A stretch of 64,000 bases of DNA from Pelomonas sp. Root1237 (GTDB taxonomy: Bacteria; Pseudomonadota; Gammaproteobacteria; Burkholderiales; Burkholderiaceae_C): positions 71,310 through 135,309 of the forward strand of contig NZ_LMDK01000020.1 in assembly GCF_001425055.1 (NCBI RefSeq), in the 5' to 3' direction. Below the pieces are notes generated by a model that was not told the origin of the DNA, did no database searches, and worked only from the letters and a program-made list of their open reading frames with translations. Positions 1-64,000 of the stretch are shown here, piece by piece. A program made the position numbers and the translations under genes. How positions within the stretch are numbered: position 1 is the first letter of the stretch; each line of letters begins with the position of its first letter.

Positions 1-431
1 AAGCCGGGGTCGAAGTTGCTTCCGACCATGTGATCCGCACGTGGTTCACCGGCGAAGGGGGCAGGCAGGCCATGCAGGAATGGCTGCAACGCCACCGCGG
101 CCAGCCGTTGCCCGAGGCCGTCTGCTGTGGCAGCGACGACATCGCCTTCGGCTGCATCGAGGCATTGGAGGGCGTCGGGCTGAGCGTTCCTCGGGACATC
201 TCGATTGCAGGCTTCGATGACACCTTGCTGGCCCGCTCACTGCACATGACGACGGTGCGCCAGCCCCTGCTTGAGATGGGGCGCCGCGCGGTCGAGGTCC
301 TGATGCAGTTGATCGAAGCGCAGCGCCGAGGGGAAGCCTACGCCGGCCCAAGCGACATCGTTCTGCCCATCGAAATCGTTCACGGCCGAAGCTTGCCCGG
401 TCCTCGAAGCACGCAGCTGATCGTCCCTTGA
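1..431 (+). CDS. LacI-family transcriptional regulator, C-terminal part (5' end outside window)
   Basis: The reading frame is open from the window edge, so the gene is truncated by the window and not broken. The visible 142 residues are the end of the periplasmic-binding-like sensor domain of LacI/GalR regulators: a segment on the theme CGSDDIAFG, then VPRDISIAGFDD, then a TTVRQP segment followed by MGRRAVEVL. These are the usual landmarks of the effector-binding lobe. The DNA-binding helix-turn-helix is not in view. It lies just upstream of a hemicellulase cluster, so control of those genes by a pentose or oligosaccharide effector is a reasonable inference; the ligand cannot be read from this fragment. 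Confidence 0.88.
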   Translation, partial: AGVEVASDHVIRTWFTGEGGRQAMQEWLQRHRGQPLPEAVCCGSDDIAFGCIEALEGVGLSVPRDISIAGFDDTLLARSLHMTTVRQPLLEMGRRAVEVLMQLIEAQRRGEAYAGPSDIVLPIEIVHGRSLPGPRSTQLIVP

Positions 432-457
432 CACGGGGAAGCCGCTAGGTTTTTCCC

Positions 458-484
458 TAGTTAGTTCGGCCACCGAACGAACTA
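458..484. promoter_or_regulatory. 27-bp inverted repeat between the LacI gene and the GH43 pseudogene
   Basis: Twelve-base arms (TAGTTAGTTCGG and CCGAACGAACTA) are separated by CCA, with one mismatch between the arms. It begins 27 bases after the regulator's stop codon. No T-run follows the right arm, so it looks more like a protein-binding site than a rho-independent terminator. The TTCGTTCG core recurs in the inverted repeat at 33430-33456. Confidence 0.5.
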
Positions 485-521
485 AGATTGCTTGCGCGGC
501 ACGACCGCAACTATTTTGGTC

Positions 522-555
522 AATTGATTAACCGCCCCATCAAATTGATTAACCG
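522..555. promoter_or_regulatory. Two 13-bp direct repeats (AATTGATTAACCG), 21 bp apart
   Basis: The exact 13-mer AATTGATTAACCG occurs at 522-534 and again at 543-555, so the copies sit on the same DNA face two helical turns apart. They lie in an AT-rich patch upstream of the GH43 gene and are likely binding sites for a regulator, perhaps the upstream LacI protein. The first copy is also part of an imperfect palindrome (GGTC...AACC). Confidence 0.5.
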
Positions 556-728
556 GTGAATTAACGCGCGTGGTTGGAGGAGTCATATGCCGCGGGGCGA
601 ATCCATTCATTTCTCCCGCGGACCTCGCTGCTGACGATGACCCTGCTTTGCCCGTGGGGTCGATCGATGAGTCCGCAAACCACCATGTGCACAGCCGCCA
701 CAACCGAATTGAAGGTTCTCACTTAGCC

Positions 729-2275
729 ATGCGCCTCGCCAGACTGCTTCAACACACCGCTCTTTGCTGCGCAGCCATCACGTGTGCCGCCGCTCCGGCC
801 GCCGGACTGGCACCAGGCGCCAACCCCGTGCTGCGCGACCGCTTCACCGCCGACCCCGCACCGCTGGTGGTGGGCGACACGGCCTACCTCTACGTGGGTC
901 GCGACGAGGCCAAGGGCAACGACTTCTTCCTGATGAAGGAGTGGCTGGCCTACTCGTCCAAGGACCTGCGCCAGTGGACCGCCCACGGCACCATCATGAA
1001 GCCCACCGATTTCAAGTGGGCGGTGAGCGATGCCTGGGCCGCGCAGGTGGTGCAGCGCAATGGCCGCTTCTACTTTTACGCCACCGTGCAGCACAACGAC
1101 ACGCAGCCGGGCAAGGCCATCGGCGTGGCGGTGGCCGACAACCCGCTGGGCCCGTTCAACCCAGCCCCTACGGCTGGAGTGACATCGACCCCACCGTCTT
1201 CATCGACGACGACGGCATCGCCTGGCTGGCCTGGGGCAACCCGGTGCTCTACCTGGCCAAGCTCAAGGCCAACATGACCGAGCTGGACGGCCCCATCGAG
1301 AAGATCTCGGTGCCCAACTACACCGAGGGGCCGTGGCTGTCCAAGCGCAAGGGCACGTACTACCTGACCTACGCATCCATGGCGCAGCAGGGTCTCTTCG
1401 AGCATTTGTCCTATGCCACCGCGCCGAGCCCACGCGGCCCCTGGACCTACCAGGGCCTGCTGACCGGCGCCGTGCCCAACAGCTTCACCATCCATGCCGG
1501 CGTCATCGACGACTTCAAGGGCCAGTCCTATCTCGTTTATCACAATGCCGCGCTGACGCTGAACGGCGAGACCGGCGCCACCTCCCGCCGCTCGGTCGCG
1601 ATGGAGTACCTCTACTACGACGCCGACGGCCGCATGTGGCCGATCACGCAGACGGAAGCCGGCATCAGCAAGCCGCCCCAGCCGCCCAAGGGCAAGGTGC
1701 CGGCGCTGGCGGACCCGGGCCGCTCCGACCCGCGCGTGGCCGTCCAGCAGTTCGCCCAGGGCTATCCCGAAACCTGGCCTGGCAGCCCGGCGCTGGCCTC
1801 CGTCACCCGGCCTTTCGAGCAGACACCCGAGCCCATCGGCTTCAACCGCGACGGCGGCGCCAGCCGCCTGGTGCAGACCTTCGTGCCGCGCGCCGACATC
1901 CCACTAGGCCGGCTCAGCCTGTACGCCGGTGACGGCCACGGCACGGACGCCACGCGCAGCTTGCGCCTGTCGTTGCGCGACGTGGAGGCCGGCACCGAAC
2001 TGCTCGGTGCGGGCGAGGGCCTGGCCATTGCCTACCGGCCGCAAGGGGCCGGGCTGCTGAGCTTCGACTTCAGCGCCCATCCGCCTGTCGTGCTGAAGTC
2101 CGGTCGTCGCTACGCGCTGACGCTGCAGGGCCAGAAGGACGCGGTGACGATCAACCTCCGCGCCAGCCGCAGCGATGTCTATGCCGACGGCGAGGCGACC
2201 CTTGATGACCGGCCGCTGAAGGACAAGGAAAGCGGCCGCCCTGCGGACTTCGCGTTCGCGCTGTATGCGCGGTAG
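729..2275 (+). pseudogene. GH43 glycoside hydrolase (beta-xylosidase/arabinofuranosidase type), frameshifted
   Basis: Two overlapping frames together encode one secreted GH43 enzyme. The first, from ATG 729, gives a signal peptide and the start of the five-bladed propeller, with the probable catalytic base in a DPAPLVV segment, and continues to NPLGPF near 1157. The second frame resumes at GWSDIDPTVF (about 1172), which carries the pKa-modulating Asp, and continues through YTEGPWL with the probable acid Glu, and a C-terminal beta-sandwich-like region, to the stop at 2275. The switch needs a length change that is not a multiple of three between about 1158 and 1172; this stretch is also shorter than I would expect in the family, so a small deletion is likely. 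All three catalytic carboxylates survive, but split between frames. A real mutation or a sequencing/assembly error are both possible. It would have acted on xylan or arabinan side chains. Confidence 0.82.
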
Positions 2276-2409
2276 GCGCGCTGAAACGGCCTCAGGCCGG
2301 GCGGCAAGTCGCCTTGACCGACGCGACTCCAAATGACTGATCCGGACAAAACATGGACAAACACGCTGACGACCTGAGCCGCCCTTGCGCCGCCTCTCCC
2401 ACCCGCCTC

Positions 2410-3999
2410 ATGAACCGCCCGGTTCTTTGGCTCGTGATGGCCCTCGTGCTCTGCGTCGCGTCTCAGGCCGTTCCGGCGGCACAGGCAGCTCCTGCTCACA
2501 ACCCGCTGATCTGGGCCGACGTTCCGGACATCGCCATCATCCGAGTAGGCAAGACCTACTACATGAGCAGCACGACGATGCACATGAGCCCGGGCCTGCC
2601 GATCATGAAGTCGACGGACTTGGTCAACTGGCGCATGGCTTCCTACGCCTATGAAACGCTGGCAGACAACGAAGCCCTCCGCCTCGACAACGGCAAGGAC
2701 GCCTACGCGGCCGGCTCGTGGGCCCCCAGCCTGCGTTACCACGACGGCGTGTTCTATGCCTCGACCTTTTCGTACACCAGCGGACGCACCCATATCTTCA
2801 GCACGCGCGATCCAGAGCGCGGCCCGTGGAAGGAGATGAGCTTCGAGCCCGTGCTGCATGACCACAGCCTGTTCTTCGACGATGACGGTCGCGTCTACAT
2901 GGTTTACGGAGGCGGGCGCATCACGCTCGTCGAGCTGAAATCCGATCTCTCCGGCGTCAAGCCCGGCGGCGTGAACAAGGTTCTCATCGAGAACGTCAAC
3001 ACCGTCTTCGGCACCGACCTGGGCGGGCTCAATGGCGAGGGTTCGCATCTTTCCAAGATCAACGGCCGCTACTACCTCTTCAACATCGCCTCGCCCGCAA
3101 GCCGCTGGGCGCCCACCGTCATCGTCCACCGCGCCGACAGCATCGACGGGCCCTACGAGGGTCGCATCGTGCTCGATGACCGTGGTATCGCCCAGGGCGG
3201 CCTCATCGACACGCCCGACGGCAAGTGGTACGCCTATCTCTTCAAGGGCAACGGCGCCGTCGGTCGCATTCCCTACCTCGTGCCCGTGACCTGGAAGGAC
3301 GGTTGGCCCGTGCTCGGCGAAAACGGCAAGGTGCCCATGACGCTCGACATCCCGGCCGGCGCACAGGGCGCCTCCGGCATCGTCGCCTCCGACGAATTCA
3401 ACCGCCAGCCCGGCGACCCTGCCCTGCCCCTGGCCTGGCAATGGAATCACAACCCGAGGCCCAATGACTGGTCGCTCACCAAGCGCGCGGGCCATCTGAG
3501 CCTCGTCACCAGCCGGGTCGTTGCCACGTTGCCGGAGGCCACGAACACCCTCACCCAGCGCACCTTTGGCCCTGCCAGTTCCGCCACGACAAGCATCGAT
3601 GTGAGCGGCATGAAAGACGGCGATGTGGCCGGCCTCACGGTCTTCCAGAAACAGTACGGTTTTGTCGGCGTCAAGATGACCGGTGGCGTCAGATCGCTCG
3701 TCATGGTGAGCGCCGATTCCGACAAGCCCGAGGAGATCGCCGCCATTCCCCTCGCTGGCAAAACCGTTCACCTCAAGGTCGAAAGCGAATTTGAGCCCGC
3801 GCCCGAACTCGCCCGCTTCTCCTACAGCCTCGACGGCAAATCCTGGACTGCCATCGGACGTCCCTCGCGCCTGACCTATTCCTACCCAAAGCACTTCATG
3901 GGCTATCGCTACGGGCTCTTCTTTTATTCGACCAAGACCGCCGGCGGCCGTGTGGACTTTGACTACTACCGCATCAGACCCACCGGCGACCCCCGCTGA
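2410..3999 (+). CDS. Secreted GH43 glycoside hydrolase with C-terminal beta-sandwich (xylosidase/arabinofuranosidase type)
   Basis: I start at ATG 2410, because it gives a clean signal peptide (MNRPVLWLVMALVLCVAS, cleavage near AQA-AP); an in-frame ATG at 2353 would add 19 polar residues before it. The GH43 propeller follows. The base Asp is in WADVPDIAI (about residue 40), where the usual Pro after the Asp is Ile; a SLFFDDDG segment holds the modulator Asp and GEGSHL the acid Glu. From about residue 320 there is a concanavalin-like C-terminal domain of the type found in GH43 beta-xylosidases (SDEFNRQPGDP onwards). Expected role: removal of xylose or arabinose from hemicellulose oligosaccharides in the periplasm. 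It starts 134 bases after the broken GH43 gene and is probably a diverged neighbour, not a duplicate. Confidence 0.88.
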   Translation: MNRPVLWLVMALVLCVASQAVPAAQAAPAHNPLIWADVPDIAIIRVGKTYYMSSTTMHMSPGLPIMKSTDLVNWRMASYAYETLADNEALRLDNGKDAYAAGSWAPSLRYHDGVFYASTFSYTSGRTHIFSTRDPERGPWKEMSFEPVLHDHSLFFDDDGRVYMVYGGGRITLVELKSDLSGVKPGGVNKVLIENVNTVFGTDLGGLNGEGSHLSKINGRYYLFNIASPASRWAPTVIVHRADSIDGPYEGRIVLDDRGIAQGGLIDTPDGKWYAYLFKGNGAVGRIPYLVPVTWKDGWPVLGENGKVPMTLDIPAGAQGASGIVASDEFNRQPGDPALPLAWQWNHNPRPNDWSLTKRAGHLSLVTSRVVATLPEATNTLTQRTFGPASSATTSIDVSGMKDGDVAGLTVFQKQYGFVGVKMTGGVRSLVMVSADSDKPEEIAAIPLAGKTVHLKVESEFEPAPELARFSYSLDGKSWTAIGRPSRLTYSYPKHFMGYRYGLFFYSTKTAGGRVDFDYYRIRPTGDPR

Positions 4000-4201
4000 T
4001 CTTCGCCGTGCGCCTCACCCACAACACATTCCAGCAGCCGCAGGCCGTCGTGCCGGCACCGTTCTCCGCGAAGCACGGCCCGCAAGGCCCCTGGTGCTGG
4101 AGCTGCTACCCCAATCCCTCGGAGTTGTCGGGATGTAAGCCCATGTACTGAGCTGCGTCCTTCCATAACGCTCGAGTCCGGAGGAGACAACCGGCCGAGC
4201 A

Positions 4202-4217
4202 CTTTCAACCTTGAAAG
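4202..4217 (+). promoter_or_regulatory. Inverted repeat overlapping the GH5 Shine-Dalgarno
   Basis: CTTTCAA and TTGAAAG form perfect 7-base arms around CC. The right arm ends in the GAAAGG that serves as ribosome binding site for the GH5 start at 4225. In RNA, a five-pair stem with a six-base loop could partly hide the site. It may equally be a DNA operator; the sequence alone does not decide. Confidence 0.35.
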
Positions 4218-4224
4218 GTAGAAC

Positions 4225-5889
4225 ATGAGAACCTTGATACCAGCACTGCTGCTTGCATTCGGAGCAAGCGCAGGCAGCCTCGCGCAGGCGCAAAGCTGCG
4301 GCAGTGGCGGCGGCGCCACCGTCTGCCTCACAGCCAGCGGAACGGCCAACAACAACCAGCTCAGTTGGACCGTCAGCGGCAACGTCTCGCGCCTGGAGGT
4401 CTACCGCGACATCGACGCCGACCCCGCCGGCCGCACCCGCATCGCCGTGCCGGGCAGCAGCGCCCGGAGCTACGCCGACGGCTCGGCCAACACCGGCACG
4501 CCGTACTGGTACTGGGTCAAGTTCACGACCAACGCCGGCAGCTACAACTCCGGCTCGGCCAGCGCCACACGCGGCAGCAGCTGCGCGCCGACAGCCATCA
4601 CGCCCTACATCAGCGCCAACGGCTCCTGGACGCAGACGTCCTCAGCCACGGTCACCGCTGGCAACTCGGCCATCCTCGGCCCGCAGCCGACGACCGGCGG
4701 CTCGTGGGGGTGGAGCGGCTGCGGTACGTCGGGTTCGGCACGCCAGCAGACCATCACGCCCACTGCCAGCTGCACGGCCACCGCCACCTACACCAACACC
4801 TGCGGCGCCAAGACCACCCAGGCGTTCGCGATCACCGTGCCCAGCGCGCAGACCCAAGTCTTTCCGAATCCCGGTATCAACCTGGGAAACACCCTCGAAG
4901 CATTCTGGCCAGGAGCGGCGGCGCCCACCAAGGCACTGATCGACTCCATCAGGGATAGGGGGTTCAAGACCCTGCGCATACCCGTTGCGTGGGATTTTCA
5001 TTCCACCAACGGAACGATCGATCCCGCGTTCATGGCCCAGGTCAAGCAGACGGTCGACTGGGCCCTCGCCGACGGCCTGTACGTCATCATCAACGACCAC
5101 TATGACCTTGGCTGGTTCGAACGCAACGGCTTCAATTCCTACGACCCTGCGATCAATGCCAAGTTGATCAACATGTGGACCCAGGTTGCGAATACTTTCA
5201 AATGGTATGACAGCGACAAATTGGCCTTCGCTGTCGCCAACGAACCTGACGCGCCAACCCAGGCCAAGACCGATGTGCTCTACAAATACCAGCAGAATTG
5301 GATTACCGCGATGCGCGCCAACGGCGGCGGCAATGCCGTTCGCTGGCTGATCGTCCAAGGGCCGAACACCAATATCGATAACACGATTAACTATGGAAAG
5401 AATCTACCTTCGGATCCGGCGAATAAGCGGATGGTCGAAGTGCACTTTTATGATCCCTTCGACTTCACCTTGATGGAAACAGATGAGTCGTGGGGGACTT
5501 GGAGTGCCTTCTGGGGAAGTTATAACGTGAGCAATCAGTTTACGAATCGCAATGTCAAGGGGGGATATAACGAAAGCTCCATTGATGCTCAGCTCGCCAA
5601 GATGAAGTATTTCACGGACCGGGGCATCCCCGTGCTGATCGGCGAATATCGCGCGGGGGTAAAGCCGGCGAGCCTCGGCCTGACCGGCTCATACAAGGAC
5701 CAGAACTACCGGGCAGCCACGCACTGGAACAAGTACGTGCAGAACAAGATCGCCAGCCTTGGGTTCAGTGGCACGGGCTGGGTAACCCAACACGACATTT
5801 TCCACGAGACGACCGGTGAAGTCCTGGACTGGAACCTGCTTGGCTCCATGCTTGGCACTTCCGATATTGCTCCGATTCCGGGTCTGTAA
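4225..5889 (+). CDS. Secreted GH5 endoglycanase with two N-terminal accessory domains
   Basis: The 554-residue product has a signal peptide (MRTLIPALLLAFGASAGSLAQA). Two accessory domains rich in Ser, Thr and Gly follow: about residues 30-115 a fibronectin-III-like segment with a YWYWVK strand, and about 120-205 an Ig-like segment with several Cys. The catalytic domain runs from about residue 215 (PGINLGNTLEAFW) to the end and belongs to glycoside hydrolase family 5. The acid/base Glu is E340 in VANEPD and the nucleophile E474 in IGEYRA; the HxYDP-type segment (VHFYDPFDF) is also visible. Likely an endo-beta-1,4-glucanase, xyloglucanase or mannanase; the substrate cannot be fixed by eye. The catalytic half uses noticeably more A/T-ending codons than the N-terminal half and the neighbouring genes, which hints at a mosaic or transferred origin. 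A strong terminator follows. Confidence 0.9.
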   Translation: MRTLIPALLLAFGASAGSLAQAQSCGSGGGATVCLTASGTANNNQLSWTVSGNVSRLEVYRDIDADPAGRTRIAVPGSSARSYADGSANTGTPYWYWVKFTTNAGSYNSGSASATRGSSCAPTAITPYISANGSWTQTSSATVTAGNSAILGPQPTTGGSWGWSGCGTSGSARQQTITPTASCTATATYTNTCGAKTTQAFAITVPSAQTQVFPNPGINLGNTLEAFWPGAAAPTKALIDSIRDRGFKTLRIPVAWDFHSTNGTIDPAFMAQVKQTVDWALADGLYVIINDHYDLGWFERNGFNSYDPAINAKLINMWTQVANTFKWYDSDKLAFAVANEPDAPTQAKTDVLYKYQQNWITAMRANGGGNAVRWLIVQGPNTNIDNTINYGKNLPSDPANKRMVEVHFYDPFDFTLMETDESWGTWSAFWGSYNVSNQFTNRNVKGGYNESSIDAQLAKMKYFTDRGIPVLIGEYRAGVKPASLGLTGSYKDQNYRAATHWNKYVQNKIASLGFSGTGWVTQHDIFHETTGEVLDWNLLGSMLGTSDIAPIPGL

Positions 5890-5907
5890 TTCCCTGGGAG
5901 TTTGTCC

Positions 5908-5937
5908 GAAGGTCCGCCGCATGGCGGACCTTCTTTT
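5908..5937 (+). terminator. Rho-independent terminator after the GH5 gene
   Basis: Perfect 11-base arms (GAAGGTCCGCC / GGCGGACCTTC) enclose a GCAT loop and run directly into TTTT. It starts 19 bases after the GH5 stop, so the following GH39 gene must have its own promoter. Confidence 0.93.
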
Positions 5938-6088
5938 GAATTCCTTGGCCGATTCCGGACGTATCTACGACAGCGGGAACGGCCGCGGTTTCCTCTACAG
6001 CAACTGAGCCAATGGTTCGGCGGCCTGGCGTCCAGCTTCTGGCGCCGGGCCTGCCGCCCTCTCTTCCGAAGTCCTCCGAAATCCTCCA

Positions 6089-7681
6089 ATGAACACATCC
6101 CTGTCCCTGCCCCGAAGCGTTATCAGCCTCGCGGCGACGCTCCTTTCACTTGGCCTGTGCACCGCGACCCCTGCGGCCACTCCCGCCGCTCGCGTGGTGA
6201 CGCTGGACCGCGCTGCTGCGACCCAGCCCATGGACCGCTTCTTCGATCTCTCGGTCGGCGCGGACTACCCGGGCACCACCGGCCGCCCCGAAAACCTCGC
6301 CCAGCTCAAGACGGCTGCGGACGAGCTGGGCTTTCGCTATGTGCGCTTCCACGACATCTTTCACGACGTCTACGGCACGGTGAAGAAGGACGGCGACAAG
6401 CTGGTGTTCGACTGGACCGGCATCGACAAGCTGTACGACGGCATGCTGGCCAGTGGCGTCAAGCCCTTCATCGAGCTGGGCTTCACACCCGCCGTGATGA
6501 AGACCTCCGACCTGAAGATCTTCTACTGGAAGGGCAACACCTCGCACCCGCAGCCAGGGCCGTGGGCCGAGCTGATCGACGCGTTCGCGCGCCACCTCAT
6601 CCAGCGCTATGGCATCGAAGAGGTGCGCAAGTGGCCGTTCGAAGTGTGGAACGAGCCCAACCTCGACGGCTTCTGGGAAAAGGCCGACCAGAAGGCCTAT
6701 TTCGAGCTGTACGCCAACACCGCGCGCACGCTCAAGAAGGTGGACGCCCAACTGAAGGTGGGCGGCCCCGCGACGGCCGGCGCTTTCTGGGTGCCCGAGT
6801 TGCTGGCTTATGCCAAGCAGGAAGGCGTGCCGGTCGACTTCGTCACCACCCATACCTACGGCGTCACGGAAGGCTACCTCGACGAGTTCGGCAAGTCGGA
6901 CCGCATCCTGGACCCTAACCCCGACGCCATCGTCGGCGACGTGCGCCGCAATCGCAAAGAGATCGAAGCCTCGCCGTTCCCTGGCATTCCGCTGTACCTC
7001 ACCGAGTGGAGCACCAGCTACAACCCGTACGACAAGGTGCATGACAGCTACATCAGCGCGCCGTGGATCCTGACCAAGCTGCGCGCCACGCGAGGCTATG
7101 CGCAGGCGATGAGCTACTGGACCTACAGCGACCTGTTCGAGGAGCCGGGCCCGCCGCCCCGCGCCTTCCATGGCGGCTTCGGCCTGATGACTCGCGATGG
7201 CCTGCGCAAGACGACCTGGTTCGCCTACAAGTACCTCAACGCGCTACGCGGCAATGAGATCCCGAGCGCGGACGACAAGGTGCTGGCTGCGGTCGATGGC
7301 GACAAGACTGCCGTCGTGGCATGGGACTGGCAGCATCCTGATCAAAAGAGCACCGCTAACGGCGTGTTCTTCGCCAAGCCGGTGCCCAACGGCCCGGCGC
7401 CAGCGCTCAAGCTCGCGCTGCGAAACCTGAAGCCGGGCGCCTATCGGCTCGAGCTGCGTCGCGCCGGCTACAAGGCCAACGACGCCTACACCGCTTACCT
7501 CGAGATGGGTTCGCCCATCAACCTCGACGCGGCGCAGCTTGCCAAGCTGCAGTCACTGACCCGCGACCTTCCCGAAGTAAAGCGCACCGTCAACATCGGC
7601 AAGGACGGCCTGCTGAACTTCACCGTGCCAATGCGCAGCAACGACATCACCTTGCTGACGCTGGACCCGGTCAAGCGCTGA
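6089..7681 (+). CDS. Secreted GH39 glycoside hydrolase (beta-xylosidase type)
   Basis: The 530-residue protein has an N-terminal export signal ending around ATPAA. It then follows the GH39 pattern: FRYVRFHDIFHD near the N terminus, KPFIELGFTP, acid/base E189 in VWNEPN and nucleophile E306 in LTEWST, within a TIM barrel covering about residues 50-400, and a C-terminal beta-sandwich. Known GH39 members include beta-xylosidases and alpha-L-iduronidases; in this hemicellulase context, release of xylose from xylo-oligosaccharides is the likeliest role. No good Shine-Dalgarno is visible before ATG 6089, but the signal peptide supports this start. The gene lies alone between a terminator and the convergent TRAP operon; nothing definite is seen in the 250 bases after it. 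Confidence 0.9.
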   Translation: MNTSLSLPRSVISLAATLLSLGLCTATPAATPAARVVTLDRAAATQPMDRFFDLSVGADYPGTTGRPENLAQLKTAADELGFRYVRFHDIFHDVYGTVKKDGDKLVFDWTGIDKLYDGMLASGVKPFIELGFTPAVMKTSDLKIFYWKGNTSHPQPGPWAELIDAFARHLIQRYGIEEVRKWPFEVWNEPNLDGFWEKADQKAYFELYANTARTLKKVDAQLKVGGPATAGAFWVPELLAYAKQEGVPVDFVTTHTYGVTEGYLDEFGKSDRILDPNPDAIVGDVRRNRKEIEASPFPGIPLYLTEWSTSYNPYDKVHDSYISAPWILTKLRATRGYAQAMSYWTYSDLFEEPGPPPRAFHGGFGLMTRDGLRKTTWFAYKYLNALRGNEIPSADDKVLAAVDGDKTAVVAWDWQHPDQKSTANGVFFAKPVPNGPAPALKLALRNLKPGAYRLELRRAGYKANDAYTAYLEMGSPINLDAAQLAKLQSLTRDLPEVKRTVNIGKDGLLNFTVPMRSNDITLLTLDPVKR

Positions 7682-7931
7682 AACGCAGTGCTGCTTGCAT
7701 CACGATACGCCCCCTAACCGCCGTCTTTCCAGCCACTCTCCCAGGCGTATCGGCGCAAAAGACCCAGACGCTGGCAACCGGACCAGTGCAGCTCGGCTGT
7801 GCTGGTCTCCGCATACCAACCGCCCGCGAGTGACGGCTCCTGGCCGAGACCTAACCTCCGTGGCCATCATCTCGACCGGCAGCACCGCCGCAAAGGCGAC
7901 CGGCGCCTTCAAGCTGGAAGCAGCCGAGGCT

Positions 7932-9209
7932 TCAATAGAACCAGCGCAGCGGTGCGAGCACGGTCTGAGGGAACAGGACCATCACGAACATCACCGCGAA
8001 CTGGGCGGCCATGAAGGGCAGAACCCCGCGCGTGACCTCGTCCATCTTCATGCGGCCAACACCGGCCACCACGTTGAGGACGGTGCCGACCGGCGGCGTG
8101 ATCAGGCCGATGGAGTTGTTGACGATGAAGAGCACGCCGAAATAGACCGGGTCGATGCCGGCCGCCTTGATCAACGGCATCAGCACCGGCGTCAGGATCA
8201 GGATGGTGGGCGTCATGTCCATGGCCGTGCCCACGAGCATCACGAGCACCATGATGGCGGTCAGGAGCAGCGTCTGGTTGTCCAGCAGCGGACGAAGCAG
8301 GTCCACCATCTGCACCGGCAAATTGGCCACCGTGACCAGCCATGCAGACACCATGGCCGAAGCCACCAGGAACATGACCACCGCCGTGGTGCGCGCGGCC
8401 GTGATGAAGATGCGCATCAGCGCCTGCAGCTTCAGCTCGCGGTACAGCACGGTGCTGACGAACAGCGCGTAGACCGCGGCCACGACCGCTGCTTCAGTAG
8501 GCGTGAACACGCCCATCCGCAGCCCCACCAGGATGAAGACCGGCAGCATGAGCGCCCACACCGACTCGCGTGCCGCGGCCCAGACTTCGGCGCGCGTCTT
8601 GCGTTGAGGCAAGGCCAGCATTTCCTTGCGGCCGACCCACCACCAGGTCAGCGCCAGGCCGATGCCGATCATGATGCCGGGGACGATGCCGGCGATGAAC
8701 AGCTTGCTGATCGACACATTGGCGGCGACGCCGAAGATGACGAAGCCGATGCTCGGCGGAATGATGGGACCGATGACACCCGCCGCTGCGATCAGCCCGC
8801 CGGACACTTCGCGCTTGTGCCCGGCCTTGATCATCATCGGTAGCAGCAGCGCCGTCAGCGCGGCGGCATCCGCCACCGCGGAACCCGACAGTGCCGACAG
8901 CAGGCAGGCCGCGAGGATCACAACGTAGCCCAACCCACCCTTGACGTGGCCCACGAGCGCCAGCGCGAAGTTGACGATGCGCTGCGACAGCCCGCCGACG
9001 TTCATGATCTCGCCGGCCAGCATGAAGAACGGCACCGCCAGCAGCGGGAAACTGTCCGCACCGTTGATGAAGTTCTGCGCCAGGATCTGCGCGTCGAACA
9101 GGTCCAGATGCCACATCAACGCGACGCCGCTCGCCAGCAAGGCATAGGCGATGGGTATGCCCAGTGCCATGGCGCCGAGCAGGCTGCCGAGGAAGATGAG
9201 GACCGTCAT
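7932..9209 (-). CDS. dctM: TRAP transporter large permease (DctM-type)
   Basis: The 425-residue, very hydrophobic protein has 11-12 predicted membrane segments and the DctM signatures: GIPIAYALLASG near the N terminus, PFFMLAGEIMNVGG, a SGSAVADAAAL loop, GPIIPPSIGFVIFG, and a symmetric C-terminal repeat with NNSIGLITPPVG. It forms the substrate channel of a sodium-driven tripartite transporter with the small permease and the binding protein encoded upstream. Its ATG overlaps the dctQ stop by four bases, which implies translational coupling. It is the last gene of the operon dctP - FAH-like dehydratase - dctQ - dctM. Confidence 0.95.
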   Translation of the reverse strand: MTVLIFLGSLLGAMALGIPIAYALLASGVALMWHLDLFDAQILAQNFINGADSFPLLAVPFFMLAGEIMNVGGLSQRIVNFALALVGHVKGGLGYVVILAACLLSALSGSAVADAAALTALLLPMMIKAGHKREVSGGLIAAAGVIGPIIPPSIGFVIFGVAANVSISKLFIAGIVPGIMIGIGLALTWWWVGRKEMLALPQRKTRAEVWAAARESVWALMLPVFILVGLRMGVFTPTEAAVVAAVYALFVSTVLYRELKLQALMRIFITAARTTAVVMFLVASAMVSAWLVTVANLPVQMVDLLRPLLDNQTLLLTAIMVLVMLVGTAMDMTPTILILTPVLMPLIKAAGIDPVYFGVLFIVNNSIGLITPPVGTVLNVVAGVGRMKMDEVTRGVLPFMAAQFAVMFVMVLFPQTVLAPLRWFY

Positions 9210-9820
9210 TGACGTGGGCGACCGGTCGTGTCGCTGGCGCCGTGGGCAGGTAGCTGATCACGCTGCGGTTCGCTGCGCGCCAACTCGGCCTGCAGGGCTT
9301 CGAGCTCGGCCTGCTCTTCCGACTCTGTGACCATCACGAGGTCGCTCTCCTCGAGGTTGCCGGTCAGTAGCCGTGCGAGCTGCAACAGCAGCAGGATGCC
9401 GGCGCAGACAGAGAAGACCACGCCCGGCGCATAGAAGATGGCCATGGATGCGCCGGTCACCGGCGCTGCCACGTCCAGGTTGATGCGAGCCTGTTGCCAA
9501 CTGCCCTGAAGGAACAGCCAGGTCAGGTACAGCATGAGAACGTGGCCCAGCACCATGCAGGCCTTCTTGCCCGCCACAGGCAGGCGCGACACGAGCATGT
9601 CGGTGCCCAGGTGTGCACCGTCCTTCATCGCCACCACGGCGCCCATGAAGCACAGCCAGACGAACAGCCAGCGCGAGACTTCTTCGCTGACGGCGATGCC
9701 GGAGTTGAAGGCATAGCGCAGCACGACGTTGCCGAACACGAGCACCACCATCACGGCGAGCGCAGCGCCGATCAGCAGGTCGATAGCGCGGCAAAGCCGC
9801 TGGATGGCGGCGTCGATCAA
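9206..9820 (-). CDS. dctQ: TRAP transporter small permease (DctQ-type)
   Basis: The 204-residue protein has four hydrophobic segments in about residues 10-165: LLIGAALAVMVVLVFGNVVLRY, the SEEVSRWLFVWLCFMGAVVAM segment typical of the family, and two more. A charged cytoplasmic tail (about 40 residues) ends the protein, longer than in many DctQ proteins. The start is TTG at 9820, preceded at close range by a GGGGAAGG purine run; no ATG gives the full first helix. It partners DctM, whose start overlaps this stop codon. Confidence 0.92.
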   Translation of the reverse strand: MIDAAIQRLCRAIDLLIGAALAVMVVLVFGNVVLRYAFNSGIAVSEEVSRWLFVWLCFMGAVVAMKDGAHLGTDMLVSRLPVAGKKACMVLGHVLMLYLTWLFLQGSWQQARINLDVAAPVTGASMAIFYAPGVVFSVCAGILLLLQLARLLTGNLEESDLVMVTESEEQAELEALQAELARSEPQRDQLPAHGASDTTGRPRQ

Positions 9821-9848
9821 AGCGCCTTCCCCGTGTGACGCCCGGCTC

Positions 9849-11063
9849 TCACAGGCGCGTCCCCTGCAGCAGGCCTCGTTCAGCCAGGTTGCCGATGAGG
9901 GCGCGCAGGCCGAAGCGCCATGGCGGCGCCGTCTCGCAATGCGTCACGCGGTTTTGCAGGCTGCCCAGCCAGTGGCTGTGGATGGTGACCACGTCGCCCA
10001 ACTTGTGGGTGAAGCCGCTGCCGGGCTCGTCACGGTCTTCAGTGGGCGCGAACAGCGTGCCCAGGAACAGCATGAAGCCGTCGGGGTATTGGTGGCACGC
10101 CATCGTCTGGGCCACCAGGTCGACCGGGTCGCGGCTGATCTTGGCCATGGTGTTGATGCCGCGCAGCGTGAAGCCGTCGTCCCCGCTCACGTGCAGGTGC
10201 ACGGTCTCGCGGCGCACCTCGTCCAGGCCGAACGGGCCGTCGAACAGGCGGATGAAAGGGCCGATGGCACAGGAGGCGTTGTTGTCCTTGGCCTTGCCGA
10301 GCAGCAGTGCGCTGCGACCTTCGATGTCGCGCAGGTTCACGTCGTTGCCCAGTGCCGCGCCGACGATGACGCCCCGGCTGTTGACAGCCAGCACGACCTC
10401 GGGCTCGGGGTTGTTCCAGGCGGAATCGGCGCGGATGCCGATGTCCTGGCCGTGCCCCACGGCGGCCAGCACCGGCGCTTTGGTGAAGACCTCGGCATCC
10501 GGCCCGATGCCGACCTCCAGGTACTGCGACCACAGGTTCTTCTGCTGCAGCAGCGTCTTCAGCGCCTGCGCCTGCGGTGACCCGGGGCGGATGTCGGCCA
10601 GGCTGTCGCCGATCAGCGCCAGCACCTGGCTGCGCAGCGCCTGGGCACGACTGGCATCGCCGCGCGCCTGCTCCTCGATCACACGCTCGATCAAGCTCGA
10701 GGCAAAGGTCACCCCGGCGGCCTTGACCACTTGCAGGTCGCACGGCGCCAGCAGCCACGGCAAAGCCGGGTCGCGGCCTTCCGCCTTGCTGTTGTCCAGC
10801 AGCGCATCGACGCTGCACAGCAATTCGCCGGTCACCGAGCGCACGGCCGACGCGGGATCGTCTGTCTCGAGCAAGGTGCTCATGGTGGCGAAGTGCCGGC
10901 TGACGTCGAACACGCCGTCCGGGCGCTGCAGCACCACAGATGGACCACCGGGCGAGCCGGCGCGCCAGACGCGGCCCACCAGCGTGCCGGCCAGGCCGTC
11001 TTGCGGCAGCAGGGGGTGCACGCCCTCGGCGCGCGCAGGCAGGGCGGTCGTTGTCGCGGTCAT
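9849..11063 (-). CDS. FAH-fold protein, probable 2-keto-3-deoxy-sugar-acid dehydratase/hydrolase
   Basis: The 404-residue protein belongs to the fumarylacetoacetate hydrolase superfamily: a SSLIERVIEE stretch, then the metal-site region NNPEPEVVL, and GNDVNLRDIEGRSALLLGKAKDNNASCAIGP in the catalytic half. It is clearly different from the true fumarylacetoacetase at 17586-18815. Proteins of this size in the superfamily, such as Caulobacter XylX, dehydrate 2-keto-3-deoxy-pentonates in non-phosphorylative pentose breakdown. Its place inside a TRAP operon (114 bases after dctP, 28 before dctQ) suggests that the imported solute is a sugar acid handled by this enzyme. The exact substrate is not determined by the sequence. 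Confidence 0.8.
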   Translation of the reverse strand: MTATTTALPARAEGVHPLLPQDGLAGTLVGRVWRAGSPGGPSVVLQRPDGVFDVSRHFATMSTLLETDDPASAVRSVTGELLCSVDALLDNSKAEGRDPALPWLLAPCDLQVVKAAGVTFASSLIERVIEEQARGDASRAQALRSQVLALIGDSLADIRPGSPQAQALKTLLQQKNLWSQYLEVGIGPDAEVFTKAPVLAAVGHGQDIGIRADSAWNNPEPEVVLAVNSRGVIVGAALGNDVNLRDIEGRSALLLGKAKDNNASCAIGPFIRLFDGPFGLDEVRRETVHLHVSGDDGFTLRGINTMAKISRDPVDLVAQTMACHQYPDGFMLFLGTLFAPTEDRDEPGSGFTHKLGDVVTIHSHWLGSLQNRVTHCETAPPWRFGLRALIGNLAERGLLQGTRL

Positions 11064-11177
11064 TCAGGCTTCTCGGATGTTGTGAAAGGTGGGACGCGGA
11101 GCGCGTGGCGATGTCGGCAGGCCGTCGCGAACAAGGGTGGACGCCAGGCGGGCGGTTGCGCCGCCATGCGAAACAAA

Positions 11178-12197
11178 CTACTTGGCGGCTGCCGTGCCGC
11201 TGCGCACCTTGGCCAGTTCGGCATTCAACTCCGCCGTCGTGTCCTCGCCGAACTCCTTGCTGAACTTGGCCAGCACCGGCTGCAGCTTGCTGCGCATCTT
11301 GGCCTGCTCGGCCGCCGGCAGGTCGGTGATCTGCATGCCGGCCTTCTTGAGCTCGGCCAGGGCCGTCTCGGAGAACGCGCGGATGGTCTTGCGCTCGTAC
11401 AGCGTGGCTTCGCGTGCGGCGTCCTGCACGATCTTTCGTTCGTCCGCCGAGAGGCCGTCCCAGGTCTTCTTGGACATCAGCAACACCCAGGCGCTGTACA
11501 TGTGCCGCGACAGCACCATGTGTTTTTGCACTTCGTAGAACTTGCTGGCAAGGATGGTGGCGGCGGGGTTCTCCTGGCCATCCACCGCCGACTGTTCCAT
11601 CGCCGTGTACAACTCGGTGAAGGGCATCGGCGTGGCGTTCGCACCCAATGCGTTGAAGGTGTCCAGGAACAGTGGACTCTGGATGACGCGAAGCTTCAGG
11701 CCGCTCAGGTCTTCGGCGCGCTGCACCGGGCGACGCGAATTGGTGACGTGCCGGAAACCGTTTTCCCAGAAGCCCAGGCCAATCAAGCCTTTCTCGGGCA
11801 GCGTGGCCAGCAGCTTCTGGCCAAAGGGGCCGTCCAACACCGCATCGGCTTCCTGTTCGTTGTTGAACGTCAAAGGCAGGTTGATCACGCCGAAGGGCTT
11901 GACGAGGGACACGAGCGTCGAGCTGTCGGGCACGGTCATCTCGAGCGTGCCGCCGCGCAGCGCCGACGTCATGCTGATGTCGTTGCCCAGCGCGCCGCTG
12001 GCGAAAACACGCGCCACCAGCTTGCCGCCGCTCTTGGCTGCCAGCTGTTCGGCAAAGAACTTCAGCGCCTTCGCCTGAGGATGGTCCTCGCTGAGGCCGA
12101 TGCCGATCTTGAACACGTGTTCCTTGATTTGCGCCGAAGCGGGGCCGGCGAGCGCGGCGAGCAGGGCAGCGGCGAGGCCGAGGGATCTGATTTGCAT
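11178..12197 (-). CDS. dctP: TRAP transporter substrate-binding protein (DctP-type)
   Basis: The 339-residue protein has a signal peptide (MQIRSLGLAAALLAALAGPASA) and a periplasmic DctP fold: KIGIGLSEDHPQ at the mature N terminus, then FASGALGNDISMTSALRGGTLEM, LRVIQSPLFLDTFNALGANATPMPF and ELYTAMEQSAVDGQENP. The Arg in LRV is the conserved carboxylate-binding Arg of TRAP binding proteins, so an organic or sugar acid is the probable ligand. A GGAG lies five bases before the ATG. It is the first gene of the operon, divergent from the LysR gene across 143 bases that must hold both promoters. Confidence 0.93.
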   Translation of the reverse strand: MQIRSLGLAAALLAALAGPASAQIKEHVFKIGIGLSEDHPQAKALKFFAEQLAAKSGGKLVARVFASGALGNDISMTSALRGGTLEMTVPDSSTLVSLVKPFGVINLPLTFNNEQEADAVLDGPFGQKLLATLPEKGLIGLGFWENGFRHVTNSRRPVQRAEDLSGLKLRVIQSPLFLDTFNALGANATPMPFTELYTAMEQSAVDGQENPAATILASKFYEVQKHMVLSRHMYSAWVLLMSKKTWDGLSADERKIVQDAAREATLYERKTIRAFSETALAELKKAGMQITDLPAAEQAKMRSKLQPVLAKFSKEFGEDTTAELNAELAKVRSGTAAAK

Positions 12198-12340
12198 GAT
12201 GTCTCCAGGATCGTGAAGTTCGGAGCGCGTGACCTTGCTCCGACCTGCCGGCCCCTCTGGGGGCGGTTCTTGATGGAGTCGGAGGCTAGGTGAGCCCCCT
12301 GGCCCAGTCCACTGAATTTTTTAGCTAGCATCCATTCCAA

Positions 12341-13312
12341 ATGCTGATGAGTTCCGACAAGCCTTCTGGGAAACCCTTGGCCGTGGCGCAACTGTCGCGG
12401 CTGCGTTTCAGGCATCTGCACTTCCTGGACATCCTGGGACGCACGCGCAATCTGCGGCTGACTGCCGAGCAGATGCACATCACCCAGCCGGCAGCGACCA
12501 AGGTGCTCATGGACATCGAGGAGATGCTGGAGTCGCGCCTGTTCGATCGCCTGCCGCGTGGCATGCGGCCGAACGAGCTGGGCCTGTTCACCTTGCGCTA
12601 CGCCCACGCGGCGTTGGACAGCCACCGCAAGTTCGTCGACGAGTTCAGCACCCTGAAGCAGGGCGGGCACGGCCATTTGACGATCGGCGCCATCTCGGGC
12701 TCGGCGGCGCACCTGCTGATTGCGGCGGTGGCCGAGCTGCAGCGCCTGCGTCCGTTGCTGGTGTTGAAGATCCTGGAACAGAGCAGCGACCAGCTGATCA
12801 TCTGGCTGGCCGAGCGCAAGATCGACGTGATGATCGGCCGTTTCACCGACAAATCGCAAAGCGACCAGTTCCAGTACGAAAGGCTCGCCGGCGAAGGATT
12901 GCAGATCACTGCCGGCGTTCACCATCCGCTGCGCGGCGTTCAGGCACCGGGGCTTTTGGAGCTCTCGCGCTGGCCGTGGATCCTCTATCCGACGTCCACG
13001 GCGCTGCGCAAGGTGTCGGACGACATCTTCAGCAGCACGGGCCTGTCGCTCACCTCGGGCATTGTCGAGACACCGTCGTTCCTGTTTGCGATCGAGCTGA
13101 TGCAGAGCACCCACATGCTGTCGCTGCAGCCTGCTGCGCTGGTGGACAAGTACGTGCGGCGGGGTCTGCTGACGCGAATTGCCGCCGACCTCCCCGATCG
13201 CATGCCCGACTTCGGCCTGATCACATTGCGAGACGAGCCCCCCAGCACCGCGGTTCAAGCGTTCACGGACGTCATTCGCAACTTGGCCGAGCAGGCGATC
13301 GCGACAGCGTAG
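12341..13312 (+). CDS. LysR-family regulator divergent from the TRAP operon
   Basis: The 323-residue protein has an N-terminal winged helix-turn-helix at about residues 20-80 (LHFLDILGRTRNLRLTAEQMHITQPAATKVLMDIEE) and an inducer-binding domain starting near GHLTIGAISGSAAHLL. The longer spacing at the N terminus and the LRFRHLHFL start resemble the GbpR/galactose-binding-regulator group of LysR proteins, which often control sugar or sugar-acid uptake. Its divergent position makes it the probable regulator of the TRAP/dehydratase operon, with the solute or its keto-deoxy product as inducer. No Shine-Dalgarno is obvious; an internal ATG two codons later is an alternative start. Confidence 0.9.
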   Translation: MLMSSDKPSGKPLAVAQLSRLRFRHLHFLDILGRTRNLRLTAEQMHITQPAATKVLMDIEEMLESRLFDRLPRGMRPNELGLFTLRYAHAALDSHRKFVDEFSTLKQGGHGHLTIGAISGSAAHLLIAAVAELQRLRPLLVLKILEQSSDQLIIWLAERKIDVMIGRFTDKSQSDQFQYERLAGEGLQITAGVHHPLRGVQAPGLLELSRWPWILYPTSTALRKVSDDIFSSTGLSLTSGIVETPSFLFAIELMQSTHMLSLQPAALVDKYVRRGLLTRIAADLPDRMPDFGLITLRDEPPSTAVQAFTDVIRNLAEQAIATA

Positions 13313-13383
13313 GTCCGCTGCCCTGCCCTCGCACCCCCGACGAGGGCTGCATCAGCAGCCGCGGCGAGCCCCGGACGACAGCC

Positions 13384-14703
13384 TCACCATTTCCTGAGCC
13401 GGCTGCCGAACAGCGCGTAGAACAGGATGAGCCCGTACCAGGGCAGCATGACCCAGTAGCCCCGCTGCGGCGTCCACACATCGGCGAAGTGGCCGTAGAG
13501 CATGGGGATCAGCGCACCGCCCGCGATGCCCATGATGAGCAGGGCCGAACCGGCCGCCGTGTACTTGCCCAGGCCTTCGAGCGCCAGCGGCCAGATGGAC
13601 GGCCAGACCAGCGCGTTGGACAGGCCTAGCATGGCGAGGAAGAACACCGTGTTCGGGACCGACGGCACGCCGGCCCAACCCAGCAGGGCCTGCGAGATGC
13701 CCGACTCCGTCGGCGACGACATGGCCACGCCGAGCACGAAGGCGATGCCGCTGACGGCCGAGAAGATCAGGGCCAGACGCTGTGACATCCAGCGCGGAAT
13801 CAGCGCCACGCCGAGCAGATAGCCCAGCACCATGAAGCCCATGGTGTAGGACGTCAACACGCCGTAGTGGGCCACGCCAAGTTCACGGCCATACAGGCCG
13901 ATGGTGTCGCCGGCGATGACTTCCACACCGACATAGCCGAACAAGGCCATCGCACCGAGCACCACCTGCGGATGCTGGAAGACACCCCAGCGCTTCACGG
14001 CACCGGTGGGTGCATCAGCCGCTTCCAGCTCGGGCTCGCGCAGCGACGAGAAGTGGATGAGCGCCATGAAGATGACCAACCCCACGGCCATCACCGCATA
14101 GGGAAAGACCAGGCGCTGCGACAGCTCGTTGCGCAGCGCTTCGCGCCCCGCCGCATCGACCGCCGCAAGCGCCGACTCGGAGAAGCGCTCCATGCCGGAC
14201 AGGATCAGCGCCGAGAACACCAGCGGCACGACGATGCCGGCGCCCTTGTTGAACAGGCCCATGATCGAGATGCGCATGGCCGCGCTCTCGCGCGAGCCGA
14301 TGCAGACGATGTAGGGGTTGATGGCGGTCTGCATCAGCGTCATGCCGCTGGCGAGGGTGAACAGGGCCAGCAGGAAAACCGCGTACTGCCCCGACTTGGC
14401 CGCCGGGATGAAAGCCAGCGCACCGATGGCCATGACGCCGAGAGCAGCCGTCATGCCGCGCTTGTAGCCGATGCGCGCCAGGATGGCCGCGCTCGGCAGG
14501 GCCATCACCGTGTAGGCGATGTAGAAGGCAAACGCCACCCACAGCGCCTGGAAGTTGTTCAGCTCGCAGACGATCTTCAGGAAGGGGATCAGGGAGCCGT
14601 TCAGCCAGGTGACAAAGCCGAGGATGAAGAACATCAGGCCGATGAAGATCATCGGCAGCAGCACGCCCTGGCCTGCCGTGGATGTGAGGGTTTTGGTGTG
14701 CAT
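13384..14703 (-). CDS. Sugar permease of the FucP type (major facilitator superfamily)
   Basis: The 439-residue protein has twelve hydrophobic segments. The N-terminal motif GLMFFILGFVTWLNG, the segment LKIVCELNNFQALWVAFAFYIAY, and TLMQTAINPYIV between helices four and five are characteristic of the FucP/GluP group of proton-coupled fucose, glucose and galactose permeases. I chose ATG 14703 because the family's first helix begins about 15 residues after it; a longer frame from 14943 would add about 80 non-family residues. The gene follows the TonB receptor by 74 bases on the same strand, so the two probably form an outer- plus inner-membrane uptake pair for one sugar. Confidence 0.9.
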   Translation of the reverse strand: MHTKTLTSTAGQGVLLPMIFIGLMFFILGFVTWLNGSLIPFLKIVCELNNFQALWVAFAFYIAYTVMALPSAAILARIGYKRGMTAALGVMAIGALAFIPAAKSGQYAVFLLALFTLASGMTLMQTAINPYIVCIGSRESAAMRISIMGLFNKGAGIVVPLVFSALILSGMERFSESALAAVDAAGREALRNELSQRLVFPYAVMAVGLVIFMALIHFSSLREPELEAADAPTGAVKRWGVFQHPQVVLGAMALFGYVGVEVIAGDTIGLYGRELGVAHYGVLTSYTMGFMVLGYLLGVALIPRWMSQRLALIFSAVSGIAFVLGVAMSSPTESGISQALLGWAGVPSVPNTVFFLAMLGLSNALVWPSIWPLALEGLGKYTAAGSALLIMGIAGGALIPMLYGHFADVWTPQRGYWVMLPWYGLILFYALFGSRLRKW

Positions 14704-14777
14704 TTGAGAAGGCGTCAGGCAAGGGCTGGCAGCGGTGGGTGTACACCGCCGCCAGGAACCGCAACAGAGGTCGAACC

Positions 14778-17363
14778 TTAGAACTTGGCTCGCACGCCGA
14801 CGCTGTAGCGAGCGCCGTTTTCGTACACGCCCACCGGGATGCCATCGACCGTGTTGGACTTGATGACCTCGTTGTTGAGGTTGACCGCGCTGGCGTAGAG
14901 GGCGATCTTGGGTGTCACGTCCCAGCTGGCCGACGCATCCCACTGGCCATAGGCGCTGTTGACGACCTGGCCGCCCATCTCCACGTTGCCATAGCTCTTG
15001 GAGCGGTAGTTGTACGAGACGCGCAGCGTGATGGGGCCCTGCTCGTAGTAGCCGCTGAAGTTGAACTGGTCACGCGAGTTGCCCAGCACCTTCAGGCGCG
15101 GCTGGCCGGCCACGGCGCCGGCCTTGGCGTCGGTGAAGGTGTAGTTCACGACGGTGCCGAAGCCGGTGTTGCCGAAGGGCTGCTGCCACTGCAGCTCGAA
15201 GCCCTTGATGTCGGCGCCGTTGTCGGCGTTGTAGGGGCGCTCGATGGTCAAGGTCTCGCTGCCCACCTGCTCGGACTTGGAAGCCTTGTAGGTGAAGGTG
15301 TCGAGCTTCTTGATGAAGAAGGTGCCCGAGATCAAAGCCGCATCGGCGTAGTACCACTCGGCGCCGATCTCGGCCTGGTTGGCGTGCACCGGCTTGAGCA
15401 GCGGGTTGCCGGCATAGCCCTTGGACAGCACGGTGCCGTCGCGACGCATGCCTGGGCTGAGCAGGTCGAAGGTCTGGCGGGCCATGGCGCGCGAGACCGA
15501 ACCGCGCAGGATGAGCTGCTTGCTGAGGTCGTAGACGACGTTCAGGCTGGGCAGCGCATCGGTGTAGTTGTTGCCGACGCTGGTGGGCGAGAAGCCGCCG
15601 CTGGCGTTGCCGAGGTAGCCGTCCGAGGTCTGCTGCGTGCGCACGAAGCGCAGGCCGAAATCACCGCGCAACTGCCCCATCGCATAGTCGGCCTTGGCGT
15701 AGACGGCGCTGATGCGCTCCTTGATCTGGTAGTTCTCGTTGAGCACATCCTTGTACGTCATGGCCTTGTCGAACATTGGGATGCCCTTGCTCGCAACCAG
15801 CGCGTCGTCATACCAGGCGTATTGGGTCAGCGCGTCGGACGTGGCCGCCGCCTGGCTCAGCAGCGGCGAGGGGCCGGTGGACAGGTCAGACAGGCTGAAC
15901 GACTGCCAGCCCGTGGAGCCTGGGCCGGCGGTGCCCTGGATGCGGGTGTTCTTCAGCGTGTTGTCGCGCAGCTTGATACCCAGCTTCACGGCCTTGATGA
16001 CGCCACTGTCGAGATCGAAGGTCACGTCGCCCTGGGCGTAGTTCTCCTTGGCCTCCATGCGGCGGATGCGGTCGTCGCCGGCCTTGAGCGTCAACACCTT
16101 GGGGTCAAGCGGGCTGATGTCGAGGTACTTCACGCCGTAGTGATCCGGCCCGAGCGAGATCGTCGTGCGCGTGTCGCCCTCCATCCAGAAGTGACGGTCA
16201 TGCGAGCTGCCGCCCGAGCTGTTGGTGGTGCCGACCTGGCCATGGAGCTGCCAGTTGCCGCCCTGGTAGCTGCCGTCCAGATCTGCCACGCGGGACTTGA
16301 TGTAGCTCTCGCGGTAGATGGGCTCGAAGGACACGCCGGTCTTGGGGCCAAAGGTGCCGCCCACCAGCGCCTTGCTGCCGTCGGCCACGGTGATGAACTT
16401 CGGGTCGACGGCGCTGATGACGCCGCCCACCGCCAGGCCGCCGGCCTGCCAGAGGTAGTTCTGGTTGTTGTTGTTCATCTTCATGTCCGAATCCATCAGG
16501 TTCAGGACGATGTCGGTGGCCGGGCTGGGCTGGAACTGCAGCGCCAGGTTGGTCGTCGTACGCTCGCGCTCCTGGCGGAAGATGGCCGAGCCGCCGCCCC
16601 AGGAGGCATAGGCGTTGGTGACGGCGCCGTTCTGGTCCTTCACGTCGTACTTGCCGTCGGAGAACTGCTCCAGGCCGTCGCGGCGCATGTGGCGCTTCTG
16701 GCTGCTGATGGCCAGCAGCACGCCGAAGGTCTTGTCGTCGCTCTTCCAGTTCAACAGGCCCGAGACCTGCGGGTCGGTCTTGCCGGGCAGCTTGCTGTAC
16801 ATCGCCTCGGCCGAGGCCTGCAGCGTCAACTGATCCTTGAAGGCCAGGGGCTTGCGGGTCTTGACGATGACGAGGCCGCCGATGCTGCCTTCATCCAGGT
16901 CGGCCGACGGGCTCTTGAACACGTCCAGGCTGCCGACGATCTCGGAGGGCAGCACGTCGTAGTTGAAGCTGCGCGTCTGCGGCTCGTTCAGCCACCACTC
17001 CGACGACGCGACGGACTGGCCGTTGAGCTGCGTCATGTTGAGGTTCTTGTCGGTGCCGCGCACGAAGATGGCCTTGCCTTCACCCCAGATGCGGTCCACC
17101 GAGATGCCGGGCACGCGCTGCAGCGAGTCGGCCACGTTCTTGTCGGGGAACTTGCCCACGTCCTCGGCGCTGATGCTGTCGACGATGTTCTGCGACTCGC
17201 GCTTCTCGGCGAGGTTCTTCTTCAGCGTGGCCCGCACGCCGCGGATCTCGACGGTGTCGAGCTGCTGGGCGGCGTCCTGGGCCATGGCGCCAAGCGCTGT
17301 CGCGCCGAGTGCCAGGCCGATAAGTCGGGGCAAGAGAAGGGGCTTGAAGTGAGGCTTGGCCAC
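14778..17363 (-). CDS. TonB-dependent outer-membrane receptor (carbohydrate type)
   Basis: The start is GTG at 17363: an AGGAG lies exactly seven bases upstream, and the signal peptide follows at once (PLLLPRLIGLALGATALGAMAQ). The upstream extension has neither. The 861-residue protein carries a TonB-box-like segment (LDTVEIRG), a plug domain (AEDVGKFPDKNVADSLQRVPGI; IFVRGTDKNL; DVFKSPSADLDEGSIGGLV) and a 22-strand-type barrel ending in Phe. The KFPDKNVADSLQRVPGI theme is typical of the Xanthomonas/Caulobacter group of oligosaccharide receptors. Its co-directional FucP permease suggests a shared sugar substrate. Two palindromes (17388-17401 and 17554-17578) lie upstream. Confidence 0.94.
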   Translation of the reverse strand: MAKPHFKPLLLPRLIGLALGATALGAMAQDAAQQLDTVEIRGVRATLKKNLAEKRESQNIVDSISAEDVGKFPDKNVADSLQRVPGISVDRIWGEGKAIFVRGTDKNLNMTQLNGQSVASSEWWLNEPQTRSFNYDVLPSEIVGSLDVFKSPSADLDEGSIGGLVIVKTRKPLAFKDQLTLQASAEAMYSKLPGKTDPQVSGLLNWKSDDKTFGVLLAISSQKRHMRRDGLEQFSDGKYDVKDQNGAVTNAYASWGGGSAIFRQERERTTTNLALQFQPSPATDIVLNLMDSDMKMNNNNQNYLWQAGGLAVGGVISAVDPKFITVADGSKALVGGTFGPKTGVSFEPIYRESYIKSRVADLDGSYQGGNWQLHGQVGTTNSSGGSSHDRHFWMEGDTRTTISLGPDHYGVKYLDISPLDPKVLTLKAGDDRIRRMEAKENYAQGDVTFDLDSGVIKAVKLGIKLRDNTLKNTRIQGTAGPGSTGWQSFSLSDLSTGPSPLLSQAAATSDALTQYAWYDDALVASKGIPMFDKAMTYKDVLNENYQIKERISAVYAKADYAMGQLRGDFGLRFVRTQQTSDGYLGNASGGFSPTSVGNNYTDALPSLNVVYDLSKQLILRGSVSRAMARQTFDLLSPGMRRDGTVLSKGYAGNPLLKPVHANQAEIGAEWYYADAALISGTFFIKKLDTFTYKASKSEQVGSETLTIERPYNADNGADIKGFELQWQQPFGNTGFGTVVNYTFTDAKAGAVAGQPRLKVLGNSRDQFNFSGYYEQGPITLRVSYNYRSKSYGNVEMGGQVVNSAYGQWDASASWDVTPKIALYASAVNLNNEVIKSNTVDGIPVGVYENGARYSVGVRAKF

Positions 17364-17387
17364 GTAGGTGCTCCTGGGCAACGAGTT

Positions 17388-17401
17388 TTGTTGGACAACA
17401 A
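17388..17401. promoter_or_regulatory. Palindrome just upstream of the TonB receptor start
   Basis: TTGTTG and CAACAA form perfect arms around GA, about 25 bases before the GTG start. The 10-mer GTCCAACAAA (minus strand) recurs about 150 bases further upstream. A repressor site near the transcription start is plausible but unproven. Confidence 0.35.
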
Positions 17402-17553
17402 GGGGCCTCGCCCATGGCAGATGTGCCATCGGGTGGGGCTCAACTCAGAAGGCCAGGGCTGCGTTGTCTCTTGTCGTCAGACCCTGGCCAGTGCCCGCAA
17501 TCTAGCGGCGGCGCTCACACCTGGAGCAAGGCGTTGCGCTTTGTTGGACTTCA

Positions 17554-17578
17554 TTGCGCCGACGTTACGTTGGCGCAA
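17554..17578. promoter_or_regulatory. 25-bp near-perfect palindrome between fahA and the TonB receptor
   Basis: Twelve-base arms (TTGCGCCGACGT and ACGTTGGCGCAA) meet around a single T with one mismatch. It starts eight bases after the fahA stop. No T-run follows in either direction, so it is either an imperfect terminator for the homogentisate operon or a distal operator for the receptor-permease operon. Confidence 0.5.
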
Positions 17579-17585
17579 GACAGGG

Positions 17586-18815
17586 TCAGGTCGCGGCCGT
17601 GATTTGCCCGTCGCAGGCGCCGAAACCGATGCGCCGGTATCCGGGTTTTTCCGCAAAGGCGCGCAGGCCGAGGGTGTCGCCGTCGAGCACGAAGGTGCGC
17701 GTCTCGCCATTGGGCAGCGTGATCGGCTGCTTGCCACCTGCAGTCAACTCCAGCAACGAGCCAGCCTCTTCCGGCGCAGGCCCGCTGATGGTGCCAGTGC
17801 CCAGCAGGTCACCCGGCTGCAGGTTGCAGCCGTTGCTGGCGTGGTGGGTCAACATCTGCGCCAGCGACCAGTAGGCATGGCGCAGGTTGGAGCGTGACAG
17901 CCGTGTCGCCTCGCTCATGGCCGGTGTCTTGAACCAGACCTCCAGCTCGATATCGAAGCTCGCGTTCGCGCGATGCGCCGGCGAGTCGAGATAGGGCAGC
18001 GGCTGCGGGTCGCCGTCGGGCCGCGTGAATGGGATGCGGAAGGGCGCCAACGCCTCCATCGTCACGATCCACGGCGAGATCGTCGTGCCGAAGTTCTTGG
18101 CCAGGAAGGGCCCGAGCGGCTGGTACTCCCAGGGCTGGATGTCGCGGGCCGACCAGTCGTTGAGCAGCGTGAGGCCGAAGGCGTGCTCGTCCGCTTCATC
18201 GATGCCGAAAGGTTCGCCCAGTGCGTTGCCGGGCCCGACGAAAAGGCCCAGCTCCAGTTCGCAGTCGACGCGCGCGCTGGGCTTGAAGACGGGCACCTCG
18301 GCGTCCGGTGGCTTGACCTGGCCCTTGGGCCGGCGCAGCGGCGTGCCGCTGACGACGATGGAGGAGCTGCGGCCGTGATAGCCGATGGGCACCCACTGGT
18401 AGTTGGGCAACAACGGGTTGTCCGGGCGGAACAACTTGCCGATGGCACGGGCGTGGTGGATGCCAGTGTAGAAATCGGTGTAGTCGCCGATGCGGCAGGG
18501 CAGCGTGTACTCGGCCTCGGGCTGCGGCACGAGTTCGAGTTCAGGCGAGCCGGCCTTCAAGGTATCAAACAGGCGATGGCGAAGCGCGCGGCGCTCGCCA
18601 CTGGGTCGAGCCATCAGGGCGTTGAGATCGGTGATGCCCCAGCCGGTCAGGTCGAGGATCTGGTCGCCGATGCCGACGCCCACACGCCAGGGCTCCAACG
18701 TGCCGGTGCGGCGGAACGTGCAGAACGGCAGGTTCTGCAGCGGGAAGTCGGTGGCCGGGTCGTTGGCCGAGGCGACCCAGGAGAGAGCGGCTTGGTCGTG
18801 CGTGTGATCAATCAT
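17586..18815 (-). CDS. fahA: Fumarylacetoacetase
   Basis: The 409-residue protein matches true fumarylacetoacetases over its whole length: the N-terminal SH3-like domain (PLQNLPFCTFRR), then DYTDFYTGIHHARAIG with the metal and catalytic residues, WVPIGYHGRSSSIVVSG, DCELELGLFVGPGN, LLNDWSARDIQPWEYQPLGPFLAKNFGTT (given here in parts of the motif), and GTISGP near the end. It hydrolyses fumarylacetoacetate to fumarate and acetoacetate, the last step of homogentisate and tyrosine breakdown. Its ATG overlaps the hmgA stop by four bases. No maleylacetoacetate isomerase gene, needed between HmgA and this enzyme, occurs in the window. Confidence 0.97.
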   Translation of the reverse strand: MIDHTHDQAALSWVASANDPATDFPLQNLPFCTFRRTGTLEPWRVGVGIGDQILDLTGWGITDLNALMARPSGERRALRHRLFDTLKAGSPELELVPQPEAEYTLPCRIGDYTDFYTGIHHARAIGKLFRPDNPLLPNYQWVPIGYHGRSSSIVVSGTPLRRPKGQVKPPDAEVPVFKPSARVDCELELGLFVGPGNALGEPFGIDEADEHAFGLTLLNDWSARDIQPWEYQPLGPFLAKNFGTTISPWIVTMEALAPFRIPFTRPDGDPQPLPYLDSPAHRANASFDIELEVWFKTPAMSEATRLSRSNLRHAYWSLAQMLTHHASNGCNLQPGDLLGTGTISGPAPEEAGSLLELTAGGKQPITLPNGETRTFVLDGDTLGLRAFAEKPGYRRIGFGACDGQITAAT

Positions 18816-20104
18816 GCTTTGAACTCGTCTTTCAGACCTTGCCAGCAGTTGGCGTAGGTCGCCTCCAGCGGCGCGTCACGTAGCGCCCAGCTCGTGGGCT
18901 TCAATGGCCAGCGCGTCTCGAACATGAAGGCCAATGTGGCGTCCAGCTTGTGCGGCTTCAAGTCGGCGCCGCTGGCCTTGTCGAAGGCCTCGGTGTCGGG
19001 GCCGTGCGGCACATAGCTGTTGTGCAGGCTGGCGCCACCGGGCTTGAAGCCCTCGGGCTTGGCGTCGTACTGGCCCAGCACCAGGCCCATGAACTCGCTC
19101 ATCACGTTGCGGTGGTACCAGGGGGGCCTGAACGTGTCCTCGGCCACCATCCAGCGCGGCGGGAAGATGACGAAGTCGACATTGGCCCAGCCAGGCGTGT
19201 CGCTGGGGCTGGTCAGCACCGTGAAGATGCTGGGGTCGGGGTGGTCGAAGCTGACGGTGTTGATCGTCATGAAGCGCGACGTGTCGTACCGATAGGGCGT
19301 GAGGTTGCCGTGCCAGGCCACGACGTTGAAGGGGCTGTGCGCCTGCTTCGCCCGCCAGAGCTTGCCGCCGTAGCGCTTGACGATCTCGTACTCGCCGTCT
19401 TCCTGCTCGTGCCAGGCCACCGGCGCCTCGAAGTCGCGCGCATTCGCCAGGCCGTTGGAGCCGATGGGGCCGAGTTCGGGCAGCCGCATCGCCGCGCCGA
19501 AGTTCTCGCAGACATAGCCGCGGGCGGGCACGTCGAGCGGGTCGACCTTGAAGGCCATGCCGCGCGGCAGCAGCGCGATGGAGCCGGGTGCGACTTCCAG
19601 CCGGCCCAGTTCGGTGGTCACCAGCAGGCGGCCTTGCTGCGGCACGAGCAGCATCTCGGCATCGGCGTTCACCAGGGCGCGGCGACCCATGGAGCGCGTG
19701 GCGACATAGGCGTGGGCACCCATGCCCGTCATGCCGACCTCGCCGTTGACGGCATAGCTGCGCAGGCCGTCGACGAAGTCGCCGTCGCCTTGCATGGGCG
19801 CCGGCCCCCAGCGCAACGGATCGGGCGAGGCGCATTCGCCCTCCGCCGCACCGCTTTTCCAGAGCGCATGCGACAACGCCTCGTAGCCCCCGACGACGAC
19901 CGACGGCCGGCGACGGTACATCCAGGTGCGCTGGTTGTCGGCCCGCGGTGCGGTGAAGGCGCTGCCGGACAGCAGCTCGGCATACAGCCCGTGCGGCGCG
20001 CGCTGCGGGCTGTTGCGGCCGATGGGCAGTGCGCCGGGCACGGCTTCGCTGCTGTGCTGGTTGCCAAAGCCCGTCAGGTACTTCATGGAGCTCAGTTCAG
20101 TCAT
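18812..20104 (-). CDS. hmgA: Homogentisate 1,2-dioxygenase
   Basis: The 430-residue product (start ATG 20104, MTELSSMKYLTGFGNQHSSEA) is collinear with bacterial HmgA: FGNQHSSEAVPGALP at the N terminus, the cupin-type barrel, and the iron-binding region around PPRWMVAEDTFRPPWYHRN and EFMGL, followed by SLHNSYVPHGPDTEAF with a further His ligand. It opens the homogentisate ring to maleylacetoacetate. The start overlaps the DUF2783 gene by eight bases and its stop overlaps fahA, so the genes are translationally linked. An upstream in-frame start at 20155 would add 17 residues that overlap the DUF2783 gene and is unlikely. Confidence 0.97.
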   Translation of the reverse strand: MTELSSMKYLTGFGNQHSSEAVPGALPIGRNSPQRAPHGLYAELLSGSAFTAPRADNQRTWMYRRRPSVVVGGYEALSHALWKSGAAEGECASPDPLRWGPAPMQGDGDFVDGLRSYAVNGEVGMTGMGAHAYVATRSMGRRALVNADAEMLLVPQQGRLLVTTELGRLEVAPGSIALLPRGMAFKVDPLDVPARGYVCENFGAAMRLPELGPIGSNGLANARDFEAPVAWHEQEDGEYEIVKRYGGKLWRAKQAHSPFNVVAWHGNLTPYRYDTSRFMTINTVSFDHPDPSIFTVLTSPSDTPGWANVDFVIFPPRWMVAEDTFRPPWYHRNVMSEFMGLVLGQYDAKPEGFKPGGASLHNSYVPHGPDTEAFDKASGADLKPHKLDATLAFMFETRWPLKPTSWALRDAPLEATYANCWQGLKDEFKA

Positions 20105-20297
20105 GGTGTTCGTGCGCCAACGCGAAGGCTTGCCGAAGCACCTCACGGTCGCCAATGTGGTTGCACAGGATCAACGCAAGCCGCGCCAGCCAGTCGGCCG
20201 CGGCGGCGTCGGTGAGGCCGGCCTGGGCGGCAATGAGCTCGGCGTAGAAGACATCCGCCTCGCCCCCGAAATTTGGGGTCAGTGTCAATTTATGCAT
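20097..20297 (-). CDS. Small DUF2783 protein, possible hydroxylase coupling protein
   Basis: The 66-residue, acidic, Ala/Leu-rich protein (MHKLTLTPNFGGEADVFYAELIAAQ...) matches the DUF2783 pattern, with helix-forming segments and a final His cluster. It overlaps both neighbours by eight bases: the flavin hydroxylase upstream and hmgA downstream. In Pseudomonas putida U, 3-hydroxyphenylacetate 6-hydroxylase needs a flavoprotein (MhaA) and a very small coupling protein (MhaB) to make homogentisate. Size, order and overlap here fit that arrangement. The functional link is inference; the family itself is officially of unknown function. Confidence 0.75.
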   Translation of the reverse strand: MHKLTLTPNFGGEADVFYAELIAAQAGLTDAAAADWLARLALILCNHIGDREVLRQAFALAHEHHD

Positions 20298-21870
20298 CGG
20301 GCTTCCCTTGAGCTCGGGCCAGCGCGGTGCGCAGCACGTCGGCATCGAAGCGGTGCCAGCGCGCGGCCACGATGGCGTCGGGACGGATCAGATGAACGCT
20401 GCCGGGCCGTGCGCCGTAGCGCGTGGCCGCAACGCCCTCAGCCGGCAGCGTGACCACACGCACACCGGCCGCTGGCACCGGCCAGCCGAAGGCCAGCAGC
20501 ACGAACTCCGAGCCGAACAGCTCGCTGAGCCAGCCCTCGTCCAACGGTGCGTCCGGCGCCGGGCAGCCCGGTGCAGGGCCACCCGCCCAGGCCTCGGTGT
20601 CCGGCGTGCTCAGCGGCGAGTCGACATGCTCGGTCGGCGCGGACAGACGGCCGCTGTTGACCAAGGGCTTGGCGAAGTCGGTGCGTGCTGCCAGGTCCAG
20701 CGCCGCCTTGCGCAGCCGCAAGCTGAGCGCGCTCTTGGGGCTGATGAAGTCGGTCGCGCGCGTGGAGTGGCCGATGTTGTCGTCCGCCGCCTCGATGCGC
20801 TCGAACTCATAGGCGTCCAGCAGCATGTCGCCCCCTTCGCCCTTCAGCACGGCGGCCAGCTTCCAGCCCAGGTTGTCGGCGTCCTGCACACCGCTGTTGG
20901 CGCCGCGCGCGCCAAAGGGAGAGACCTGGTGGGCCGCGTCGCCGGCCAGCAGCACACGGCCCACACGGAAGCGCTCGGCGCGGCGGCAACAGAATTGGTA
21001 GATCGACGACCAAGCCAGCTCGAAACCGTCGGTGCCCAGCATGGCGGCAACGCGAGCCTTGATGCGCTCGGTTTCGCGCTCCGCCTCAACATTCGCATCG
21101 CGGCCGAGCTGAAAGTCGATGCGCCACAAGCCCTCGGCCTGCGCATGCAGCAGCACGGACTGGCCACGGTGGAAAGGCGGATCGAACCAGAACCAGCGCT
21201 CGGGCTTGGCGGGGTCCAGCCCACGCGGCTGCACGCCGGGGGCGAGGCGCACGTCGGCGATCAGGAAACGGTCCTCGAACACCTGTCCTTGAAAGCCCAA
21301 GCCCAGCAGCGTGCGCGTGGGGCTGCGCGCGCCGTCGCAGCCAACGACCCAGTCGGCCCGCATGTCGAACAGGCCGTCGGGCGTGCGCACATTCAGCGTG
21401 ACACCGGCCTCGTCCTGCTCCAGCCCGATCAACTCATGCTTGCCACGCAGCTCGATTCGCCCATCCAGTTGCACCGCGCGCACGAGCTTGGCCTCGACCA
21501 CGTCCTGTTGCAGGTTCACCATCGCCGGCATCTTGTGATGGCTCTGTGGCAGCAGGTCGAAGGCATACGCCTCGCGCTCGCCGTGGAAGACGCGGCCGCG
21601 CTGCCAGCGCACGCCTTCGCGCGCGATGGCCTCCCCGATGCCGAGACGGTCGAACACCTCCAGCGTCTTCTTGGCCCAGCAGACGGCGCGCGAGCCCTCA
21701 CCGATGCGGTCGCTGTCGTCGATGACGACGACGGGCACATCGCGCCTGGCGAGATCGAGCGCCAGCGTCAGGCCGACAGGTCCGGCGCCGACGATGACGA
21801 CCGGGCGGCGCTGCGGCTGGGCGCTGCGCTGCTCCAAACTCTGGTGATACGGGTACTGCGGCAGATCCAT
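20290..21870 (-). CDS. FAD-dependent aromatic hydroxylase (PHBH/MhpA type), MhaA-like candidate
   Basis: The 526-residue protein has the complete class A flavin monooxygenase set: the dinucleotide motif VVIVGAGPVGLTLALDLAR at about residues 24-42, the DG-type motif VVGCDGARSPTRTLLGL near 180, and the second FAD motif RVLLAGDAAHQVSPFGARG near 310. Its C-terminal thioredoxin-like tail resembles that of 3-(3-hydroxyphenyl)propionate hydroxylases. In this operon it probably hydroxylates a monohydroxylated aromatic acid to feed homogentisate; 3-hydroxyphenylacetate is the best guess. The gap from the upstream MBL gene is six bases. Confidence 0.88.
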   Translation of the reverse strand: MDLPQYPYHQSLEQRSAQPQRRPVVIVGAGPVGLTLALDLARRDVPVVVIDDSDRIGEGSRAVCWAKKTLEVFDRLGIGEAIAREGVRWQRGRVFHGEREAYAFDLLPQSHHKMPAMVNLQQDVVEAKLVRAVQLDGRIELRGKHELIGLEQDEAGVTLNVRTPDGLFDMRADWVVGCDGARSPTRTLLGLGFQGQVFEDRFLIADVRLAPGVQPRGLDPAKPERWFWFDPPFHRGQSVLLHAQAEGLWRIDFQLGRDANVEAERETERIKARVAAMLGTDGFELAWSSIYQFCCRRAERFRVGRVLLAGDAAHQVSPFGARGANSGVQDADNLGWKLAAVLKGEGGDMLLDAYEFERIEAADDNIGHSTRATDFISPKSALSLRLRKAALDLAARTDFAKPLVNSGRLSAPTEHVDSPLSTPDTEAWAGGPAPGCPAPDAPLDEGWLSELFGSEFVLLAFGWPVPAAGVRVVTLPAEGVAATRYGARPGSVHLIRPDAIVAARWHRFDADVLRTALARAQGKPDA

Positions 21871-21876
21871 ACCGCG

Positions 21877-22845
21877 TCAGGCCCCTTCCAAGGCCTTCCA
21901 CATTTCCACGTCGCGCTCGGCGGTCCAGATGCGCGGATGCGATGTGCCACCGGCCTCGTCGTAGGCGCGGGTCACGTCGAAGGGCATGCAGTGGTCGAAG
22001 ATGACCCAATGGCCGTACCTGGGCCGCAGCGCGGCCAGGGTGCGCTGGTACACCGCCTTCAATTCCTCGTTGGCATTCACGCCCGCTTGCACGGCTGCGA
22101 ACAGCTCACTGACGAAAGCGCGCGTGCCGGACAAGCCTGCAGCAACCTGCTCGGCACCTTTCAACGCCGGTCCACGCCCTGGCACGAGGGTGTTGGCGTT
22201 GAGCGCGGCGATGGCATCCAGCGTTGCCGGCCAGTCGGCAAAGTGCGCGTCGCCGCAGTAAGGCGTCGCGTCGAATTCGACGAGATCGCCGCTGAACAGC
22301 GCCCGCTCCTCGGGCAGCCAGGCCACCGTGTCGCCCGCCGTGTGGCCGCGGCCGGGCGAGAACATCTCGACCTTGACGCCGCCCAGGTCCAGCGTGAGCC
22401 GGCCGCTGAACGTCAGCGTCGGCCAGGTCAGCCCTGCCGGCACGGACTCGACGTTGCGGAACAGCCGCGGGAAGCGGCCGATCTCGCTGGCCTTGTCCTG
22501 CTCGCCGCGCTCCTTGATGAGCGCCAGCGTCGCGTCGCTGGCAATGACCTGCTCCAGGCCCTCGGCCTTGAAGGCCGACGCGCCCAGCACGCGCACCGCG
22601 TGGTAGTGGCTGAGCAGCACGTACTTGATCGGTGCGGTCGTCACTTCGCGGATGCGACGAATCACATCGGCCGCCATGACGGGCGTGGCCTGGGTGTCCA
22701 CCACCATGACCGCATCGCGGCCGATGACGATGCCGGTGTTGGGGTCACCCTCGGCGGTGTAGGCCCAGGCGTGCTCGGACAGACGTTCGAAGGTGACCCT
22801 TTTCTCTTCCAGGTCGGCTTGCGAGGCAAAGGCTTTGGTCGTCAT
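21877..22845 (-). CDS. MBL-fold hydrolase-like protein with altered metal motif
   Basis: The 322-residue protein starts at ATG 22845, with GGAG seven bases upstream. It has the metallo-beta-lactamase fold: GIVIGRDAVMVVDTQ, then LLSHYHAVRVLGA, GHTAGDTVAWLPEERALFSGDLVE and a late FDHCMPFDV segment. The canonical HxHxDH becomes HYHAVR, so the Asp and third His that normally bind the second zinc are absent, whereas the later GHT and GD elements remain. A mononuclear or differently liganded site is implied. As first gene of the homogentisate operon, it may be a thioesterase- or lactonase-like helper; the reaction is unknown. Confidence 0.85.
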   Translation of the reverse strand: MTTKAFASQADLEEKRVTFERLSEHAWAYTAEGDPNTGIVIGRDAVMVVDTQATPVMAADVIRRIREVTTAPIKYVLLSHYHAVRVLGASAFKAEGLEQVIASDATLALIKERGEQDKASEIGRFPRLFRNVESVPAGLTWPTLTFSGRLTLDLGGVKVEMFSPGRGHTAGDTVAWLPEERALFSGDLVEFDATPYCGDAHFADWPATLDAIAALNANTLVPGRGPALKGAEQVAAGLSGTRAFVSELFAAVQAGVNANEELKAVYQRTLAALRPRYGHWVIFDHCMPFDVTRAYDEAGGTSHPRIWTAERDVEMWKALEGA

Positions 22846-22914
22846 GCGGGTCTCCAACATCGAAGCCGAAATTTATCCTATTACAAATCAATTCACCAAT
22901 ATAGAATTTTCAGC
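22846..22914. promoter_or_regulatory. AT-rich divergent promoter region between the homogentisate operon and the IclR gene
   Basis: The 69 bases between the two start codons are strikingly AT-rich (from ATTTATCC to AGAATTTT) compared with the surroundings and must hold both promoters and any IclR operator. I could not assign -35 and -10 boxes with correct spacing with confidence. Confidence 0.55.
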
Positions 22915-23640
22915 ATGGTTGAGCCCAAGGCCCCGCGAGGCATCCAGAGCATCGAAGTGGGTGGCCAATTGCTGCTGGCACTGGCCCACCGCGGCAGGCC
23001 CATGGCATTGAAGGACCTGGCCCGAGAGGCTGGCATGACGCCGGCCAAGGCCCATCCCTACCTCGTCAGCTTCATCAAACTCGGCCTCGTGGAACAGGAG
23101 GGCGGCAGCGGGCCCTATGGCCTCGGGCCGCTGGCACTGCAGCTCGGCCTCATCAGCCTGCAGCAGTACGACCCAGTGAGGCTGGCCACGCCTGTCATCG
23201 AGGAACTGGCCCAAAAGATCGGCCACACGGTCGCCATTGCCGTCTGGGGCACGCACGGCCCCACCATCGTGCGCGTGGCCGAGGGGCCGACGCCCGTGCA
23301 CATCAGCATGCGCCATGGCACGGTGATGAGCCTGGCGGGCACGGCGTCGGGGCGCCTGTTCGCGGCCTATCGCACCGAGGAAGCGGCGGCGCTGGCGCAG
23401 ACCCTGCCGGAAGAGGCGGTCATCGCCGCCGTGCGCGCGGCGGGCCTGGCCACGTCGCGGGACAGCGTCGTCGCCGGGGTCAGCGCTGCGGCCGCACCCG
23501 TCTTCGACGCCTCCGGGCGCCTGGTGCTGGCCTTGACAGCCATCGGGCCCACTGCCGGCTTGGACATTAGTCTTCAAGCACCGCTGGCCGCCGCGTTGCG
23601 GGATGCTGCAGCGCTGTTGTCACGGCGCCTGGGCCGATGA
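22915..23640 (+). CDS. IclR-family regulator, probable repressor of the homogentisate operon
   Basis: The 241-residue protein has an N-terminal winged helix-turn-helix (IQSIEVGGQLLLALAHRGRPMALKDLAREAGM, helix-turn-helix around residues 25-60) and an IclR effector domain (RVAEGPTPVHISMRHGTVMSLAGTASGRLFAA). IclR-type HmgR represses the homogentisate genes in Pseudomonas and responds to homogentisate; the divergent placement here supports the same role. The ATG at 22915 lies at the end of the AT-rich divergent promoter. A much longer in-frame extension upstream is antisense to the operon and is not used. Confidence 0.92.
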   Translation: MVEPKAPRGIQSIEVGGQLLLALAHRGRPMALKDLAREAGMTPAKAHPYLVSFIKLGLVEQEGGSGPYGLGPLALQLGLISLQQYDPVRLATPVIEELAQKIGHTVAIAVWGTHGPTIVRVAEGPTPVHISMRHGTVMSLAGTASGRLFAAYRTEEAAALAQTLPEEAVIAAVRAAGLATSRDSVVAGVSAAAAPVFDASGRLVLALTAIGPTAGLDISLQAPLAAALRDAAALLSRRLGR

Positions 23641-24120
23641 AACATCTCAGCCGCCACGACAGGCAGGCGACAGCAAGTTTTGCTGAAAACCAAGCAAACT
23701 ATTTTTGCGACCTGGAACACGAGTTCAAGAATCTTTCGACTCAGTTGGCAACTTGTGATTCAAAACATATCTCTTAACGTCATATCTGATCAAATAAAGA
23801 GATAGATGGTCACATTTGATCTTCACATGCTGCCGAACCATGGCGGAACGTGAAGATGGATTGCTGGTTGGCAAACTGCAGCATTCCAGCCACACCCGCG
23901 CATGCTTGGGGGTGGCGATAAATCTCATTGCGATCAATGACTTGCGCTCCAAAACGGCCCTGCATCAGCTGCATTTGAAGAACGGCTAGGGGTTTTCCCA
24001 AGCCGGTCTGAATTTCGTGCGCTCCGAGAATTTGCTTCAGCCGCCGCCCGATCGGGCGGTTTGTCTCTTGGCTGAACCGTCTGGCAACACACCCGCTTGC
24101 CATTCCTTTCTGGAGCAGTG
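23641..24120. other. 480-bp intergenic region, AT-rich in the middle, before the second TonB receptor
   Basis: Bases about 23680-23830 are much richer in A/T than the surroundings, which suggests either a long leader/promoter or an imported remnant. A perfect 16-bp palindrome (CCGCCCGATCGGGCGG, 24044-24059) followed by TTTGTCTC lies 60 bases before the receptor start and could be an attenuator hairpin or an operator. Two short frames on the minus strand (23725-23952 and 23810-24103) resemble nothing I recognise and are not called. A GGAG at about 24111 is the receptor's ribosome binding site. Confidence 0.5.
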
Positions 24121-26823
24121 ATGCATAAGCAAACCAAAATCGCCGCCGCGGTCCTGATGACCGTCGGCGGTCTCAGCGCTTGGGCCCAACAAGCCCCCGC
24201 GGAACCGCAGCAGATCGAGCGAGTGACCGTCACCGGTTCGGCGATCAAGCGCATCGACGCCGAATCCTCCGTGCCGGTCACCATCGTCAAGATGGCCGAT
24301 CTGCGCAGTGCCGGCGTGACCTCCGTCGAACAGGTGATGGCCAACCTGGTGGGCGTCCAGCAGTCGACCAACGCGGCACAGTCCATCGGCTCGGGCAGCG
24401 GTGGCGCCTCCTTCGCCGACCTGCGCGGCATCGGTCAGGACAAGACCCTCGTGCTGCTGAACGGCGAGCGCATCGCCAATAACGCGGTCGACGGCTCGGC
24501 CCCCGACCTGAACATGATCCCCTTCGCTGCGATCGACCGCATCGAAGTGCTGCGCGACGGTGCCTCGGCCCTGTACGGCACGGACGCCATCGGCGGCGTG
24601 ATCAACTTCATCACGAAGAAGAGCTACAACGGCGGCACCATCACCCTGGGCTATGACAGGCCCAAGCATGCAGGTGGCCGCGCCAAGAGCGCCAACGTCG
24701 GCTTCGGCTTCGGCGAGCTGGACAAGCAGGGCTTCAACCTCTCCGGCTTCCTCAGCATGAAGAAGGAAGACCCGATTGCGGGCAACGAGCGCGACTTCAA
24801 CAAGCGCATCGTCGGTGGCCTGTCCAACAGTACCGATCCCGCCAACTACACCCAGGATTTCAGCGCGCTCTACAACCCGGCCGCTCCGGGCTGCGCGGGC
24901 ACTGCCCTGATCCCGATTGCCGGCGGCACGCAGTGCAAGATCGTCACGCCGAACTTCGTTGACTTCGCGCCCAAGTCGGACACGGTGTCCGGCATGCTCA
25001 AGGGCACGCTGCGCGTCAATGATTCGCTGGAACTGGGTGCAGAAGGCTTCCTGACCCGCAACCGGGTCACGACGCGCATCGCCCCTGTGCCCTACGGCGG
25101 CTATTACATGAACCCGACCATGCCCAATGGTCAGAAGAACCCCTATTTCCCCACGGCGCACATCGACCCGACCTTCGATGATGGCACCGCCGGCACAAAA
25201 CCCTTCAACCCTTCTGCGGCCTTCGCCAACCCGGTGGCCGTGCAGCCGGGCTTCGCCTACGTCTTCTGGCGCGACTTCCCCAACGGTTCGCGCGCGCAGA
25301 TGAACGAGAACAAGCAAAGCCGCATCGTGCTGTCGGCCGAAGGCAACGCCCTCAACTGGGACTATTCGGTCAAGTTCTCGGCGAACAAGAACACGGTCGA
25401 CCAGAACCTGACGGGTGGCTACGGCGACGGCGACATGATCGGTGAAGGCCTGCTCGAAGGCGTCATCAACCCCTTCGGCGCCCAGAGCGCCGCCGGTACC
25501 GCCCTGCTGGAAAAAGCGGCCCTGAACGGCAAGCTGCAGACCGCCACCGGCAAGATCAACATCTTCAAGATCACGGCGAGCCGCGAACTGGGTGACTGGT
25601 TGGGCGCTGGGCGCCCGGCGCAGATCGCCGTGGGTGGCGAGTACCGCAAGGAAAACTACGATTCGCACCCGGTCAAGGAATTTGCCCAGCTCGTCTCGGC
25701 GTCGACCGGCGTCGATCCCGATGCGACTGCCAAGGGCACGCGCAAGGTCGGCGCCCTGTACACCGAAGTCAACGTGCCGGTGAACAAGATGCTTGAGCTG
25801 ACCGGCTCCGTGCGTTATGACAAGTACAGCGACTTCGGCGACAGCACCAATCCCAAGCTGTCGTTCCGCTTCCAGCCCAGCAAGGAAATGCTGTTCCGCG
25901 GCTCGGCATCGACGGGCTTCCGCGCGCCGACGCTGTTCGAGCTTTACAGCTCGACTTCGTTCACCAACACGGCCGGCAACTTCAACAACCCGATCAACTG
26001 CCCGGGCGGCACCCCCATCCCCGGCGCATCGCAGGCCAACTGCAATGGTCAGTTCCAGGTCCAGAACGGCGGCAACCCCAATCTGAAGCCTGAGAAGGCC
26101 AAGAACTACACCCTGGGCGCCGTGTTCGAACCCATGACCGACCTGAGCCTGGGCATCGATTTCTGGGCGATCAAGATCAAGAACGCGATCGCCGTGCTGC
26201 CGCAGTCGACGCTGTTCCAGAACTACACGCAGTGGCAGCAGTACTTCCACTTCTCCCAGCCCGGCAACCTGCTGTCCATCACCAGCAACTGCCCGGGTCC
26301 GAAGTGCGGTTACGTTGAACAGCTGAACCAGAACCTGGGCGGCACCAACACCAACGGTATCGACCTGAGCGCCCAGTACCGCCTGCGTTCCAACGTCGGC
26401 CAGTTCGACTTCGCGTTGAACAGCACCTTCGTCAACAAGTACGAGTACCAGGACTACCCGTCGGGCCCGTGGAACCAGAACGTTGGCATCTACTCCGGTG
26501 CCGGCCCGATCTTCAAGTGGCAGCACAACCTGACGGCCAACTGGGCCTACAGCAGCTTCGCTCTGGGTACGGCGGTGCACTACAAGTCCGGCTACGTGGA
26601 CTTCACGCCGACCAACCATGTCTCGGCGTTCACGACGACCGACCTGTACGGCAGCTGGTCGCCGATCAAGGGCGCTTCCCTGGTGCTGGGCGTTCGCAAC
26701 CTGTTCGACCGCGACCCGCCGTTCACCAACCAGGCCGACCTGTTCCAGTCTGGCGGCTGGGATTCGCGCTACGCAAACGCAGCGGGCCGCACCTACTACG
26801 TGCGCGGCACCTACTCGTTCTAA
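24121..26823 (+). CDS. TonB-dependent outer-membrane receptor
   Basis: The 900-residue protein has a signal peptide (MHKQTKIAAAVLMTVGGLSAWA), a TonB-box-like IERVTVTGS, and a plug domain with ADLRGIGQDKTLVLLNGERIA, IDRIEVLRDGASALYGTDAIGGVIN. The barrel ends in the aromatic TYSF. ATG 24121 has GGAG eight bases upstream; a TTG eight codons earlier is unlikely. The plug sequence is of the large receptor group common in Xanthomonadales and Burkholderiales, with several Cys-bearing extracellular loops (CAGTALI, NCPGG, NCNGQ, NCPGPKCG). It stands alone between the IclR and LysR genes, so the substrate is open; aromatic, peptide or carbohydrate ligands are all possible. Confidence 0.94.
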   Translation: MHKQTKIAAAVLMTVGGLSAWAQQAPAEPQQIERVTVTGSAIKRIDAESSVPVTIVKMADLRSAGVTSVEQVMANLVGVQQSTNAAQSIGSGSGGASFADLRGIGQDKTLVLLNGERIANNAVDGSAPDLNMIPFAAIDRIEVLRDGASALYGTDAIGGVINFITKKSYNGGTITLGYDRPKHAGGRAKSANVGFGFGELDKQGFNLSGFLSMKKEDPIAGNERDFNKRIVGGLSNSTDPANYTQDFSALYNPAAPGCAGTALIPIAGGTQCKIVTPNFVDFAPKSDTVSGMLKGTLRVNDSLELGAEGFLTRNRVTTRIAPVPYGGYYMNPTMPNGQKNPYFPTAHIDPTFDDGTAGTKPFNPSAAFANPVAVQPGFAYVFWRDFPNGSRAQMNENKQSRIVLSAEGNALNWDYSVKFSANKNTVDQNLTGGYGDGDMIGEGLLEGVINPFGAQSAAGTALLEKAALNGKLQTATGKINIFKITASRELGDWLGAGRPAQIAVGGEYRKENYDSHPVKEFAQLVSASTGVDPDATAKGTRKVGALYTEVNVPVNKMLELTGSVRYDKYSDFGDSTNPKLSFRFQPSKEMLFRGSASTGFRAPTLFELYSSTSFTNTAGNFNNPINCPGGTPIPGASQANCNGQFQVQNGGNPNLKPEKAKNYTLGAVFEPMTDLSLGIDFWAIKIKNAIAVLPQSTLFQNYTQWQQYFHFSQPGNLLSITSNCPGPKCGYVEQLNQNLGGTNTNGIDLSAQYRLRSNVGQFDFALNSTFVNKYEYQDYPSGPWNQNVGIYSGAGPIFKWQHNLTANWAYSSFALGTAVHYKSGYVDFTPTNHVSAFTTTDLYGSWSPIKGASLVLGVRNLFDRDPPFTNQADLFQSGGWDSRYANAAGRTYYVRGTYSF

Positions 26824-26845
26824 GCTCCCAACGGGCTCAGCCCCG

Positions 26846-26880
26846 AAAGCCGCTCAGCTTGCCTGAGCGGCTTTTTCTTT
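26846..26880 (+). terminator. Rho-independent terminator after the TonB receptor
   Basis: Twelve-base arms (AAAGCCGCTCAG / CTGAGCGGCTTT) around CTTGC run into a T-rich tail, 22 bases after the stop. The A/T-ended stem also offers a weaker terminator for the convergent LysR gene. Confidence 0.93.
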
Positions 26881-26900
26881 GTCGTGGCCAAGGCCGACCT

Positions 26901-27809
26901 CTACAGCGGCGACCTGCTTTGACTTGAGGTCCTGAGCGGGAGCACCAGCGCACCCTCCGGAAAGCGGGTGCTCATGAAGTCCACGAAGGCCTTCACCTTC
27001 GGGCTGGCCAGGCGCCGGGAGGTGTGCAGCACCCACAGCTCGACCTCTTTGCCGTCCAGGCTGCCCCACTGCACCAGTTCGCCGTCATCGACTTGCTGCC
27101 CGACGATGGACCGCGGCACCAGCGCGGCACCGGCGCCGGCCAGCGCGGCGTCCCTGAGCATCAGCATCGACGAGAGCCTGAGCACCGGCACGGGCTCGAT
27201 CAGCAAGCGACCCTCGTCGACAGACCAGGTCTCGCCGTCCCGATAGGCGCTGACGACGGCGGGCACACGCACGGGCGCAGCGCCAGGCGCGGGCCTGGCG
27301 ATGGACGGCGCGGCGACGACCACGAGGCGGTCCTTCGCAAAACAGCGGCCCACCAGCGCCGTGTCCACCCGCGGGTTGGGGCGGATGGCGACGTCGAACT
27401 GCTCGTCGACGAGATCCACCACCCGATCTTCCGCCACCACCTCCAGAGTGACGTCGGGATAGAGCCCGCGGAACTCCGCGCACAGCCGCCCCATCGCCAG
27501 CTGTGAAAACAGGATGGGTGCCGCCACGCGCAGGCGCCCGGCCACCTTGCCGCTGCCTTCCCGCGCCGCGCCGATCGCATCGGCCACCTCGTGCATGGGC
27601 CCTTCGGTACGGCTGAGCAGCAGCTGGCCGGCCTCGGTCAGCTCCAGTCCCTTGCCGCCGCGCTCGATGAGGCGCACGCCCAGTTGCTCCTCCAGGTCCG
27701 CCACGCGCCTGGACAGCGTGGCCTTGGAGCGCCGGCTGGCCCGGCTGGCTCGGCCAAAGCCACCGTGCGTCGCCACGAGGTTGAAGTCGGTCAGGGCGTT
27801 CAGGTCCAT
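26901..27809 (-). CDS. LysR-family regulator divergent from an NmrA-like gene
   Basis: The 302-residue protein begins with the LysR winged helix-turn-helix (MDLNALTDFNLVATHGGFGRASRA, then KATLSRRVADLEEQLGVRL) and continues with a type 2 periplasmic-binding sensor domain (GRLRVAAPILFSQLAMGRL; FDVAIRPNPRVDTALVGR). The helix-turn-helix and the linker match the CrgA/AaeR-like group that often controls one divergent oxidoreductase gene. It is read away from the reductase gene across a 141-base gap, which contains a TTTGAAGACACATTGTC stretch that may be its box. Autoregulation and control of the reductase gene are inferred from position only. Confidence 0.9.
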   Translation of the reverse strand: MDLNALTDFNLVATHGGFGRASRASRRSKATLSRRVADLEEQLGVRLIERGGKGLELTEAGQLLLSRTEGPMHEVADAIGAAREGSGKVAGRLRVAAPILFSQLAMGRLCAEFRGLYPDVTLEVVAEDRVVDLVDEQFDVAIRPNPRVDTALVGRCFAKDRLVVVAAPSIARPAPGAAPVRVPAVVSAYRDGETWSVDEGRLLIEPVPVLRLSSMLMLRDAALAGAGAALVPRSIVGQQVDDGELVQWGSLDGKEVELWVLHTSRRLASPKVKAFVDFMSTRFPEGALVLPLRTSSQSRSPL

Positions 27810-27950
27810 ATCGTCTCAATTTGAAGACACATTGTCCTGATTTTGGCGTCTGTGTTTATGGATTGCAACGGCCTATCTTTCGTCCAAGCCAGCGAAACAA
27901 ATCGCCTGGCCCTGGTCCTTCCCCTTAATCAGCTTTCAAGAGAGTCCATC

Positions 27951-28820
27951 ATGAGCATCCTCGTCATCGGTTCCACCGGCACCGTCGGTTCCCTCGTCGT
28001 CCAAGGCCTGGCCAAGCAAGGCGCTCAGGTCAAGGCGATGGTCCGCCGCACCGGCACCCAATCCCTGCCCGCCGGCGTCGACGGCGTCGTCGCCGACCTC
28101 GGCGACGTGAACTCCCTGCGCCTGGCGATGAGCGGCGTTCGCACGCTGTTCCTGCTGAACGCCCTCGCCCCCGACGAGGTCACGCAGTCGCTGCAGGCGC
28201 TCAGCGTCGCCCGTGAAGCCGGCATCCAGCGCATCGTCTATCTGTCGGTCATCCACGCCGACCTCTACACCGATGTGCCCCACTTCACCGGCAAGCACAC
28301 CGTGGAGCGCATGATCGAAAGCCTGGATCTGCCGGCGACCATCCTGCGCCCGGCCTATTTCATGCAGAACGATGCCGCCATCCAGTCCGTCATCGAAGGC
28401 TACGGCGTCTTCCCCATGCCCATCGGCGCCAAGGGCTGCGCGATGGTGGACGTGCGCGACATCGCCGACATCGCCGTGGCCGAGCTGCTGCGTCGCGACC
28501 GGTCGCCGGAACCCCTGCCCCGCCTGACGCTGGAAGTGGCCGGCAACGAGGTCTTCACCGGCGAGGCGGCTGCCGCTGTCTGGGGCCAGGCGCTGAATCG
28601 CGAGATCCGCTACGGCGGCGACGACGTGCAAGCCTTCGAGGCACAACTGGCCGCGCAGCACGTGCCCGCCTGGATGGCCTACGACCTGCGCCTGATGATG
28701 AGCCGCATCCAGCAGCTCGGGCAGATTCCCGCCGCCGGCGCAACGCGCACGCTGGAGAAGATGCTGGGCCGCCCGCTGCGGACCTACCAGGCCTTCGTGG
28801 CCGAGCGGGTGGCGACCTAA
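27951..28820 (+). CDS. NmrA-like NAD(P)-binding reductase
   Basis: The 289-residue protein has an N-terminal Rossmann motif (ILVIGSTGTVGSLVVQGLAKQG), then a VKAMVRRTG segment typical of NADP-binding atypical short-chain dehydrogenases, and a central LRPAYFMQND segment. It lacks the classic YxxxK pair, as NmrA/HSCARG-type and quinone reductase-type proteins do. I start at ATG 27951, which precedes the Rossmann strand by two residues and follows a GAGAG; an extension to 27843 adds a non-conserved leader. Possible roles are redox sensing or NADPH-dependent reduction of a quinone or similar compound. It is convergent with the EamA gene, with a four-base overlap of the 3' ends. Confidence 0.87.
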   Translation: MSILVIGSTGTVGSLVVQGLAKQGAQVKAMVRRTGTQSLPAGVDGVVADLGDVNSLRLAMSGVRTLFLLNALAPDEVTQSLQALSVAREAGIQRIVYLSVIHADLYTDVPHFTGKHTVERMIESLDLPATILRPAYFMQNDAAIQSVIEGYGVFPMPIGAKGCAMVDVRDIADIAVAELLRRDRSPEPLPRLTLEVAGNEVFTGEAAAAVWGQALNREIRYGGDDVQAFEAQLAAQHVPAWMAYDLRLMMSRIQQLGQIPAAGATRTLEKMLGRPLRTYQAFVAERVAT

Positions 28821-29749
28821 GGCTTGCTAGCCAGGGCGACGCCGGCCAGCACCAGCAGGCTGCCGGCCACGAAACTGGGCGACAACGCCTCGCCCAGCAA
28901 CCAGACACCCAGCAGCACGCCAAACAGTGGCGTCATAAAGGTGAAGGCGCCCAGGCGCGAGGTTAGGTAGCGACGCAGCAACCAGAACCAGGCCAGGAAG
29001 CTGGCGAAGGACACGACCAGGCTCTGGAAGGCGAGGTGGGCCCAGACGGCGGCAGTCGGCTCCAAGCGCCACTGACCCGTCGCCCAGGCACCCGGCAGCA
29101 GCAGCACGAAGGCGCCGAGCAGCTGGTAGCACAGCGTCTCGGTCGCCGGTGCGGCGGCCAAACGCGTACACCGGATGGTGACCGTCGTAGCGCCCATGGC
29201 CAGGCCGGCCAGAACCGCGAGCAGGTCTCCCAGCAGCGCAGAGCCGTCAGGGGCCAGACCGCCGCGCAGGAAGGCCAGCGCGATGCCTCCGAATGCCAGG
29301 CCTATGCCCGCCCAGCGACGCCGGTCCAGGCGCTCGGCCGGCAGCCGCCAATGCAGGCCCAGGGCCGTGAACAGCGGCGAGGTGTAGAGGAAGACGACGA
29401 CGTGGGAAGCCTGGGTCAACTGCAGCGCCAGGGCCACGAGCAGGAATTCCAGCGCGAACAGCGAGCCCGCCGCGGCACCGGCTGCCCAGCGGCGGCGATC
29501 CAGCGCCTCGCCGCGCCAGCGCATCAGACCGGCGAGCAGCAACAGGGCGATGCCGGAGCGCAGGCCGATCATCAGCATCGGGCCGGCCTGCGCCGTCACC
29601 GCCTTCAGCGACACCTGCTGCAGGCCCCAGAGGCAGCACAGCAGGAGCATGACGCCGCCGGCGCGGGCGTCGAGCGGGCCGGCCGTGATGCCGGGCGGCC
29701 GGGCAAGCTTGGCGGGTAATGCGGTTGGGGCGGGATTGAGGTACTTCAT
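28817..29749 (-). CDS. EamA/DMT-family transporter
   Basis: The 310-residue protein has ten hydrophobic helices in two EamA repeats (the first beginning GGVMLLLCCLWGLQQVSLKAV, the second around LLAVLAGLAMGATTVTIRC) and the family's end motif (PLFGVLLGVWLLGEALSPSFVAGSLLVLAGV). The start ATG 29749 removes an 87-residue non-family extension seen in the longer frame. Drug/metabolite transporters of this class export amino acids, metabolites or toxic analogues. The divergent LysR gene begins 75 bases away and is its probable regulator. Confidence 0.9.
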   Translation of the reverse strand: MKYLNPAPTALPAKLARPPGITAGPLDARAGGVMLLLCCLWGLQQVSLKAVTAQAGPMLMIGLRSGIALLLLAGLMRWRGEALDRRRWAAGAAAGSLFALEFLLVALALQLTQASHVVVFLYTSPLFTALGLHWRLPAERLDRRRWAGIGLAFGGIALAFLRGGLAPDGSALLGDLLAVLAGLAMGATTVTIRCTRLAAAPATETLCYQLLGAFVLLLPGAWATGQWRLEPTAAVWAHLAFQSLVVSFASFLAWFWLLRRYLTSRLGAFTFMTPLFGVLLGVWLLGEALSPSFVAGSLLVLAGVALASKP

Positions 29750-29824
29750 GGCCGCCAATGTGCCGGTCGGCCGCGAATCCGAAAAGCACATAATTCGCTT
29801 CCAAATCATCCGCTTTTCGAATTC

Positions 29825-30682
29825 ATGCGCGATCTGCAGATCGACTGGCTGAAATGCTTTGTGGCCACCGTCGATGCTGGCTCCCTGTCCAGCGCCGCGG
29901 CCGAGATCCACCGCTCGCAGTCGGCCGTCAGCATGCAGCTCAAGAAGCTGGAGGCGGCCGTCGGCCACCGCCTGCTTCGGCGCGATGCGCGCCAGTTGGA
30001 ACTGACGCATGAGGGCCAGACCCTGCTGGGCTATGCGCGACGCATACTGGACCTTCAGGCCGAGGCCCAGGCGGCGTTGCGCGAGGACGATGTCTCAGGT
30101 GTCGTGCGCCTGGGCGTACCGGATGACTACGCTCGCAGATACCTGACACCGGTCCTCAAGCGCTTTGCGCCGCGCCATGGCGGCGTTGAGATCCAGCTGG
30201 ACTGCGAGCAGTCGACCTCGCTGATCCCGCGCGTGGCGCGTGGCGATCTCGATCTGGCTCTGGTTTCGCGCGACCACGCACGGCGCGGCACCCTGCTCTT
30301 CCACGAGCCCATGGTCTGGGTCGGCTCCCCGCAGTTTGACATCTGGCGGCGCGACCCGCTGCCCATTGCAGTCTACGAGGAGGCCAGCCTGGGCCGGCGC
30401 AGCGCCATCAACGCCCTCGCCCTGCAGGGCCGGCCCTACAAGATCGTCTACAACAGCTCCAGCCTGGCAGGGCAGATCGCAGCCGTCGAGAGCGGCCTGG
30501 CCGTGGCCGTGCTGACGCAGTGCAGCGCGCCGCCGCATCTGCAACTTCTGGGCGCCGAACAGGGCCTGGGACCGCTGGAGCCGATGCAGGTAGCCGTCTA
30601 CCGCAGCAAGACGTCCAAGGGCAACAAGGCGGTGGACAGCCTGCGGCGGATGCTGATCGAGACGCTCAGGGTGTCGGGCTGA
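29825..30682 (+). CDS. LysR-family regulator divergent from the EamA exporter
   Basis: The 285-residue protein has a LysR DNA-binding domain (MRDLQIDWLKCFVATVDAGSLSSAAAEIHRSQSAVSMQLKKLE in the first 45 residues) and a shortened sensor domain starting near GVVRLGVPDDYARRYL. It sits head to head with the EamA gene and probably controls it. Its 3' end overlaps the convergent alpha-galactosidase gene by 17 bases, so the two stop codons lie inside each other's coding sequences; this is tight packing with no room for a terminator. Confidence 0.92.
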   Translation: MRDLQIDWLKCFVATVDAGSLSSAAAEIHRSQSAVSMQLKKLEAAVGHRLLRRDARQLELTHEGQTLLGYARRILDLQAEAQAALREDDVSGVVRLGVPDDYARRYLTPVLKRFAPRHGGVEIQLDCEQSTSLIPRVARGDLDLALVSRDHARRGTLLFHEPMVWVGSPQFDIWRRDPLPIAVYEEASLGRRSAINALALQGRPYKIVYNSSSLAGQIAAVESGLAVAVLTQCSAPPHLQLLGAEQGLGPLEPMQVAVYRSKTSKGNKAVDSLRRMLIETLRVSG

Positions 30683-31877
30683 CACGCAGCATCAGCACGC
30701 CGTGCGGCTTCACGCTCCCGCCGAACTCGCCCGAGACGCCGCGGGTCTTCTTGCCCGACCACAGGTCGTGGACCTCGGCCTTGATGCGCGGCGCGAGGTC
30801 CATCTGCTCCCACGTCACCTTGATGTCGACTGCCGTTTCGCCGCGGTTGAACAGCACGGCCGCACGTTCGCCACCGGCCAGCGTGCGCACCCAGACCTCC
30901 AGGTTGCCCTGGCGCCAGACGCGACGGCCCTGCCGGCCCAGCGGGTCCTGGTCAACCTTGATGACTTCGGCATTGGTCAGGATGCGGCGCGTGTCCGCAT
31001 CCATCTTCGCCATGTCGTTGCCCGCCACCAGCGGCGCGGCCAGCATGGCCCAGATCGAGAAGTGGCTCTCGTACTCCGTCGTCGTCATGCCGCCGTTGCC
31101 GACCTCGAGCATGTCAGGGTCGTTCCAGCCGTTGGGCGCGGCGTCGGCCCACAGGTCGGCATTCATGTCGATGATGTCCAGCAGGCCGTGCGACCACTCC
31201 TTCTTGCCCTTCCAGGCATCCCAGATATCGCCCGTGGTGCGCCACAGATGGCCGACGGGATGGGCCCAGCGGCCGGGCTGGCTGCCGCCCCATTCGCAGA
31301 TGGACAGCACGATGTCACGGCCCGATTCGCGCAGCGCCTTGGCCATGATGGTGTAGGCCGCTTCGGGGGTGCGCGGGCCGGTGTAGCACCAGTCGTATTT
31401 CAGCCAGTCCACGCCCCACTTCGCATACTGGCGCGCATCCTGGAACTCGTGGCCGGCGCTGCCGGGGCGGCCACCGCAGGTTGCGGCGCCGGCATCGGAA
31501 TAAAGGCCGAACTTCAGGCCCTTGGAATGAACGTAGTCGGCCAGTGCCTTGATGCCCGACGGGAAGCGCTCGGGGTCGGCCTGAATGTTGCCGTCCGCGT
31601 CGCGGCTCTTCTGCCAGCAGTCGTCGATGACGATGTAGCGGTAGCCCGCGTCTTTCATGCCGGAGGCGACCATCGCGTCGGCCTGCTGGCGGATCAGCGT
31701 CTCGCTGACGTTGCAGGCGAACTTGTTCCAGGAGTTCCAGCCCATCGGCGGCGTGGGCGCGAGATTGGGCTTGGGGGCGTCGAGCTTGAGCGTCTCGTGC
31801 GGGGCGGCCTGGGCGCCGGCAATGAAGACGCAGGTCGACAGGGCCAGCAAAGCGCGGCCGAGCCAGGTTGAAGTCAT
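30666..31877 (-). CDS. Secreted GH27 alpha-galactosidase
   Basis: The 403-residue protein has a signal peptide (MTSTWLGRALLALSTCVFIAGAQA) and the GH27 pattern: LAPTPPMGWNSWNKFACNVSE, DDCWQ, KFGLYSDAGAATCGG. The nucleophile is D162 in LKYDWCY and the acid/base D255 in NDPDML. It removes terminal alpha-1,6-galactose from galactomannan or galactoglucomannan oligosaccharides, or from raffinose-type sugars. A GGAG is eight bases before the ATG. It follows the GPH sugar permease by 20 bases on the same strand, so both share the promoter with the GTTTAGTAAAC-like operator at 33411. This places it in the inferred LacI regulon. Confidence 0.95.
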   Translation of the reverse strand: MTSTWLGRALLALSTCVFIAGAQAAPHETLKLDAPKPNLAPTPPMGWNSWNKFACNVSETLIRQQADAMVASGMKDAGYRYIVIDDCWQKSRDADGNIQADPERFPSGIKALADYVHSKGLKFGLYSDAGAATCGGRPGSAGHEFQDARQYAKWGVDWLKYDWCYTGPRTPEAAYTIMAKALRESGRDIVLSICEWGGSQPGRWAHPVGHLWRTTGDIWDAWKGKKEWSHGLLDIIDMNADLWADAAPNGWNDPDMLEVGNGGMTTTEYESHFSIWAMLAAPLVAGNDMAKMDADTRRILTNAEVIKVDQDPLGRQGRRVWRQGNLEVWVRTLAGGERAAVLFNRGETAVDIKVTWEQMDLAPRIKAEVHDLWSGKKTRGVSGEFGGSVKPHGVLMLRVSPTP

Positions 31878-31897
31878 GGGGAAAACTCCGAAAAAAG

Positions 31898-33373
31898 TCA
31901 GACGGTGCCGCGGCGCGCTTCCAGCTCGGCGCGGATCTCGTTCATGCGCCGCTCGGTCAGGAAGTAGCGGGACACGATGTAGAGGGCGATAAGCAGCCCG
32001 AGGATGGGAATGCCCGACAGGGCGACCCGGATCATGAACAGCGCATCCTCGCCCTGCACCGGCAGCTTAGCGTTGAAGCCGGTGAACATCAGCACCCAGC
32101 CGGAGGCGCCGTTGCCCAAGGCGAGGCCGACCTTGGAGATCCAGGAGCCGCAGGCGGCGAACGAACCCTCGCGGCGCTGTCGGCTGCCGAGCTCGTCATG
32201 GTCGATGACGTCGGCCATCGCCGAGCCGTAGATCGTCCAGAACCCGGCACCGACGAAGGCCACGCCGCCGCTGGCAAACAACTGCAACCAGGGCAGCTGC
32301 GGGTTGTAGAAGAACCAGTCGCCGACGAAGGCGAGGATGCCCAGCACCAGCACCGTCATCAGCGCATTGCGCTTGCCCCAGTGCCTGGCCACCCACCCGG
32401 CGAAGGCGATGCCAACGAGGCCGCAGACCAGACCGGCGATGCCCATCATCGAGTTCCACTTGGTGGCTTCAACGACGTTGCCGGCGCAGACGTAGTAGAC
32501 GGTGGCGTAGTAGCCCAGCATGCCCACCATGGAGGTGGCCATGTTGTAGGCCATCATCGTGCCCAGCATCTGGCGGAAGGGCTTGTTCTTCAGTGTGCGG
32601 TACAGGGTGTCCTTGAAGGGCACGCGCTGCCGGGTCTGCGCCACGACCTTCTGGTAGTAGCGTTCGCGGGTCAGCAGGAAAATGGCGATGGAGACCACCA
32701 CCATGATGCCGCCCAGGATGCTGGTGTAGACCTGGGCACCCAGCAGGATGTCGGGCTTGCCCGACGCATCGTTGAAGACGGCCAGCGTCGTGAACTGGGC
32801 CGCCACGAACATCGCCAGCTCGGGGAGCTTCTGGATCGCGTTCTTCCACGACATCACACGCGTGCGCTCGTGGTAGTCGGGCGTCATCTCCGCACCCAGG
32901 CTGTTCCAGGGCATGTTGAAGCAGCTCATGACCGGCACGTACAGGCAGGTCGAGACCAGCATGAAGATGAAGTATTCGTTGTCGCTCCAGCCGCGGCCGA
33001 CGGCGAACATCAGCGGCAGGCCGATGCCGGCGAGGATGCCGCCCACCAGGATGAAGGGGCGGCGGCGCCCCCAGCGCGTGCGGGCGTTGTCGGAGAGCCA
33101 GCCGAACAGCGTGTCCGAAACGGCATCGACCGCGATCTTCAGGAAGATGACCGTGGAGATCAGCCCCGGCGCCACGCCGAGGAAGATGTTGAAGACGTGA
33201 AAGGCCAACGACTGGTAGAGCCAGTGGCCCCACATGTCCAGGAAGGAGCCCAGGCCGAAGCCGATCTTCTGCCGCGCGGGCACGCGGTCGGCCGCAAGTG
33301 TTGGCGCTGGCGGCACGGAGGCGGTCGGGCGCTGCACGGGCGGCATGGCGGCCCCTTCGGGATCGGCGATCAA
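31898..33373 (-). CDS. GPH-family sugar permease (MelB-like)
   Basis: The 491-residue protein has twelve membrane segments with the glycoside-pentoside-hexuronide signatures: KIGFGLGSFLDMWGHWLYQSL near the N terminus, SDTLFGWLSDNARTRWGRRRPF after helix two, and MADVIDHDELGSRQRREGSFAA before helix ten. It would import galactosides or manno-/gluco-oligosaccharides with sodium or protons. The start is TTG 33373 with GGAG six bases upstream; ATG 33346, preceded by AGGGG, is an alternative. It leads the operon with the GH27 gene. The operator-like sequence at 33411-33421 lies about 40 bases before the start. Confidence 0.9.
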   Translation of the reverse strand: MIADPEGAAMPPVQRPTASVPPAPTLAADRVPARQKIGFGLGSFLDMWGHWLYQSLAFHVFNIFLGVAPGLISTVIFLKIAVDAVSDTLFGWLSDNARTRWGRRRPFILVGGILAGIGLPLMFAVGRGWSDNEYFIFMLVSTCLYVPVMSCFNMPWNSLGAEMTPDYHERTRVMSWKNAIQKLPELAMFVAAQFTTLAVFNDASGKPDILLGAQVYTSILGGIMVVVSIAIFLLTRERYYQKVVAQTRQRVPFKDTLYRTLKNKPFRQMLGTMMAYNMATSMVGMLGYYATVYYVCAGNVVEATKWNSMMGIAGLVCGLVGIAFAGWVARHWGKRNALMTVLVLGILAFVGDWFFYNPQLPWLQLFASGGVAFVGAGFWTIYGSAMADVIDHDELGSRQRREGSFAACGSWISKVGLALGNGASGWVLMFTGFNAKLPVQGEDALFMIRVALSGIPILGLLIALYIVSRYFLTERRMNEIRAELEARRGTV

Positions 33374-33410
33374 GACTGTCTCCTTCGCCTGGCGCTGAGC
33401 GAGGCGGTAT

Positions 33411-33421
33411 TTTTAGTAAAC
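33411..33421. promoter_or_regulatory. Putative LacI operator before the permease-GH27 operon
   Basis: TTTTAGTAAAC differs at one base from the perfect palindrome GTTTAGTAAAC at 47296-47306. It lies about 40 bases before the permease start. Read on the minus strand, an AAAATA that could be a -10 box precedes it by five bases, so a repressor there would sit near the transcription start. Confidence 0.6.
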
Positions 33422-33429
33422 AGTCCTAT

Positions 33430-33456
33430 TTTCGTTCGTTGATCGCACGAACGAAA
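33430..33456. promoter_or_regulatory. 27-bp inverted repeat between the LacI gene and the permease
   Basis: Perfect ten-base arms (TTTCGTTCGT / ACGAACGAAA) are separated by TGATCGC. It lies 27 bases after the LacI stop and about 60 before the permease start. No T-run follows, so an upstream regulator site for the permease operon is more likely than a terminator. The core TTCGTTCG is shared with the repeat at 458-484. Confidence 0.5.
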
Positions 33457-33482
33457 GGCGGTGCAACTACCTAGGCAGCCAC

Positions 33483-34529
33483 CTAGACAGCTGCGGTCTT
33501 GCGCCTGGCCTTGCGCGGCGCGGCCTCGGCTTCAGGCGCCGCGACGAAACGGGAACTCTCGCGCACGACCAGCTCCACCGGCAGCGACGCGTCATTGGGT
33601 GCGACATCGCCTTCGATGAGGGCGCGTGCGGCGACGTTGCCAAGTGCTTCCTTGTCCATCTTCACAGTGGACAGGGGCGGCTTGTTGCGGGCAGCCTCCT
33701 CGATGTCGTCGTAGCCGATGAAGCGGATGTCCTCGGGCACCCGCAGGCCACGCTCAAGGCAGACCTCGATGGCGAACATGGCCGTCGAGTCGTTGTAGGC
33801 AAAGACCGCGTCCGGGGGGGTGGGCAGGGCCAGCAGGCGGCTCATCGCATCGCGGCCGGCGTCGCCGTATTCCAGCGCCGGGTCCAGCGTGACTTCGTAG
33901 TCGGGGTCGAACAGGCGACCGGCCTCGAACAAGGCGCGGCGGAAGCCCTTGGCGCGCAGCGACGTCGAGTAATGCGCCAGCGGCCCGAAGATGGCGGCGA
34001 TGCGCTGGGAACTGCCTTCCAGCAGGTGGCGCGTCGCCAGCCAGGCGCCGAGCTGGTTGTCGTCATTGACGCAGCGCACGCCGGGGTAGAAGTGGTCCAC
34101 GAGCACCAGCGGCAGTTCGCAGCGGCGAATGGATTCCATGGCCTCGGGGTCGAAATAGCCGGCACCCAGCAGCGCCTCGGCCTCATGGCGGCGTACCTGG
34201 CCGGCCACGTCGTCACCTGCCAGCACCGACATGATGCTCAGCGGCACGCCGGCCTCGCGGCAGGCCGTCTCGGCGCCGTGCAGCACATAGGAATAGAAGG
34301 GGTTGTTGGCCAGCGAGCCGAGGCTGCGGCTGTACAGGAAGAGCATGCGGCGTGGCTTGCCGGTGCGCAGCTTGCCGACGTCATAACCCATCTGCTGGGC
34401 CACGCCGAGCACCTGGGCGCGGGTCTGCTCCGACAGGCCGGGCTGGCCCTTCAGCGCGCGCGACACCGTGCCGATGGACACGCCCGCGGCCTCGGCCAAT
34501 TCGCGAATCGTCACTCCCTTGTCGGCCAT
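33483..34529 (-). CDS. LacI-family repressor of the mannan/galactoside locus
   Basis: The 348-residue protein has the LacI helix-turn-helix at the very N terminus (VTIRELAEAAGVSIGTVSRALKG) with the hinge-type helix around VGKLRTGKPR, and a sensor domain ending in DIRFIGYDDIEEAARNKPPLSTV. I use ATG 34529, with GGAG eight bases upstream; the adjacent GTG 34532 is only five bases from it. It lies between the permease-GH27 operon and the kinase-GH1 operon. Palindromes of the type GTTTAGTAAAC, usual in form for LacI operators, occur before both of these and before the ABC operon, so this protein is the probable common repressor. The effector is unknown; a manno- or gluco-oligosaccharide is likely. 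Confidence 0.93.
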   Translation of the reverse strand: MADKGVTIRELAEAAGVSIGTVSRALKGQPGLSEQTRAQVLGVAQQMGYDVGKLRTGKPRRMLFLYSRSLGSLANNPFYSYVLHGAETACREAGVPLSIMSVLAGDDVAGQVRRHEAEALLGAGYFDPEAMESIRRCELPLVLVDHFYPGVRCVNDDNQLGAWLATRHLLEGSSQRIAAIFGPLAHYSTSLRAKGFRRALFEAGRLFDPDYEVTLDPALEYGDAGRDAMSRLLALPTPPDAVFAYNDSTAMFAIEVCLERGLRVPEDIRFIGYDDIEEAARNKPPLSTVKMDKEALGNVAARALIEGDVAPNDASLPVELVVRESSRFVAAPEAEAAPRKARRKTAAV

Positions 34530-34637
34530 CACCCGAGCTCCCGCTGTTGTTTAGCACGTCGCATCGGGCGCGATTGTGCATCGGCACCCCAGCGGCCCCG
34601 GGTACACCCTGTACCGGGGGCAAAACCTAGGCTGGAT

Positions 34638-34654
34638 ATTGTTCACTAAACAAT
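34638..34654. promoter_or_regulatory. Putative LacI operator before the kinase-GH1-halogenase operon
   Basis: ATTGTT and AACAAT form perfect arms around CACTA. Inside it, GTTCACTAAAC (34641-34651) is, on the other strand, one substitution from GTTTAGTAAAC. It overlaps a possible -35 (TTCACT) that is 17 bases from TAGAAT (34665-34670). It also lies 109 bases upstream of the divergent repressor gene. Confidence 0.65.
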
Positions 34655-34710
34655 CGCTGTTGCATAGAATATTTCCGAACCACCGACGAAGCGCGCCAAG
34701 CGCCGCCGAC

Positions 34711-35634
34711 ATGCTCCCCTGCCCCATCGCCGTCCTCGGCGAAGCCCTGGTCGACGAATTCCATGACGGACCCGTCGCGGGTGGCGCGCCCTTCAACGTG
34801 GCGCGCTCGCTCGCCGCCATGGGCGCGCCGGCCCTGTTCATCAGCCGCGTCGGCGCGGACGATGACAACGGCCGCCTCGTGCTCGACAGTGCGCGCCGCT
34901 ACGGCCTGGACAGCGCCGGCGTGCAGCGCGACCCGCAGCACGCCACCGGCCGCGTCAGCGTGCACGAGGACGCCGGAGGCCACCACTTCGAGATTCAAGG
35001 CGACGCCGCCTGGGACCATATCGACGCCGCGGCCGCCCGCCCTCACCTCGCTGAAACGGCGCCAGCGTGGCTCTACTTCGGCAGCCTGGCCCAACGCCAG
35101 CCCGCCTCGCGCGCGGCCCTGCGCGCCCTCGTCAAGCCTTTCACCGGCACGCGCTTCCTGGACTTGAACCTGCGGGCCAGCACTGAAACCCGACTGCTGG
35201 CCGCCGAGTCGCTGATGCTGGCCGATTGGGTCAAGGTCAACGACGAAGAACTGGCCCAACTGGCCGGCTGGTTCGATGCCGGCGCGCCCGACGACGCCGG
35301 CCGCGCCAGCGCATTGATGGCACGTTTTGCACTGCAACGCCTGGTGCTGACCTGCGGCGCCAGCGGCTGGCGCTTCTACGCGCCGGGCGGCGTACTGCTG
35401 GCGCAGGGTGCTGGCGTCACCCAGCCGCACATGGTCGACACCGTCGGCGCCGGCGATGCTTTCACCGCCCTGCTGCTGGCCGGCCTGTCGCTGGGCCGTG
35501 ACCTGCCCGCCACGCTGGCCCTGGCCAATCGCTACGCCTCCTTCATCTGTGGCGTGCGCGGCCCGCTGCCCGCCGAACCCCTTGCCCTGCAACCCTGGCG
35601 CACCGCCCTGCATGCGCTGCCGACCTCTGCCTGA
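34711..35634 (+). CDS. PfkB-family sugar kinase, probable fructokinase
   Basis: The 307-residue protein (start ATG 34711, MLPCPIAVLGEALVDEFHDG) carries both PfkB signatures: GGAPFNVARSLAAMG near residue 25 and DTVGAGDAFTALLL near 245, the latter with the catalytic Asp. The opening GEALVDEF pattern is that of fructokinases. In this locus it would phosphorylate fructose formed from mannose by the AGE-family isomerase encoded at 52.5 kb, giving fructose 6-phosphate. It is the first gene of a plus-strand operon with GH1 (13-base gap) and two halogenase-like genes. The frame extends upstream to 34576 but this part lacks family similarity and contains the operator. Confidence 0.9.
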   Translation: MLPCPIAVLGEALVDEFHDGPVAGGAPFNVARSLAAMGAPALFISRVGADDDNGRLVLDSARRYGLDSAGVQRDPQHATGRVSVHEDAGGHHFEIQGDAAWDHIDAAAARPHLAETAPAWLYFGSLAQRQPASRAALRALVKPFTGTRFLDLNLRASTETRLLAAESLMLADWVKVNDEELAQLAGWFDAGAPDDAGRASALMARFALQRLVLTCGASGWRFYAPGGVLLAQGAGVTQPHMVDTVGAGDAFTALLLAGLSLGRDLPATLALANRYASFICGVRGPLPAEPLALQPWRTALHALPTSA

Positions 35635-35647
35635 ACGACTGCCCGAC

Positions 35648-37033
35648 ATGGACCTGACCCCGCCTCCCACCTCCCTGGCCGACCTCGTCGCGCCGCCCGC
35701 CGGCTCGGCCATGCGCCGCCCCGGCTTCATCTTCGGCGCCGGCACCTCGTCGTACCAGATCGAAGGCGCCGCGCATGACGACGGCCGCCTCGAATCCATC
35801 TGGGACCGCTTCTGCGCGACGCCCGGCAAGGTGCTGCGCGGCGAGAACGGCGATGTGGCGTGCGACCACTACCACCGCTTTGAAGAAGACCTGGACATCC
35901 TGCAGCGCCTGGGTGTGGACGCCTACCGCTTCTCCATCGCCTGGCCGCGCGTGATGGACGAGGCCGGCCGCCCGAATGCGAAGGGCATCGACTTCTACAA
36001 GCGCCTGCTCGACGGCCTGGCCAAGCGTGGCATCCGCGCCTTCGTCACGCTGTATCACTGGGACCTGCCCCAGCACCTGGAAGACCGCGGCGGCTGGCTG
36101 AACCGCGAAACGGCCTACCGCTTTGCCGACTACGCCGAGCTGATGAGCCGCGAACTCGGTGGCGGCCGCGTGGCGGCCTGGACGACGCACAACGAGCCCT
36201 GGTGCTCAGCCTATCTTGGCTATGGCGACGGGCACCACGCGCCCGGCCTCAAGTCCAACCGCTGGGCCGCCCAGGCCATGCACCATCTGCTGCTGGGGCA
36301 CGGCCTGGCGCTGCCCATCCTGCGCGCCAACGACCCGACGGCCTTGCACGGCATCGTCGCCAACTGCGCGCCGGGCTATGCCGACACTGACACAGCCGAA
36401 GACCGCGATGCCGCTTCGCTGTTCGAGACCTACCAGAACCGCTGGGTGCTGGACCCGCTGCTCAAGGGCGAATACCCGGCCGACCTGTGGCGGCTGTGGA
36501 AGGGCTGTGAGCCCCTGGTGCTGCCCGGCGACATGGACCTCATCAAGCAGCCCATCGACTACCTGGGCATCAACTTCTACAGCCGCGCCGTGCTGCGCTC
36601 CAAGGGCCCCGACACCATCGACTGGGTGCGCCACCCCGAGGTCGAGCGCACGACGATGGACTGGGAGGTCTACCCGCAAGGCCTGCAGGACCTGTTCGAA
36701 GCCTTCAAGCGCGACTACGCCAATCTGCCGCCCCTCTACATCACCGAAAACGGCATGTCGAGCGACGACCAGGTCAGCGCCGGCGAGATCGACGACCAGC
36801 AACGCCAGGCCTACATCAAGCAGCATTTCGCGGCATGCTCACGTGCCATGGACAACGGCGTGGACGTGCGCGGCTATTTCATCTGGTCGCTGCTGGACAA
36901 CTTCGAATGGGCCTTCGGCTACGAGCGCCGCTTCGGCCTCGTGCACGTGGACTTCGAGACGCAGCAGCGCACGCTCAAGCGCAGTGCGCTGGCCTATGCG
37001 GACTTCCTGAAGGAGCGCGCCGCGGCGCGTTGA
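35648..37033 (+). CDS. GH1 beta-glycosidase (beta-glucosidase/beta-mannosidase type)
   Basis: The 461-residue protein has no export signal, so it is cytoplasmic. GH1 features are FGAGTSSYQIEGA near the N terminus, RFSIAWPR, acid/base E183 in THNEPW, nucleophile E367 in YITENGM, and the C-terminal WSLLDNFEWAFGYERRFGLVHVD. Bacterial enzymes of this type hydrolyse cello-oligosaccharides, and many accept beta-mannosides. It could release the glucose units of glucomannan fragments. The start ATG 35648 is followed by a 25-residue proline-rich leader before the conserved GFIFGAGTS; ATG at MRRPGF is an alternative. The stop is two bases before the next ATG. Confidence 0.94.
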   Translation: MDLTPPPTSLADLVAPPAGSAMRRPGFIFGAGTSSYQIEGAAHDDGRLESIWDRFCATPGKVLRGENGDVACDHYHRFEEDLDILQRLGVDAYRFSIAWPRVMDEAGRPNAKGIDFYKRLLDGLAKRGIRAFVTLYHWDLPQHLEDRGGWLNRETAYRFADYAELMSRELGGGRVAAWTTHNEPWCSAYLGYGDGHHAPGLKSNRWAAQAMHHLLLGHGLALPILRANDPTALHGIVANCAPGYADTDTAEDRDAASLFETYQNRWVLDPLLKGEYPADLWRLWKGCEPLVLPGDMDLIKQPIDYLGINFYSRAVLRSKGPDTIDWVRHPEVERTTMDWEVYPQGLQDLFEAFKRDYANLPPLYITENGMSSDDQVSAGEIDDQQRQAYIKQHFAACSRAMDNGVDVRGYFIWSLLDNFEWAFGYERRFGLVHVDFETQQRTLKRSALAYADFLKERAAAR

Positions 37034-37035
37034 GC

Positions 37036-38526
37036 ATGGGCATCCGGCGCGTCGTCATCCTCGGCGGCGGCTCCGCCGGCTGGATGTCGGCCGCCGCGCT
37101 GACGACAGGGTTGCGCGGCGTCGCCGTTGAGCTGGTCGAGTCCGAGGAGATCGGCATCATCGGCGTCGGCGAAGCCACTTTTCCGTCGATCCGCAGCTTC
37201 AACGACATCCTCGGCATTGACGAGGCTGAGTTTCTCGCCGCCACGCGCGGCAGCTACAAGCTCGGCATCCAGTTCTGCGACTGGAAGCAGCGCGGCGAGC
37301 ACTATTTCCACACCTTCGGTGACTTCGGTCCACTGGACGGCCCGATGGCGTTGTGGGGCCAACTGCGCCGCCTGCAGACAGGCCCCGGCACGCCGCTGGG
37401 CGAGTTCTGCCTGCCGACGGTGATGGCGCACCAAGGCCGATTCTGCAGGCCTGCAGAAGGCGAGGACAGCCTGGCCTCGCGCTACACCTACGCCTACCAC
37501 TTCGACGCGACGCTCTACGCCGCCTTCCTGCGCCGCCTGGCCGAAGGTCGCGGCGCGAGGCGCACTGAGGGGCGCGTCGTCGGCGTGGAGCGCCACGAGG
37601 ACGGCCGTGTGCGCGCGCTGCACCTGGCCGACGGGCGCGAGGTCGAGGGCGATCTCTTCATCGACTGCTCGGGCCTGGCGTCCCTGCTGATCGGCCAGAC
37701 GCTCGAGCAGCGTTTCATTGACTACGGCCACTGGCTGCCAGTGGACCGCGCCTGGGCCGTGCCCACCGAGCGCGCACCGGGCGATCTCGCGCCCTTCACG
37801 CGCTCGACGGCGCTGGAGGCCGGCTGGGCCTGGCGCATCCCGCTGCATGACCGCACCGGCAACGGCCATGTGTTCAGCAGCCGCTTCATCGACGAGGGAC
37901 GGGCGCGCGAACAGCTGCTGGCCCAGCTCGACGCGCCGATGCTGGCCGAGCCGCGGCTGCTGCGCTTTCGCACCGGCCACCGCGAGCGGTTCTGGGTCAA
38001 GAACGTCGTCGCCATCGGCCTGGCCGCCGGCTTCCTGGAGCCGCTGGAGTCCACCGCCATCTACATGGTGCACAACGCGCTGGGCCGGCTCATCCCGCTG
38101 CTCGGCGAGGCCGATCACACGCAGGCCGCGGTCGGCTTCAACGTGCAGCAGCTGCGCCAGTACCAGCGCATCCGCGACTTCATCATCCTGCACTACGCCC
38201 TGAGCGAGCGCCGCGACAGCGAGTTCTGGCGCACGCTGACGAGCATGGAGCTGCCCGAGTCGCTGGACTACAAGTTGCATGCCTGGCGCGAGACCGGCAC
38301 CCTGCATGCCTACGACAACGAGGCCTTCGACACGGCGAGCTGGCTGGCCATCCACGCCGGCATGGGCGACTGGCCGCGGCGCCGCAGCCCTTGGCCGGAC
38401 GAGATGCCGGCTGAGTTGGCAGCCCGCTATCTCACTGAGCGCCATCAGGCCATTGCCGCGCTGGCCGCCGGCATGCCTGACCACGACAGCTTTCTGCGTG
38501 CACGCTTGAGCGGTGCTGCGGGATAG
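37036..38526 (+). CDS. Flavin-dependent halogenase-family protein (tryptophan halogenase type), first of a tandem pair
   Basis: The 496-residue protein has the whole halogenase frame: the FAD motif GGGSAGW (residues 10-16), GEATFPSI (45-52), the active-site Lys at K75 (in SYKLGIQF), the WxWxIP motif as W264-A-W-R-I-P269, and the LEPLEST segment with E338. It therefore keeps the residues that in PrnA/RebH-type enzymes generate hypohalous acid and direct it to substrate. It is co-transcribed with a sugar kinase and a beta-glycosidase (two-base gap from GH1), not with a secondary-metabolite cluster or a flavin reductase. Similar proteins are known beside TonB receptors in Xanthomonas and Caulobacter. 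The substrate is unknown; some relatives halogenate indole in vitro. Confidence 0.88.
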   Translation: MGIRRVVILGGGSAGWMSAAALTTGLRGVAVELVESEEIGIIGVGEATFPSIRSFNDILGIDEAEFLAATRGSYKLGIQFCDWKQRGEHYFHTFGDFGPLDGPMALWGQLRRLQTGPGTPLGEFCLPTVMAHQGRFCRPAEGEDSLASRYTYAYHFDATLYAAFLRRLAEGRGARRTEGRVVGVERHEDGRVRALHLADGREVEGDLFIDCSGLASLLIGQTLEQRFIDYGHWLPVDRAWAVPTERAPGDLAPFTRSTALEAGWAWRIPLHDRTGNGHVFSSRFIDEGRAREQLLAQLDAPMLAEPRLLRFRTGHRERFWVKNVVAIGLAAGFLEPLESTAIYMVHNALGRLIPLLGEADHTQAAVGFNVQQLRQYQRIRDFIILHYALSERRDSEFWRTLTSMELPESLDYKLHAWRETGTLHAYDNEAFDTASWLAIHAGMGDWPRRRSPWPDEMPAELAARYLTERHQAIAALAAGMPDHDSFLRARLSGAAG

Positions 38527-38567
38527 CGCCCATGCTCAGAGCCGAAGCCCCTACCTAGACTGGCGCG

Positions 38568-40100
38568 ATGGAAAACCTGAACAAGCCGCTGCGGCGGGTC
38601 GTGATCGTCGGCGGTGGCGCCGCCGGCTGGATGTCGGCCGCCGCATTGAGCGCGGTGCTCAAGCCCCCGTATGAGATCCGCCTCGTCGAGTCCGACGAGA
38701 TCGGCATCATCGGCGTGGGCGAAGCGACCATCCCGCCGATCCGCATGTTCAACGGCCTGGCCAAGATCGACGAGGCGGAGTTCCTCAAAGCCACGCAAGG
38801 CACGTTCAAGCTCGGCATCGAATTCGTCAACTGGGGCCGCCAGGGCGAGCGCTATTTCCACGGCTTCGGCGGCGTCGGCCGCGAGGCGCTGTGGCCGGTG
38901 GACTTCTCGCAATACTGGCTGCGCCTGCGCGCGCTGGGCCGCGCGCTGCCGCTGGACGCCTACGTCATCTCCAACATGGCGGCCAAGGCCAACCGCTTCA
39001 TGCTGCCGCGGCCGGACATGCAGAACTCGCCGATGGCCGCACTCGGCTATGCCTATCACTTCGACGCGTCGCTGTACGCGAAGCACCTGCGTGCCCTGAG
39101 CGAGCAGCGCGGCGTGCGCCGCACCGAAGGCAAGGTCGTGCGCGTGCTGCTCAATGAAGAACCGGGGCCAGCCGAAGGCCATGTGCGCGCCGTGCAGATG
39201 CAAAGCGGCGAACTGGTGGAGGGCGACCTCTTCCTCGACTGCTCCGGCTTTGCCAGCCTGCTGATCGAGAAGGCCCTCGGCACCGGTTTCGAGGACTGGA
39301 GCCACTGGCTGCCCTGCGACCGCGCCGTGGCGGTGCCCAGCGAGAGCACGAGCCCGCTGCTGCCCTATACGCGTTCGACCGCGCACCGGGCCGGCTGGCA
39401 ATGGCGCATTCCGTTGCAGCACCGCGTCGGCAACGGCCATGTCTATTCCAGCAGCCATGTCAGCGACGACGAGGCGGCCGGCGTGCTGCTGAAGAATCTC
39501 GACGGCCAGCCGCTCGCCGACCCGCGGATCATCAAGTTCCGCACTGGCATGCGTGAGGAGGCGTGGCGGCGCAATGTGGTTGCCATCGGCATGTCGGCCG
39601 GCTTCGTCGAGCCGCTGGAGTCGACGGCCCTGCACCTGATCCAGATGGGTGTGGCCAAGCTCATCGAGGCCTTCCCCCACAGTGGCTTCGACGCCCTGGA
39701 GATCGCCGAGTACAACCGCCAGAGCCGCGAGCGCTACGAATACGTGCGCGACTTCATCGTGCTGCACTATCACCTGAACCAGCGCGACGACAGCGAGTTC
39801 TGGAAGGCCTGCGCGGCCATGGCCATTCCCGGGGCCCTGCGCTGGCGCATGGCGCTGTATGCCTCCAGCGGCCGCCTGGCCAATGTCGACGGCGACCTGT
39901 TCCGCGAGCCGAGTTGGCTGGAGGTCATGGAAGGCCAGAACCTGCGCCCCAAGGGCTGGCTGGCGCTCGCCGAGCTGCAAGGTGTCGAGGAAACGGCCGC
40001 CTACTTCAAGGGCGTGTCCGACACCATCGCGCAATGCGTGGCCGTGATGCCCGATCACGCGGAGTTCGTGCGGCGCTACTGCCCAGCGATGCCAGTCTGA
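38568..40100 (+). CDS. Flavin-dependent halogenase-family protein, second of a tandem pair
   Basis: The 510-residue paralogue of the preceding gene shares its order of motifs: VVIVGGGAAGW (FAD, residues 11-21), GEATIPPI, active-site Lys K81 in TFKLGIEF, WQWRIP at 277-282, and VEPLEST with E351. The two proteins diverge mainly in the substrate-facing insert (about residues 90-150), which suggests different substrates or a heteromeric pair. The gap of 41 bases to the first copy is compatible with one transcript. As with its partner, no flavin reductase gene is adjacent. Expression under the same LacI operator as the kinase and GH1 is the inference. Confidence 0.88.
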   Translation: MENLNKPLRRVVIVGGGAAGWMSAAALSAVLKPPYEIRLVESDEIGIIGVGEATIPPIRMFNGLAKIDEAEFLKATQGTFKLGIEFVNWGRQGERYFHGFGGVGREALWPVDFSQYWLRLRALGRALPLDAYVISNMAAKANRFMLPRPDMQNSPMAALGYAYHFDASLYAKHLRALSEQRGVRRTEGKVVRVLLNEEPGPAEGHVRAVQMQSGELVEGDLFLDCSGFASLLIEKALGTGFEDWSHWLPCDRAVAVPSESTSPLLPYTRSTAHRAGWQWRIPLQHRVGNGHVYSSSHVSDDEAAGVLLKNLDGQPLADPRIIKFRTGMREEAWRRNVVAIGMSAGFVEPLESTALHLIQMGVAKLIEAFPHSGFDALEIAEYNRQSRERYEYVRDFIVLHYHLNQRDDSEFWKACAAMAIPGALRWRMALYASSGRLANVDGDLFREPSWLEVMEGQNLRPKGWLALAELQGVEETAAYFKGVSDTIAQCVAVMPDHAEFVRRYCPAMPV

Positions 40101-40400
40101 TCACGCGAAACGGCTGAGCGAGGTGGAACTGCTCTCCGTCTCGCCCGACGCGATCGACGCCCACCCGCTGATCCGCGAGTACTTCGCGGCGCAGCTGAAG
40201 CGGTAGCAGCCCGAGGCGTTCCAGGCGGCCCACTCGCGGCTGTTCGACTATCTGTGCGAGAACACGCCGCACCGCCCGGACGGCCTCGACGGACTGGCCC
40301 CGCTCTACGAAGCCGCCACCCACGGCTGCCGCGCCGGACGACAGCAAGAGGCGTTTAGGTCGGAGCGACGGGCCTTGCGTCGAGGACCTGGTCCGCAAGT
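40101..40400 (+). pseudogene. Degenerate C-terminal fragment of an NTPase/TPR-type protein
   Basis: In one frame from about 40102, the translation reads AKRLSEVELLSV...IDAHPLIREYFAAQLKR, a stop at 40204, then QPEAFQAAHSRLFDYLCENTP...LAPLYEAATHGCRAGRQQEAF, after which similarity is lost. HPLIREYF followed by PLYEAATHGCRAGR is the tail module of large AAA/NACHT-like ATPases with TPR repeats that also occur in bacterial defence-type proteins. Only about 90 residues remain and they contain an in-frame stop, so it is a relic. It begins immediately after the second halogenase gene and marks an old insertion or deletion. Confidence 0.7.
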
Positions 40401-40495
40401 TCCGGAAGTGACGGCCGAACGGCGGGTTGCCTGAACCCGCCATGTCGGCCTACGCTTTCGCATCCAGCCAACCGCTTCACTTCGGATCGAAAGCC

Positions 40496-41191
40496 ATGAC
40501 CTCACTGCCGTCCCGCCGCCGATTCACCGCTGCGCTGCTGCTTGGCAGCCTGGCAGGTGGCTGCGCTGCCGCCGGCGAGTCGGTGAGCATCCCGCCGCCG
40601 GCCCAGGATCTGGCACCCACGGCAACCGGCCTGCAGACCGCGGTGTTCGCCGGTGGTTGCTTCTGGGGCGTACAGGGTGTGTTCCAGCATGTGCAGGGCG
40701 TACAGCAGGCCGTCTCCGGCTACGCGGGTGGCACGGCGAGCACGGCGAACTACAAGCTGGTCACCAGCGGCCGCACCGGCCATGCAGAGGCGGTCGAGGT
40801 GACGTTCGACCCATCGCAGGTCAGCTACGGCGCCTTGCTGCAGGTCTTCTTCTCCGTGGCACACAACCCGACGCAGCTGAACCACCAGGGACCGGATATC
40901 GGCCGCCAATACCGCTCGGCCCTGTTTCCCGCCGACGCGGCGCAGCGCGAGACGGCCCAGGCCTACATCGCGCAATTGGACGCGACAGGGCTCTACGGCA
41001 AGCCCATCGTGACCAAGGTGGAGAACAGGGGCAACTTCTATCCCGCCGAGAAATTCCATCAGGACTACTTGGTCGACAACCCGCGAGACCCCTACATCGT
41101 GTTCCACGACCTGCCCAAGATCGCGGCGCTGAAGCGGCTTTTCGGCGAACGGTTCAGAAGCGAGCCCATGCTGGTGAAGCAAGCGCGTTGA
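40496..41191 (+). CDS. msrA: Peptide methionine sulfoxide reductase MsrA, exported
   Basis: The 231-residue product has the MsrA active-site motif AGGCFWGVQ, with the catalytic Cys, at about residue 55, then SGYAGG, SGRTGHAEAVEVTFDP, HNPTQLNHQGPDIGRQYRSA and NFYPAEKFHQDY. It reduces methionine-S-sulfoxide in proteins. I start at ATG 40496: a twin-Arg-like signal (PSRRRFTAALLLG) is followed by a Cys (AGGC) that could be lipidated, so the enzyme probably acts in the periplasm. The second catalytic Cys at the C terminus, seen in many MsrA proteins, is absent. Position next to halogenase-like genes is suggestive, since hypohalous acids oxidise methionine, but may be coincidence. Confidence 0.93.
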   Translation: MTSLPSRRRFTAALLLGSLAGGCAAAGESVSIPPPAQDLAPTATGLQTAVFAGGCFWGVQGVFQHVQGVQQAVSGYAGGTASTANYKLVTSGRTGHAEAVEVTFDPSQVSYGALLQVFFSVAHNPTQLNHQGPDIGRQYRSALFPADAAQRETAQAYIAQLDATGLYGKPIVTKVENRGNFYPAEKFHQDYLVDNPRDPYIVFHDLPKIAALKRLFGERFRSEPMLVKQAR

Positions 41192-41216
41192 TCCTGGCCC
41201 AGTGGCCGACGCGCAT

Positions 41217-41247
41217 AAAAAAAGCACCGCGGAGCCAACCGCGGTGC
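41217..41247 (-). terminator. Rho-independent terminator of the TonB receptor transcript
   Basis: On the minus strand, GCACCGCGG and CCGCGGTGC pair around a six-base loop and are followed by seven T residues. A further GC hairpin without a T-run lies between it and the receptor stop (41265-41286). The convergent msrA gene has no T-run of its own here. Confidence 0.92.
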
Positions 41248-41296
41248 CGGGTCTTGCGAGTGGCGGGCGGGCCGGGCGGCCCGCCCTTCATCAAGC

Positions 41297-44200
41297 TCAG
41301 AAGCTGTACTGCATGCTGACGCGATAGCCGCGGCCCGACGTGAAGTAGTTGTGGCCGATCATGCCGATGTGCTGCTGCATGATCTGCTTGTACGTCTTGT
41401 TCGTCAGGTTGGTGGCATCGACACCCAGGGACAGATCGTTGCCGATCTTCAGGTGCAGACCTGCGTCGACCTGTCCATAGCCGTCAGCCCAAAGCGGCAG
41501 GCCCACGGGCAGGTTGTGCTGACCAAAGTTGGCGCTCGCCGGGTTGGTGTCCAGCGCATTGGTCTGGTTGGGGCCGGTGTTGTCGGAGTTCAGCGCCACG
41601 CCGTAGAGGTATCTGCCGCGGTAGTTGTAGGCAATGCGGGCAGAGACCGGACCACGGTCGTAGAGCAGCGCGATGTTGAAGGTGTTCTTCGACAGGTTGT
41701 CCAGCGGCATATCGCCGAAGGAACGGCCATCGGTGTCACAGCCGTTGATGTACAGGTTCAGGTTGTCCTGGCCTGCGCCGGGCGAGCAGTAGCCCGTGTA
41801 CACCGCGTTGTAGCGCTTCACCTTGCTGTCCACGTAGGTGTAGTTCGCCTGCAGGCCAATGCCCTGCAGCAGCGAGGGCAGGCCCTCGAAGTACTGCTGG
41901 TAGGCCACTTCGAAGCCCCGCGCATAACCCTTGGCGCCGTTGACCGGGCCGTTCAGCACGAAGTTGACCGGCTTGCCGTTGGCGTCGTTGACCGTGCGGT
42001 TGAAAGCCTGGTTGACGATGATGTCCTTGAGGTTCTTGTTGAAGACGGCGGCAGTCACGGAGCCGTTCTTCGCGAAGTACCACTCGGCCGTCACGTCTTC
42101 CTGGTCGGAGCGGATGGGCTTGAGCTCGGGGTTGCCGCTGGCCGTGCCGGTCAGGTTGATCTTCTTGACGTTGGGCGGCACGCTTTGCGCATCGACCTCG
42201 ATGGTTTGCGACATCGACAGGAAACCCTGCATCTGGCTGAACTGCGGGCGCGCCAGGGCCTTGGACGCGGCAAAGCGGAACTGCAGCGCGCCGTCCGCCG
42301 TGGCCTTCCACTTCAGGTTCAGGCTGGGCAGGTAGTCCGTGAAGCTCTGGTTGAAGTTCTGCTCCTTGGCGAACGGCGTCAGCTGCGGCACGGCCAGGCC
42401 GACCGCACCGGGGGGCGCGGCCTGCGTGGTCAGGATGGTGTAGCCGTCGGCCTGGTTCTTGGTGTGGACCGCGCGCAGGCCGACGTTGCCGTCGATGGGC
42501 AGGCCCACCTCATCGAAGGAGAAGCGCAGCTGTGCATACCCCGCCGTGGTGGTCTCGGCCTGGGTGTTGCGACCGGCCGGGTCGGTGCCGAAGGAAGTAG
42601 GAGCCCACTTGCCACCGCCCTGGATGCTGTTGGCCTGCTGCGGGCAGCCCGCACCATCCCAGCCCGGCTTGAAGTTCGTGCACTCGTTCAGGTAGAGCTG
42701 GTGCAGCTTGTTGTAGCTGTTGGGCCAGTCGAAGGCCACCGAAGCCGCCGGGAAATACAGCGACGGGAGGTTGGCCTTGCCGCCGCCCATGAAGTCGGCG
42801 TAGTTGTTCTTGTAGGTGGGGATATCCGGCGCCTTGGTGATGTAGGCCAGGTCGCCGATGTTCCAGCCCACCTGCCAGGCGTGGGTGATGGTCGCCCAGT
42901 TGTAGCTCGGGTTGCTGTTGATGGTCTCGGCGTCGCGCTTGGCGATGCGCACGCCCACGCGCAGGTCGTTGAGGATCTTGTTGTCGTGGAAGACCCAGCG
43001 CGCATCACCCTTCCAGGCTTTTTGCGTGCCCTTGCCCTTGTCCAGGTGGTCCATCATCATCGCCCAGTAGTACTTGCTGGGGTCGTTGAGGACGGCCATG
43101 TCACTGGCGTCGAACACCAGGCGCGGCATCGAGCCGGTGTAGTCCACGGTCTCCTTGGGCAGGGCTACAGCGGTGCCGACCGTGGAGTCGAAGTTGTTGG
43201 TCTTGGAGCGGATGTACTGGAAGTCAGACGTCAGCGTCAGCTGCTCGTTGACCTTGCCGGAAATCTTCCAGGCCAGTTCATCGGTCTGCGAGTTGCGCTT
43301 GGAGTAGCGCGTCTGGTTCTCGACCTCGATGCCGGTGTAGTTGCCGTTGGCGTCCTTCTTGCCGGTCAGCACGCCCTTGGTCATCACGCCGTTGGCGTCG
43401 TAGGTGCCGTCCAGCACCTCGACGTTGTAGGGGTCGACCTGGGCGCTGACGTTGTTCTCGTTCCAGTTGAACTTGAACTTGGAACGGAAGAAGGTCAGCG
43501 AGGACTCGACGTCGTCCTTCTTCCATTGCAGCGCGCCGTAGATGCCGTCGCGCGTGCGGTCGTAGAACTGCTGCTTCCACGACATGTCGCGGGAGAACCA
43601 GGTCGGGCTGGTCGGCGTGGCCTTGTAGAACGGGTCCAGCACCAGGCCGTCCGTGCGGTTGGAACTGAGCGAATGCGCCACGTCGATCAGCGCGCCGAAC
43701 TTGCCCGCGTCGGTGTTCCAGGTGTTGGACAGCAGGCCCGAGACGCTGGGCTTGTTCTTCTTGGCCAGGCTGTTGCGCGAGACGTCGAGCGAAATCGAGC
43801 CCTTGAAGCCGGGAAAGTCGAAGGGCAGGGCCGTGCGCAGGTTCACCAGGCCGCCGATGGCGCCCTCGATCTGCTCGGCCGAGGGGTTCTTGTAGACGTC
43901 CACGCCGGCCATCAGCTCGGGCGGCACGTCCTCGAAGCCCAGCGTGCGGCCCTGGTTGGCGCTGAAGGTCTCGCGGCCGTTCAGCGTTGAGCTGACATAG
44001 GTCAGGCCGCGGATGTTGACGCCCGACCCTTCGACCGAGAAGTGCACCGGGTCGTTGGACGACGACACCCGCGACATCGTGGCCCCGACGATGCGCTGCA
44101 GCACCTCGGACACCGAGCGGTCGGGCAGCTTGCCGATCTCGTCGGCGACGACCGAGTCGACGATCTCGTCTGATTCCTGTTTGAGTTTCTGCGCCGACGC

Positions 44201-44377
44201 AAGCGCGGCGCGGCGCCCAGAAACAATGACGGTCTCCAGGGCCTGAGGCGCCTTGTCAGCCGCGGGTGCTGCCGCCGGAGCTGGCGCGGGCGTGTTCTGC
44301 GCCAGCGCCGGTGTGGCTGCCCAAACCAGCGCCTGTACGGCCGCCAGGGACAGCGTTGTCCTCTTGAAATGTCTCAT
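41297..44377 (-). CDS. TonB-dependent outer-membrane receptor of the mannan locus
   Basis: The 1026-residue protein has a signal peptide (MRHFKRTTLSLAAVQALVWAATPALA), a Pro/Ala linker, a TonB-box-like ETVIVSG, and a plug with DEIGKLPDRSVSEVLQRIVGATMSR, GVNIRGL and VDVYKNPSAEQIEGAIGGLVNL, then a large barrel ending MQYSF. The plug pattern is that of the Xanthomonas/Caulobacter carbohydrate receptors. A GAGG is directly before the ATG. It lies 158 bases after the GH2 beta-mannosidase, in the same direction, with a LacI-type palindrome in the gap (44461-44474), and probably imports manno- or gluco-manno-oligosaccharides released by the secreted GH5 enzymes. Confidence 0.95.
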   Translation of the reverse strand: MRHFKRTTLSLAAVQALVWAATPALAQNTPAPAPAAAPAADKAPQALETVIVSGRRAALASAQKLKQESDEIVDSVVADEIGKLPDRSVSEVLQRIVGATMSRVSSSNDPVHFSVEGSGVNIRGLTYVSSTLNGRETFSANQGRTLGFEDVPPELMAGVDVYKNPSAEQIEGAIGGLVNLRTALPFDFPGFKGSISLDVSRNSLAKKNKPSVSGLLSNTWNTDAGKFGALIDVAHSLSSNRTDGLVLDPFYKATPTSPTWFSRDMSWKQQFYDRTRDGIYGALQWKKDDVESSLTFFRSKFKFNWNENNVSAQVDPYNVEVLDGTYDANGVMTKGVLTGKKDANGNYTGIEVENQTRYSKRNSQTDELAWKISGKVNEQLTLTSDFQYIRSKTNNFDSTVGTAVALPKETVDYTGSMPRLVFDASDMAVLNDPSKYYWAMMMDHLDKGKGTQKAWKGDARWVFHDNKILNDLRVGVRIAKRDAETINSNPSYNWATITHAWQVGWNIGDLAYITKAPDIPTYKNNYADFMGGGKANLPSLYFPAASVAFDWPNSYNKLHQLYLNECTNFKPGWDGAGCPQQANSIQGGGKWAPTSFGTDPAGRNTQAETTTAGYAQLRFSFDEVGLPIDGNVGLRAVHTKNQADGYTILTTQAAPPGAVGLAVPQLTPFAKEQNFNQSFTDYLPSLNLKWKATADGALQFRFAASKALARPQFSQMQGFLSMSQTIEVDAQSVPPNVKKINLTGTASGNPELKPIRSDQEDVTAEWYFAKNGSVTAAVFNKNLKDIIVNQAFNRTVNDANGKPVNFVLNGPVNGAKGYARGFEVAYQQYFEGLPSLLQGIGLQANYTYVDSKVKRYNAVYTGYCSPGAGQDNLNLYINGCDTDGRSFGDMPLDNLSKNTFNIALLYDRGPVSARIAYNYRGRYLYGVALNSDNTGPNQTNALDTNPASANFGQHNLPVGLPLWADGYGQVDAGLHLKIGNDLSLGVDATNLTNKTYKQIMQQHIGMIGHNYFTSGRGYRVSMQYSF

Positions 44378-44460
44378 CCTCTTTGCTCCTCTTCGGTGGG
44401 AAACACTCAGCCCTTGCGGGCCTCGTGCCGGTCCTGCTGGTTTCTATGCCGCAGGTATTT

Positions 44461-44474
44461 GGTAACGCTAACAA
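44461..44474. promoter_or_regulatory. LacI-type palindrome before the TonB receptor (TGTTAGCG core)
   Basis: Read on the minus strand, TGTTAGCGTTACCA is a 14-bp near-palindrome centred on CG, as in many LacI-family operators (TGnTAnCGnTAnCA form). It lies about 85 bases before the receptor start. A ten-base core (AACGCTAACA) recurs with one change at 47212-47221 before the GH2 gene. It is distinct from the GTTTAGTAAAC type. Confidence 0.55.
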
Positions 44475-44535
44475 TGTCCAAGTAATCGGACATCCGGACT
44501 ACTAGGGATAGGGGATATACGCATGGCTCCTGCAT

Positions 44536-47034
44536 TCAACCCTCCTTTCTCCGCAGATGGATGTGCTGTGCTGGCAACTCGAGTGCCACGGTTTCCAGAG
44601 ATTCTGGTAGCGCTATCCTCGAGCCGACGAGACGTTCGGTGCCAGGCACCAGATCGATGAAGTTGTCCGCCAGATCCAGGCCCGGGTACTGGAGCCAAAG
44701 GCCTTTGACCGGTCGGTCGCAGCTCAGCCGCAAGGCCTGGCCCTCGGCCTGGATGGCGATGCGCGCGCCGGCCAGGCGGTAGAACTTGAAGGGTTCGGTC
44801 CAGGCGCAATCCCGCGCGAGCTCGCGGCCGTCCGCATCGAAGGCGCACAACTCGGCGACGACCGGCTCGTCAAAGCCCGGCAGAGGCTGGGTCGTCTCGA
44901 CGCTGGTCGACGCTGGAACCGCTTGCAAGACGCGGGTGCTGGCGAGCTGGCGTCCATCCATCGCGAACAGGCGCAGCTGCAACGCCAGTTCACAGGCCTG
45001 AGCCTCGCCGTTCATGACGGACAGCCGCGCCTGCCCTGCCTCCAGCCGCACGGCTACGGCCAGCGGCGCCAGGGCGCGGCGCACGGCATGCCAGGCCGGC
45101 TTGACGGTGCCCGAAGAGTCGATGAGGGCCCAGCTCGTCACAGGCCAGCAATCGTTGAGCTGCCAGACCAGGGCGCCCCCGACGGCGCGCGCACCGGGCC
45201 GCTGCCAGCGGCGGCGGAAGTCCTGGTACGCCACCCGCATGGCCTCGGCCTGCACGAACTGCGTCGCGTAGACGTGATCCGCCAGCGTGCCGCCCATGCG
45301 CAGGTTGTCGGCCAGATAGACCGACAGGCGCCGATGCCCGTCCGGCCCCGCCGCCGAGCCGGCCTTGTTGTGCCACTGCACCGTGCGGCTCTCGGGGAAG
45401 CGCTCGGCTTTGGGCAGCACCGATTCAAACAAGGCCAGCGAGGGATGCGACTGCATGCCGAATTCGCTGACGAAGCGCGCCTGCACGTCGCCATAGCGTT
45501 GGTAGGGCAGCATCTGCTGGTGCCAGACCTCCCAGCTGTGGCGGTCGCCCACGGTCGCGTCGGAGGACTTGGCGCCGTCGCCTGGGGTGAAAGGGCTGCC
45601 CGGCCAGTAGGCGGTATCCGGGTCCAGTGCCGCGCAGACCTCGGGCAGCAGGCCCTCGTAGATCGCCCGCGCCTCGAAGCGTTCGGCCGGCACGCCCGGG
45701 CCGGCCAGGCCGACGGACTCGGCCAGCATGTAGTCCTCGTTGTTGCCGCACCAGAGCGCCATGCAGGCGTGGTGGCGCAGGCGCTTCACGGCGCTCTCAG
45801 CCTCCGCACGCACGCTGGCGAGGTAGTCGGCGTTGGCGGGGTAGAGACCACAGGCGAACATGAAGTCCTGCCAGACCAGCAGGCCGAGTTCGTCGCAGGC
45901 CTCATAGAAAGCCTCGTGCTCATAGATGCCGCCGCCCCAGACGCGCAGCATGTTCATGTTGGCCGCCGCCGCCTGGGCCACGCGCTCGCGGTAGCGCGCC
46001 GGCGTGATGCGCTCCAGCAGGTTGTCGTCGGGGATCCAGTTCGCGCCGCCGGCAAAGAAGGCCTGGCCGTTGACCTCGAAATGGAAGCTGCTACCCGCCT
46101 CGCCTTCGACGGGGACCTGCACAAGGCGCAGCGTGCGCAGGCCGATGCGGCGGCTGTCCTGCGCCACGACCTGATCGCCGTCCAGCAAGTGGGCCACCAG
46201 CGTGTACAGCGGTTGCCCGCCCAGGCCGCGGGGCCACCAGAGCTGGGCCTCGCTGACATTCAGCGTCGCACACGCTGCATCGGCTGGCACGACCTGGCGG
46301 GCCACGCTGCGGCCGTCGGCGTCCAGCAGCTCGAAGGCGCAGCGCAAGCCGGCGGCACCGGCGGGCCGCGCCGAGACCTGCAGCGTCGCGCGCCGCCCGG
46401 CCACGTCAACCTCGCTGCGGCAGTGCAGATCGTCCAGGCGCGCCGACCAGCTGTGCCGGCGCACCGCGCGCCAAGGGCCGCTGACGAGGAGCTCGGGACC
46501 CCAGTCCCAGCCAAAGTGGTACTGCGCCTTGCGGGCATGCAGACGGGCGCTGTCGCCGTTCCAAAGCTGACGCTTGCCATGCACGGCCTCGACCTCGCGG
46601 GCACGCCCCAGCGGCGGCTCAAAGCACAGCAGCAGTTCGTTGCGCCCAGGCTGCAGGCGGCGGCGCACATCGACCCGGCGCGGCACGAACATGTTGTCCG
46701 ATGCCAGCAGCTTCTCGCCGTTGAGCCAGACGCTGCAATAGGTGTCCAGGCCCTCGAAGACCAGGTCCTCGTGGTCGGCCAGTGCGCCGGCCTCGAAGCC
46801 CAGCCGCCATGCCCAGCGGCGCTCGCCGACCCAGCGCACCTCGGCCTCGTTCATGCCGTAGAAGGGATCGGGAATGCGCCCGGCCGCCAGCAACGCGCCA
46901 TGGGCCGTGCCGGGCACAGTGGCCGGCAGCCAGGCATCAGCGGGCAGAGCCGACAGCGCCGGCCCGCCAAGGCCCTCGGGCGCCTCGGCCAGCAGCCAGT
47001 CGTCGTGCAGATCGATCAGTCGTTCAGGGCTCAC
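44536..47034 (-). CDS. GH2 beta-mannosidase
   Basis: The 832-residue protein starts at GTG 47034 (SPERLIDLHDDWLL), which aligns with the sugar-binding domain; the longer frame to 47166 is non-conserved. Domains: N-terminal jelly roll (to about residue 180, with HFGWDWGPELLVSGPWR), Ig-like domain, then TIM barrel. Acid/base is E433 in WCGNNE, nucleophile E524 in SEFGMQSHP. The WCGNNE and the HFGWDWGP pair are diagnostic for beta-mannosidases within family 2. No signal peptide, so it acts in the cytoplasm on imported mannobiose and manno-oligosaccharides. It faces the ABC operon across a 317-base divergent region. Confidence 0.94.
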   Translation of the reverse strand: MSPERLIDLHDDWLLAEAPEGLGGPALSALPADAWLPATVPGTAHGALLAAGRIPDPFYGMNEAEVRWVGERRWAWRLGFEAGALADHEDLVFEGLDTYCSVWLNGEKLLASDNMFVPRRVDVRRRLQPGRNELLLCFEPPLGRAREVEAVHGKRQLWNGDSARLHARKAQYHFGWDWGPELLVSGPWRAVRRHSWSARLDDLHCRSEVDVAGRRATLQVSARPAGAAGLRCAFELLDADGRSVARQVVPADAACATLNVSEAQLWWPRGLGGQPLYTLVAHLLDGDQVVAQDSRRIGLRTLRLVQVPVEGEAGSSFHFEVNGQAFFAGGANWIPDDNLLERITPARYRERVAQAAAANMNMLRVWGGGIYEHEAFYEACDELGLLVWQDFMFACGLYPANADYLASVRAEAESAVKRLRHHACMALWCGNNEDYMLAESVGLAGPGVPAERFEARAIYEGLLPEVCAALDPDTAYWPGSPFTPGDGAKSSDATVGDRHSWEVWHQQMLPYQRYGDVQARFVSEFGMQSHPSLALFESVLPKAERFPESRTVQWHNKAGSAAGPDGHRRLSVYLADNLRMGGTLADHVYATQFVQAEAMRVAYQDFRRRWQRPGARAVGGALVWQLNDCWPVTSWALIDSSGTVKPAWHAVRRALAPLAVAVRLEAGQARLSVMNGEAQACELALQLRLFAMDGRQLASTRVLQAVPASTSVETTQPLPGFDEPVVAELCAFDADGRELARDCAWTEPFKFYRLAGARIAIQAEGQALRLSCDRPVKGLWLQYPGLDLADNFIDLVPGTERLVGSRIALPESLETVALELPAQHIHLRRKEG

Positions 47035-47211
47035 GTGTCGGAGTCGTTGCGGTTGCGTTGCACACCAGCCCGCGGCGGGAGACCCCGAGCCGAACGGCAC
47101 GCTTCGCCGATCAGCCTCTGCGCCGCGCCTCAACGCGGCCGCGGCTTGTCTCCTGCTTCGCCACAAGCAAAGCTAAACATTGTTCTGTTGCGCATTCTGT
47201 TTCTCTACGAC

Positions 47212-47221
47212 AACGCTAGCA
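47212..47221. promoter_or_regulatory. Second copy of the TGTTAGCG-type element, before GH2
   Basis: AACGCTAGCA matches the ten-base core at 44464-44473 in nine positions and lies about 180 bases before the GH2 start. The outer arm positions match less well, so this copy is weaker than the one before the TonB receptor. Confidence 0.35.
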
Positions 47222-47295
47222 CTCGGGGATATTCCTGATGTTTTCTGGAAGAGACAGTCAACACAGCCGCTCAACTGCCGCACATAATCCGGTCC

Positions 47296-47306
47296 GTTTA
47301 GTAAAC
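47296..47306. promoter_or_regulatory. Putative LacI operator before the ABC/esterase/isomerase/GH5 operon
   Basis: GTTTAGTAAAC is a perfect 11-bp palindrome, seven bases after a CATAAT that could be the -10 box and 45 bases before the start of the solute-binding protein. A repressor bound here would block transcription at its start. Related sites lie at 33411-33421 and 34641-34651. Confidence 0.68.
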
Positions 47307-47351
47307 AACAACGAGACAAGGTGGCCAAGCCGGCCACGCGCTTCCCCCGCA

Positions 47352-48584
47352 ATGAAAGCCCTGCTCACCCAGGCGGCGCTGGTCCTCGGTCTCGCAGCCG
47401 GCGTGCCACTCGCCCACGCTGCCCGCCTCGTCATCTGGATGGTGGGCGACGACAAGACGCCCCAGGTCATGCAGCCGGCCGTCGCCGCCTTCCGCGCCGC
47501 CCATCCGGATGTCGCCGTGGAAGTGCGCGACGTGCCCTGGGCTGACGCGATGACCAAGTACTCCGCGGCACTGGCCAGCCGGCGTGGGCCTGATCTCGTC
47601 ACCGGCAGCACCTCCTACGCGATCGCGCTCGGCGCCAAGGGCGCGCTGGTCGACCTGAACCAGGCGGCACCCGACCTCGCCCGCCAGCTCGAACAGCACG
47701 CCAACCCCGGCGCGCTGCGCGCCATCCGCCGCCCGGACGGCCGCCTCTACGGCGCCCCCTTCGACATGCATGTGCAGCTGCAGTACTACCGCAGCGATCT
47801 GGCCACCGGGGCACCGGCGGACTGGGAGGGCTTCATCACCGCCGCCCGCAAGCTGCGTGCTCAGGGACACGGCTTTGCACAGCAATGGGGCAATACCAGC
47901 TGGCTGGGCTTCTACCCCTACCTGCGCCAGGCCGGCGGGGCGGTCTACGACGCCAACTGCGCACGCGCCGTCATCGACAGCCCCGAGGCCGTGCGCGCGC
48001 TGACCTATTACGCGCGCCTGTACCGCGAGCTGCAGGCACCCACGGATGGCTGGCCCGACGCCGACGGCGGCCTGGAAAGCGGCGCCTACGGGCTGATGCA
48101 GTCCGGCACCTGGCTGCTGTCGCGCATGGACATGGTGCACAAGGGCCTGGTCGGGCGGTGGGCCGCCGCGCCGCTGCCCATCGGCCCGACGGGCAAGCGC
48201 ACCGCAGTGCTGGGCGGCACGGTGCTGGCCATCACGCGCTTCTCGCCCAATCGCGAGCTGGCGTTGGACTTCATGCGCACCGTCTACCAGCCCGAGGTCA
48301 CACGCCGCATGGCCGAGGCCGCGCTGGCCTACGGCGGCATGTGGCTGCCCTCCGGCCGGCAGGATCAGATCGCCACCCTGCCCCTGCCCCACCGCGAGGC
48401 TCTGCTGACCCAGCTCGCCGACGCCGAGGGCCCGCCGCCCTGCCCCGCATGGATGCGCCAGGACTACATCGTCACCCGCGCCGTGCAGCGCGTCGTGCTG
48501 GCCGGCGGCGACCCGCAGGTGGAGCTGAGCCGCGCTGCCGCCGTCATGAACCGTGCACTGGCCGCATTGGGAGCGCAGCCATGA
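47352..48584 (+). CDS. ABC transporter sugar-binding protein
   Basis: The 410-residue protein has a signal peptide (MKALLTQAALVLGLAAGVPLAHA) and the fold of family 1 (MalE-like) binding proteins: LVIWMVGDDKTPQVMQPAVAAF, VRDVPWADAMTKY, then GRLYGAPFDMHVQLQYYRSDL and GLMQSGTWLLSRM. Those proteins bind oligosaccharides. I start at ATG 47352 because it gives the signal; the frame opens at 47238. First gene of the seven-gene operon 47352-55969, whose joints overlap or are separated by at most four bases. Probable ligands are mannose-containing oligosaccharides. Confidence 0.92.
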   Translation: MKALLTQAALVLGLAAGVPLAHAARLVIWMVGDDKTPQVMQPAVAAFRAAHPDVAVEVRDVPWADAMTKYSAALASRRGPDLVTGSTSYAIALGAKGALVDLNQAAPDLARQLEQHANPGALRAIRRPDGRLYGAPFDMHVQLQYYRSDLATGAPADWEGFITAARKLRAQGHGFAQQWGNTSWLGFYPYLRQAGGAVYDANCARAVIDSPEAVRALTYYARLYRELQAPTDGWPDADGGLESGAYGLMQSGTWLLSRMDMVHKGLVGRWAAAPLPIGPTGKRTAVLGGTVLAITRFSPNRELALDFMRTVYQPEVTRRMAEAALAYGGMWLPSGRQDQIATLPLPHREALLTQLADAEGPPPCPAWMRQDYIVTRAVQRVVLAGGDPQVELSRAAAVMNRALAALGAQP

Positions 48585-49465
48585 TCTGGCGCCGCCATGG
48601 CCGTGACATGTTGCTCGTCGCGCCCTTCTTCGCCCTGTTCGGCCTGTTCGGCGTCTGGCCCGTGCTGCGCTCGGCCTGGCTGAGCTTCACGGACTACCAC
48701 GCCACCGACGCCCCCAACTGGATCGGCCTGCGCAACTACGCCGAGCTCTTCGCCGACGAACGCTTCTGGACGGCGCTGGGCAACACCGCCACCTACATGG
48801 CCTCGGTGTCGGTCATCGCGGTGCTGCTGGGCCTGCTGCTGGCGCTGAACTTCGGCAGCAACTCGCGGCTGCACCAGTGGGTGCGCGTGGCCTTCTTCCT
48901 GCCAGCCGTCGCTGGCGGTGTCGGCGCGATCTCGGCCTGGAAGTGGCTCGCCAACTCCGAGGCCTATGGCCTGTTCAACAGCATCCGCGCGGCCGTCGGC
49001 CTGGAGCCGGCGCGCTTCCTCGGTGACCCGCAATGGACGATGCCCGTCCTCGTCCTCGTCGGCGTCTGGTCGGTGCTCGGCTACAACCTCGTCATCTTCG
49101 TCGCCGGCCTGCGCGCCATCCCCGAAGAGCTCTACCAGGCCGCGCGCCTGGATGGCGCCTCACGCTGGCAGCAGCTGCTGCACATCACGCTGCCCAACCT
49201 GCGCCCCACGCTGGTCTATGTGAGCGTGACCGGCATGATCGCCAGCTTCCAGGTCTTCTATGAGCCCTATCTGCTCTACGGCGCGGTCGAGACGCTCGGC
49301 GGCCCGCTGGACTCGGCGCTGATGCTGGTGACCTATCTCTTCGACCGGGGCTTTCGCCAGCTCGACCTCGGCCTGGCCTCGGCGGCCGCCTGGGTGCTGA
49401 CGACGCTGCTGTTCGGCCTGACCTGGCTGAACCTCAAGTTGATCGGCCGGGAGGGCGGGCGATGA
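48581..49465 (+). CDS. ABC transporter sugar permease (MalF-like)
   Basis: The 294-residue membrane protein has six hydrophobic segments (first: MLLVAPFFALFGLFGVWPVL) and the cytoplasmic EAA loop, which contacts the ATPase, as ELYQAARLDGASRWQQLLHITLPNLRPTL. Its ATG overlaps the binding-protein stop by four bases, and its own stop overlaps the second permease in the same manner. It forms the inner-membrane channel with the next gene product. Confidence 0.94.
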   Translation: MIWRRHGRDMLLVAPFFALFGLFGVWPVLRSAWLSFTDYHATDAPNWIGLRNYAELFADERFWTALGNTATYMASVSVIAVLLGLLLALNFGSNSRLHQWVRVAFFLPAVAGGVGAISAWKWLANSEAYGLFNSIRAAVGLEPARFLGDPQWTMPVLVLVGVWSVLGYNLVIFVAGLRAIPEELYQAARLDGASRWQQLLHITLPNLRPTLVYVSVTGMIASFQVFYEPYLLYGAVETLGGPLDSALMLVTYLFDRGFRQLDLGLASAAAWVLTTLLFGLTWLNLKLIGREGGR

Positions 49466-50340
49466 AGTGGACTCGCATCCTCCAGGCACCGCTGTGGCTG
49501 CTGGTGCCCGCCATGCTGCTGCCCTACTACTGGATGGCCGCCGGCGCCTTCAAGACCGTGGCCGAGCTGCTGCGCCAGCCGCCCACGCTGCTGCCGCAGG
49601 CGCCGACCTCGCGCAACTTCTTCAACCCCGACTGGGCCGGTACCACGGCCGATCCGACCAAGCTCGCCGGCATCCTGCAGGTGCAGGTCGAGGGCCACGG
49701 CTTTTTGCGCTTTTATGCCAACAGCCTGCTCGTCACCATCGTCGTCACGGTCGTCAGCCTGCTGGCGGCGTCCCTCGTCGCCTTCGTGCTGACCAAGCGG
49801 CCCTTCCCCGGCAGCCGCTGGCTGTTCCGCGCGCTGCTGGTGTCGATGATGCTGCCGTGGGAAGTCACCATCGTGCCCAACTTCGTCACTGTGGCGCAGC
49901 TGGGCTGGATCAACACGTACGCCGCCTTGCTGGTGCCGGGCTTGGCCAAGGCCTTCGTCGTCTTCTACTTCCGCCAGGCCATGCTGAGCGTGCCCGATGA
50001 ACTCATCAGCGCCGCGACCCTGGACGGCGCCGGCACGCTGCGCATCTGGTGGAGCGTCGTGCTGCCCATGCTGCGGCCGGCGCTCGCGGCCATTGCCATC
50101 CCGGTGGCGGTGGGCGAATGGAACAACTTCCTGTGGCCGCTGCTCGTCGTCAACGACGCGGCCACGCTGACCCTGCCGCTGCAACTGGGCAAGATGGCGG
50201 GCGACCTGAGCTTCAACCCGCAATCGGCCGCCGTGTTGATGGCGGGGTCGCTGCTCGCCTCGCTGCCGGCCGTCGTGCTCTTCCTGGTTTTCCAGAAGCA
50301 GTTCGTTGCCGGGCTGCAAGCGGGCGCCACCAAGGGCTGA
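49462..50340 (+). CDS. ABC transporter sugar permease (MalG-like)
   Basis: The 292-residue protein has six membrane segments, starting after MKWTRILQAPLWLLVPAMLLPYYW, and the EAA loop as ELISAATLDGAGTLRIWWSVVLPMLRPAL. It pairs with the upstream permease. No ATPase gene is found in this operon or elsewhere in the window, so the pair must use an ATPase encoded elsewhere, as happens with shared MsmK/UgpC-type subunits. The next gene begins one base after its stop. Confidence 0.94.
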   Translation: MKWTRILQAPLWLLVPAMLLPYYWMAAGAFKTVAELLRQPPTLLPQAPTSRNFFNPDWAGTTADPTKLAGILQVQVEGHGFLRFYANSLLVTIVVTVVSLLAASLVAFVLTKRPFPGSRWLFRALLVSMMLPWEVTIVPNFVTVAQLGWINTYAALLVPGLAKAFVVFYFRQAMLSVPDELISAATLDGAGTLRIWWSVVLPMLRPALAAIAIPVAVGEWNNFLWPLLVVNDAATLTLPLQLGKMAGDLSFNPQSAAVLMAGSLLASLPAVVLFLVFQKQFVAGLQAGATKG

Positions 50341-50341
50341 C

Positions 50342-52495
50342 ATGAATTTGCTGAAAGGATTTGCGTTGTCTTTGTCTCTGATGCTGCCGGCGGCCGGACA
50401 AGCCGACGCTCGACTGCAAGGTGTCATGCAACGGCTTCAGGCCGGCGAGACCATCACGCTCGCGACGATCGGCGGCTCCATCACGACCGGCTACGCCGCC
50501 CAGCCGCCGCGTGAACGAGGCTGGGCCGCACTACTCGCCAGATCGCTGGGACCGAAGGCCAAGCTGGTCAACGCCGGCGTCAGCGGCACCGACTCGGCCG
50601 CCGGTGTGCAGCGGCTGCAGACGCAGGTGCTCGACAAGTCGCCCGACCTGGTCATCGTCGAGTTCGGCGTCAACGACCAGTGGCTGGATCCGGCCGTGCG
50701 CGGCAGCAGCTATGAAGCCATCCTGCGCCGACTGTTGACTTCCAAGAAGCCGCCCGCGGTCGTCGTGCTCGGCCTGACGCAGCAGGGCAACCAGGCGCGC
50801 GACGCGGTCGATGCGCAGCTGAAGCTGGCCGCTCACTACGGCCTCGCCGCGCTGGACTTCGGCCGCTGGATGCAGGCCCGCGTCGATGCCGGCGAAGACC
50901 GCTGGGCGGCTCTCTACGACGAGCCCGTCCACCCGAACGCCACCGGCCATCAGCGCATCGCGCTTGCGCTGGCCGAGACACTGCGGGCAGCCGCCCGCGG
51001 GCCGGTCGCCGCGCCCGCGCCGCTGCCCGAGCCCGTCTACGGGCGCGCTCACGAGTTCACGCGGATGCTGGCCGGCGAGACCCTCAAGCCCTACCAGGTG
51101 CGTGGCTTCGAGCGTGGCGGCGAGGTGCATCCTGAATGGACCGGCCAGCAGCCCGGCTGGGTCAGCAAGGCCGACGATGCCGAGGCTCATTTTCTCGTCT
51201 GGGGACGCGAGGTCGCGGTCTTCCACGCCGAAAGCGAGCACTACCGCAACCTCGAAGCCTGGGTGGACGACGGGCCCGTCGTCACGCTCCGCGGCCAGGT
51301 GCCGGAACGCAAGGGCTACCTCGGCTGGCACTACGCCGTCGTCGGTCGCGAGCTGGAGCCCGGTGCCCACCTGCTGCACGTGCGCGTGAAGAAGGACGAA
51401 TGGACCGGCAGCGGCCGCCCGGCGAGCCTGCTGGCCGTCATGTCGGCCGGCATCTTCCCGCCCGAACTCCACCCGAGCGACTTCGTGCGCGAGGCGCCGT
51501 CGAGCAAGCCAGGCCTGATAGCCGCGGACGATCCCAAGCTGCGCTGGATCGGCCGCGTCGGCACCGCGCCGGGCGGGAAGCTGCTCGCCTGGAGCGGCAG
51601 CGAGCTGCGCGCCCGCTTCACCGGCGACCAGCTCACGCTGCGCCTGGCACCCTCGCGCGGCAGCATCAACCATTTCACCGTCGAGGTCGACGGCCGCCGC
51701 CACGCGCTGGCGCTGCGCAGCAGCGGGCCGGCCGACTGGCGGCTGCCCTTGACGACCGGAGAACACGAGCTGCGCCTCGTCAAGCGTACCGAGGCTTCGC
51801 AGGCTGAAAGCGTCTTCCTCGGCCTGCGCCTGGCCGAAGGCGGCAAGCTGCTCGACCCGCCCGCACCCCGGCCGCTGAAGCTGGAGTTCTACGGCGACTC
51901 CATCACCGCCGGCGCGTGCAACGGCGATATCGGCGAGGATCAATACGCCGACCTGTCCAGCCACGACGGCACGCGGGCCTATGGCGCCGTGACTGCTGCC
52001 AACCTGGGCGCGGACTACGTTGGCATCGCCATCAGCGGCATCGGCATCACCGCGACCTGGGACCAGCTGCTGATGCCCGAGGTCTGGAACCGTTATGCAC
52101 CGCGGCTGGACGCAAGGGTTGCGCCGCCCGATGCACGCGCGCCCGACGTCGTGCTGCTCAACCTCGGCCAGAACGACCATGGCTTCCCGGCTTCGAAGGG
52201 CCAGACCATCGCCACTGACTTCGGCCCGCGCTATCTCGCCTTCGTACGCGGCCTGCGCGCGCGCTACCCGCAAGCCAGGATCGTGCTGCTGATGGGCGGC
52301 ATGTCGGCCCCGCGCGAACAACCCGCCATCCCGCGTGCCGTGCTGGGCGCCATGCAGACGCTGCGCGCGGAAGGCGACGCCAAGGTCTGGTCCTACCGCT
52401 TCGAGGCCTTCTCCTGGGCCCATCCGCGCATCGACGTGCATGCCTTGATGGCCGACGAGTTGACCCGTTTCCTGAAAGACGAGGTGCTGAAATGA
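50342..52495 (+). CDS. Two-domain SGNH/CE2-like esterase
   Basis: The 717-residue protein has an export signal (MNLLKGFALSLSLMLPAAGQA) and two hydrolase domains. The first (about 35-225) is an SGNH esterase with nucleophile S46 in IGGSIT, GVND near 110 and DEPVHPN near 194. After a jelly-roll-like stretch (about 240-500), the second begins with S520 in YGDSITAG, then NLGQNDHG near 612 and the final triad His H700 in RIDVH. The second half, jelly roll plus SGNH, is the layout of carbohydrate esterase family 2. The protein probably removes acetyl groups from acetylated mannan or xylan fragments; two catalytic centres could serve different positions. I have not seen this exact fusion described. 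Confidence 0.86.
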   Translation: MNLLKGFALSLSLMLPAAGQADARLQGVMQRLQAGETITLATIGGSITTGYAAQPPRERGWAALLARSLGPKAKLVNAGVSGTDSAAGVQRLQTQVLDKSPDLVIVEFGVNDQWLDPAVRGSSYEAILRRLLTSKKPPAVVVLGLTQQGNQARDAVDAQLKLAAHYGLAALDFGRWMQARVDAGEDRWAALYDEPVHPNATGHQRIALALAETLRAAARGPVAAPAPLPEPVYGRAHEFTRMLAGETLKPYQVRGFERGGEVHPEWTGQQPGWVSKADDAEAHFLVWGREVAVFHAESEHYRNLEAWVDDGPVVTLRGQVPERKGYLGWHYAVVGRELEPGAHLLHVRVKKDEWTGSGRPASLLAVMSAGIFPPELHPSDFVREAPSSKPGLIAADDPKLRWIGRVGTAPGGKLLAWSGSELRARFTGDQLTLRLAPSRGSINHFTVEVDGRRHALALRSSGPADWRLPLTTGEHELRLVKRTEASQAESVFLGLRLAEGGKLLDPPAPRPLKLEFYGDSITAGACNGDIGEDQYADLSSHDGTRAYGAVTAANLGADYVGIAISGIGITATWDQLLMPEVWNRYAPRLDARVAPPDARAPDVVLLNLGQNDHGFPASKGQTIATDFGPRYLAFVRGLRARYPQARIVLLMGGMSAPREQPAIPRAVLGAMQTLRAEGDAKVWSYRFEAFSWAHPRIDVHALMADELTRFLKDEVLK

Positions 52496-53790
52496 TCCCA
52501 GTTCCCGACATGCGCCAGCCCGCAGCGTTGTGGGCGCACATGCGCCACACGCTGGACTTCTACGCGCCGCGTGCGCGCGACGAAACCGGCGGCTGCTTCC
52601 AGTTCTTCAAGGACGACGGCACGATCTACGACCGCCGCACCCGCCACCTCGTCAGCAGCACGCGCTTCGTCTTCAACCACGCGCTGGCCTGGCGCTGGTT
52701 TGGCGGACCTGTTCACGACGTCGCGCACGCACTGGCCTTCGTCAACCAGGTCCATGCTCAGCCGCAAGGGGGCTATGCCTGGGTGCTGGACTGGCACGAC
52801 GGCCGCGCCACGGTGCTCGACGGCGCCAACCATTGCTACGGCCTGGCCTTCGTGCTGTTGGCCAACTCGCACGCCACAGAAGCCGGCGTGCCCGGCGCGC
52901 GCGAAGGCATCGCCGCCACCTTCGAACTGATGGAGCAGCACTTCTGGGAACCCGCCCACGGCCTCTACGCCGACGAGGCGACGCCGGACTGGGGCATCGG
53001 TCCCTACCGCGGCCAGAACGCCAACATGCACGCCTGCGAAGCCATGCTGGCTGCCCACGCCGCCACCGGCGAATCTCGCTACCTCGACCGTGCGCTGACC
53101 CTGGCCACGTCCATCGCCCAACGCCAGGCGGCGCTCGCGGGCGGCCTCGTCTGGGAGCACTACAACACCGACTGGACACCCGACTGGGACTACAACCGCG
53201 ACGACAAGACCAACATCTTCCGGCCCTGGGGCTTCCAGACCGGCCACCTCACCGAGTGGGCCAAGCTGCTGCTGATGCTGGATCGTCGTCTGGGCGCAGC
53301 GGCACCCGGCTGGCTGGTGCCGACGGCGCGCCACTTCTTCGACACCGCCATGCAGCGCGGCTGGGACGGCGTTCACGGCGGCCTCGTCTATGGCTTCGCG
53401 CCGGACGAATCATGGCGCCCCCCGCCTGCGGGTACGCAGTCGTCCCCCCGAGGGGGACACGCCGGCCTTGGGAGCGGCCCGGCGCCCGACATGAAGGTGT
53501 GCGACGCCGACAAATACTTCTGGGTCCAGGCCGAAAGCCTTGCCGCCGCCGCCTGGCTGGCCGTACGCACCGGCGACGACGCGTACTGGGCCTGGTACGA
53601 CCGGCTCTGGGCCTATGCCTGGCAGCACTTCGTCGACCACGAGCACGGCGCCTGGTATCGCATCCTCGCGCCCGACAACAGCAAAGTCACCGACGAGAAA
53701 AGTCCCGCCGGCAAGACCGATTACCACACCATGGGTGCCTGCCAGGACGTGCTGGCCGCGCTCCGCGTGCAACCGCCGGCACGGAGCTGA
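52492..53790 (+). CDS. AGE-family sugar isomerase/epimerase, probable mannose isomerase
   Basis: The 432-residue protein belongs to the N-acylglucosamine 2-epimerase superfamily (alpha6/alpha6 barrel): DETGGCFQFFKDDG, RFVFNHALAWRWFGG, YAWVLDWHDG, AHGLYADEATPDW, NANMHACEAMLAAH and WGFQTGHLTEWAKLLLML, ending KTDYHTMGACQDVLAAL. The order fits mannose isomerases and YihS-type enzymes better than cellobiose 2-epimerases. It would turn mannose into fructose for the PfkB kinase at 34.7 kb. A 28-codon in-frame insertion (53407-53490) lies between FAPD and MKVCDADKYFWVQ, a stretch that is contiguous in relatives; it may weaken or abolish activity. Its ATG overlaps the esterase stop. Confidence 0.85.
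   Translation: MIPVPDMRQPAALWAHMRHTLDFYAPRARDETGGCFQFFKDDGTIYDRRTRHLVSSTRFVFNHALAWRWFGGPVHDVAHALAFVNQVHAQPQGGYAWVLDWHDGRATVLDGANHCYGLAFVLLANSHATEAGVPGAREGIAATFELMEQHFWEPAHGLYADEATPDWGIGPYRGQNANMHACEAMLAAHAATGESRYLDRALTLATSIAQRQAALAGGLVWEHYNTDWTPDWDYNRDDKTNIFRPWGFQTGHLTEWAKLLLMLDRRLGAAAPGWLVPTARHFFDTAMQRGWDGVHGGLVYGFAPDESWRPPPAGTQSSPRGGHAGLGSGPAPDMKVCDADKYFWVQAESLAAAAWLAVRTGDDAYWAWYDRLWAYAWQHFVDHEHGAWYRILAPDNSKVTDEKSPAGKTDYHTMGACQDVLAALRVQPPARS
53407..53490 (+). repeat. In-frame hairpin repeat element inside the epimerase gene
   Basis: The 84-base insert contains a hairpin with 7-base arms (GTCCCCC / GGGGGAC, 53442-53458) and the 16-mer GGGAGCGGCCCGGCGC (53470-53485), which recurs inverted at 62536-62551. 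It is flanked by near-identical 9-mers (GCGCCGGAC at 53398, GCGCCCGAC at 53482), as if by a target duplication. It encodes a Pro/Gly-rich segment foreign to the protein family and keeps the frame open. Confidence 0.72.
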
Positions 53791-53794
53791 CGCC

Positions 53795-54931
53795 ATGACT
53801 CGCCTTGCAACTGCCCTGCTGATCGCGCTGCTAGCCGCCTGCGGTGGCGGAGGTGGTGGTGCCGCCGCCGAACCGGCACCGTCCACGCCCACAGACCCCT
53901 GGGCCGCCTACCCGACCACGCCGTCCGGGACACCGCCCGGCGCCTCGGCACAGGCCCGCACCGCCGCCGCGGCGCTGGGCGGCGGCATCAACTTCGGCAG
54001 CATGCTGGAAGCGCCCAGCGAAGGCGCCTGGGGGCTGAAGGTCGAAGACGAATTCATCCAGCTCGTCGGCCCGAGCGCCAGCCCGTCTTACAGCCAGGCG
54101 GTGCGCCTGCCGGTGCGCTGGAGCAACCACGCCAGCCTGGATGCCGCAGCCACCATCGACGCGGCCTTCATGACCCGCGTCGAAGGCATCGTCACCAAGC
54201 TGCTCGCGCGCAATGTCACCGTCGTGCTGAACATGCACCACTACCACCAGCTCGATGGCGATGCCGTCGAGGCGGGCGAAGCCAGCGTCGCGGCGGACGT
54301 GGTGCAGTTGCGCTTCCTGGCCATGTGGCGCCAGATCGCTGAGCGCTTCGCCAATGCCGGGCCGGGCCTGGTGTTCGAGCTCTACAACGAGCCGCACAAC
54401 AAGCTCGAGGCCGACTGGAACACCCTGGCCTCGCGCGCCCTGCGCGTGGTGCGCGCCAGCAACCCGAGCCGCGTCGTCATGATCGGGCCGGTGCAGTGGA
54501 ACAGCCCCTGGGCCCTGTCCAAGCTGCAGCTGCCGGCCGACGCCAACCTGCTGCTCACCGTCCACCATTACGAGCCGTTCACTTTCACCCATCAGGGTGC
54601 GGAATGGGTCAGCCCCTCACCGCCCGTGGGCGTGGATTGCTGCGACGCCACCCAGCTGGCCAAGATCCGCGAAGGCCTCGACCTGGCCGCCAACGAAGGC
54701 AAGCGCCTGAGCTACCCCGTGGTGGTCGGCGAGTTCGGCGCCTACAGCCGCGCGGCACTCGGCGCCCGGGTGCGCTACCTGAAGGCGATGCGCGCCGAGA
54801 TGGCTGCCCGGCAGCTGCCCTGGATGTACTGGGAACTGGCCTCGGGCTTCGGCCTCTATGACCCGCAAGCCCATGCCTGGCGGACCGACCTGGTCCAGGC
54901 GCTGTACGGCACCACCCTGACGAAGGACTGA
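53795..54931 (+). CDS. Secreted GH5 enzyme, probable lipoprotein
   Basis: The 378-residue protein has a lipoprotein signal (MTRLATALLIALLAAC with the lipobox LAAC), followed by six Gly and a Pro/Thr linker, so it is probably membrane-anchored. The GH5 domain starts near residue 65 (GGGINFGSMLEAP); NMHHYHQL carries the conserved His pair, acid/base is E199 in LYNEPHN and nucleophile E313 in VGEFGAY. An endo-beta-1,4-glucanase or mannanase is likely; in this operon mannan or glucomannan backbone cleavage is inferred. It begins four bases after the epimerase stop. Confidence 0.9.
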   Translation: MTRLATALLIALLAACGGGGGGAAAEPAPSTPTDPWAAYPTTPSGTPPGASAQARTAAAALGGGINFGSMLEAPSEGAWGLKVEDEFIQLVGPSASPSYSQAVRLPVRWSNHASLDAAATIDAAFMTRVEGIVTKLLARNVTVVLNMHHYHQLDGDAVEAGEASVAADVVQLRFLAMWRQIAERFANAGPGLVFELYNEPHNKLEADWNTLASRALRVVRASNPSRVVMIGPVQWNSPWALSKLQLPADANLLLTVHHYEPFTFTHQGAEWVSPSPPVGVDCCDATQLAKIREGLDLAANEGKRLSYPVVVGEFGAYSRAALGARVRYLKAMRAEMAARQLPWMYWELASGFGLYDPQAHAWRTDLVQALYGTTLTKD

Positions 54932-54934
54932 TCC

Positions 54935-55969
54935 ATGAAGCTGCGACACCTCGCCACCACCTGCCTGCTGGCGTCCCTCGTCCAGGGCGCCTGCGCGGCC
55001 GAACTGCTGCCCTGGCGCGGCATCAGCCTGTCCAGCGCCGAATGGGGCGAGAAGCTGCCCTTCCCCGGCATCTATGGCAAGGACTTCGTCTATCCCAGCG
55101 TCGCCAGCACGGCCTACTTCCAGGCCAAGGGCATGAATCTGATGCGCATCGCCTTCCGCTGGGAGCGCCTGCAGCCGGTGTTGAACGGCGAGTTCGACCC
55201 GACGGAACTCGCTCGCCTGCGCGAGTTCGTCGACGGCACGACCGCCCGCGGCCTGCATGTGCTGCTGGACCCGCACAACTACGCGGCCTACAAGGAGGTG
55301 CATGTCGGCAAGCCCGAGGTGCCCATCGCCGCGTTTGCCGACTTCTGGCGGCGCCTGGCCCTGCAGTTCAAGGACAACCCGAAAGTGCAGTTCGGCCTCG
55401 TCAATGAGCCGCGCAACATGCCGACCGAGACCTGGGGCCAGGCCGCCCAGGCCGCCATCGATGCCATCCGCAAGACCGGCGCGACCAACCTCATCACCGT
55501 GCCCGGCAACGGCTACACCGGTGCCTGGAGCTGGTTCGAGTCCAAGTGGTACGGCACGCCCAACGCCGAGGTCATGGGCAAGGTGAGCGACCCGCTGGAC
55601 CGCATGGTCTTCGAAGTGCACCAGTACTTCGACAAGGACGGCTCCGGCACCAGCCCCGAATGCGTCAGCCCCGAGATCGGCGCGGAGCGGCTCAAGCGCT
55701 TCACCGAATGGCTGCGCAAGAACAAGCGCCGCGCCATCCTGGGTGAGCTGGGCGGCGGCGCCAATGCCGTCTGCGAGCAGGCCGTGACCGGCGCGCTCAA
55801 GCATCTGCAGGCCAATGCCGACGTCTGGGACGGCTGGCTGTGGTGGGCCGGCGGCCCGACCTGGGGCGACTACTTCTTGTCGCTGGAACCCACCGCCGAC
55901 GGCCTCGACAAGCCGCAGATGCGCTGGCTGGCGCCTTTCCTCAGCCCAATTGCAGTTCAACGTCCCTGA
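54935..55969 (+). CDS. Secreted GH5 endoglycanase
   Basis: The 344-residue protein has a signal peptide (MKLRHLATTCLLASLVQGACA) and a GH5 catalytic domain: RGISLSSAEWGE, NLMRIAFRWERLQP, LDPHNYAAY, acid/base E158 in VNEPRN, FEVHQYFDKDGSG and nucleophile E271 in LGELGGG. It is the family 5 type typical of endoglucanases and differs clearly from the preceding GH5. Last gene of the operon, three bases after its neighbour. Its final 29 bases overlap the convergent reductase gene. Its role is backbone cleavage of glucomannan or cellulose outside the inner membrane. Confidence 0.92.
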   Translation: MKLRHLATTCLLASLVQGACAAELLPWRGISLSSAEWGEKLPFPGIYGKDFVYPSVASTAYFQAKGMNLMRIAFRWERLQPVLNGEFDPTELARLREFVDGTTARGLHVLLDPHNYAAYKEVHVGKPEVPIAAFADFWRRLALQFKDNPKVQFGLVNEPRNMPTETWGQAAQAAIDAIRKTGATNLITVPGNGYTGAWSWFESKWYGTPNAEVMGKVSDPLDRMVFEVHQYFDKDGSGTSPECVSPEIGAERLKRFTEWLRKNKRRAILGELGGGANAVCEQAVTGALKHLQANADVWDGWLWWAGGPTWGDYFLSLEPTADGLDKPQMRWLAPFLSPIAVQRP

Positions 55970-56939
55970 GCGACTGAAGGAAGTCCTTGGCGTCGAAGGC
56001 TTCACCCAGGGCCAGCGCACCGCTGCGCTCGAAGGATGGCTGCAGCATGCGCTCGGCCGCCTCCACCACCAGCGGCGCCGACACCGCATAGATGTCCTGG
56101 CCACGGGCGATGGCCTTTCTCGCGCTCGCCCCTTCGCCGGCTTGGACGACCATCTCGAAGCGCTGCGCTGAACGCCCCTGCGCGTCACTGGCCTCGGGCG
56201 GCGGCGTGGTGGTGTCGCGGATCTCCTGCAGGGACGACAGCGTCAGCCACGAGCGCAGGTTCTGCACGCGCAGATGGCGGGCGATGGTGATGACCTCGCT
56301 GAAGGGCAGCTCGACCATGGTCTGCTCACCGTGCTCAGCGCTGAACGCCCAATCGCGCTGCGCCGCGGGCGTCGGCATACGCACGATCTGGCCGCCCTGC
56401 AGCACAACGCGCGGCACCTGATTGCGCTCACCGGTCTTGCGGGTGCCCTCGGTGGGCCACCAGTGGTCCAGCGCGATGGCGATGGCCAGGTCGTGCACGG
56501 CGCCGTCGCCCATCAGCGCCGTCGCCAGCAGGTCAGCCAGCCCGCCGTAAAAGCCCGCCGCCGGAATGATGGCGACGCCAGCCACGCGAGCCCGGGCATC
56601 GAAGTTCTCGAAGACGGCTTCAGCGCTGGCCTGCTCGGCGGTCACGTCGATATAGCCGCAGCCAGCGCGCAGCGCGGCCTCGATGACCGGCGCCGCCGTG
56701 TCGAGAAACGGCCCGGCGCAGTTGATGACCACGCCGCAGCCCTGCAGTGCAGCGTCCAGCGCGGCCGCGTCGTCAATGGTCGCGACCCGCGCCTCCACGC
56801 CAGCCGGCAGTCGCGACGCATCCCGCCCGATCGCCACCACCTTCAAGCCACGCCTCAGCGCCTCGTTGACGACGAATCGCCCGGTGTGCCCGCCGGCACC
56901 GTAGACCGCAACCGCCTTCTTGCCCAAATCCTTGCTCAT
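55941..56939 (-). CDS. NAD(P)-binding saccharopine-dehydrogenase-like protein
   Basis: The 332-residue protein opens with a Rossmann motif (AVAVYGAGGHTGRFVVNEALRRG) followed by INCAGPF and AGCGYIDVTAE, as in the saccharopine dehydrogenase / trans-acting enoyl reductase group. ATG 56939 has AGGA five bases upstream; ATG 56945 lies inside that sequence and is unlikely. The divergent TetR gene with two palindromic operators between suggests TetR control. Members of the group have varied roles, and the substrate is unknown. Its 3' end overlaps the GH5 gene by 29 bases. Confidence 0.85.
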   Translation of the reverse strand: MSKDLGKKAVAVYGAGGHTGRFVVNEALRRGLKVVAIGRDASRLPAGVEARVATIDDAAALDAALQGCGVVINCAGPFLDTAAPVIEAALRAGCGYIDVTAEQASAEAVFENFDARARVAGVAIIPAAGFYGGLADLLATALMGDGAVHDLAIAIALDHWWPTEGTRKTGERNQVPRVVLQGGQIVRMPTPAAQRDWAFSAEHGEQTMVELPFSEVITIARHLRVQNLRSWLTLSSLQEIRDTTTPPPEASDAQGRSAQRFEMVVQAGEGASARKAIARGQDIYAVSAPLVVEAAERMLQPSFERSGALALGEAFDAKDFLQSLRDVELQLG

Positions 56940-56959
56940 GATCATCCTTTTAAAACGAG

Positions 56960-56973
56960 ACAGACCTGTCTGT
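56960..56973. promoter_or_regulatory. TetR-type operator 1
   Basis: ACAGA and TCTGT flank CCTG, giving a 14-bp palindrome 21 bases before the reductase start. It is related in sequence to the palindrome 26 bases to the right. Confidence 0.7.
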
Positions 56974-56982
56974 TCTTTGAAC

Positions 56983-57002
56983 GATACAGAATGGTCTGTA
57001 TC
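56983..57002. promoter_or_regulatory. TetR-type operator 2
   Basis: Perfect eight-base arms (GATACAGA / TCTGTATC) enclose ATGG. Both operators share ACAGAnnnnTCTGT, and their centres are 26 bases apart, in the divergent promoter of the reductase and TetR genes. Confidence 0.8.
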
Positions 57003-57028
57003 GTGTCAACACCGAATCGACCGCCGTG

Positions 57029-57616
57029 ATGAACATGCCTGCTGAAACTGCCCCCGAAGCTCAGAACGTCCGCGAGCGCCTGCTGGGCGTGGCGTCCGAG
57101 CTGTTCTACAAGAACGGCGTTCGCGCGGTCGGCATCGATCTGGTCATCGAGCAGGCCGGCGTCGCCAAGAGCAGCCTGTACCGCCACTTCCGCACCAAGG
57201 ACGACCTCATCGTGGCCTTCCTGGAGCGCGAAGATGTGGACTTCTGGGCGACCTGGGACCGGGTCGCCGCGGAGAACGCGAGTGATGCGAAGGCCGAACT
57301 GGAAGCTCATATGCGCTGGATAGGCGAGCGCCTGGGCCGGGCCAACTACCGCGGCTGCCCGCAGATCAATGTGGCGGCCGAGTTCGCCGAGCAGGATCAC
57401 CCGGCACGCGGCGTGGCGCGAGCCCACATGCAGGCGCTGCGGTCACGCCTCACGGTCATCGCCCAACGCCTGAAGGCACGCGCGCCGAAGGTACTCGCCG
57501 CTCAGCTGGCCTTGCTCGTCAATGGCGCCTTCGTCAGCGCCGAGCTGCTGACGCCCGACGAAGCGACGGATGTGCTGCTGGCCGCGATGCGCGCCCTCGT
57601 CGAAGCCGACCGCTAG
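57029..57616 (+). CDS. TetR-family repressor
   Basis: The protein of about 195 residues has a TetR helix-turn-helix in its first 55 residues (RERLLGVASELFYKNGVRAVGIDLVIEQAGVAKSSLYRHFRTKDDL, in family order) and a helical ligand domain with RGCPQINVAAEF, as in the AcrR/YcdC-like group. The start lies among GTG 57026, ATG 57029 and ATG 57035; I use 57029. It faces the reductase gene across two ACAGAnnnnTCTGT palindromes and very probably represses both itself and that gene. Its stop overlaps the convergent Bug gene by four bases. Confidence 0.93.
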   Translation: MNMPAETAPEAQNVRERLLGVASELFYKNGVRAVGIDLVIEQAGVAKSSLYRHFRTKDDLIVAFLEREDVDFWATWDRVAAENASDAKAELEAHMRWIGERLGRANYRGCPQINVAAEFAEQDHPARGVARAHMQALRSRLTVIAQRLKARAPKVLAAQLALLVNGAFVSAELLTPDEATDVLLAAMRALVEADR

Positions 57617-58569
57617 TCTTCCTTCATCTGCGCCGCCTTGGCCACCGGCGCCAGGCGGGCCTTTTCGGCGACGAGGAACTTGCGGAAGTCCTCGCGGCTG
57701 CCGCCCGTCGGGTCGATGGCCAGCGGGATGAGCTTGGCGCGCAGCTCGCTCGTCTTCAGCGCCGCATTCACGGCCGCATTGAGTTTGTCGAGGATGGCCT
57801 CGGGCGTGCCCTTGGGCGCGAACACGCCCGACCAATGGCCAATGAAAACGTCATTGAAGCCCTGCTCCTGGGCGGTGGCCAGGTCGGGCAAAGCCGCGAT
57901 GCGACGGTTCCACGTCGAGGCGATGGCCTTGAGCTTGCCGGCCTTCACCATCGACAGCACGACGGGGCTGGCCTCGGAGGTCGCATCGACCTGGTTACCG
58001 ACAACGGCCGCCATGCCTTCGGAGCCGCTCTTGAAGGGCACGATCTGCAGCTTGGCGCCGGCCTTGAGCTTGAGCATCTCGGCCACGAAATGCGGCGTGC
58101 TGCCGGTGCCGGCCGTCGCGAAGTTCAGCCCCTGGCCTTTCCTGGACGCCGCGATCAGGCCCTTCAGATCCTTGATGGCCGAGTCGCCCGGCACGACGAC
58201 GACCGAGGGGCTGACGGCCATCATGACGACGGGCACGAGGTCGTTCTCGGCATAGGGCATGCGTGTCTTGATCAGCGCATTGGTGATGACACCGGCCGCC
58301 GGCGTCAGGAAGGTGTAGCCGTCCGGCGCGGCCTTGGCCACATAGGCCGCGCCGATCATGGAGCCCGCGCCGGGCTTGTTCTCGATGATGATCGGCTGCC
58401 CCAGCTGCTTGGCCGTGGCTTCGGCCACCGTGCGCGCCACGATGTCGTTGGCGCCGCCGGGGCCAAAGGGCACGACGAAGTGCAGGGGCTTGGACGGCCA
58501 GGCCGTTTCCTGGGCATTTGCGGTCAGTGCAAGCAGCAGAGCTGCGACGGGAACAAGGCACTTCGGCAC
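57613..58569 (-). CDS. Bug-family (TctC-type) solute-binding protein
   Basis: The 318-residue protein has a signal peptide (MPKCLVPVAALLLALTANA) and the Bug features: WPSKPLHFVVPFGPGGANDIVAR, IIENKPGAGSMIGAAYVAKAAPDGYTFL (in family order) and GTGSTPHF. These proteins bind carboxylates for tripartite tricarboxylate transporters and are extremely numerous in Burkholderiales. No TctA/TctB membrane partners are adjacent, so it is an orphan as is usual in the group. The ligand is unknown. Confidence 0.94.
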   Translation of the reverse strand: MPKCLVPVAALLLALTANAQETAWPSKPLHFVVPFGPGGANDIVARTVAEATAKQLGQPIIIENKPGAGSMIGAAYVAKAAPDGYTFLTPAAGVITNALIKTRMPYAENDLVPVVMMAVSPSVVVVPGDSAIKDLKGLIAASRKGQGLNFATAGTGSTPHFVAEMLKLKAGAKLQIVPFKSGSEGMAAVVGNQVDATSEASPVVLSMVKAGKLKAIASTWNRRIAALPDLATAQEQGFNDVFIGHWSGVFAPKGTPEAILDKLNAAVNAALKTSELRAKLIPLAIDPTGGSREDFRKFLVAEKARLAPVAKAAQMKED

Positions 58570-58738
58570 GGGCGTCTCCTGAAGGTGGTACAGCCCAGCC
58601 TAACGCCCTGCGGCGCGCCCGCGAAACGTGAGAACCCGCACAGGCATGAGCTCATGACAAAAGCTTTGTTGGGTTTTGTGTCATCGGCCTGCAGACTTGC
58701 AGCGTTGCCACCCGTACCGACAGCTTCCGCCACCACCG

Positions 58739-59539
58739 ATGTGTGAGCTTTTCGCCCTCAACAGCCGCCAGCCGGCCGCCGCCACCTTCTCCCTCAGCGG
58801 CTTCGCCGCCCGCGGCGGGCGCACCGCAGACCATGTCGACGGCTGGGGCGTGGCCTTTCACGACGGCGAGCGCTGCGAAGTCACTGTCGAGGACAGCCCG
58901 GCGGCCGAATCCGAACTGGCGCGTCATTTCGGCCACCACCCGGTGCAGGCACGCAACATCCTCGCCCACATCCGCAAGGCCACCCAGGGCGCCCGCACCC
59001 TGGAGAACTGCCACCCCTTTCGCCGCGACTGGGCAGGTCGCACCTGGGTCTTCGCGCACAACGGCGACCTGAAGGACTTTCACCCCCAGCTGGACGGGAG
59101 CTTCACGCCGGCCGGCCAGACCGACAGCGAACGAGCCTTCTGCTGGTTGATGCAGAAGCTCCAGCAGCGCTTCGGCAACCAGCCGCCCGACTGGCAGCAA
59201 CTGGCCGAAACGCTGACGCCCTGGATCCACGAGATCGCCGAGCACGGCCGCTTCAACCTGCTGCTGACCGATGGCCGCGCCATGCTGGCGCATGCGTCCA
59301 CCAAGCTGCACTGGCTGCAGCGCCGCCCGCCCTTCGGCCACGTCTCCTTGCGCGACGGCGACCTGAGCGTGGACCTGGCCACTGTCAACAACCCGGCTGA
59401 CCGCATGGCGCTGGTCTCCACAGAGCCGCTAACCCATGGCGAGGCCTGGCAGGCGTTCACAGCCGGTGAAGTGCGTGTGTTCCAGGACGGCGATTGCGTG
59501 TTCGTCAGCGAAGGCGTGGCCGAACTCGCGGCTGCCTGA
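58739..59539 (+). CDS. Class II glutamine amidotransferase (YafJ-like)
   Basis: The 266-residue protein begins MCELFALNS, so that after Met removal Cys becomes the N-terminal nucleophile of Ntn-type amidotransferases; this fixes the start at 58739. Other family segments are HVDGWGVAFHDG, HIRKATQGARTLENCHPF and VFAHNGDLKDF. It matches the YafJ/DUG3-like group, with a role in glutathione or gamma-glutamyl metabolism suggested for the eukaryotic relative. The 169 bases before it hold no clear site. It is convergent with pgm, with stops touching. Confidence 0.93.
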   Translation: MCELFALNSRQPAAATFSLSGFAARGGRTADHVDGWGVAFHDGERCEVTVEDSPAAESELARHFGHHPVQARNILAHIRKATQGARTLENCHPFRRDWAGRTWVFAHNGDLKDFHPQLDGSFTPAGQTDSERAFCWLMQKLQQRFGNQPPDWQQLAETLTPWIHEIAEHGRFNLLLTDGRAMLAHASTKLHWLQRRPPFGHVSLRDGDLSVDLATVNNPADRMALVSTEPLTHGEAWQAFTAGEVRVFQDGDCVFVSEGVAELAAA

Positions 59540-61195
59540 TCAAGGCGCAGCCAGCGCCTCGTCCACCACTCCGCGCGCTTCCTGGAGCAACAGCTGCAGA
59601 TGCGCCTCGTCGCGGAAGCTCTCCGCATAGACCTTGTAGATGTCCTCGGTGCCCGACGGCCGCGCGGCGAACCAGCCACTGGCCGTGCCCACCTTGATGC
59701 CGCCAATCGGCGCACCATTGCCCGGCGCCTGGCTCAGCACCGTCATGATGGGCTCGCCTGCCAGTGTCGTCGCCTGGACGTTCGCAACCGTCAGCGCGGC
59801 CAGCCTGGCCTTCTGCTCGCGCGTGGCCGGGCCTTCGACGCGGTCGGCGTGCGGTGTGCCGAGGGCCGCCGTCAGGCCCTGGTAATACACCCCCGGGTCG
59901 CTGCCGGTGCGCGCCGTGATCTCGGCCGCCAGCAGCGCGGCGGCGATGCCGTCCTTGTCGGTCGTCCACACGCGGCCATCACGGCGCAGCATTGATGCGC
60001 CCGCGCTCTCCTCGCAGCCCAGGCCCAGGCTGCCTTCAGCCAGGCCCGGCGCAAACCATTTGAAGCCAACAGGCGCCTCGAACAGCGGGCAGCCCAGGCG
60101 CCGCGCAATGCGGTCGATCAGCGCCGTCGTGACGACGGTCTTGCCGACGGCCGCGTTCGCGCGCCAGCCGGGCCGGTGGCGGAACAGATAGTCCACGGCG
60201 ACGCTGAGGTAGTGGTTGGGCGGCATCAGACCGGCACTGCGGGTGACGATGCCATGGCGGTCATGGTCGGTGTCGCAGGCAAAGGCCACGTCGAAGCGAT
60301 CGCGCAGGCTCGTCAGCCTTTGCATGGCCCAGGGCGATGACGGGTCCATGCGGATCTGGCCGTCCCAGTCCAGCGTCATGAAGGCGAACCGCGGATCCAC
60401 CTCGTTGCTGACAACCGTCAGTGGCAGGCGGTAGTGCTCGGCGATCGCGGGCCAGTAGGCCACACCCGCGCCACCCAGTGGGTCCACGCCCAGCTGCAGG
60501 CCGGCTGCACGGATCAGGTCGAAGTCGATGACCTGCCCCAGCGCCGCCACATAGCTGCCGAGGAAGTCGTACTCATGGCAGGCCGATGTGCCGAGCGCCC
60601 GCTCGGCGTCCTTGCGCAGCACCCCCTTGAGCGATTGCTTCAGATGCTCGTTGGCAGCCGCCTGGATGCCCGTCGTGACATCGCTGCCCGCCGGGCCACC
60701 ATGTGGCGGGTTGTATTTGAAGCCGCCGTCGCGCGGTGGGTTGTGCGACGGCGTCACGACGATGCCGTCGGCGCGCTGCCAGCCTTCGCGGCCGCGGTTG
60801 TATTCAAGGATAGCCAGCGACACGGCCGGTGTCGGCGTGAACTGGCCCGCCGGCGCCAGCATCACGTCCACGCCATTGGCCACCAGCACCTCCAGTGCGC
60901 TGAGCACAGCGGGCTCGGACAGCGCATGCGTGTCGGCGCCCAGAAAGAGCGGGCCCGCGATGTCGCTCTGCTTCCTGTGGTCGCAAATGGCCTGCGTGAT
61001 GGCCAGCACATGCCATTCGTTGAACGAGCCATCCAGGGCCGAGCCGCGGTGGCCCGAGGTGCCGAAGCTGACCTGCTGTTCGGCGCAGCTCGGGTCGGGC
61101 TGGCGCGAAAAATAGGCTTCGCGCAACGCCTCGACGTCGATGAGGACATCGGGTGGCGCGGGCTTGCCAGCAAGAGGGTGGCGTTCGGCACTCAT
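59540..61195 (-). CDS. pgm: Phosphoglucomutase (alpha-D-glucose phosphate-specific)
   Basis: The 551-residue protein matches bacterial Pgm throughout: [18 protein letters not shown], the phosphoserine loop [22 protein letters not shown] (in parts), the metal loop CDTDHDRHG, the sugar-binding GCEESAGAS and the phosphate site [15 protein letters not shown]. It interconverts glucose 1-phosphate and glucose 6-phosphate. ATG 61195 matches the family start; the open frame extends to 61366 without conservation. It is housekeeping but also links imported glucose and galactose to glycolysis. Confidence 0.96.
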
Positions 61196-61319
61196 CGTTC
61201 GGGGCTCTCCCGTTCTTCGGTGAGACCATACTGCCAGCATGGCGCGGCCACGGTGCCGGACATCGGCACACAGGCTTGCAGGCCCCGACCTACAGGCAAC
61301 GCAATTGCCGCGCGGCGTC

Positions 61320-62483
61320 TCAGCGGCCAGACCGCTTCTTGATTCGCGCAATGCCGGTCTTGGCAAAACTCACCGAGCGCTTGGCCGCTTCCTGGACCTG
61401 GGCTGCGGCGGGCAGCTTGTCCTGAGCCCATGAGGCGGCCTTTTGCACGGACTGCTGGACCTGTGTCGCCGCCGTGCCGGCCGCGGCCTGCAACTGCTCG
61501 GGCGAGGGCAAGCGCTCACGTGTCCAGTCAGCGGCGTCCTTGGCCGACGTGCCCAATTGCTCAGCCCCCGACCTGGCGCCATGCCACGCCTTGGTCGCTG
61601 CGGTGCCGGCCGCGGCCTGCAGCTCCTCGGGCGAAGGCAGGCGCTCGCGCGTCCAGCCGGCCGCCTCCTTGGCCGAAGCGCCCAGCTGTTCGGCCGCCTT
61701 GCCCGCGCCCGACCTGGCGGTGACCCAGGCCTTGGTGAGCGGGCCGTCAGGCTCTTGCAGCAACAGCGTCAGGCTGGCTGCCAATGCCGCCTCCTCGGCC
61801 TCGGACAGCGGCCCGCCGGCTTCCAGCAGCCGGCGCAGGAACTGGCCGAGATCGGCGGCGATGGCCTTGTGGTTGCAGTCGGGGTTGGCATGCAGGAAGG
61901 CCGACAGCTCAGCGGCCACCTCCTCGACCGAGCCTTGCATCACGCCCGGCTCGATCTGCGCGACGGCCCGCGTGACGAAGCTGGCGTCCAGGCCCCAGTC
62001 GTCCACCAGGTGTTGCACCAGCGCTTGCCGCTCGGCAGGCTCGATGTGGCCATCCACCGCGGCCAGCCGCAGCGCCAGCGGCGCGATGAGGTCGAAGAGG
62101 GCCAGGCCCAGCGTGTCCAGCGGCGTGTTCAGGAACTTGGGGATCTCGATGACACGCGCGCCCTTGGTGTCACCCAGCCACCGGTACAGGCCGTAGCAGG
62201 CGCCGCCCGAGGCCAGCGCGGCCAGCGCCACCCAGCCAATGGGCGTGGCTGCGGCACCGATGCCCAGCACACCCGACTTCACGACGGCGGCGCCCGCGCC
62301 CGCGGCACCCAGCACGTCCCAGACCTCGCGGGTGCGGTTGATCATGCGCAGGGACTTGTAGGCGTTCTCGCCGATGGCGAGCTTGGCCTTGAAGCGCAAG
62401 GGCTCGGCGACGACTTGCGTGACGTCGTCAAGCGCGGTCCCGGTTTCGGCTGGGTCCACTGTCGGTTGCTGCTGGGTCGTCAT
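61320..62483 (-). CDS. TerB-like domain protein with C-terminal tandem repeats
   Basis: The 387-residue protein (start ATG 62483, [13 protein letters not shown]) has a hydrophobic glycine-rich segment at about residues 65-105 ([36 protein letters not shown]), which may enter a membrane, then a TerB-like acidic helical domain at about 140-220 ([29 protein letters not shown]). The C-terminal third is two near-identical 44-47-residue repeats (KAW...ARSG...[30 protein letters not shown]) and a partial third, ending in a basic tail. It resembles stress-associated TerB proteins of unknown action. It is separate from pgm by 124 bases. Confidence 0.8.
61461..61733 (-). repeat. Two tandem coding repeats (141 and 132 bp) in the TerB-like gene
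   Basis: Unit one (61733-61593) and unit two (61592-61461) encode almost the same 44-47 residues, differing by a three-codon deletion and a few substitutions. They are a recent internal duplication and are likely to vary in number between strains. Confidence 0.85.
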
Positions 62484-62535
62484 GGCGACCAAGCATAGAG
62501 GGTGCACATCGTGGACGGCGCGGTCTTCGGGCCGA

Positions 62536-62616
62536 GCGCCGGGCCGCTCCCTAGCCGGCCCGGTTGGCGATGTGCTCGCGGCTCGATGCCGCGAGCATCG
62601 CCGTCCCCTCGGGGGC
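62536..62616 (-). repeat. Dispersed hairpin repeat, second copy
   Basis: Carries the inverse of the 16-mer found in the epimerase insertion (here GCGCCGGGCCGCTCCC, 62536-62551), a large hairpin with 15 paired bases and a two-base bulge (62566-62602), and a CCCCTCGGGGG end, which corresponds to the CCCCGAGGGG end of the other copy. The rest of the intergenic stretch 62484-62753 holds no gene I recognise. Confidence 0.68.
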
Positions 62617-62753
62617 TGAGGCCGGACACATGGCGCCCAGTGGGCGGCATGTGCCTGCCGAAGAGCTGCGGCGCGAGCCGCAGCGCGGTCTGCAAGACCG
62701 ACTGGGCTTGCCCGCGTTTAGCAGGGCAAGACTGGGCGAGGGGCAGCGTTATT

Positions 62754-64000
62754 TCAGGTGACCGGCGCGGGGTTGAACAGCACCAGGCTGTTGTGCAGCT
62801 TCCAGTGCTCGGCCCAGGTCTTCTTGCGGCCGCTGGCGACGTCGAGCAACAGGCGGAACATCTCCCAGCCGGTCTCTTCAATCGTCGCCTCGCCATCGGC
62901 GATGCGGCCGGCGTTGACGTCCATCAGGTCGTGCCAGCGGCGGGCCAGGTCCGTGCGCGTGGCGACCTTGACGACCGGGCATTCGGCCAGGCCGTAGGGC
63001 GTGCCGCGGCCGGTGGTGAAGATGTGCAGATTCATGCCGGCGGCGAGTTGCAGCGTGCCGCAGATGAAGTCGCTGGCGGGCGTGGCGGCGTAGACGAGGC
63101 CGCGCTGGTCTCGCTTGAGCTTGTCGCCGGGAGCGAGCACATGCGAGATGGCCGAGCTACCGCTTTTGATGATGGAGCCCATCGCCTTCTCGGCGATGTT
63201 GGACAGGCCGCCGGCCTTGTTGCCAGGCGTCGTGTTGGCCGAGCGGTCGACGCGGCCGCGGTCGAGGTAGCGGTCGTACCAGCCCAGCTCGCGAATGATG
63301 GCGTCCGCCACCTCGGGCGTGGCGGCGCGGCTGGTGAGCTGCTCCACCGCGTCGCGCACCTCGGTGTTCTCGCTGAACATGATGGTGGCGCCCGCGCGCA
63401 CCAGCAGATCGGCGCAGAAGCCCACGGCCGGGTTGGCCGTCACGCCCGAGAAGGCATCGCTGCCGCCGCATTGCACGCCGACGACCAGCTCAGCTGCAGG
63501 CACGGTCTCGCGCCTGCGGGCGTTCAGGCGCTCCAGGTGAGGCTTGGCACTTTGCAGGATGTCTTCGAGCATGGACATGAAGCCCACGTGCACGTCGTCT
63601 TGAAGGCAAATGGTTTCGGGGCCGCTGGCCGGGTCGCGTTCGTCGGTGATCGGGAATGAGCCTGGCGGCAGCAGGCGCGCGGGCTGCAGCTTTTCGCAGC
63701 CCAGGCTGACGACCATGACCTCGCCGCCGAAGTTCGGGTTCAGCGAGATGTTCTTGAGGGTGCGGATGGGGATGACGGCATCCGGCGCGTCGATGGCCAC
63801 ACCACAGCCATAGCTGTGCTCCAAGCCGATGACGTCGTCCACGTTCGGGTAGCGCGGCAGCAGCTCGGCCTTGATACGCGCGACCGCCTGGGCGACGACG
63901 CCGGCCACGCACTGCACCGTCGTCGTGATGGCGAAGATGTTGCGCGTGCCGACCGAGCCATCCTTGTTGCGATAGCCCTCGAAGGCGTAGCCGTCCAGTG
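62754..64000 (-). CDS. garD: Galactarate dehydratase, partial (5' end outside window)
   Basis: The frame is open to the right window edge; 415 codons are seen. It reads [81 protein letters not shown] and a C-terminal [14 protein letters not shown] with [16 protein letters not shown]. This is the GarD/UxaA dehydratase family, with the TVQCV and YGCGV pattern of galactarate rather than altronate dehydratases. It converts galactarate to 5-keto-4-deoxy-glucarate. Galactarate from pectin fits the plant-polymer diet. No T-run terminator is seen after the stop, but the hairpin repeat at 62536-62616 lies downstream. Confidence 0.9.

Follow-up and report, generated by a model that had tools for sequence, protein, structure and literature searches.

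The window, by which we mean the whole stretch of 64,000 nucleotides of Pelomonas sp. Root1237 that was analyzed, contains two adjacent genes for flavin-dependent halogenases, FDH1 and FDH2, among genes for sugar uptake and hydrolysis. The features of the locus, with profile scores, are as follows:

30666..31877, minus strand: GH27 alpha-galactosidase (Melibiase_2, 251 bits)
31898..33373, minus strand: GPH-type sugar:cation symporter (MFS_2, 203.9 bits; gph TIGR00792, 183.5 bits, under the cut-off)
33410..33422: candidate LacI-type operator TTTTTAGTAAACA, between the symporter and LacI
33483..34532, minus strand: LacI-family regulator (Pfam LacI and Peripla_BP_3)
34640..34652: candidate LacI-type operator TGTTCACTAAACA, ahead of kinase-GH1-FDH1-FDH2
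34711..35634, plus strand: PfkB-family sugar kinase (PfkB, 118.8 bits; start codon uncertain)
35645..37033, plus strand: GH1 beta-glycosidase (Glyco_hydro_1, 494 bits), ending 2 bp short of FDH1
37036..38526, plus strand: FDH1, BrvH/Xcc4156-type flavin-dependent halogenase, 496 amino acids (Pfam PF04820, 541.5 bits)
38568..40100, plus strand: FDH2, BrvH/Xcc4156-type flavin-dependent halogenase, 510 amino acids (Pfam PF04820, 597.7 bits)
40499..41191, plus strand: MsrA methionine sulfoxide reductase (PMSR, 192 bits)
41297..44377, minus strand: TonB-dependent receptor, Xanth-Caul type (TIGR01782, 566 bits, above the cut-off of 310)
44536..47166, minus strand: GH2 beta-mannosidase-like enzyme (Glyco_hydro_2_N2, 181 bits; Mannosidase_ig, 21.2 bits, under the cut-off), lying upstream of the receptor in the same orientation
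47238..48584, plus strand: ABC sugar-binding protein (SBP_bac_1, 129 bits), divergent from GH2; by eye, its real start is probably near 47352
47295..47307: candidate LacI-type operator CGTTTAGTAAACA, between the GH2-receptor operon and the ABC operon

Position 34711, which the original prediction had given as the start of the feature holding the pair, is the start of the kinase gene; the halogenases begin at 37036.

The original prediction had described two halogenase-like paralogues with intact motifs, and this was borne out. Both proteins cover nearly the entire Trp_halogenase model (457 of 458 positions in FDH1 and 453 of 458 in FDH2) and carry a GxGxxG-type FAD-binding motif (GGGSAGW at 10 in FDH1, GGGAAGW at 15 in FDH2), the catalytic lysine and glutamate (K75/E338 and K81/E351, respectively, with the glutamate within EPLEST), and the WxWxIP motif (WAWRIP at 264, WQWRIP at 277). 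The two are 47% identical to each other. The structure modeling that had been proposed was carried out for FDH2, whose predicted model (pLDDT 90.5) had a full-length halogenase fold with Xcc4156 (6y1w) as the top match (TM 0.94). The best solved relative of FDH1 was BrvH (6frl), with 419 bits to BrvH and 399 to Xcc4156 versus 285 to a free-tryptophan halogenase; FDH2 scored 452 and 505 bits, respectively, versus 273 to PyrH. By sequence, therefore, FDH1 and FDH2 are complete members of the BrvH/Xcc4156 group of flavin-dependent halogenases, and their catalytic motifs are intact. Across 126 halogenase genes from a genus-centered set, the lysine was conserved in 123 of 124, the glutamate in all 126, and the WxWxI residues in 125 to 126 of 126. 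FDH1 was missing from the related loci L057 and L108, which retain FDH2, and is therefore dispensable.

PrnA, RebH, PyrH, and Thal, the free-tryptophan halogenases, work in secondary metabolism. They share the fold of the FDH2 model (TM of approximately 0.87 to 0.90) and have identical catalytic residues but are far more distant from FDH2 in sequence (approximately 237 to 273 bits versus 452 to 518 bits for the close relatives). The top sequence match of FDH2 was PDB 9luq, a tryptophan halogenase of Pseudoalteromonas sp. L11 (517.7 bits), and no publication was found under that code. Distant in sequence was also 5uao (215 bits), which we take to be MibH. Among the closest solved relatives in both sequence and fold are BrvH of Brevundimonas and Xcc4156 of Xanthomonas campestris, which share the motifs of the pair. 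The BrvH gene is reported to adjoin a second halogenase gene, 42.7% identical, so that two halogenase genes lie side by side as they do here. Enzymes of this kind are described as preferring bromide, and the Xcc4156 structure paper states that the native substrates of both enzymes are unknown. Both are reported to refuse free tryptophan and to accept free indole and its derivatives in vitro, and a peptide substrate like that of MibH has been proposed for both; the indole activity of BrvH was so low that its authors questioned indole as the natural substrate. Neither the BrvH paper nor the Xcc4156 paper mentions TonB in its main text.

The gene content makes this a mannoside-type uptake locus, with GH1, GH2, and GH27 enzymes predicted to serve plant-type mannoside use. 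Together with the LacI-type sites, it agrees with the hemicellulose-type operon behind a LacI-type operator that had been described. The pattern TGTTTASTAAACA with up to two mismatches occurred three times in the window versus 0.02 expected, and TGTTYASTRAACA with up to one mismatch had five sites genome-wide, three of them in this locus, versus one for the reversed control pattern. The candidate sites flank the receptor operon as well as the halogenase operon, and related loci carry similar ones. The pair had also been said to lack flavin reductase and biosynthetic genes; this held for PF01613, the one reductase family covered, whose sole gene in the genome is on contig C1, and the neighbors scanned were sugar genes, MsrA, and the receptor. 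The CUT loci of Xanthomonas and Caulobacter, described as combining a TonB-dependent receptor, carbohydrate enzymes, an inner-membrane transporter, and a regulator (PMC1790865), share these kinds of genes with the present locus (TIGR01782 receptor, three glycosidases, GPH-type symporter, and LacI), in which the halogenase pair is the extra; the main text of the CUT locus paper makes no mention of a halogenase.

A TIGR01782-like receptor (profile above 150 bits) lay within 6 kb of 100 of the 126 halogenase genes, or 101 when weaker receptors were admitted, and of 77 of the 94 genes with 6 kb on both sides. The receptor was less than 400 bp away in 46 cases; 43 of these were on the same strand, with the receptor upstream in all 43. 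Among the halogenase genes of 80 named loci, 67 of 94 were receptor linked (61 of 88 without five loci that repeat stretches of the genus), and several of the unlinked ones had an Oar-like receptor directly upstream (two were scanned). Similarly, among the 26 genes of the genus-centered set without a TIGR01782-like receptor, L076 and L120 adjoin a different kind of receptor, and L079 has such a receptor at a distance of one gene. In the genome of origin, 9 of 13 halogenase genes had a TIGR01782 receptor within 6 kb versus approximately 5% expected, so their placement is not random, contrary to what might have refuted the original prediction; this count excludes four matches with E of 1e-10 or weaker and two contig-end genes (C13 and C14), and the 13 include same-place pairs that are not independent and one gene (C8) with just 4.2 kb on one side. 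Conversely, 14 of the 20 TIGR01782 receptors of this genome had no halogenase within 6 kb, and linked and unlinked receptors were intermixed in the receptor tree. Match counts for the two families correlated across 19 genus genomes (rho 0.83), and strong matches in 80 genomes gave both in 6, halogenase alone in 2, receptor alone in 1, and neither in 71. The linkage persisted through changes of strand and order. Relatives beside TonB receptors, as had been noted for Xanthomonas and Caulobacter, were found in both (L190, with an Oar-like receptor; L168 and L177) and also in Sphingomonas (e.g., L178). The receptor-bearing loci spanned mannoside, maltodextrin-type, GH16, GH43, and other GH1 genes. 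Thus, of the co-occurrence with glycan genes that was to be checked, the receptor is the constant partner, and the tie to one glycan class did not hold.

In nine orthologous mannoside loci, pairwise identities of the halogenases followed those of the receptor (r of 0.95, partial r of 0.96, permutation P of 0.0004), chiefly as a contrast between two locus types (r was 0.73 among the 10 pairs of the window type and -0.04 among the 6 pairs of the L067 type). They also followed the symporter (0.81) but not GH1 (0.11), GH2 (-0.03), or LacI (-0.02). GH1 abuts FDH1 and GH2 abuts the receptor, while the symporter is set off by LacI, the kinase, and GH1; symporter type thus tracks halogenase type, as receptor type does, without adjacency. 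Partial correlations between halogenase and receptor were 0.92 and 0.87 in eight LacI-receptor-EFG loci, 0.51 in 12 maltodextrin-type loci, and 0.47 in eight c18-type loci, where the halogenases tracked the c18 neighbor as well as the receptor (0.62, 0.58). A DNA comparison of the window with L067 in 250-base bins placed mosaic breakpoints at approximately 37.0 and 44.25 kb, enclosing the halogenases and the receptor:

37034..44250: exchanged block FDH1-FDH2-MsrA-receptor

Where alignable, this block was mostly 65 to 77% identical, except for one 83-base piece (83%) and the receptor plug (79 to 80%), versus 92 to 98% in GH1 and 90 to 96% past 44.25 kb. Part of the covariation is physical linkage, because halogenase and receptor are neighbors.

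These comparisons suggest that the halogenase pair, presumably active, belongs with the uptake module of TonB receptor and symporter rather than with sugar catabolism or aromatic breakdown. What we observed is that the enzymes are intact, are linked to receptors over several locus classes, and are exchanged jointly with the receptor. We infer the receptor chain itself as the most likely substrate and halogenation as the reaction. The LacI regulator would induce halogenases and receptor when manno-oligosaccharides arrive, as the shared operator-like sites suggest; in the cytoplasm, FDH1 and FDH2 would be supplied with FADH2 by a flavin reductase whose gene lies outside the locus and would brominate or otherwise oxidize indole side chains within the receptor protein, or within a peptide partner, before export. 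The modification may tune the receptor, each receptor type keeping its own matched halogenase. The model for this chemistry is MibH of NAI-107, described as halogenating tryptophan solely inside a peptide. The conserved tryptophan that a MibH-like modification calls for did not appear in the linked receptors: none was invariant in 84 aligned receptors, and the best halogenase-linked column, W438 (46 of 68 linked versus 4 of 16 unlinked receptors), was the best of many and is uncorrected. Tryptophan content was no different (1.68% linked versus 1.55% unlinked, P of 0.37). As a whole, this explanation is tentative, and we give it somewhat less than an even chance.

Instead of the receptor, the substrate might be a small indole or phenol serving uptake, either as a cytoplasmic signal or as a halogenated ligand that is exported and recaptured by the receptor. 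The in vitro use of free indoles by BrvH and Xcc4156 agrees with this, and joint exchange with receptor and symporter fits a ligand-specific role equally well; however, the low indole activity of BrvH speaks against it, as does the lack of any biosynthetic family among the nameable recurrent neighbor clusters (many neighbors carry no annotation), and we find it unlikely. A plant aromatic freed along with the glycan, as originally predicted, is a much poorer candidate. The locus is of a plant-type mannoside kind and two relatives within the genus bear the names of root isolates (Root405 and Root1217), but the enzyme group stands beside receptors in loci for other glycans, the halogenase types of the nine mannoside loci do not track the glycan enzymes or regulator, and the nameable recurrent clusters, among many unannotated neighbors, included no aromatic-degradation family; this idea is now quite improbable.

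Physical linkage might also account for all of the covariation, halogenase and receptor hitchhiking in one recombination block. A single block swap between adjacent genes would explain the contrast between the window and L067, and the L067 type shows no finer covariation. Yet the equally adjacent GH1 and GH2 were left behind while the nonadjacent symporter was carried, the receptor linkage outlasts rearrangement, and other locus types covary too, which makes linkage alone unlikely. A fold kept for a changed chemistry, such as hydroxylation of protein or peptide side chains, had been the other original suggestion; some similar loci hold predicted hydroxylases (Cupin_8, DUF6445), but the near-universal retention of the catalytic residues, and the reported bromination of indole by BrvH with the same motifs, render it decidedly unlikely. 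Least probable is that hypohalous acid or halogenated compounds are made against competitors or phages during feeding. MsrA, which repairs oxidized methionine, adjoins FDH2, and phage records contain halogenases too; however, MsrA had no match among the called open reading frames of the other copies of the locus (genus-side and named loci), 18 of the 20 phage matches listed were distant (26 to 32% identity), and by eye neither FDH1 nor FDH2 has a signal-peptide-like start.

Overall, the evidence directs the search for substrates of BrvH-type enzymes toward the uptake receptor and away from natural products and plant aromatics, and the matched receptor-halogenase types are natural material for a swap comparison. 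More broadly, TonB receptors of glycan-scavenging Proteobacteria might carry bromo- or chloro-tryptophan introduced by cytoplasmic halogenases that match them, with or without JmjC-type and DUF6445 oxygenases, in a receptor maturation system that coevolves with receptor specificity, a generalization that we regard as doubtful. Were the receptor indeed modified, this would in our judgment be a new kind of bacterial protein modification, relevant to bromination biocatalysis. Of the other oxygenase-like enzymes held by similar loci, the DUF6445 proteins have an HxD...H...R motif, and their weak fold matches are largely Fe/2OG dioxygenases.

The tandem flavin-dependent halogenase genes FDH1 and FDH2 lie beside an MsrA gene and a TonB receptor gene:

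37036-38526, plus strand, FDH1: open, full-length PF04820 member (Pfam)
38568-40100, plus strand, FDH2: open, full-length PF04820 member (Pfam)
40499-41191, plus strand, MsrA: apparently inserted next to the halogenases in this locus only
41297-44377, minus strand, TIGR01782 TonB receptor

A sequence check confirmed all of the motifs that the original prediction had placed in the two enzymes (the FAD motif, Lys K75 and K81, WxWxIP, and Glu E338 and E351). The closest solved structures were 9luq, Xcc4156 (6y1w), and BrvH (6frl), far ahead of PyrH, PrnA, and RebH, and the structure model of FDH2 (pLDDT of 90.5) matched the fold of 6y1w with a TM score of 0.94. FDH1 and FDH2 join the BrvH/Xcc4156 group as new members. 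PrnA and RebH have a role in natural products. We compared 126 related halogenase genes from 91 stretches or loci, comprising the source genome with its window and 80 hand-chosen stretches of relatives, each of up to 20 kb around a halogenase match; these were taken among the matches listed, of 200 in 19 genomes, and were mostly high scoring, so divergent halogenases are undersampled. The catalytic Lys was retained in 123 of 124 genes, the catalytic Glu in 126 of 126, and the WxWxI residues in 125 to 126 of 126, and given this retention these enzymes do not appear degenerate.

The original prediction had named the lack of a conserved neighborhood in relatives as refuting; a conserved neighborhood of halogenases and TonB receptors was found, with a TIGR01782-like receptor no more than 6 kb from 100 of the 126 genes (own genome plus genus stretches) and from 77 of the 94 genes with at least 6 kb on either side. 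Receptor and halogenase were no more than 400 bp apart in 46 cases, 43 of them on the same strand, and the receptor was upstream in all 43. The halogenase abutted a receptor of non-TIGR01782 type in loci L076 and L120, and such a receptor was one gene away in L079. Within the source genome (G000, 6.43 Mb, with the window at C20:71310-135309), 9 of 13 halogenase genes were near a TIGR01782 receptor, versus an expected value of about 5%. Among loci from named genomes (the best 80 of at least 594 pattern matches), the count was 67 of 94 genes, or 61 of 88 after removal of five loci that duplicate genus stretches; ORF calling missed the halogenase in two of these loci (L216 and L218). ORFs were called with a custom script using a GC-position rule, or by length in GC-poor loci, and some starts are overlong. 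Several of the remaining halogenase genes in the named loci, from Xanthomonas (L190 and L224), Pseudoxanthomonas (L191), and Rhodanobacter (L197 and L199), have a gene for a protein of about 1,000 residues immediately upstream; in the two loci scanned (L190 and L197), this protein is a TonB receptor carrying a carboxypeptidase-regulatory domain. Halogenase genes have reportedly been seen in Xanthomonas and Caulobacter sugar loci.

A receptor was present in 76 of the 91 loci. By cluster names, several of which were assigned by eye first and only some checked with Pfam, these comprised 15 maltodextrin-type loci, 11 mannoside loci, 9 c18-type loci (GH43 in some), and 8 with GH16; some of the remainder carried GH1 or SapC/Cupin_8 genes, and 13 were left unclassified. 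Across 80 genomes sampled from the family and class, counting strong matches only (halogenase, E of 1e-30 or more than 300 bits; receptor, E of 1e-80; weaker matches in G003, G005, G011, G013, G017, G023, and G024 left out), 6 had both halogenase and TIGR01782 receptor, 2 the halogenase alone, 1 the receptor alone, and 71 neither (Fisher P = 6e-7). In the 19 genus genomes, the numbers of halogenase and receptor matches were correlated (rho = 0.83; partial correlation controlling for genome size, 0.70).

The window halogenases belong to a CUT locus in which the PfkB kinase, GH1, FDH1, FDH2, and MsrA genes follow one another on the plus strand; the LacI, GPH-type symporter, and GH27 genes diverge from them, and on the opposite side the genes for the TIGR01782 receptor and for a GH2 enzyme point toward the halogenase genes. 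A 13-base LacI-type site, derived from a half-site comparison and not from a search for exact palindromes, precedes both the symporter gene and the kinase-GH1-halogenase genes and is also present where the GH2 and ABC genes diverge (3 matches in the window versus 0.02 expected). A related pattern occurs in five places genome-wide, three of them at this locus, while a reversed control pattern gave one. With candidate sites at both operons and similar ones at corresponding places in related loci, the receptor and the halogenases are probably under one common regulator. Exact palindromes were rejected as the operator: the window, searched at 85% symmetry, yielded nothing beyond GC-rich sites and a single weak one of 14 bases. 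MsrA was likewise rejected as the conserved repair partner of a hypohalous acid producer, as the ORFs called in the other halogenase loci retrieved included no match to it. Two more TonB receptors, at 14778-17429 and 24097-26823 in the window, have no halogenase nearby; the second is of a different type.

The main new evidence is that the halogenases have travelled with the transporters and not with the glycan enzymes. The window matches L067, an orthologous mannoside locus of a relative (G032), at 98% identity in LacI, 96% in GH27, 92% in PfkB, 97% in GH1, and 97% in GH2, but identity is lower for the symporter (85%), the receptor (56%), and the two halogenases (47% and 52%). Against a second such locus, L057 (G040), the symporter (93%), receptor (91%), and FDH2 (93%) are the similar genes, with LacI (86%), GH1 (88%), and GH2 (83%) lower. 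DNA identity to L067 is 92 to 98% across GH1 and drops at 37.0 kb, the end of that gene; beyond this point it is mostly 65 to 77% where alignable, apart from one 83-base piece (83%) and the receptor plug (79 to 80%), and it recovers to 90 to 96% beyond 44.25 kb, close to the receptor gene start. A separate second drop covers the symporter at about 31.75 to 33.25 kb (82 to 88% to L067, 92 to 96% to L057).

In nine orthologous mannoside loci (those of the 13 listed that hold all six genes), halogenase identity co-varied with that of the receptor (r = 0.95) and the symporter (r = 0.81) but not with GH1 (0.11), GH2 (-0.03), or LacI (-0.02). The original prediction had proposed, as one of two options, that the pair modifies a plant aromatic released with the glycan, which predicts halogenases that track glycan enzymes; because they do not, this proposal was not borne out. 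The r value of 0.95 is mostly the contrast of the two locus types, since the halogenase-receptor correlation was 0.73 within the window type (10 pairs) and -0.04 within the L067 type (6 pairs). Adjacency accounts for part of the co-variation, and the lack of co-variation inside the L067 type somewhat strengthens the explanation that halogenase and receptor segregate together through mere physical linkage and somewhat weakens the one that we prefer, in which the halogenases serve the uptake module by modifying the receptor polypeptide. We still regard mere linkage as unlikely. In other locus types, where labels were loose (a GH16 gene was in the stretch for only 2 of 8 loci labeled GH16, and GH43 in only 2 of 8 labeled arabinan, with two and one further loci, respectively, dropped for missing genes), eight loci of the LacI-receptor-EFG type gave partial r values of 0.92 and 0.87 (neighboring LacI versus receptor, 0.02), twelve of the maltodextrin type gave 0.51, and eight of the c18 type gave 0.47; in this last type, the halogenases tracked both the c18 neighbor (0.62) and the receptor (0.58).

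An accessory of the uptake module is the most economical reading of the halogenases, and we consider it likely that FDH1 and FDH2 act there. We rate the full mechanism, with the receptor polypeptide as substrate, somewhat below even odds. Neither protein has a signal-peptide-like start by eye, and both look cytoplasmic. Reports on BrvH and Xcc4156, the nearest studied relatives, describe an open site and rejection of free Trp and propose a peptide substrate. Since the enzymes look cytoplasmic and these relatives behave in this way, the likeliest substrate would be the receptor polypeptide, modified in the cytoplasm prior to export. No invariant Trp was found in the aligned receptors, and comparisons of linked with unlinked and of FDH1-present with FDH1-absent receptors gave no convincing Trp column, so a conserved Trp was rejected as a way of identifying the target directly. 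Receptor Trp, Tyr, Phe, Met, Cys, and His contents did not differ at P < 0.05, halogenase-linked and unlinked receptors were intermixed in the receptor tree, and FDH1 was absent from two sister loci. In the source genome, 14 of 20 TIGR01782 receptors had no halogenase within 6 kb; therefore, there is no general need for one, unless the enzymes act in trans.

Some receptor loci also contain Cupin_8 and SapC genes (Pfam), and some contain DUF6445 (scanned as PF20043 at L125:8085-8786, minus strand, and by similarity in the receptor-halogenase loci L162, L164, L170, L194, and L219). The DUF6445 proteins keep an HxD...H...R motif, and a low-confidence model (pLDDT of 70.6) gave weak fold matches largely to Fe/2OG dioxygenases (best E of 2e-4), which together suggest a possible Fe/2OG oxygenase and offer a lead toward the function of this family. 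A group of oxidizing tailoring enzymes around the receptors would fit. A lipoprotein-like protein, c18 (about 460 to 630 residues as called), adjoins the receptor gene at L107:8292-9767 (minus strand) and in L010, L068, L099, L101, L104, L105, L111, and L112; the two copies scanned had no Pfam match, and c18 is possibly a surface glycan-binding protein.

A phage link, with halogenases as receptor maskers, was rejected: among the 20 phage records listed, of 66, 18 were only 26 to 32% identical, and the other two, MT837902.1 and MT835646.1 (49 to 50% identical to FDH2), are unannotated fecal contigs labeled bacteriophage that are probably bacterial DNA. In a viral-contig table, the best two matches were at 49% and 43% and the other 78 at 28 to 34%. 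PMC11337851 describes phage and Colwellia halogenase transcripts. A receptor-matched halogenase module was not found in the open-licence literature searched, and we make no claim of its absence from print. A gene annotated as a tryptophan halogenase carries one of the transposon insertions listed as altering colony morphology in a Sphingomonas (PMC11340318), an envelope phenotype worth checking.

A divergent halogenase (L014:7253-8722), located directly upstream of the window, adjoins two-component-like and ABC-like genes and lacks a receptor within 6 kb. Similar arrangements occur in L070 and L129 and also in L130 and L131, these two with a receptor no more than 6 kb away. The halogenases at L009:10734-12992 (plus strand) and in L081, L086, L087, L088, and L089 have about 740 residues after trimming, some 230 above the usual length, and the surplus is at the C-terminal end.
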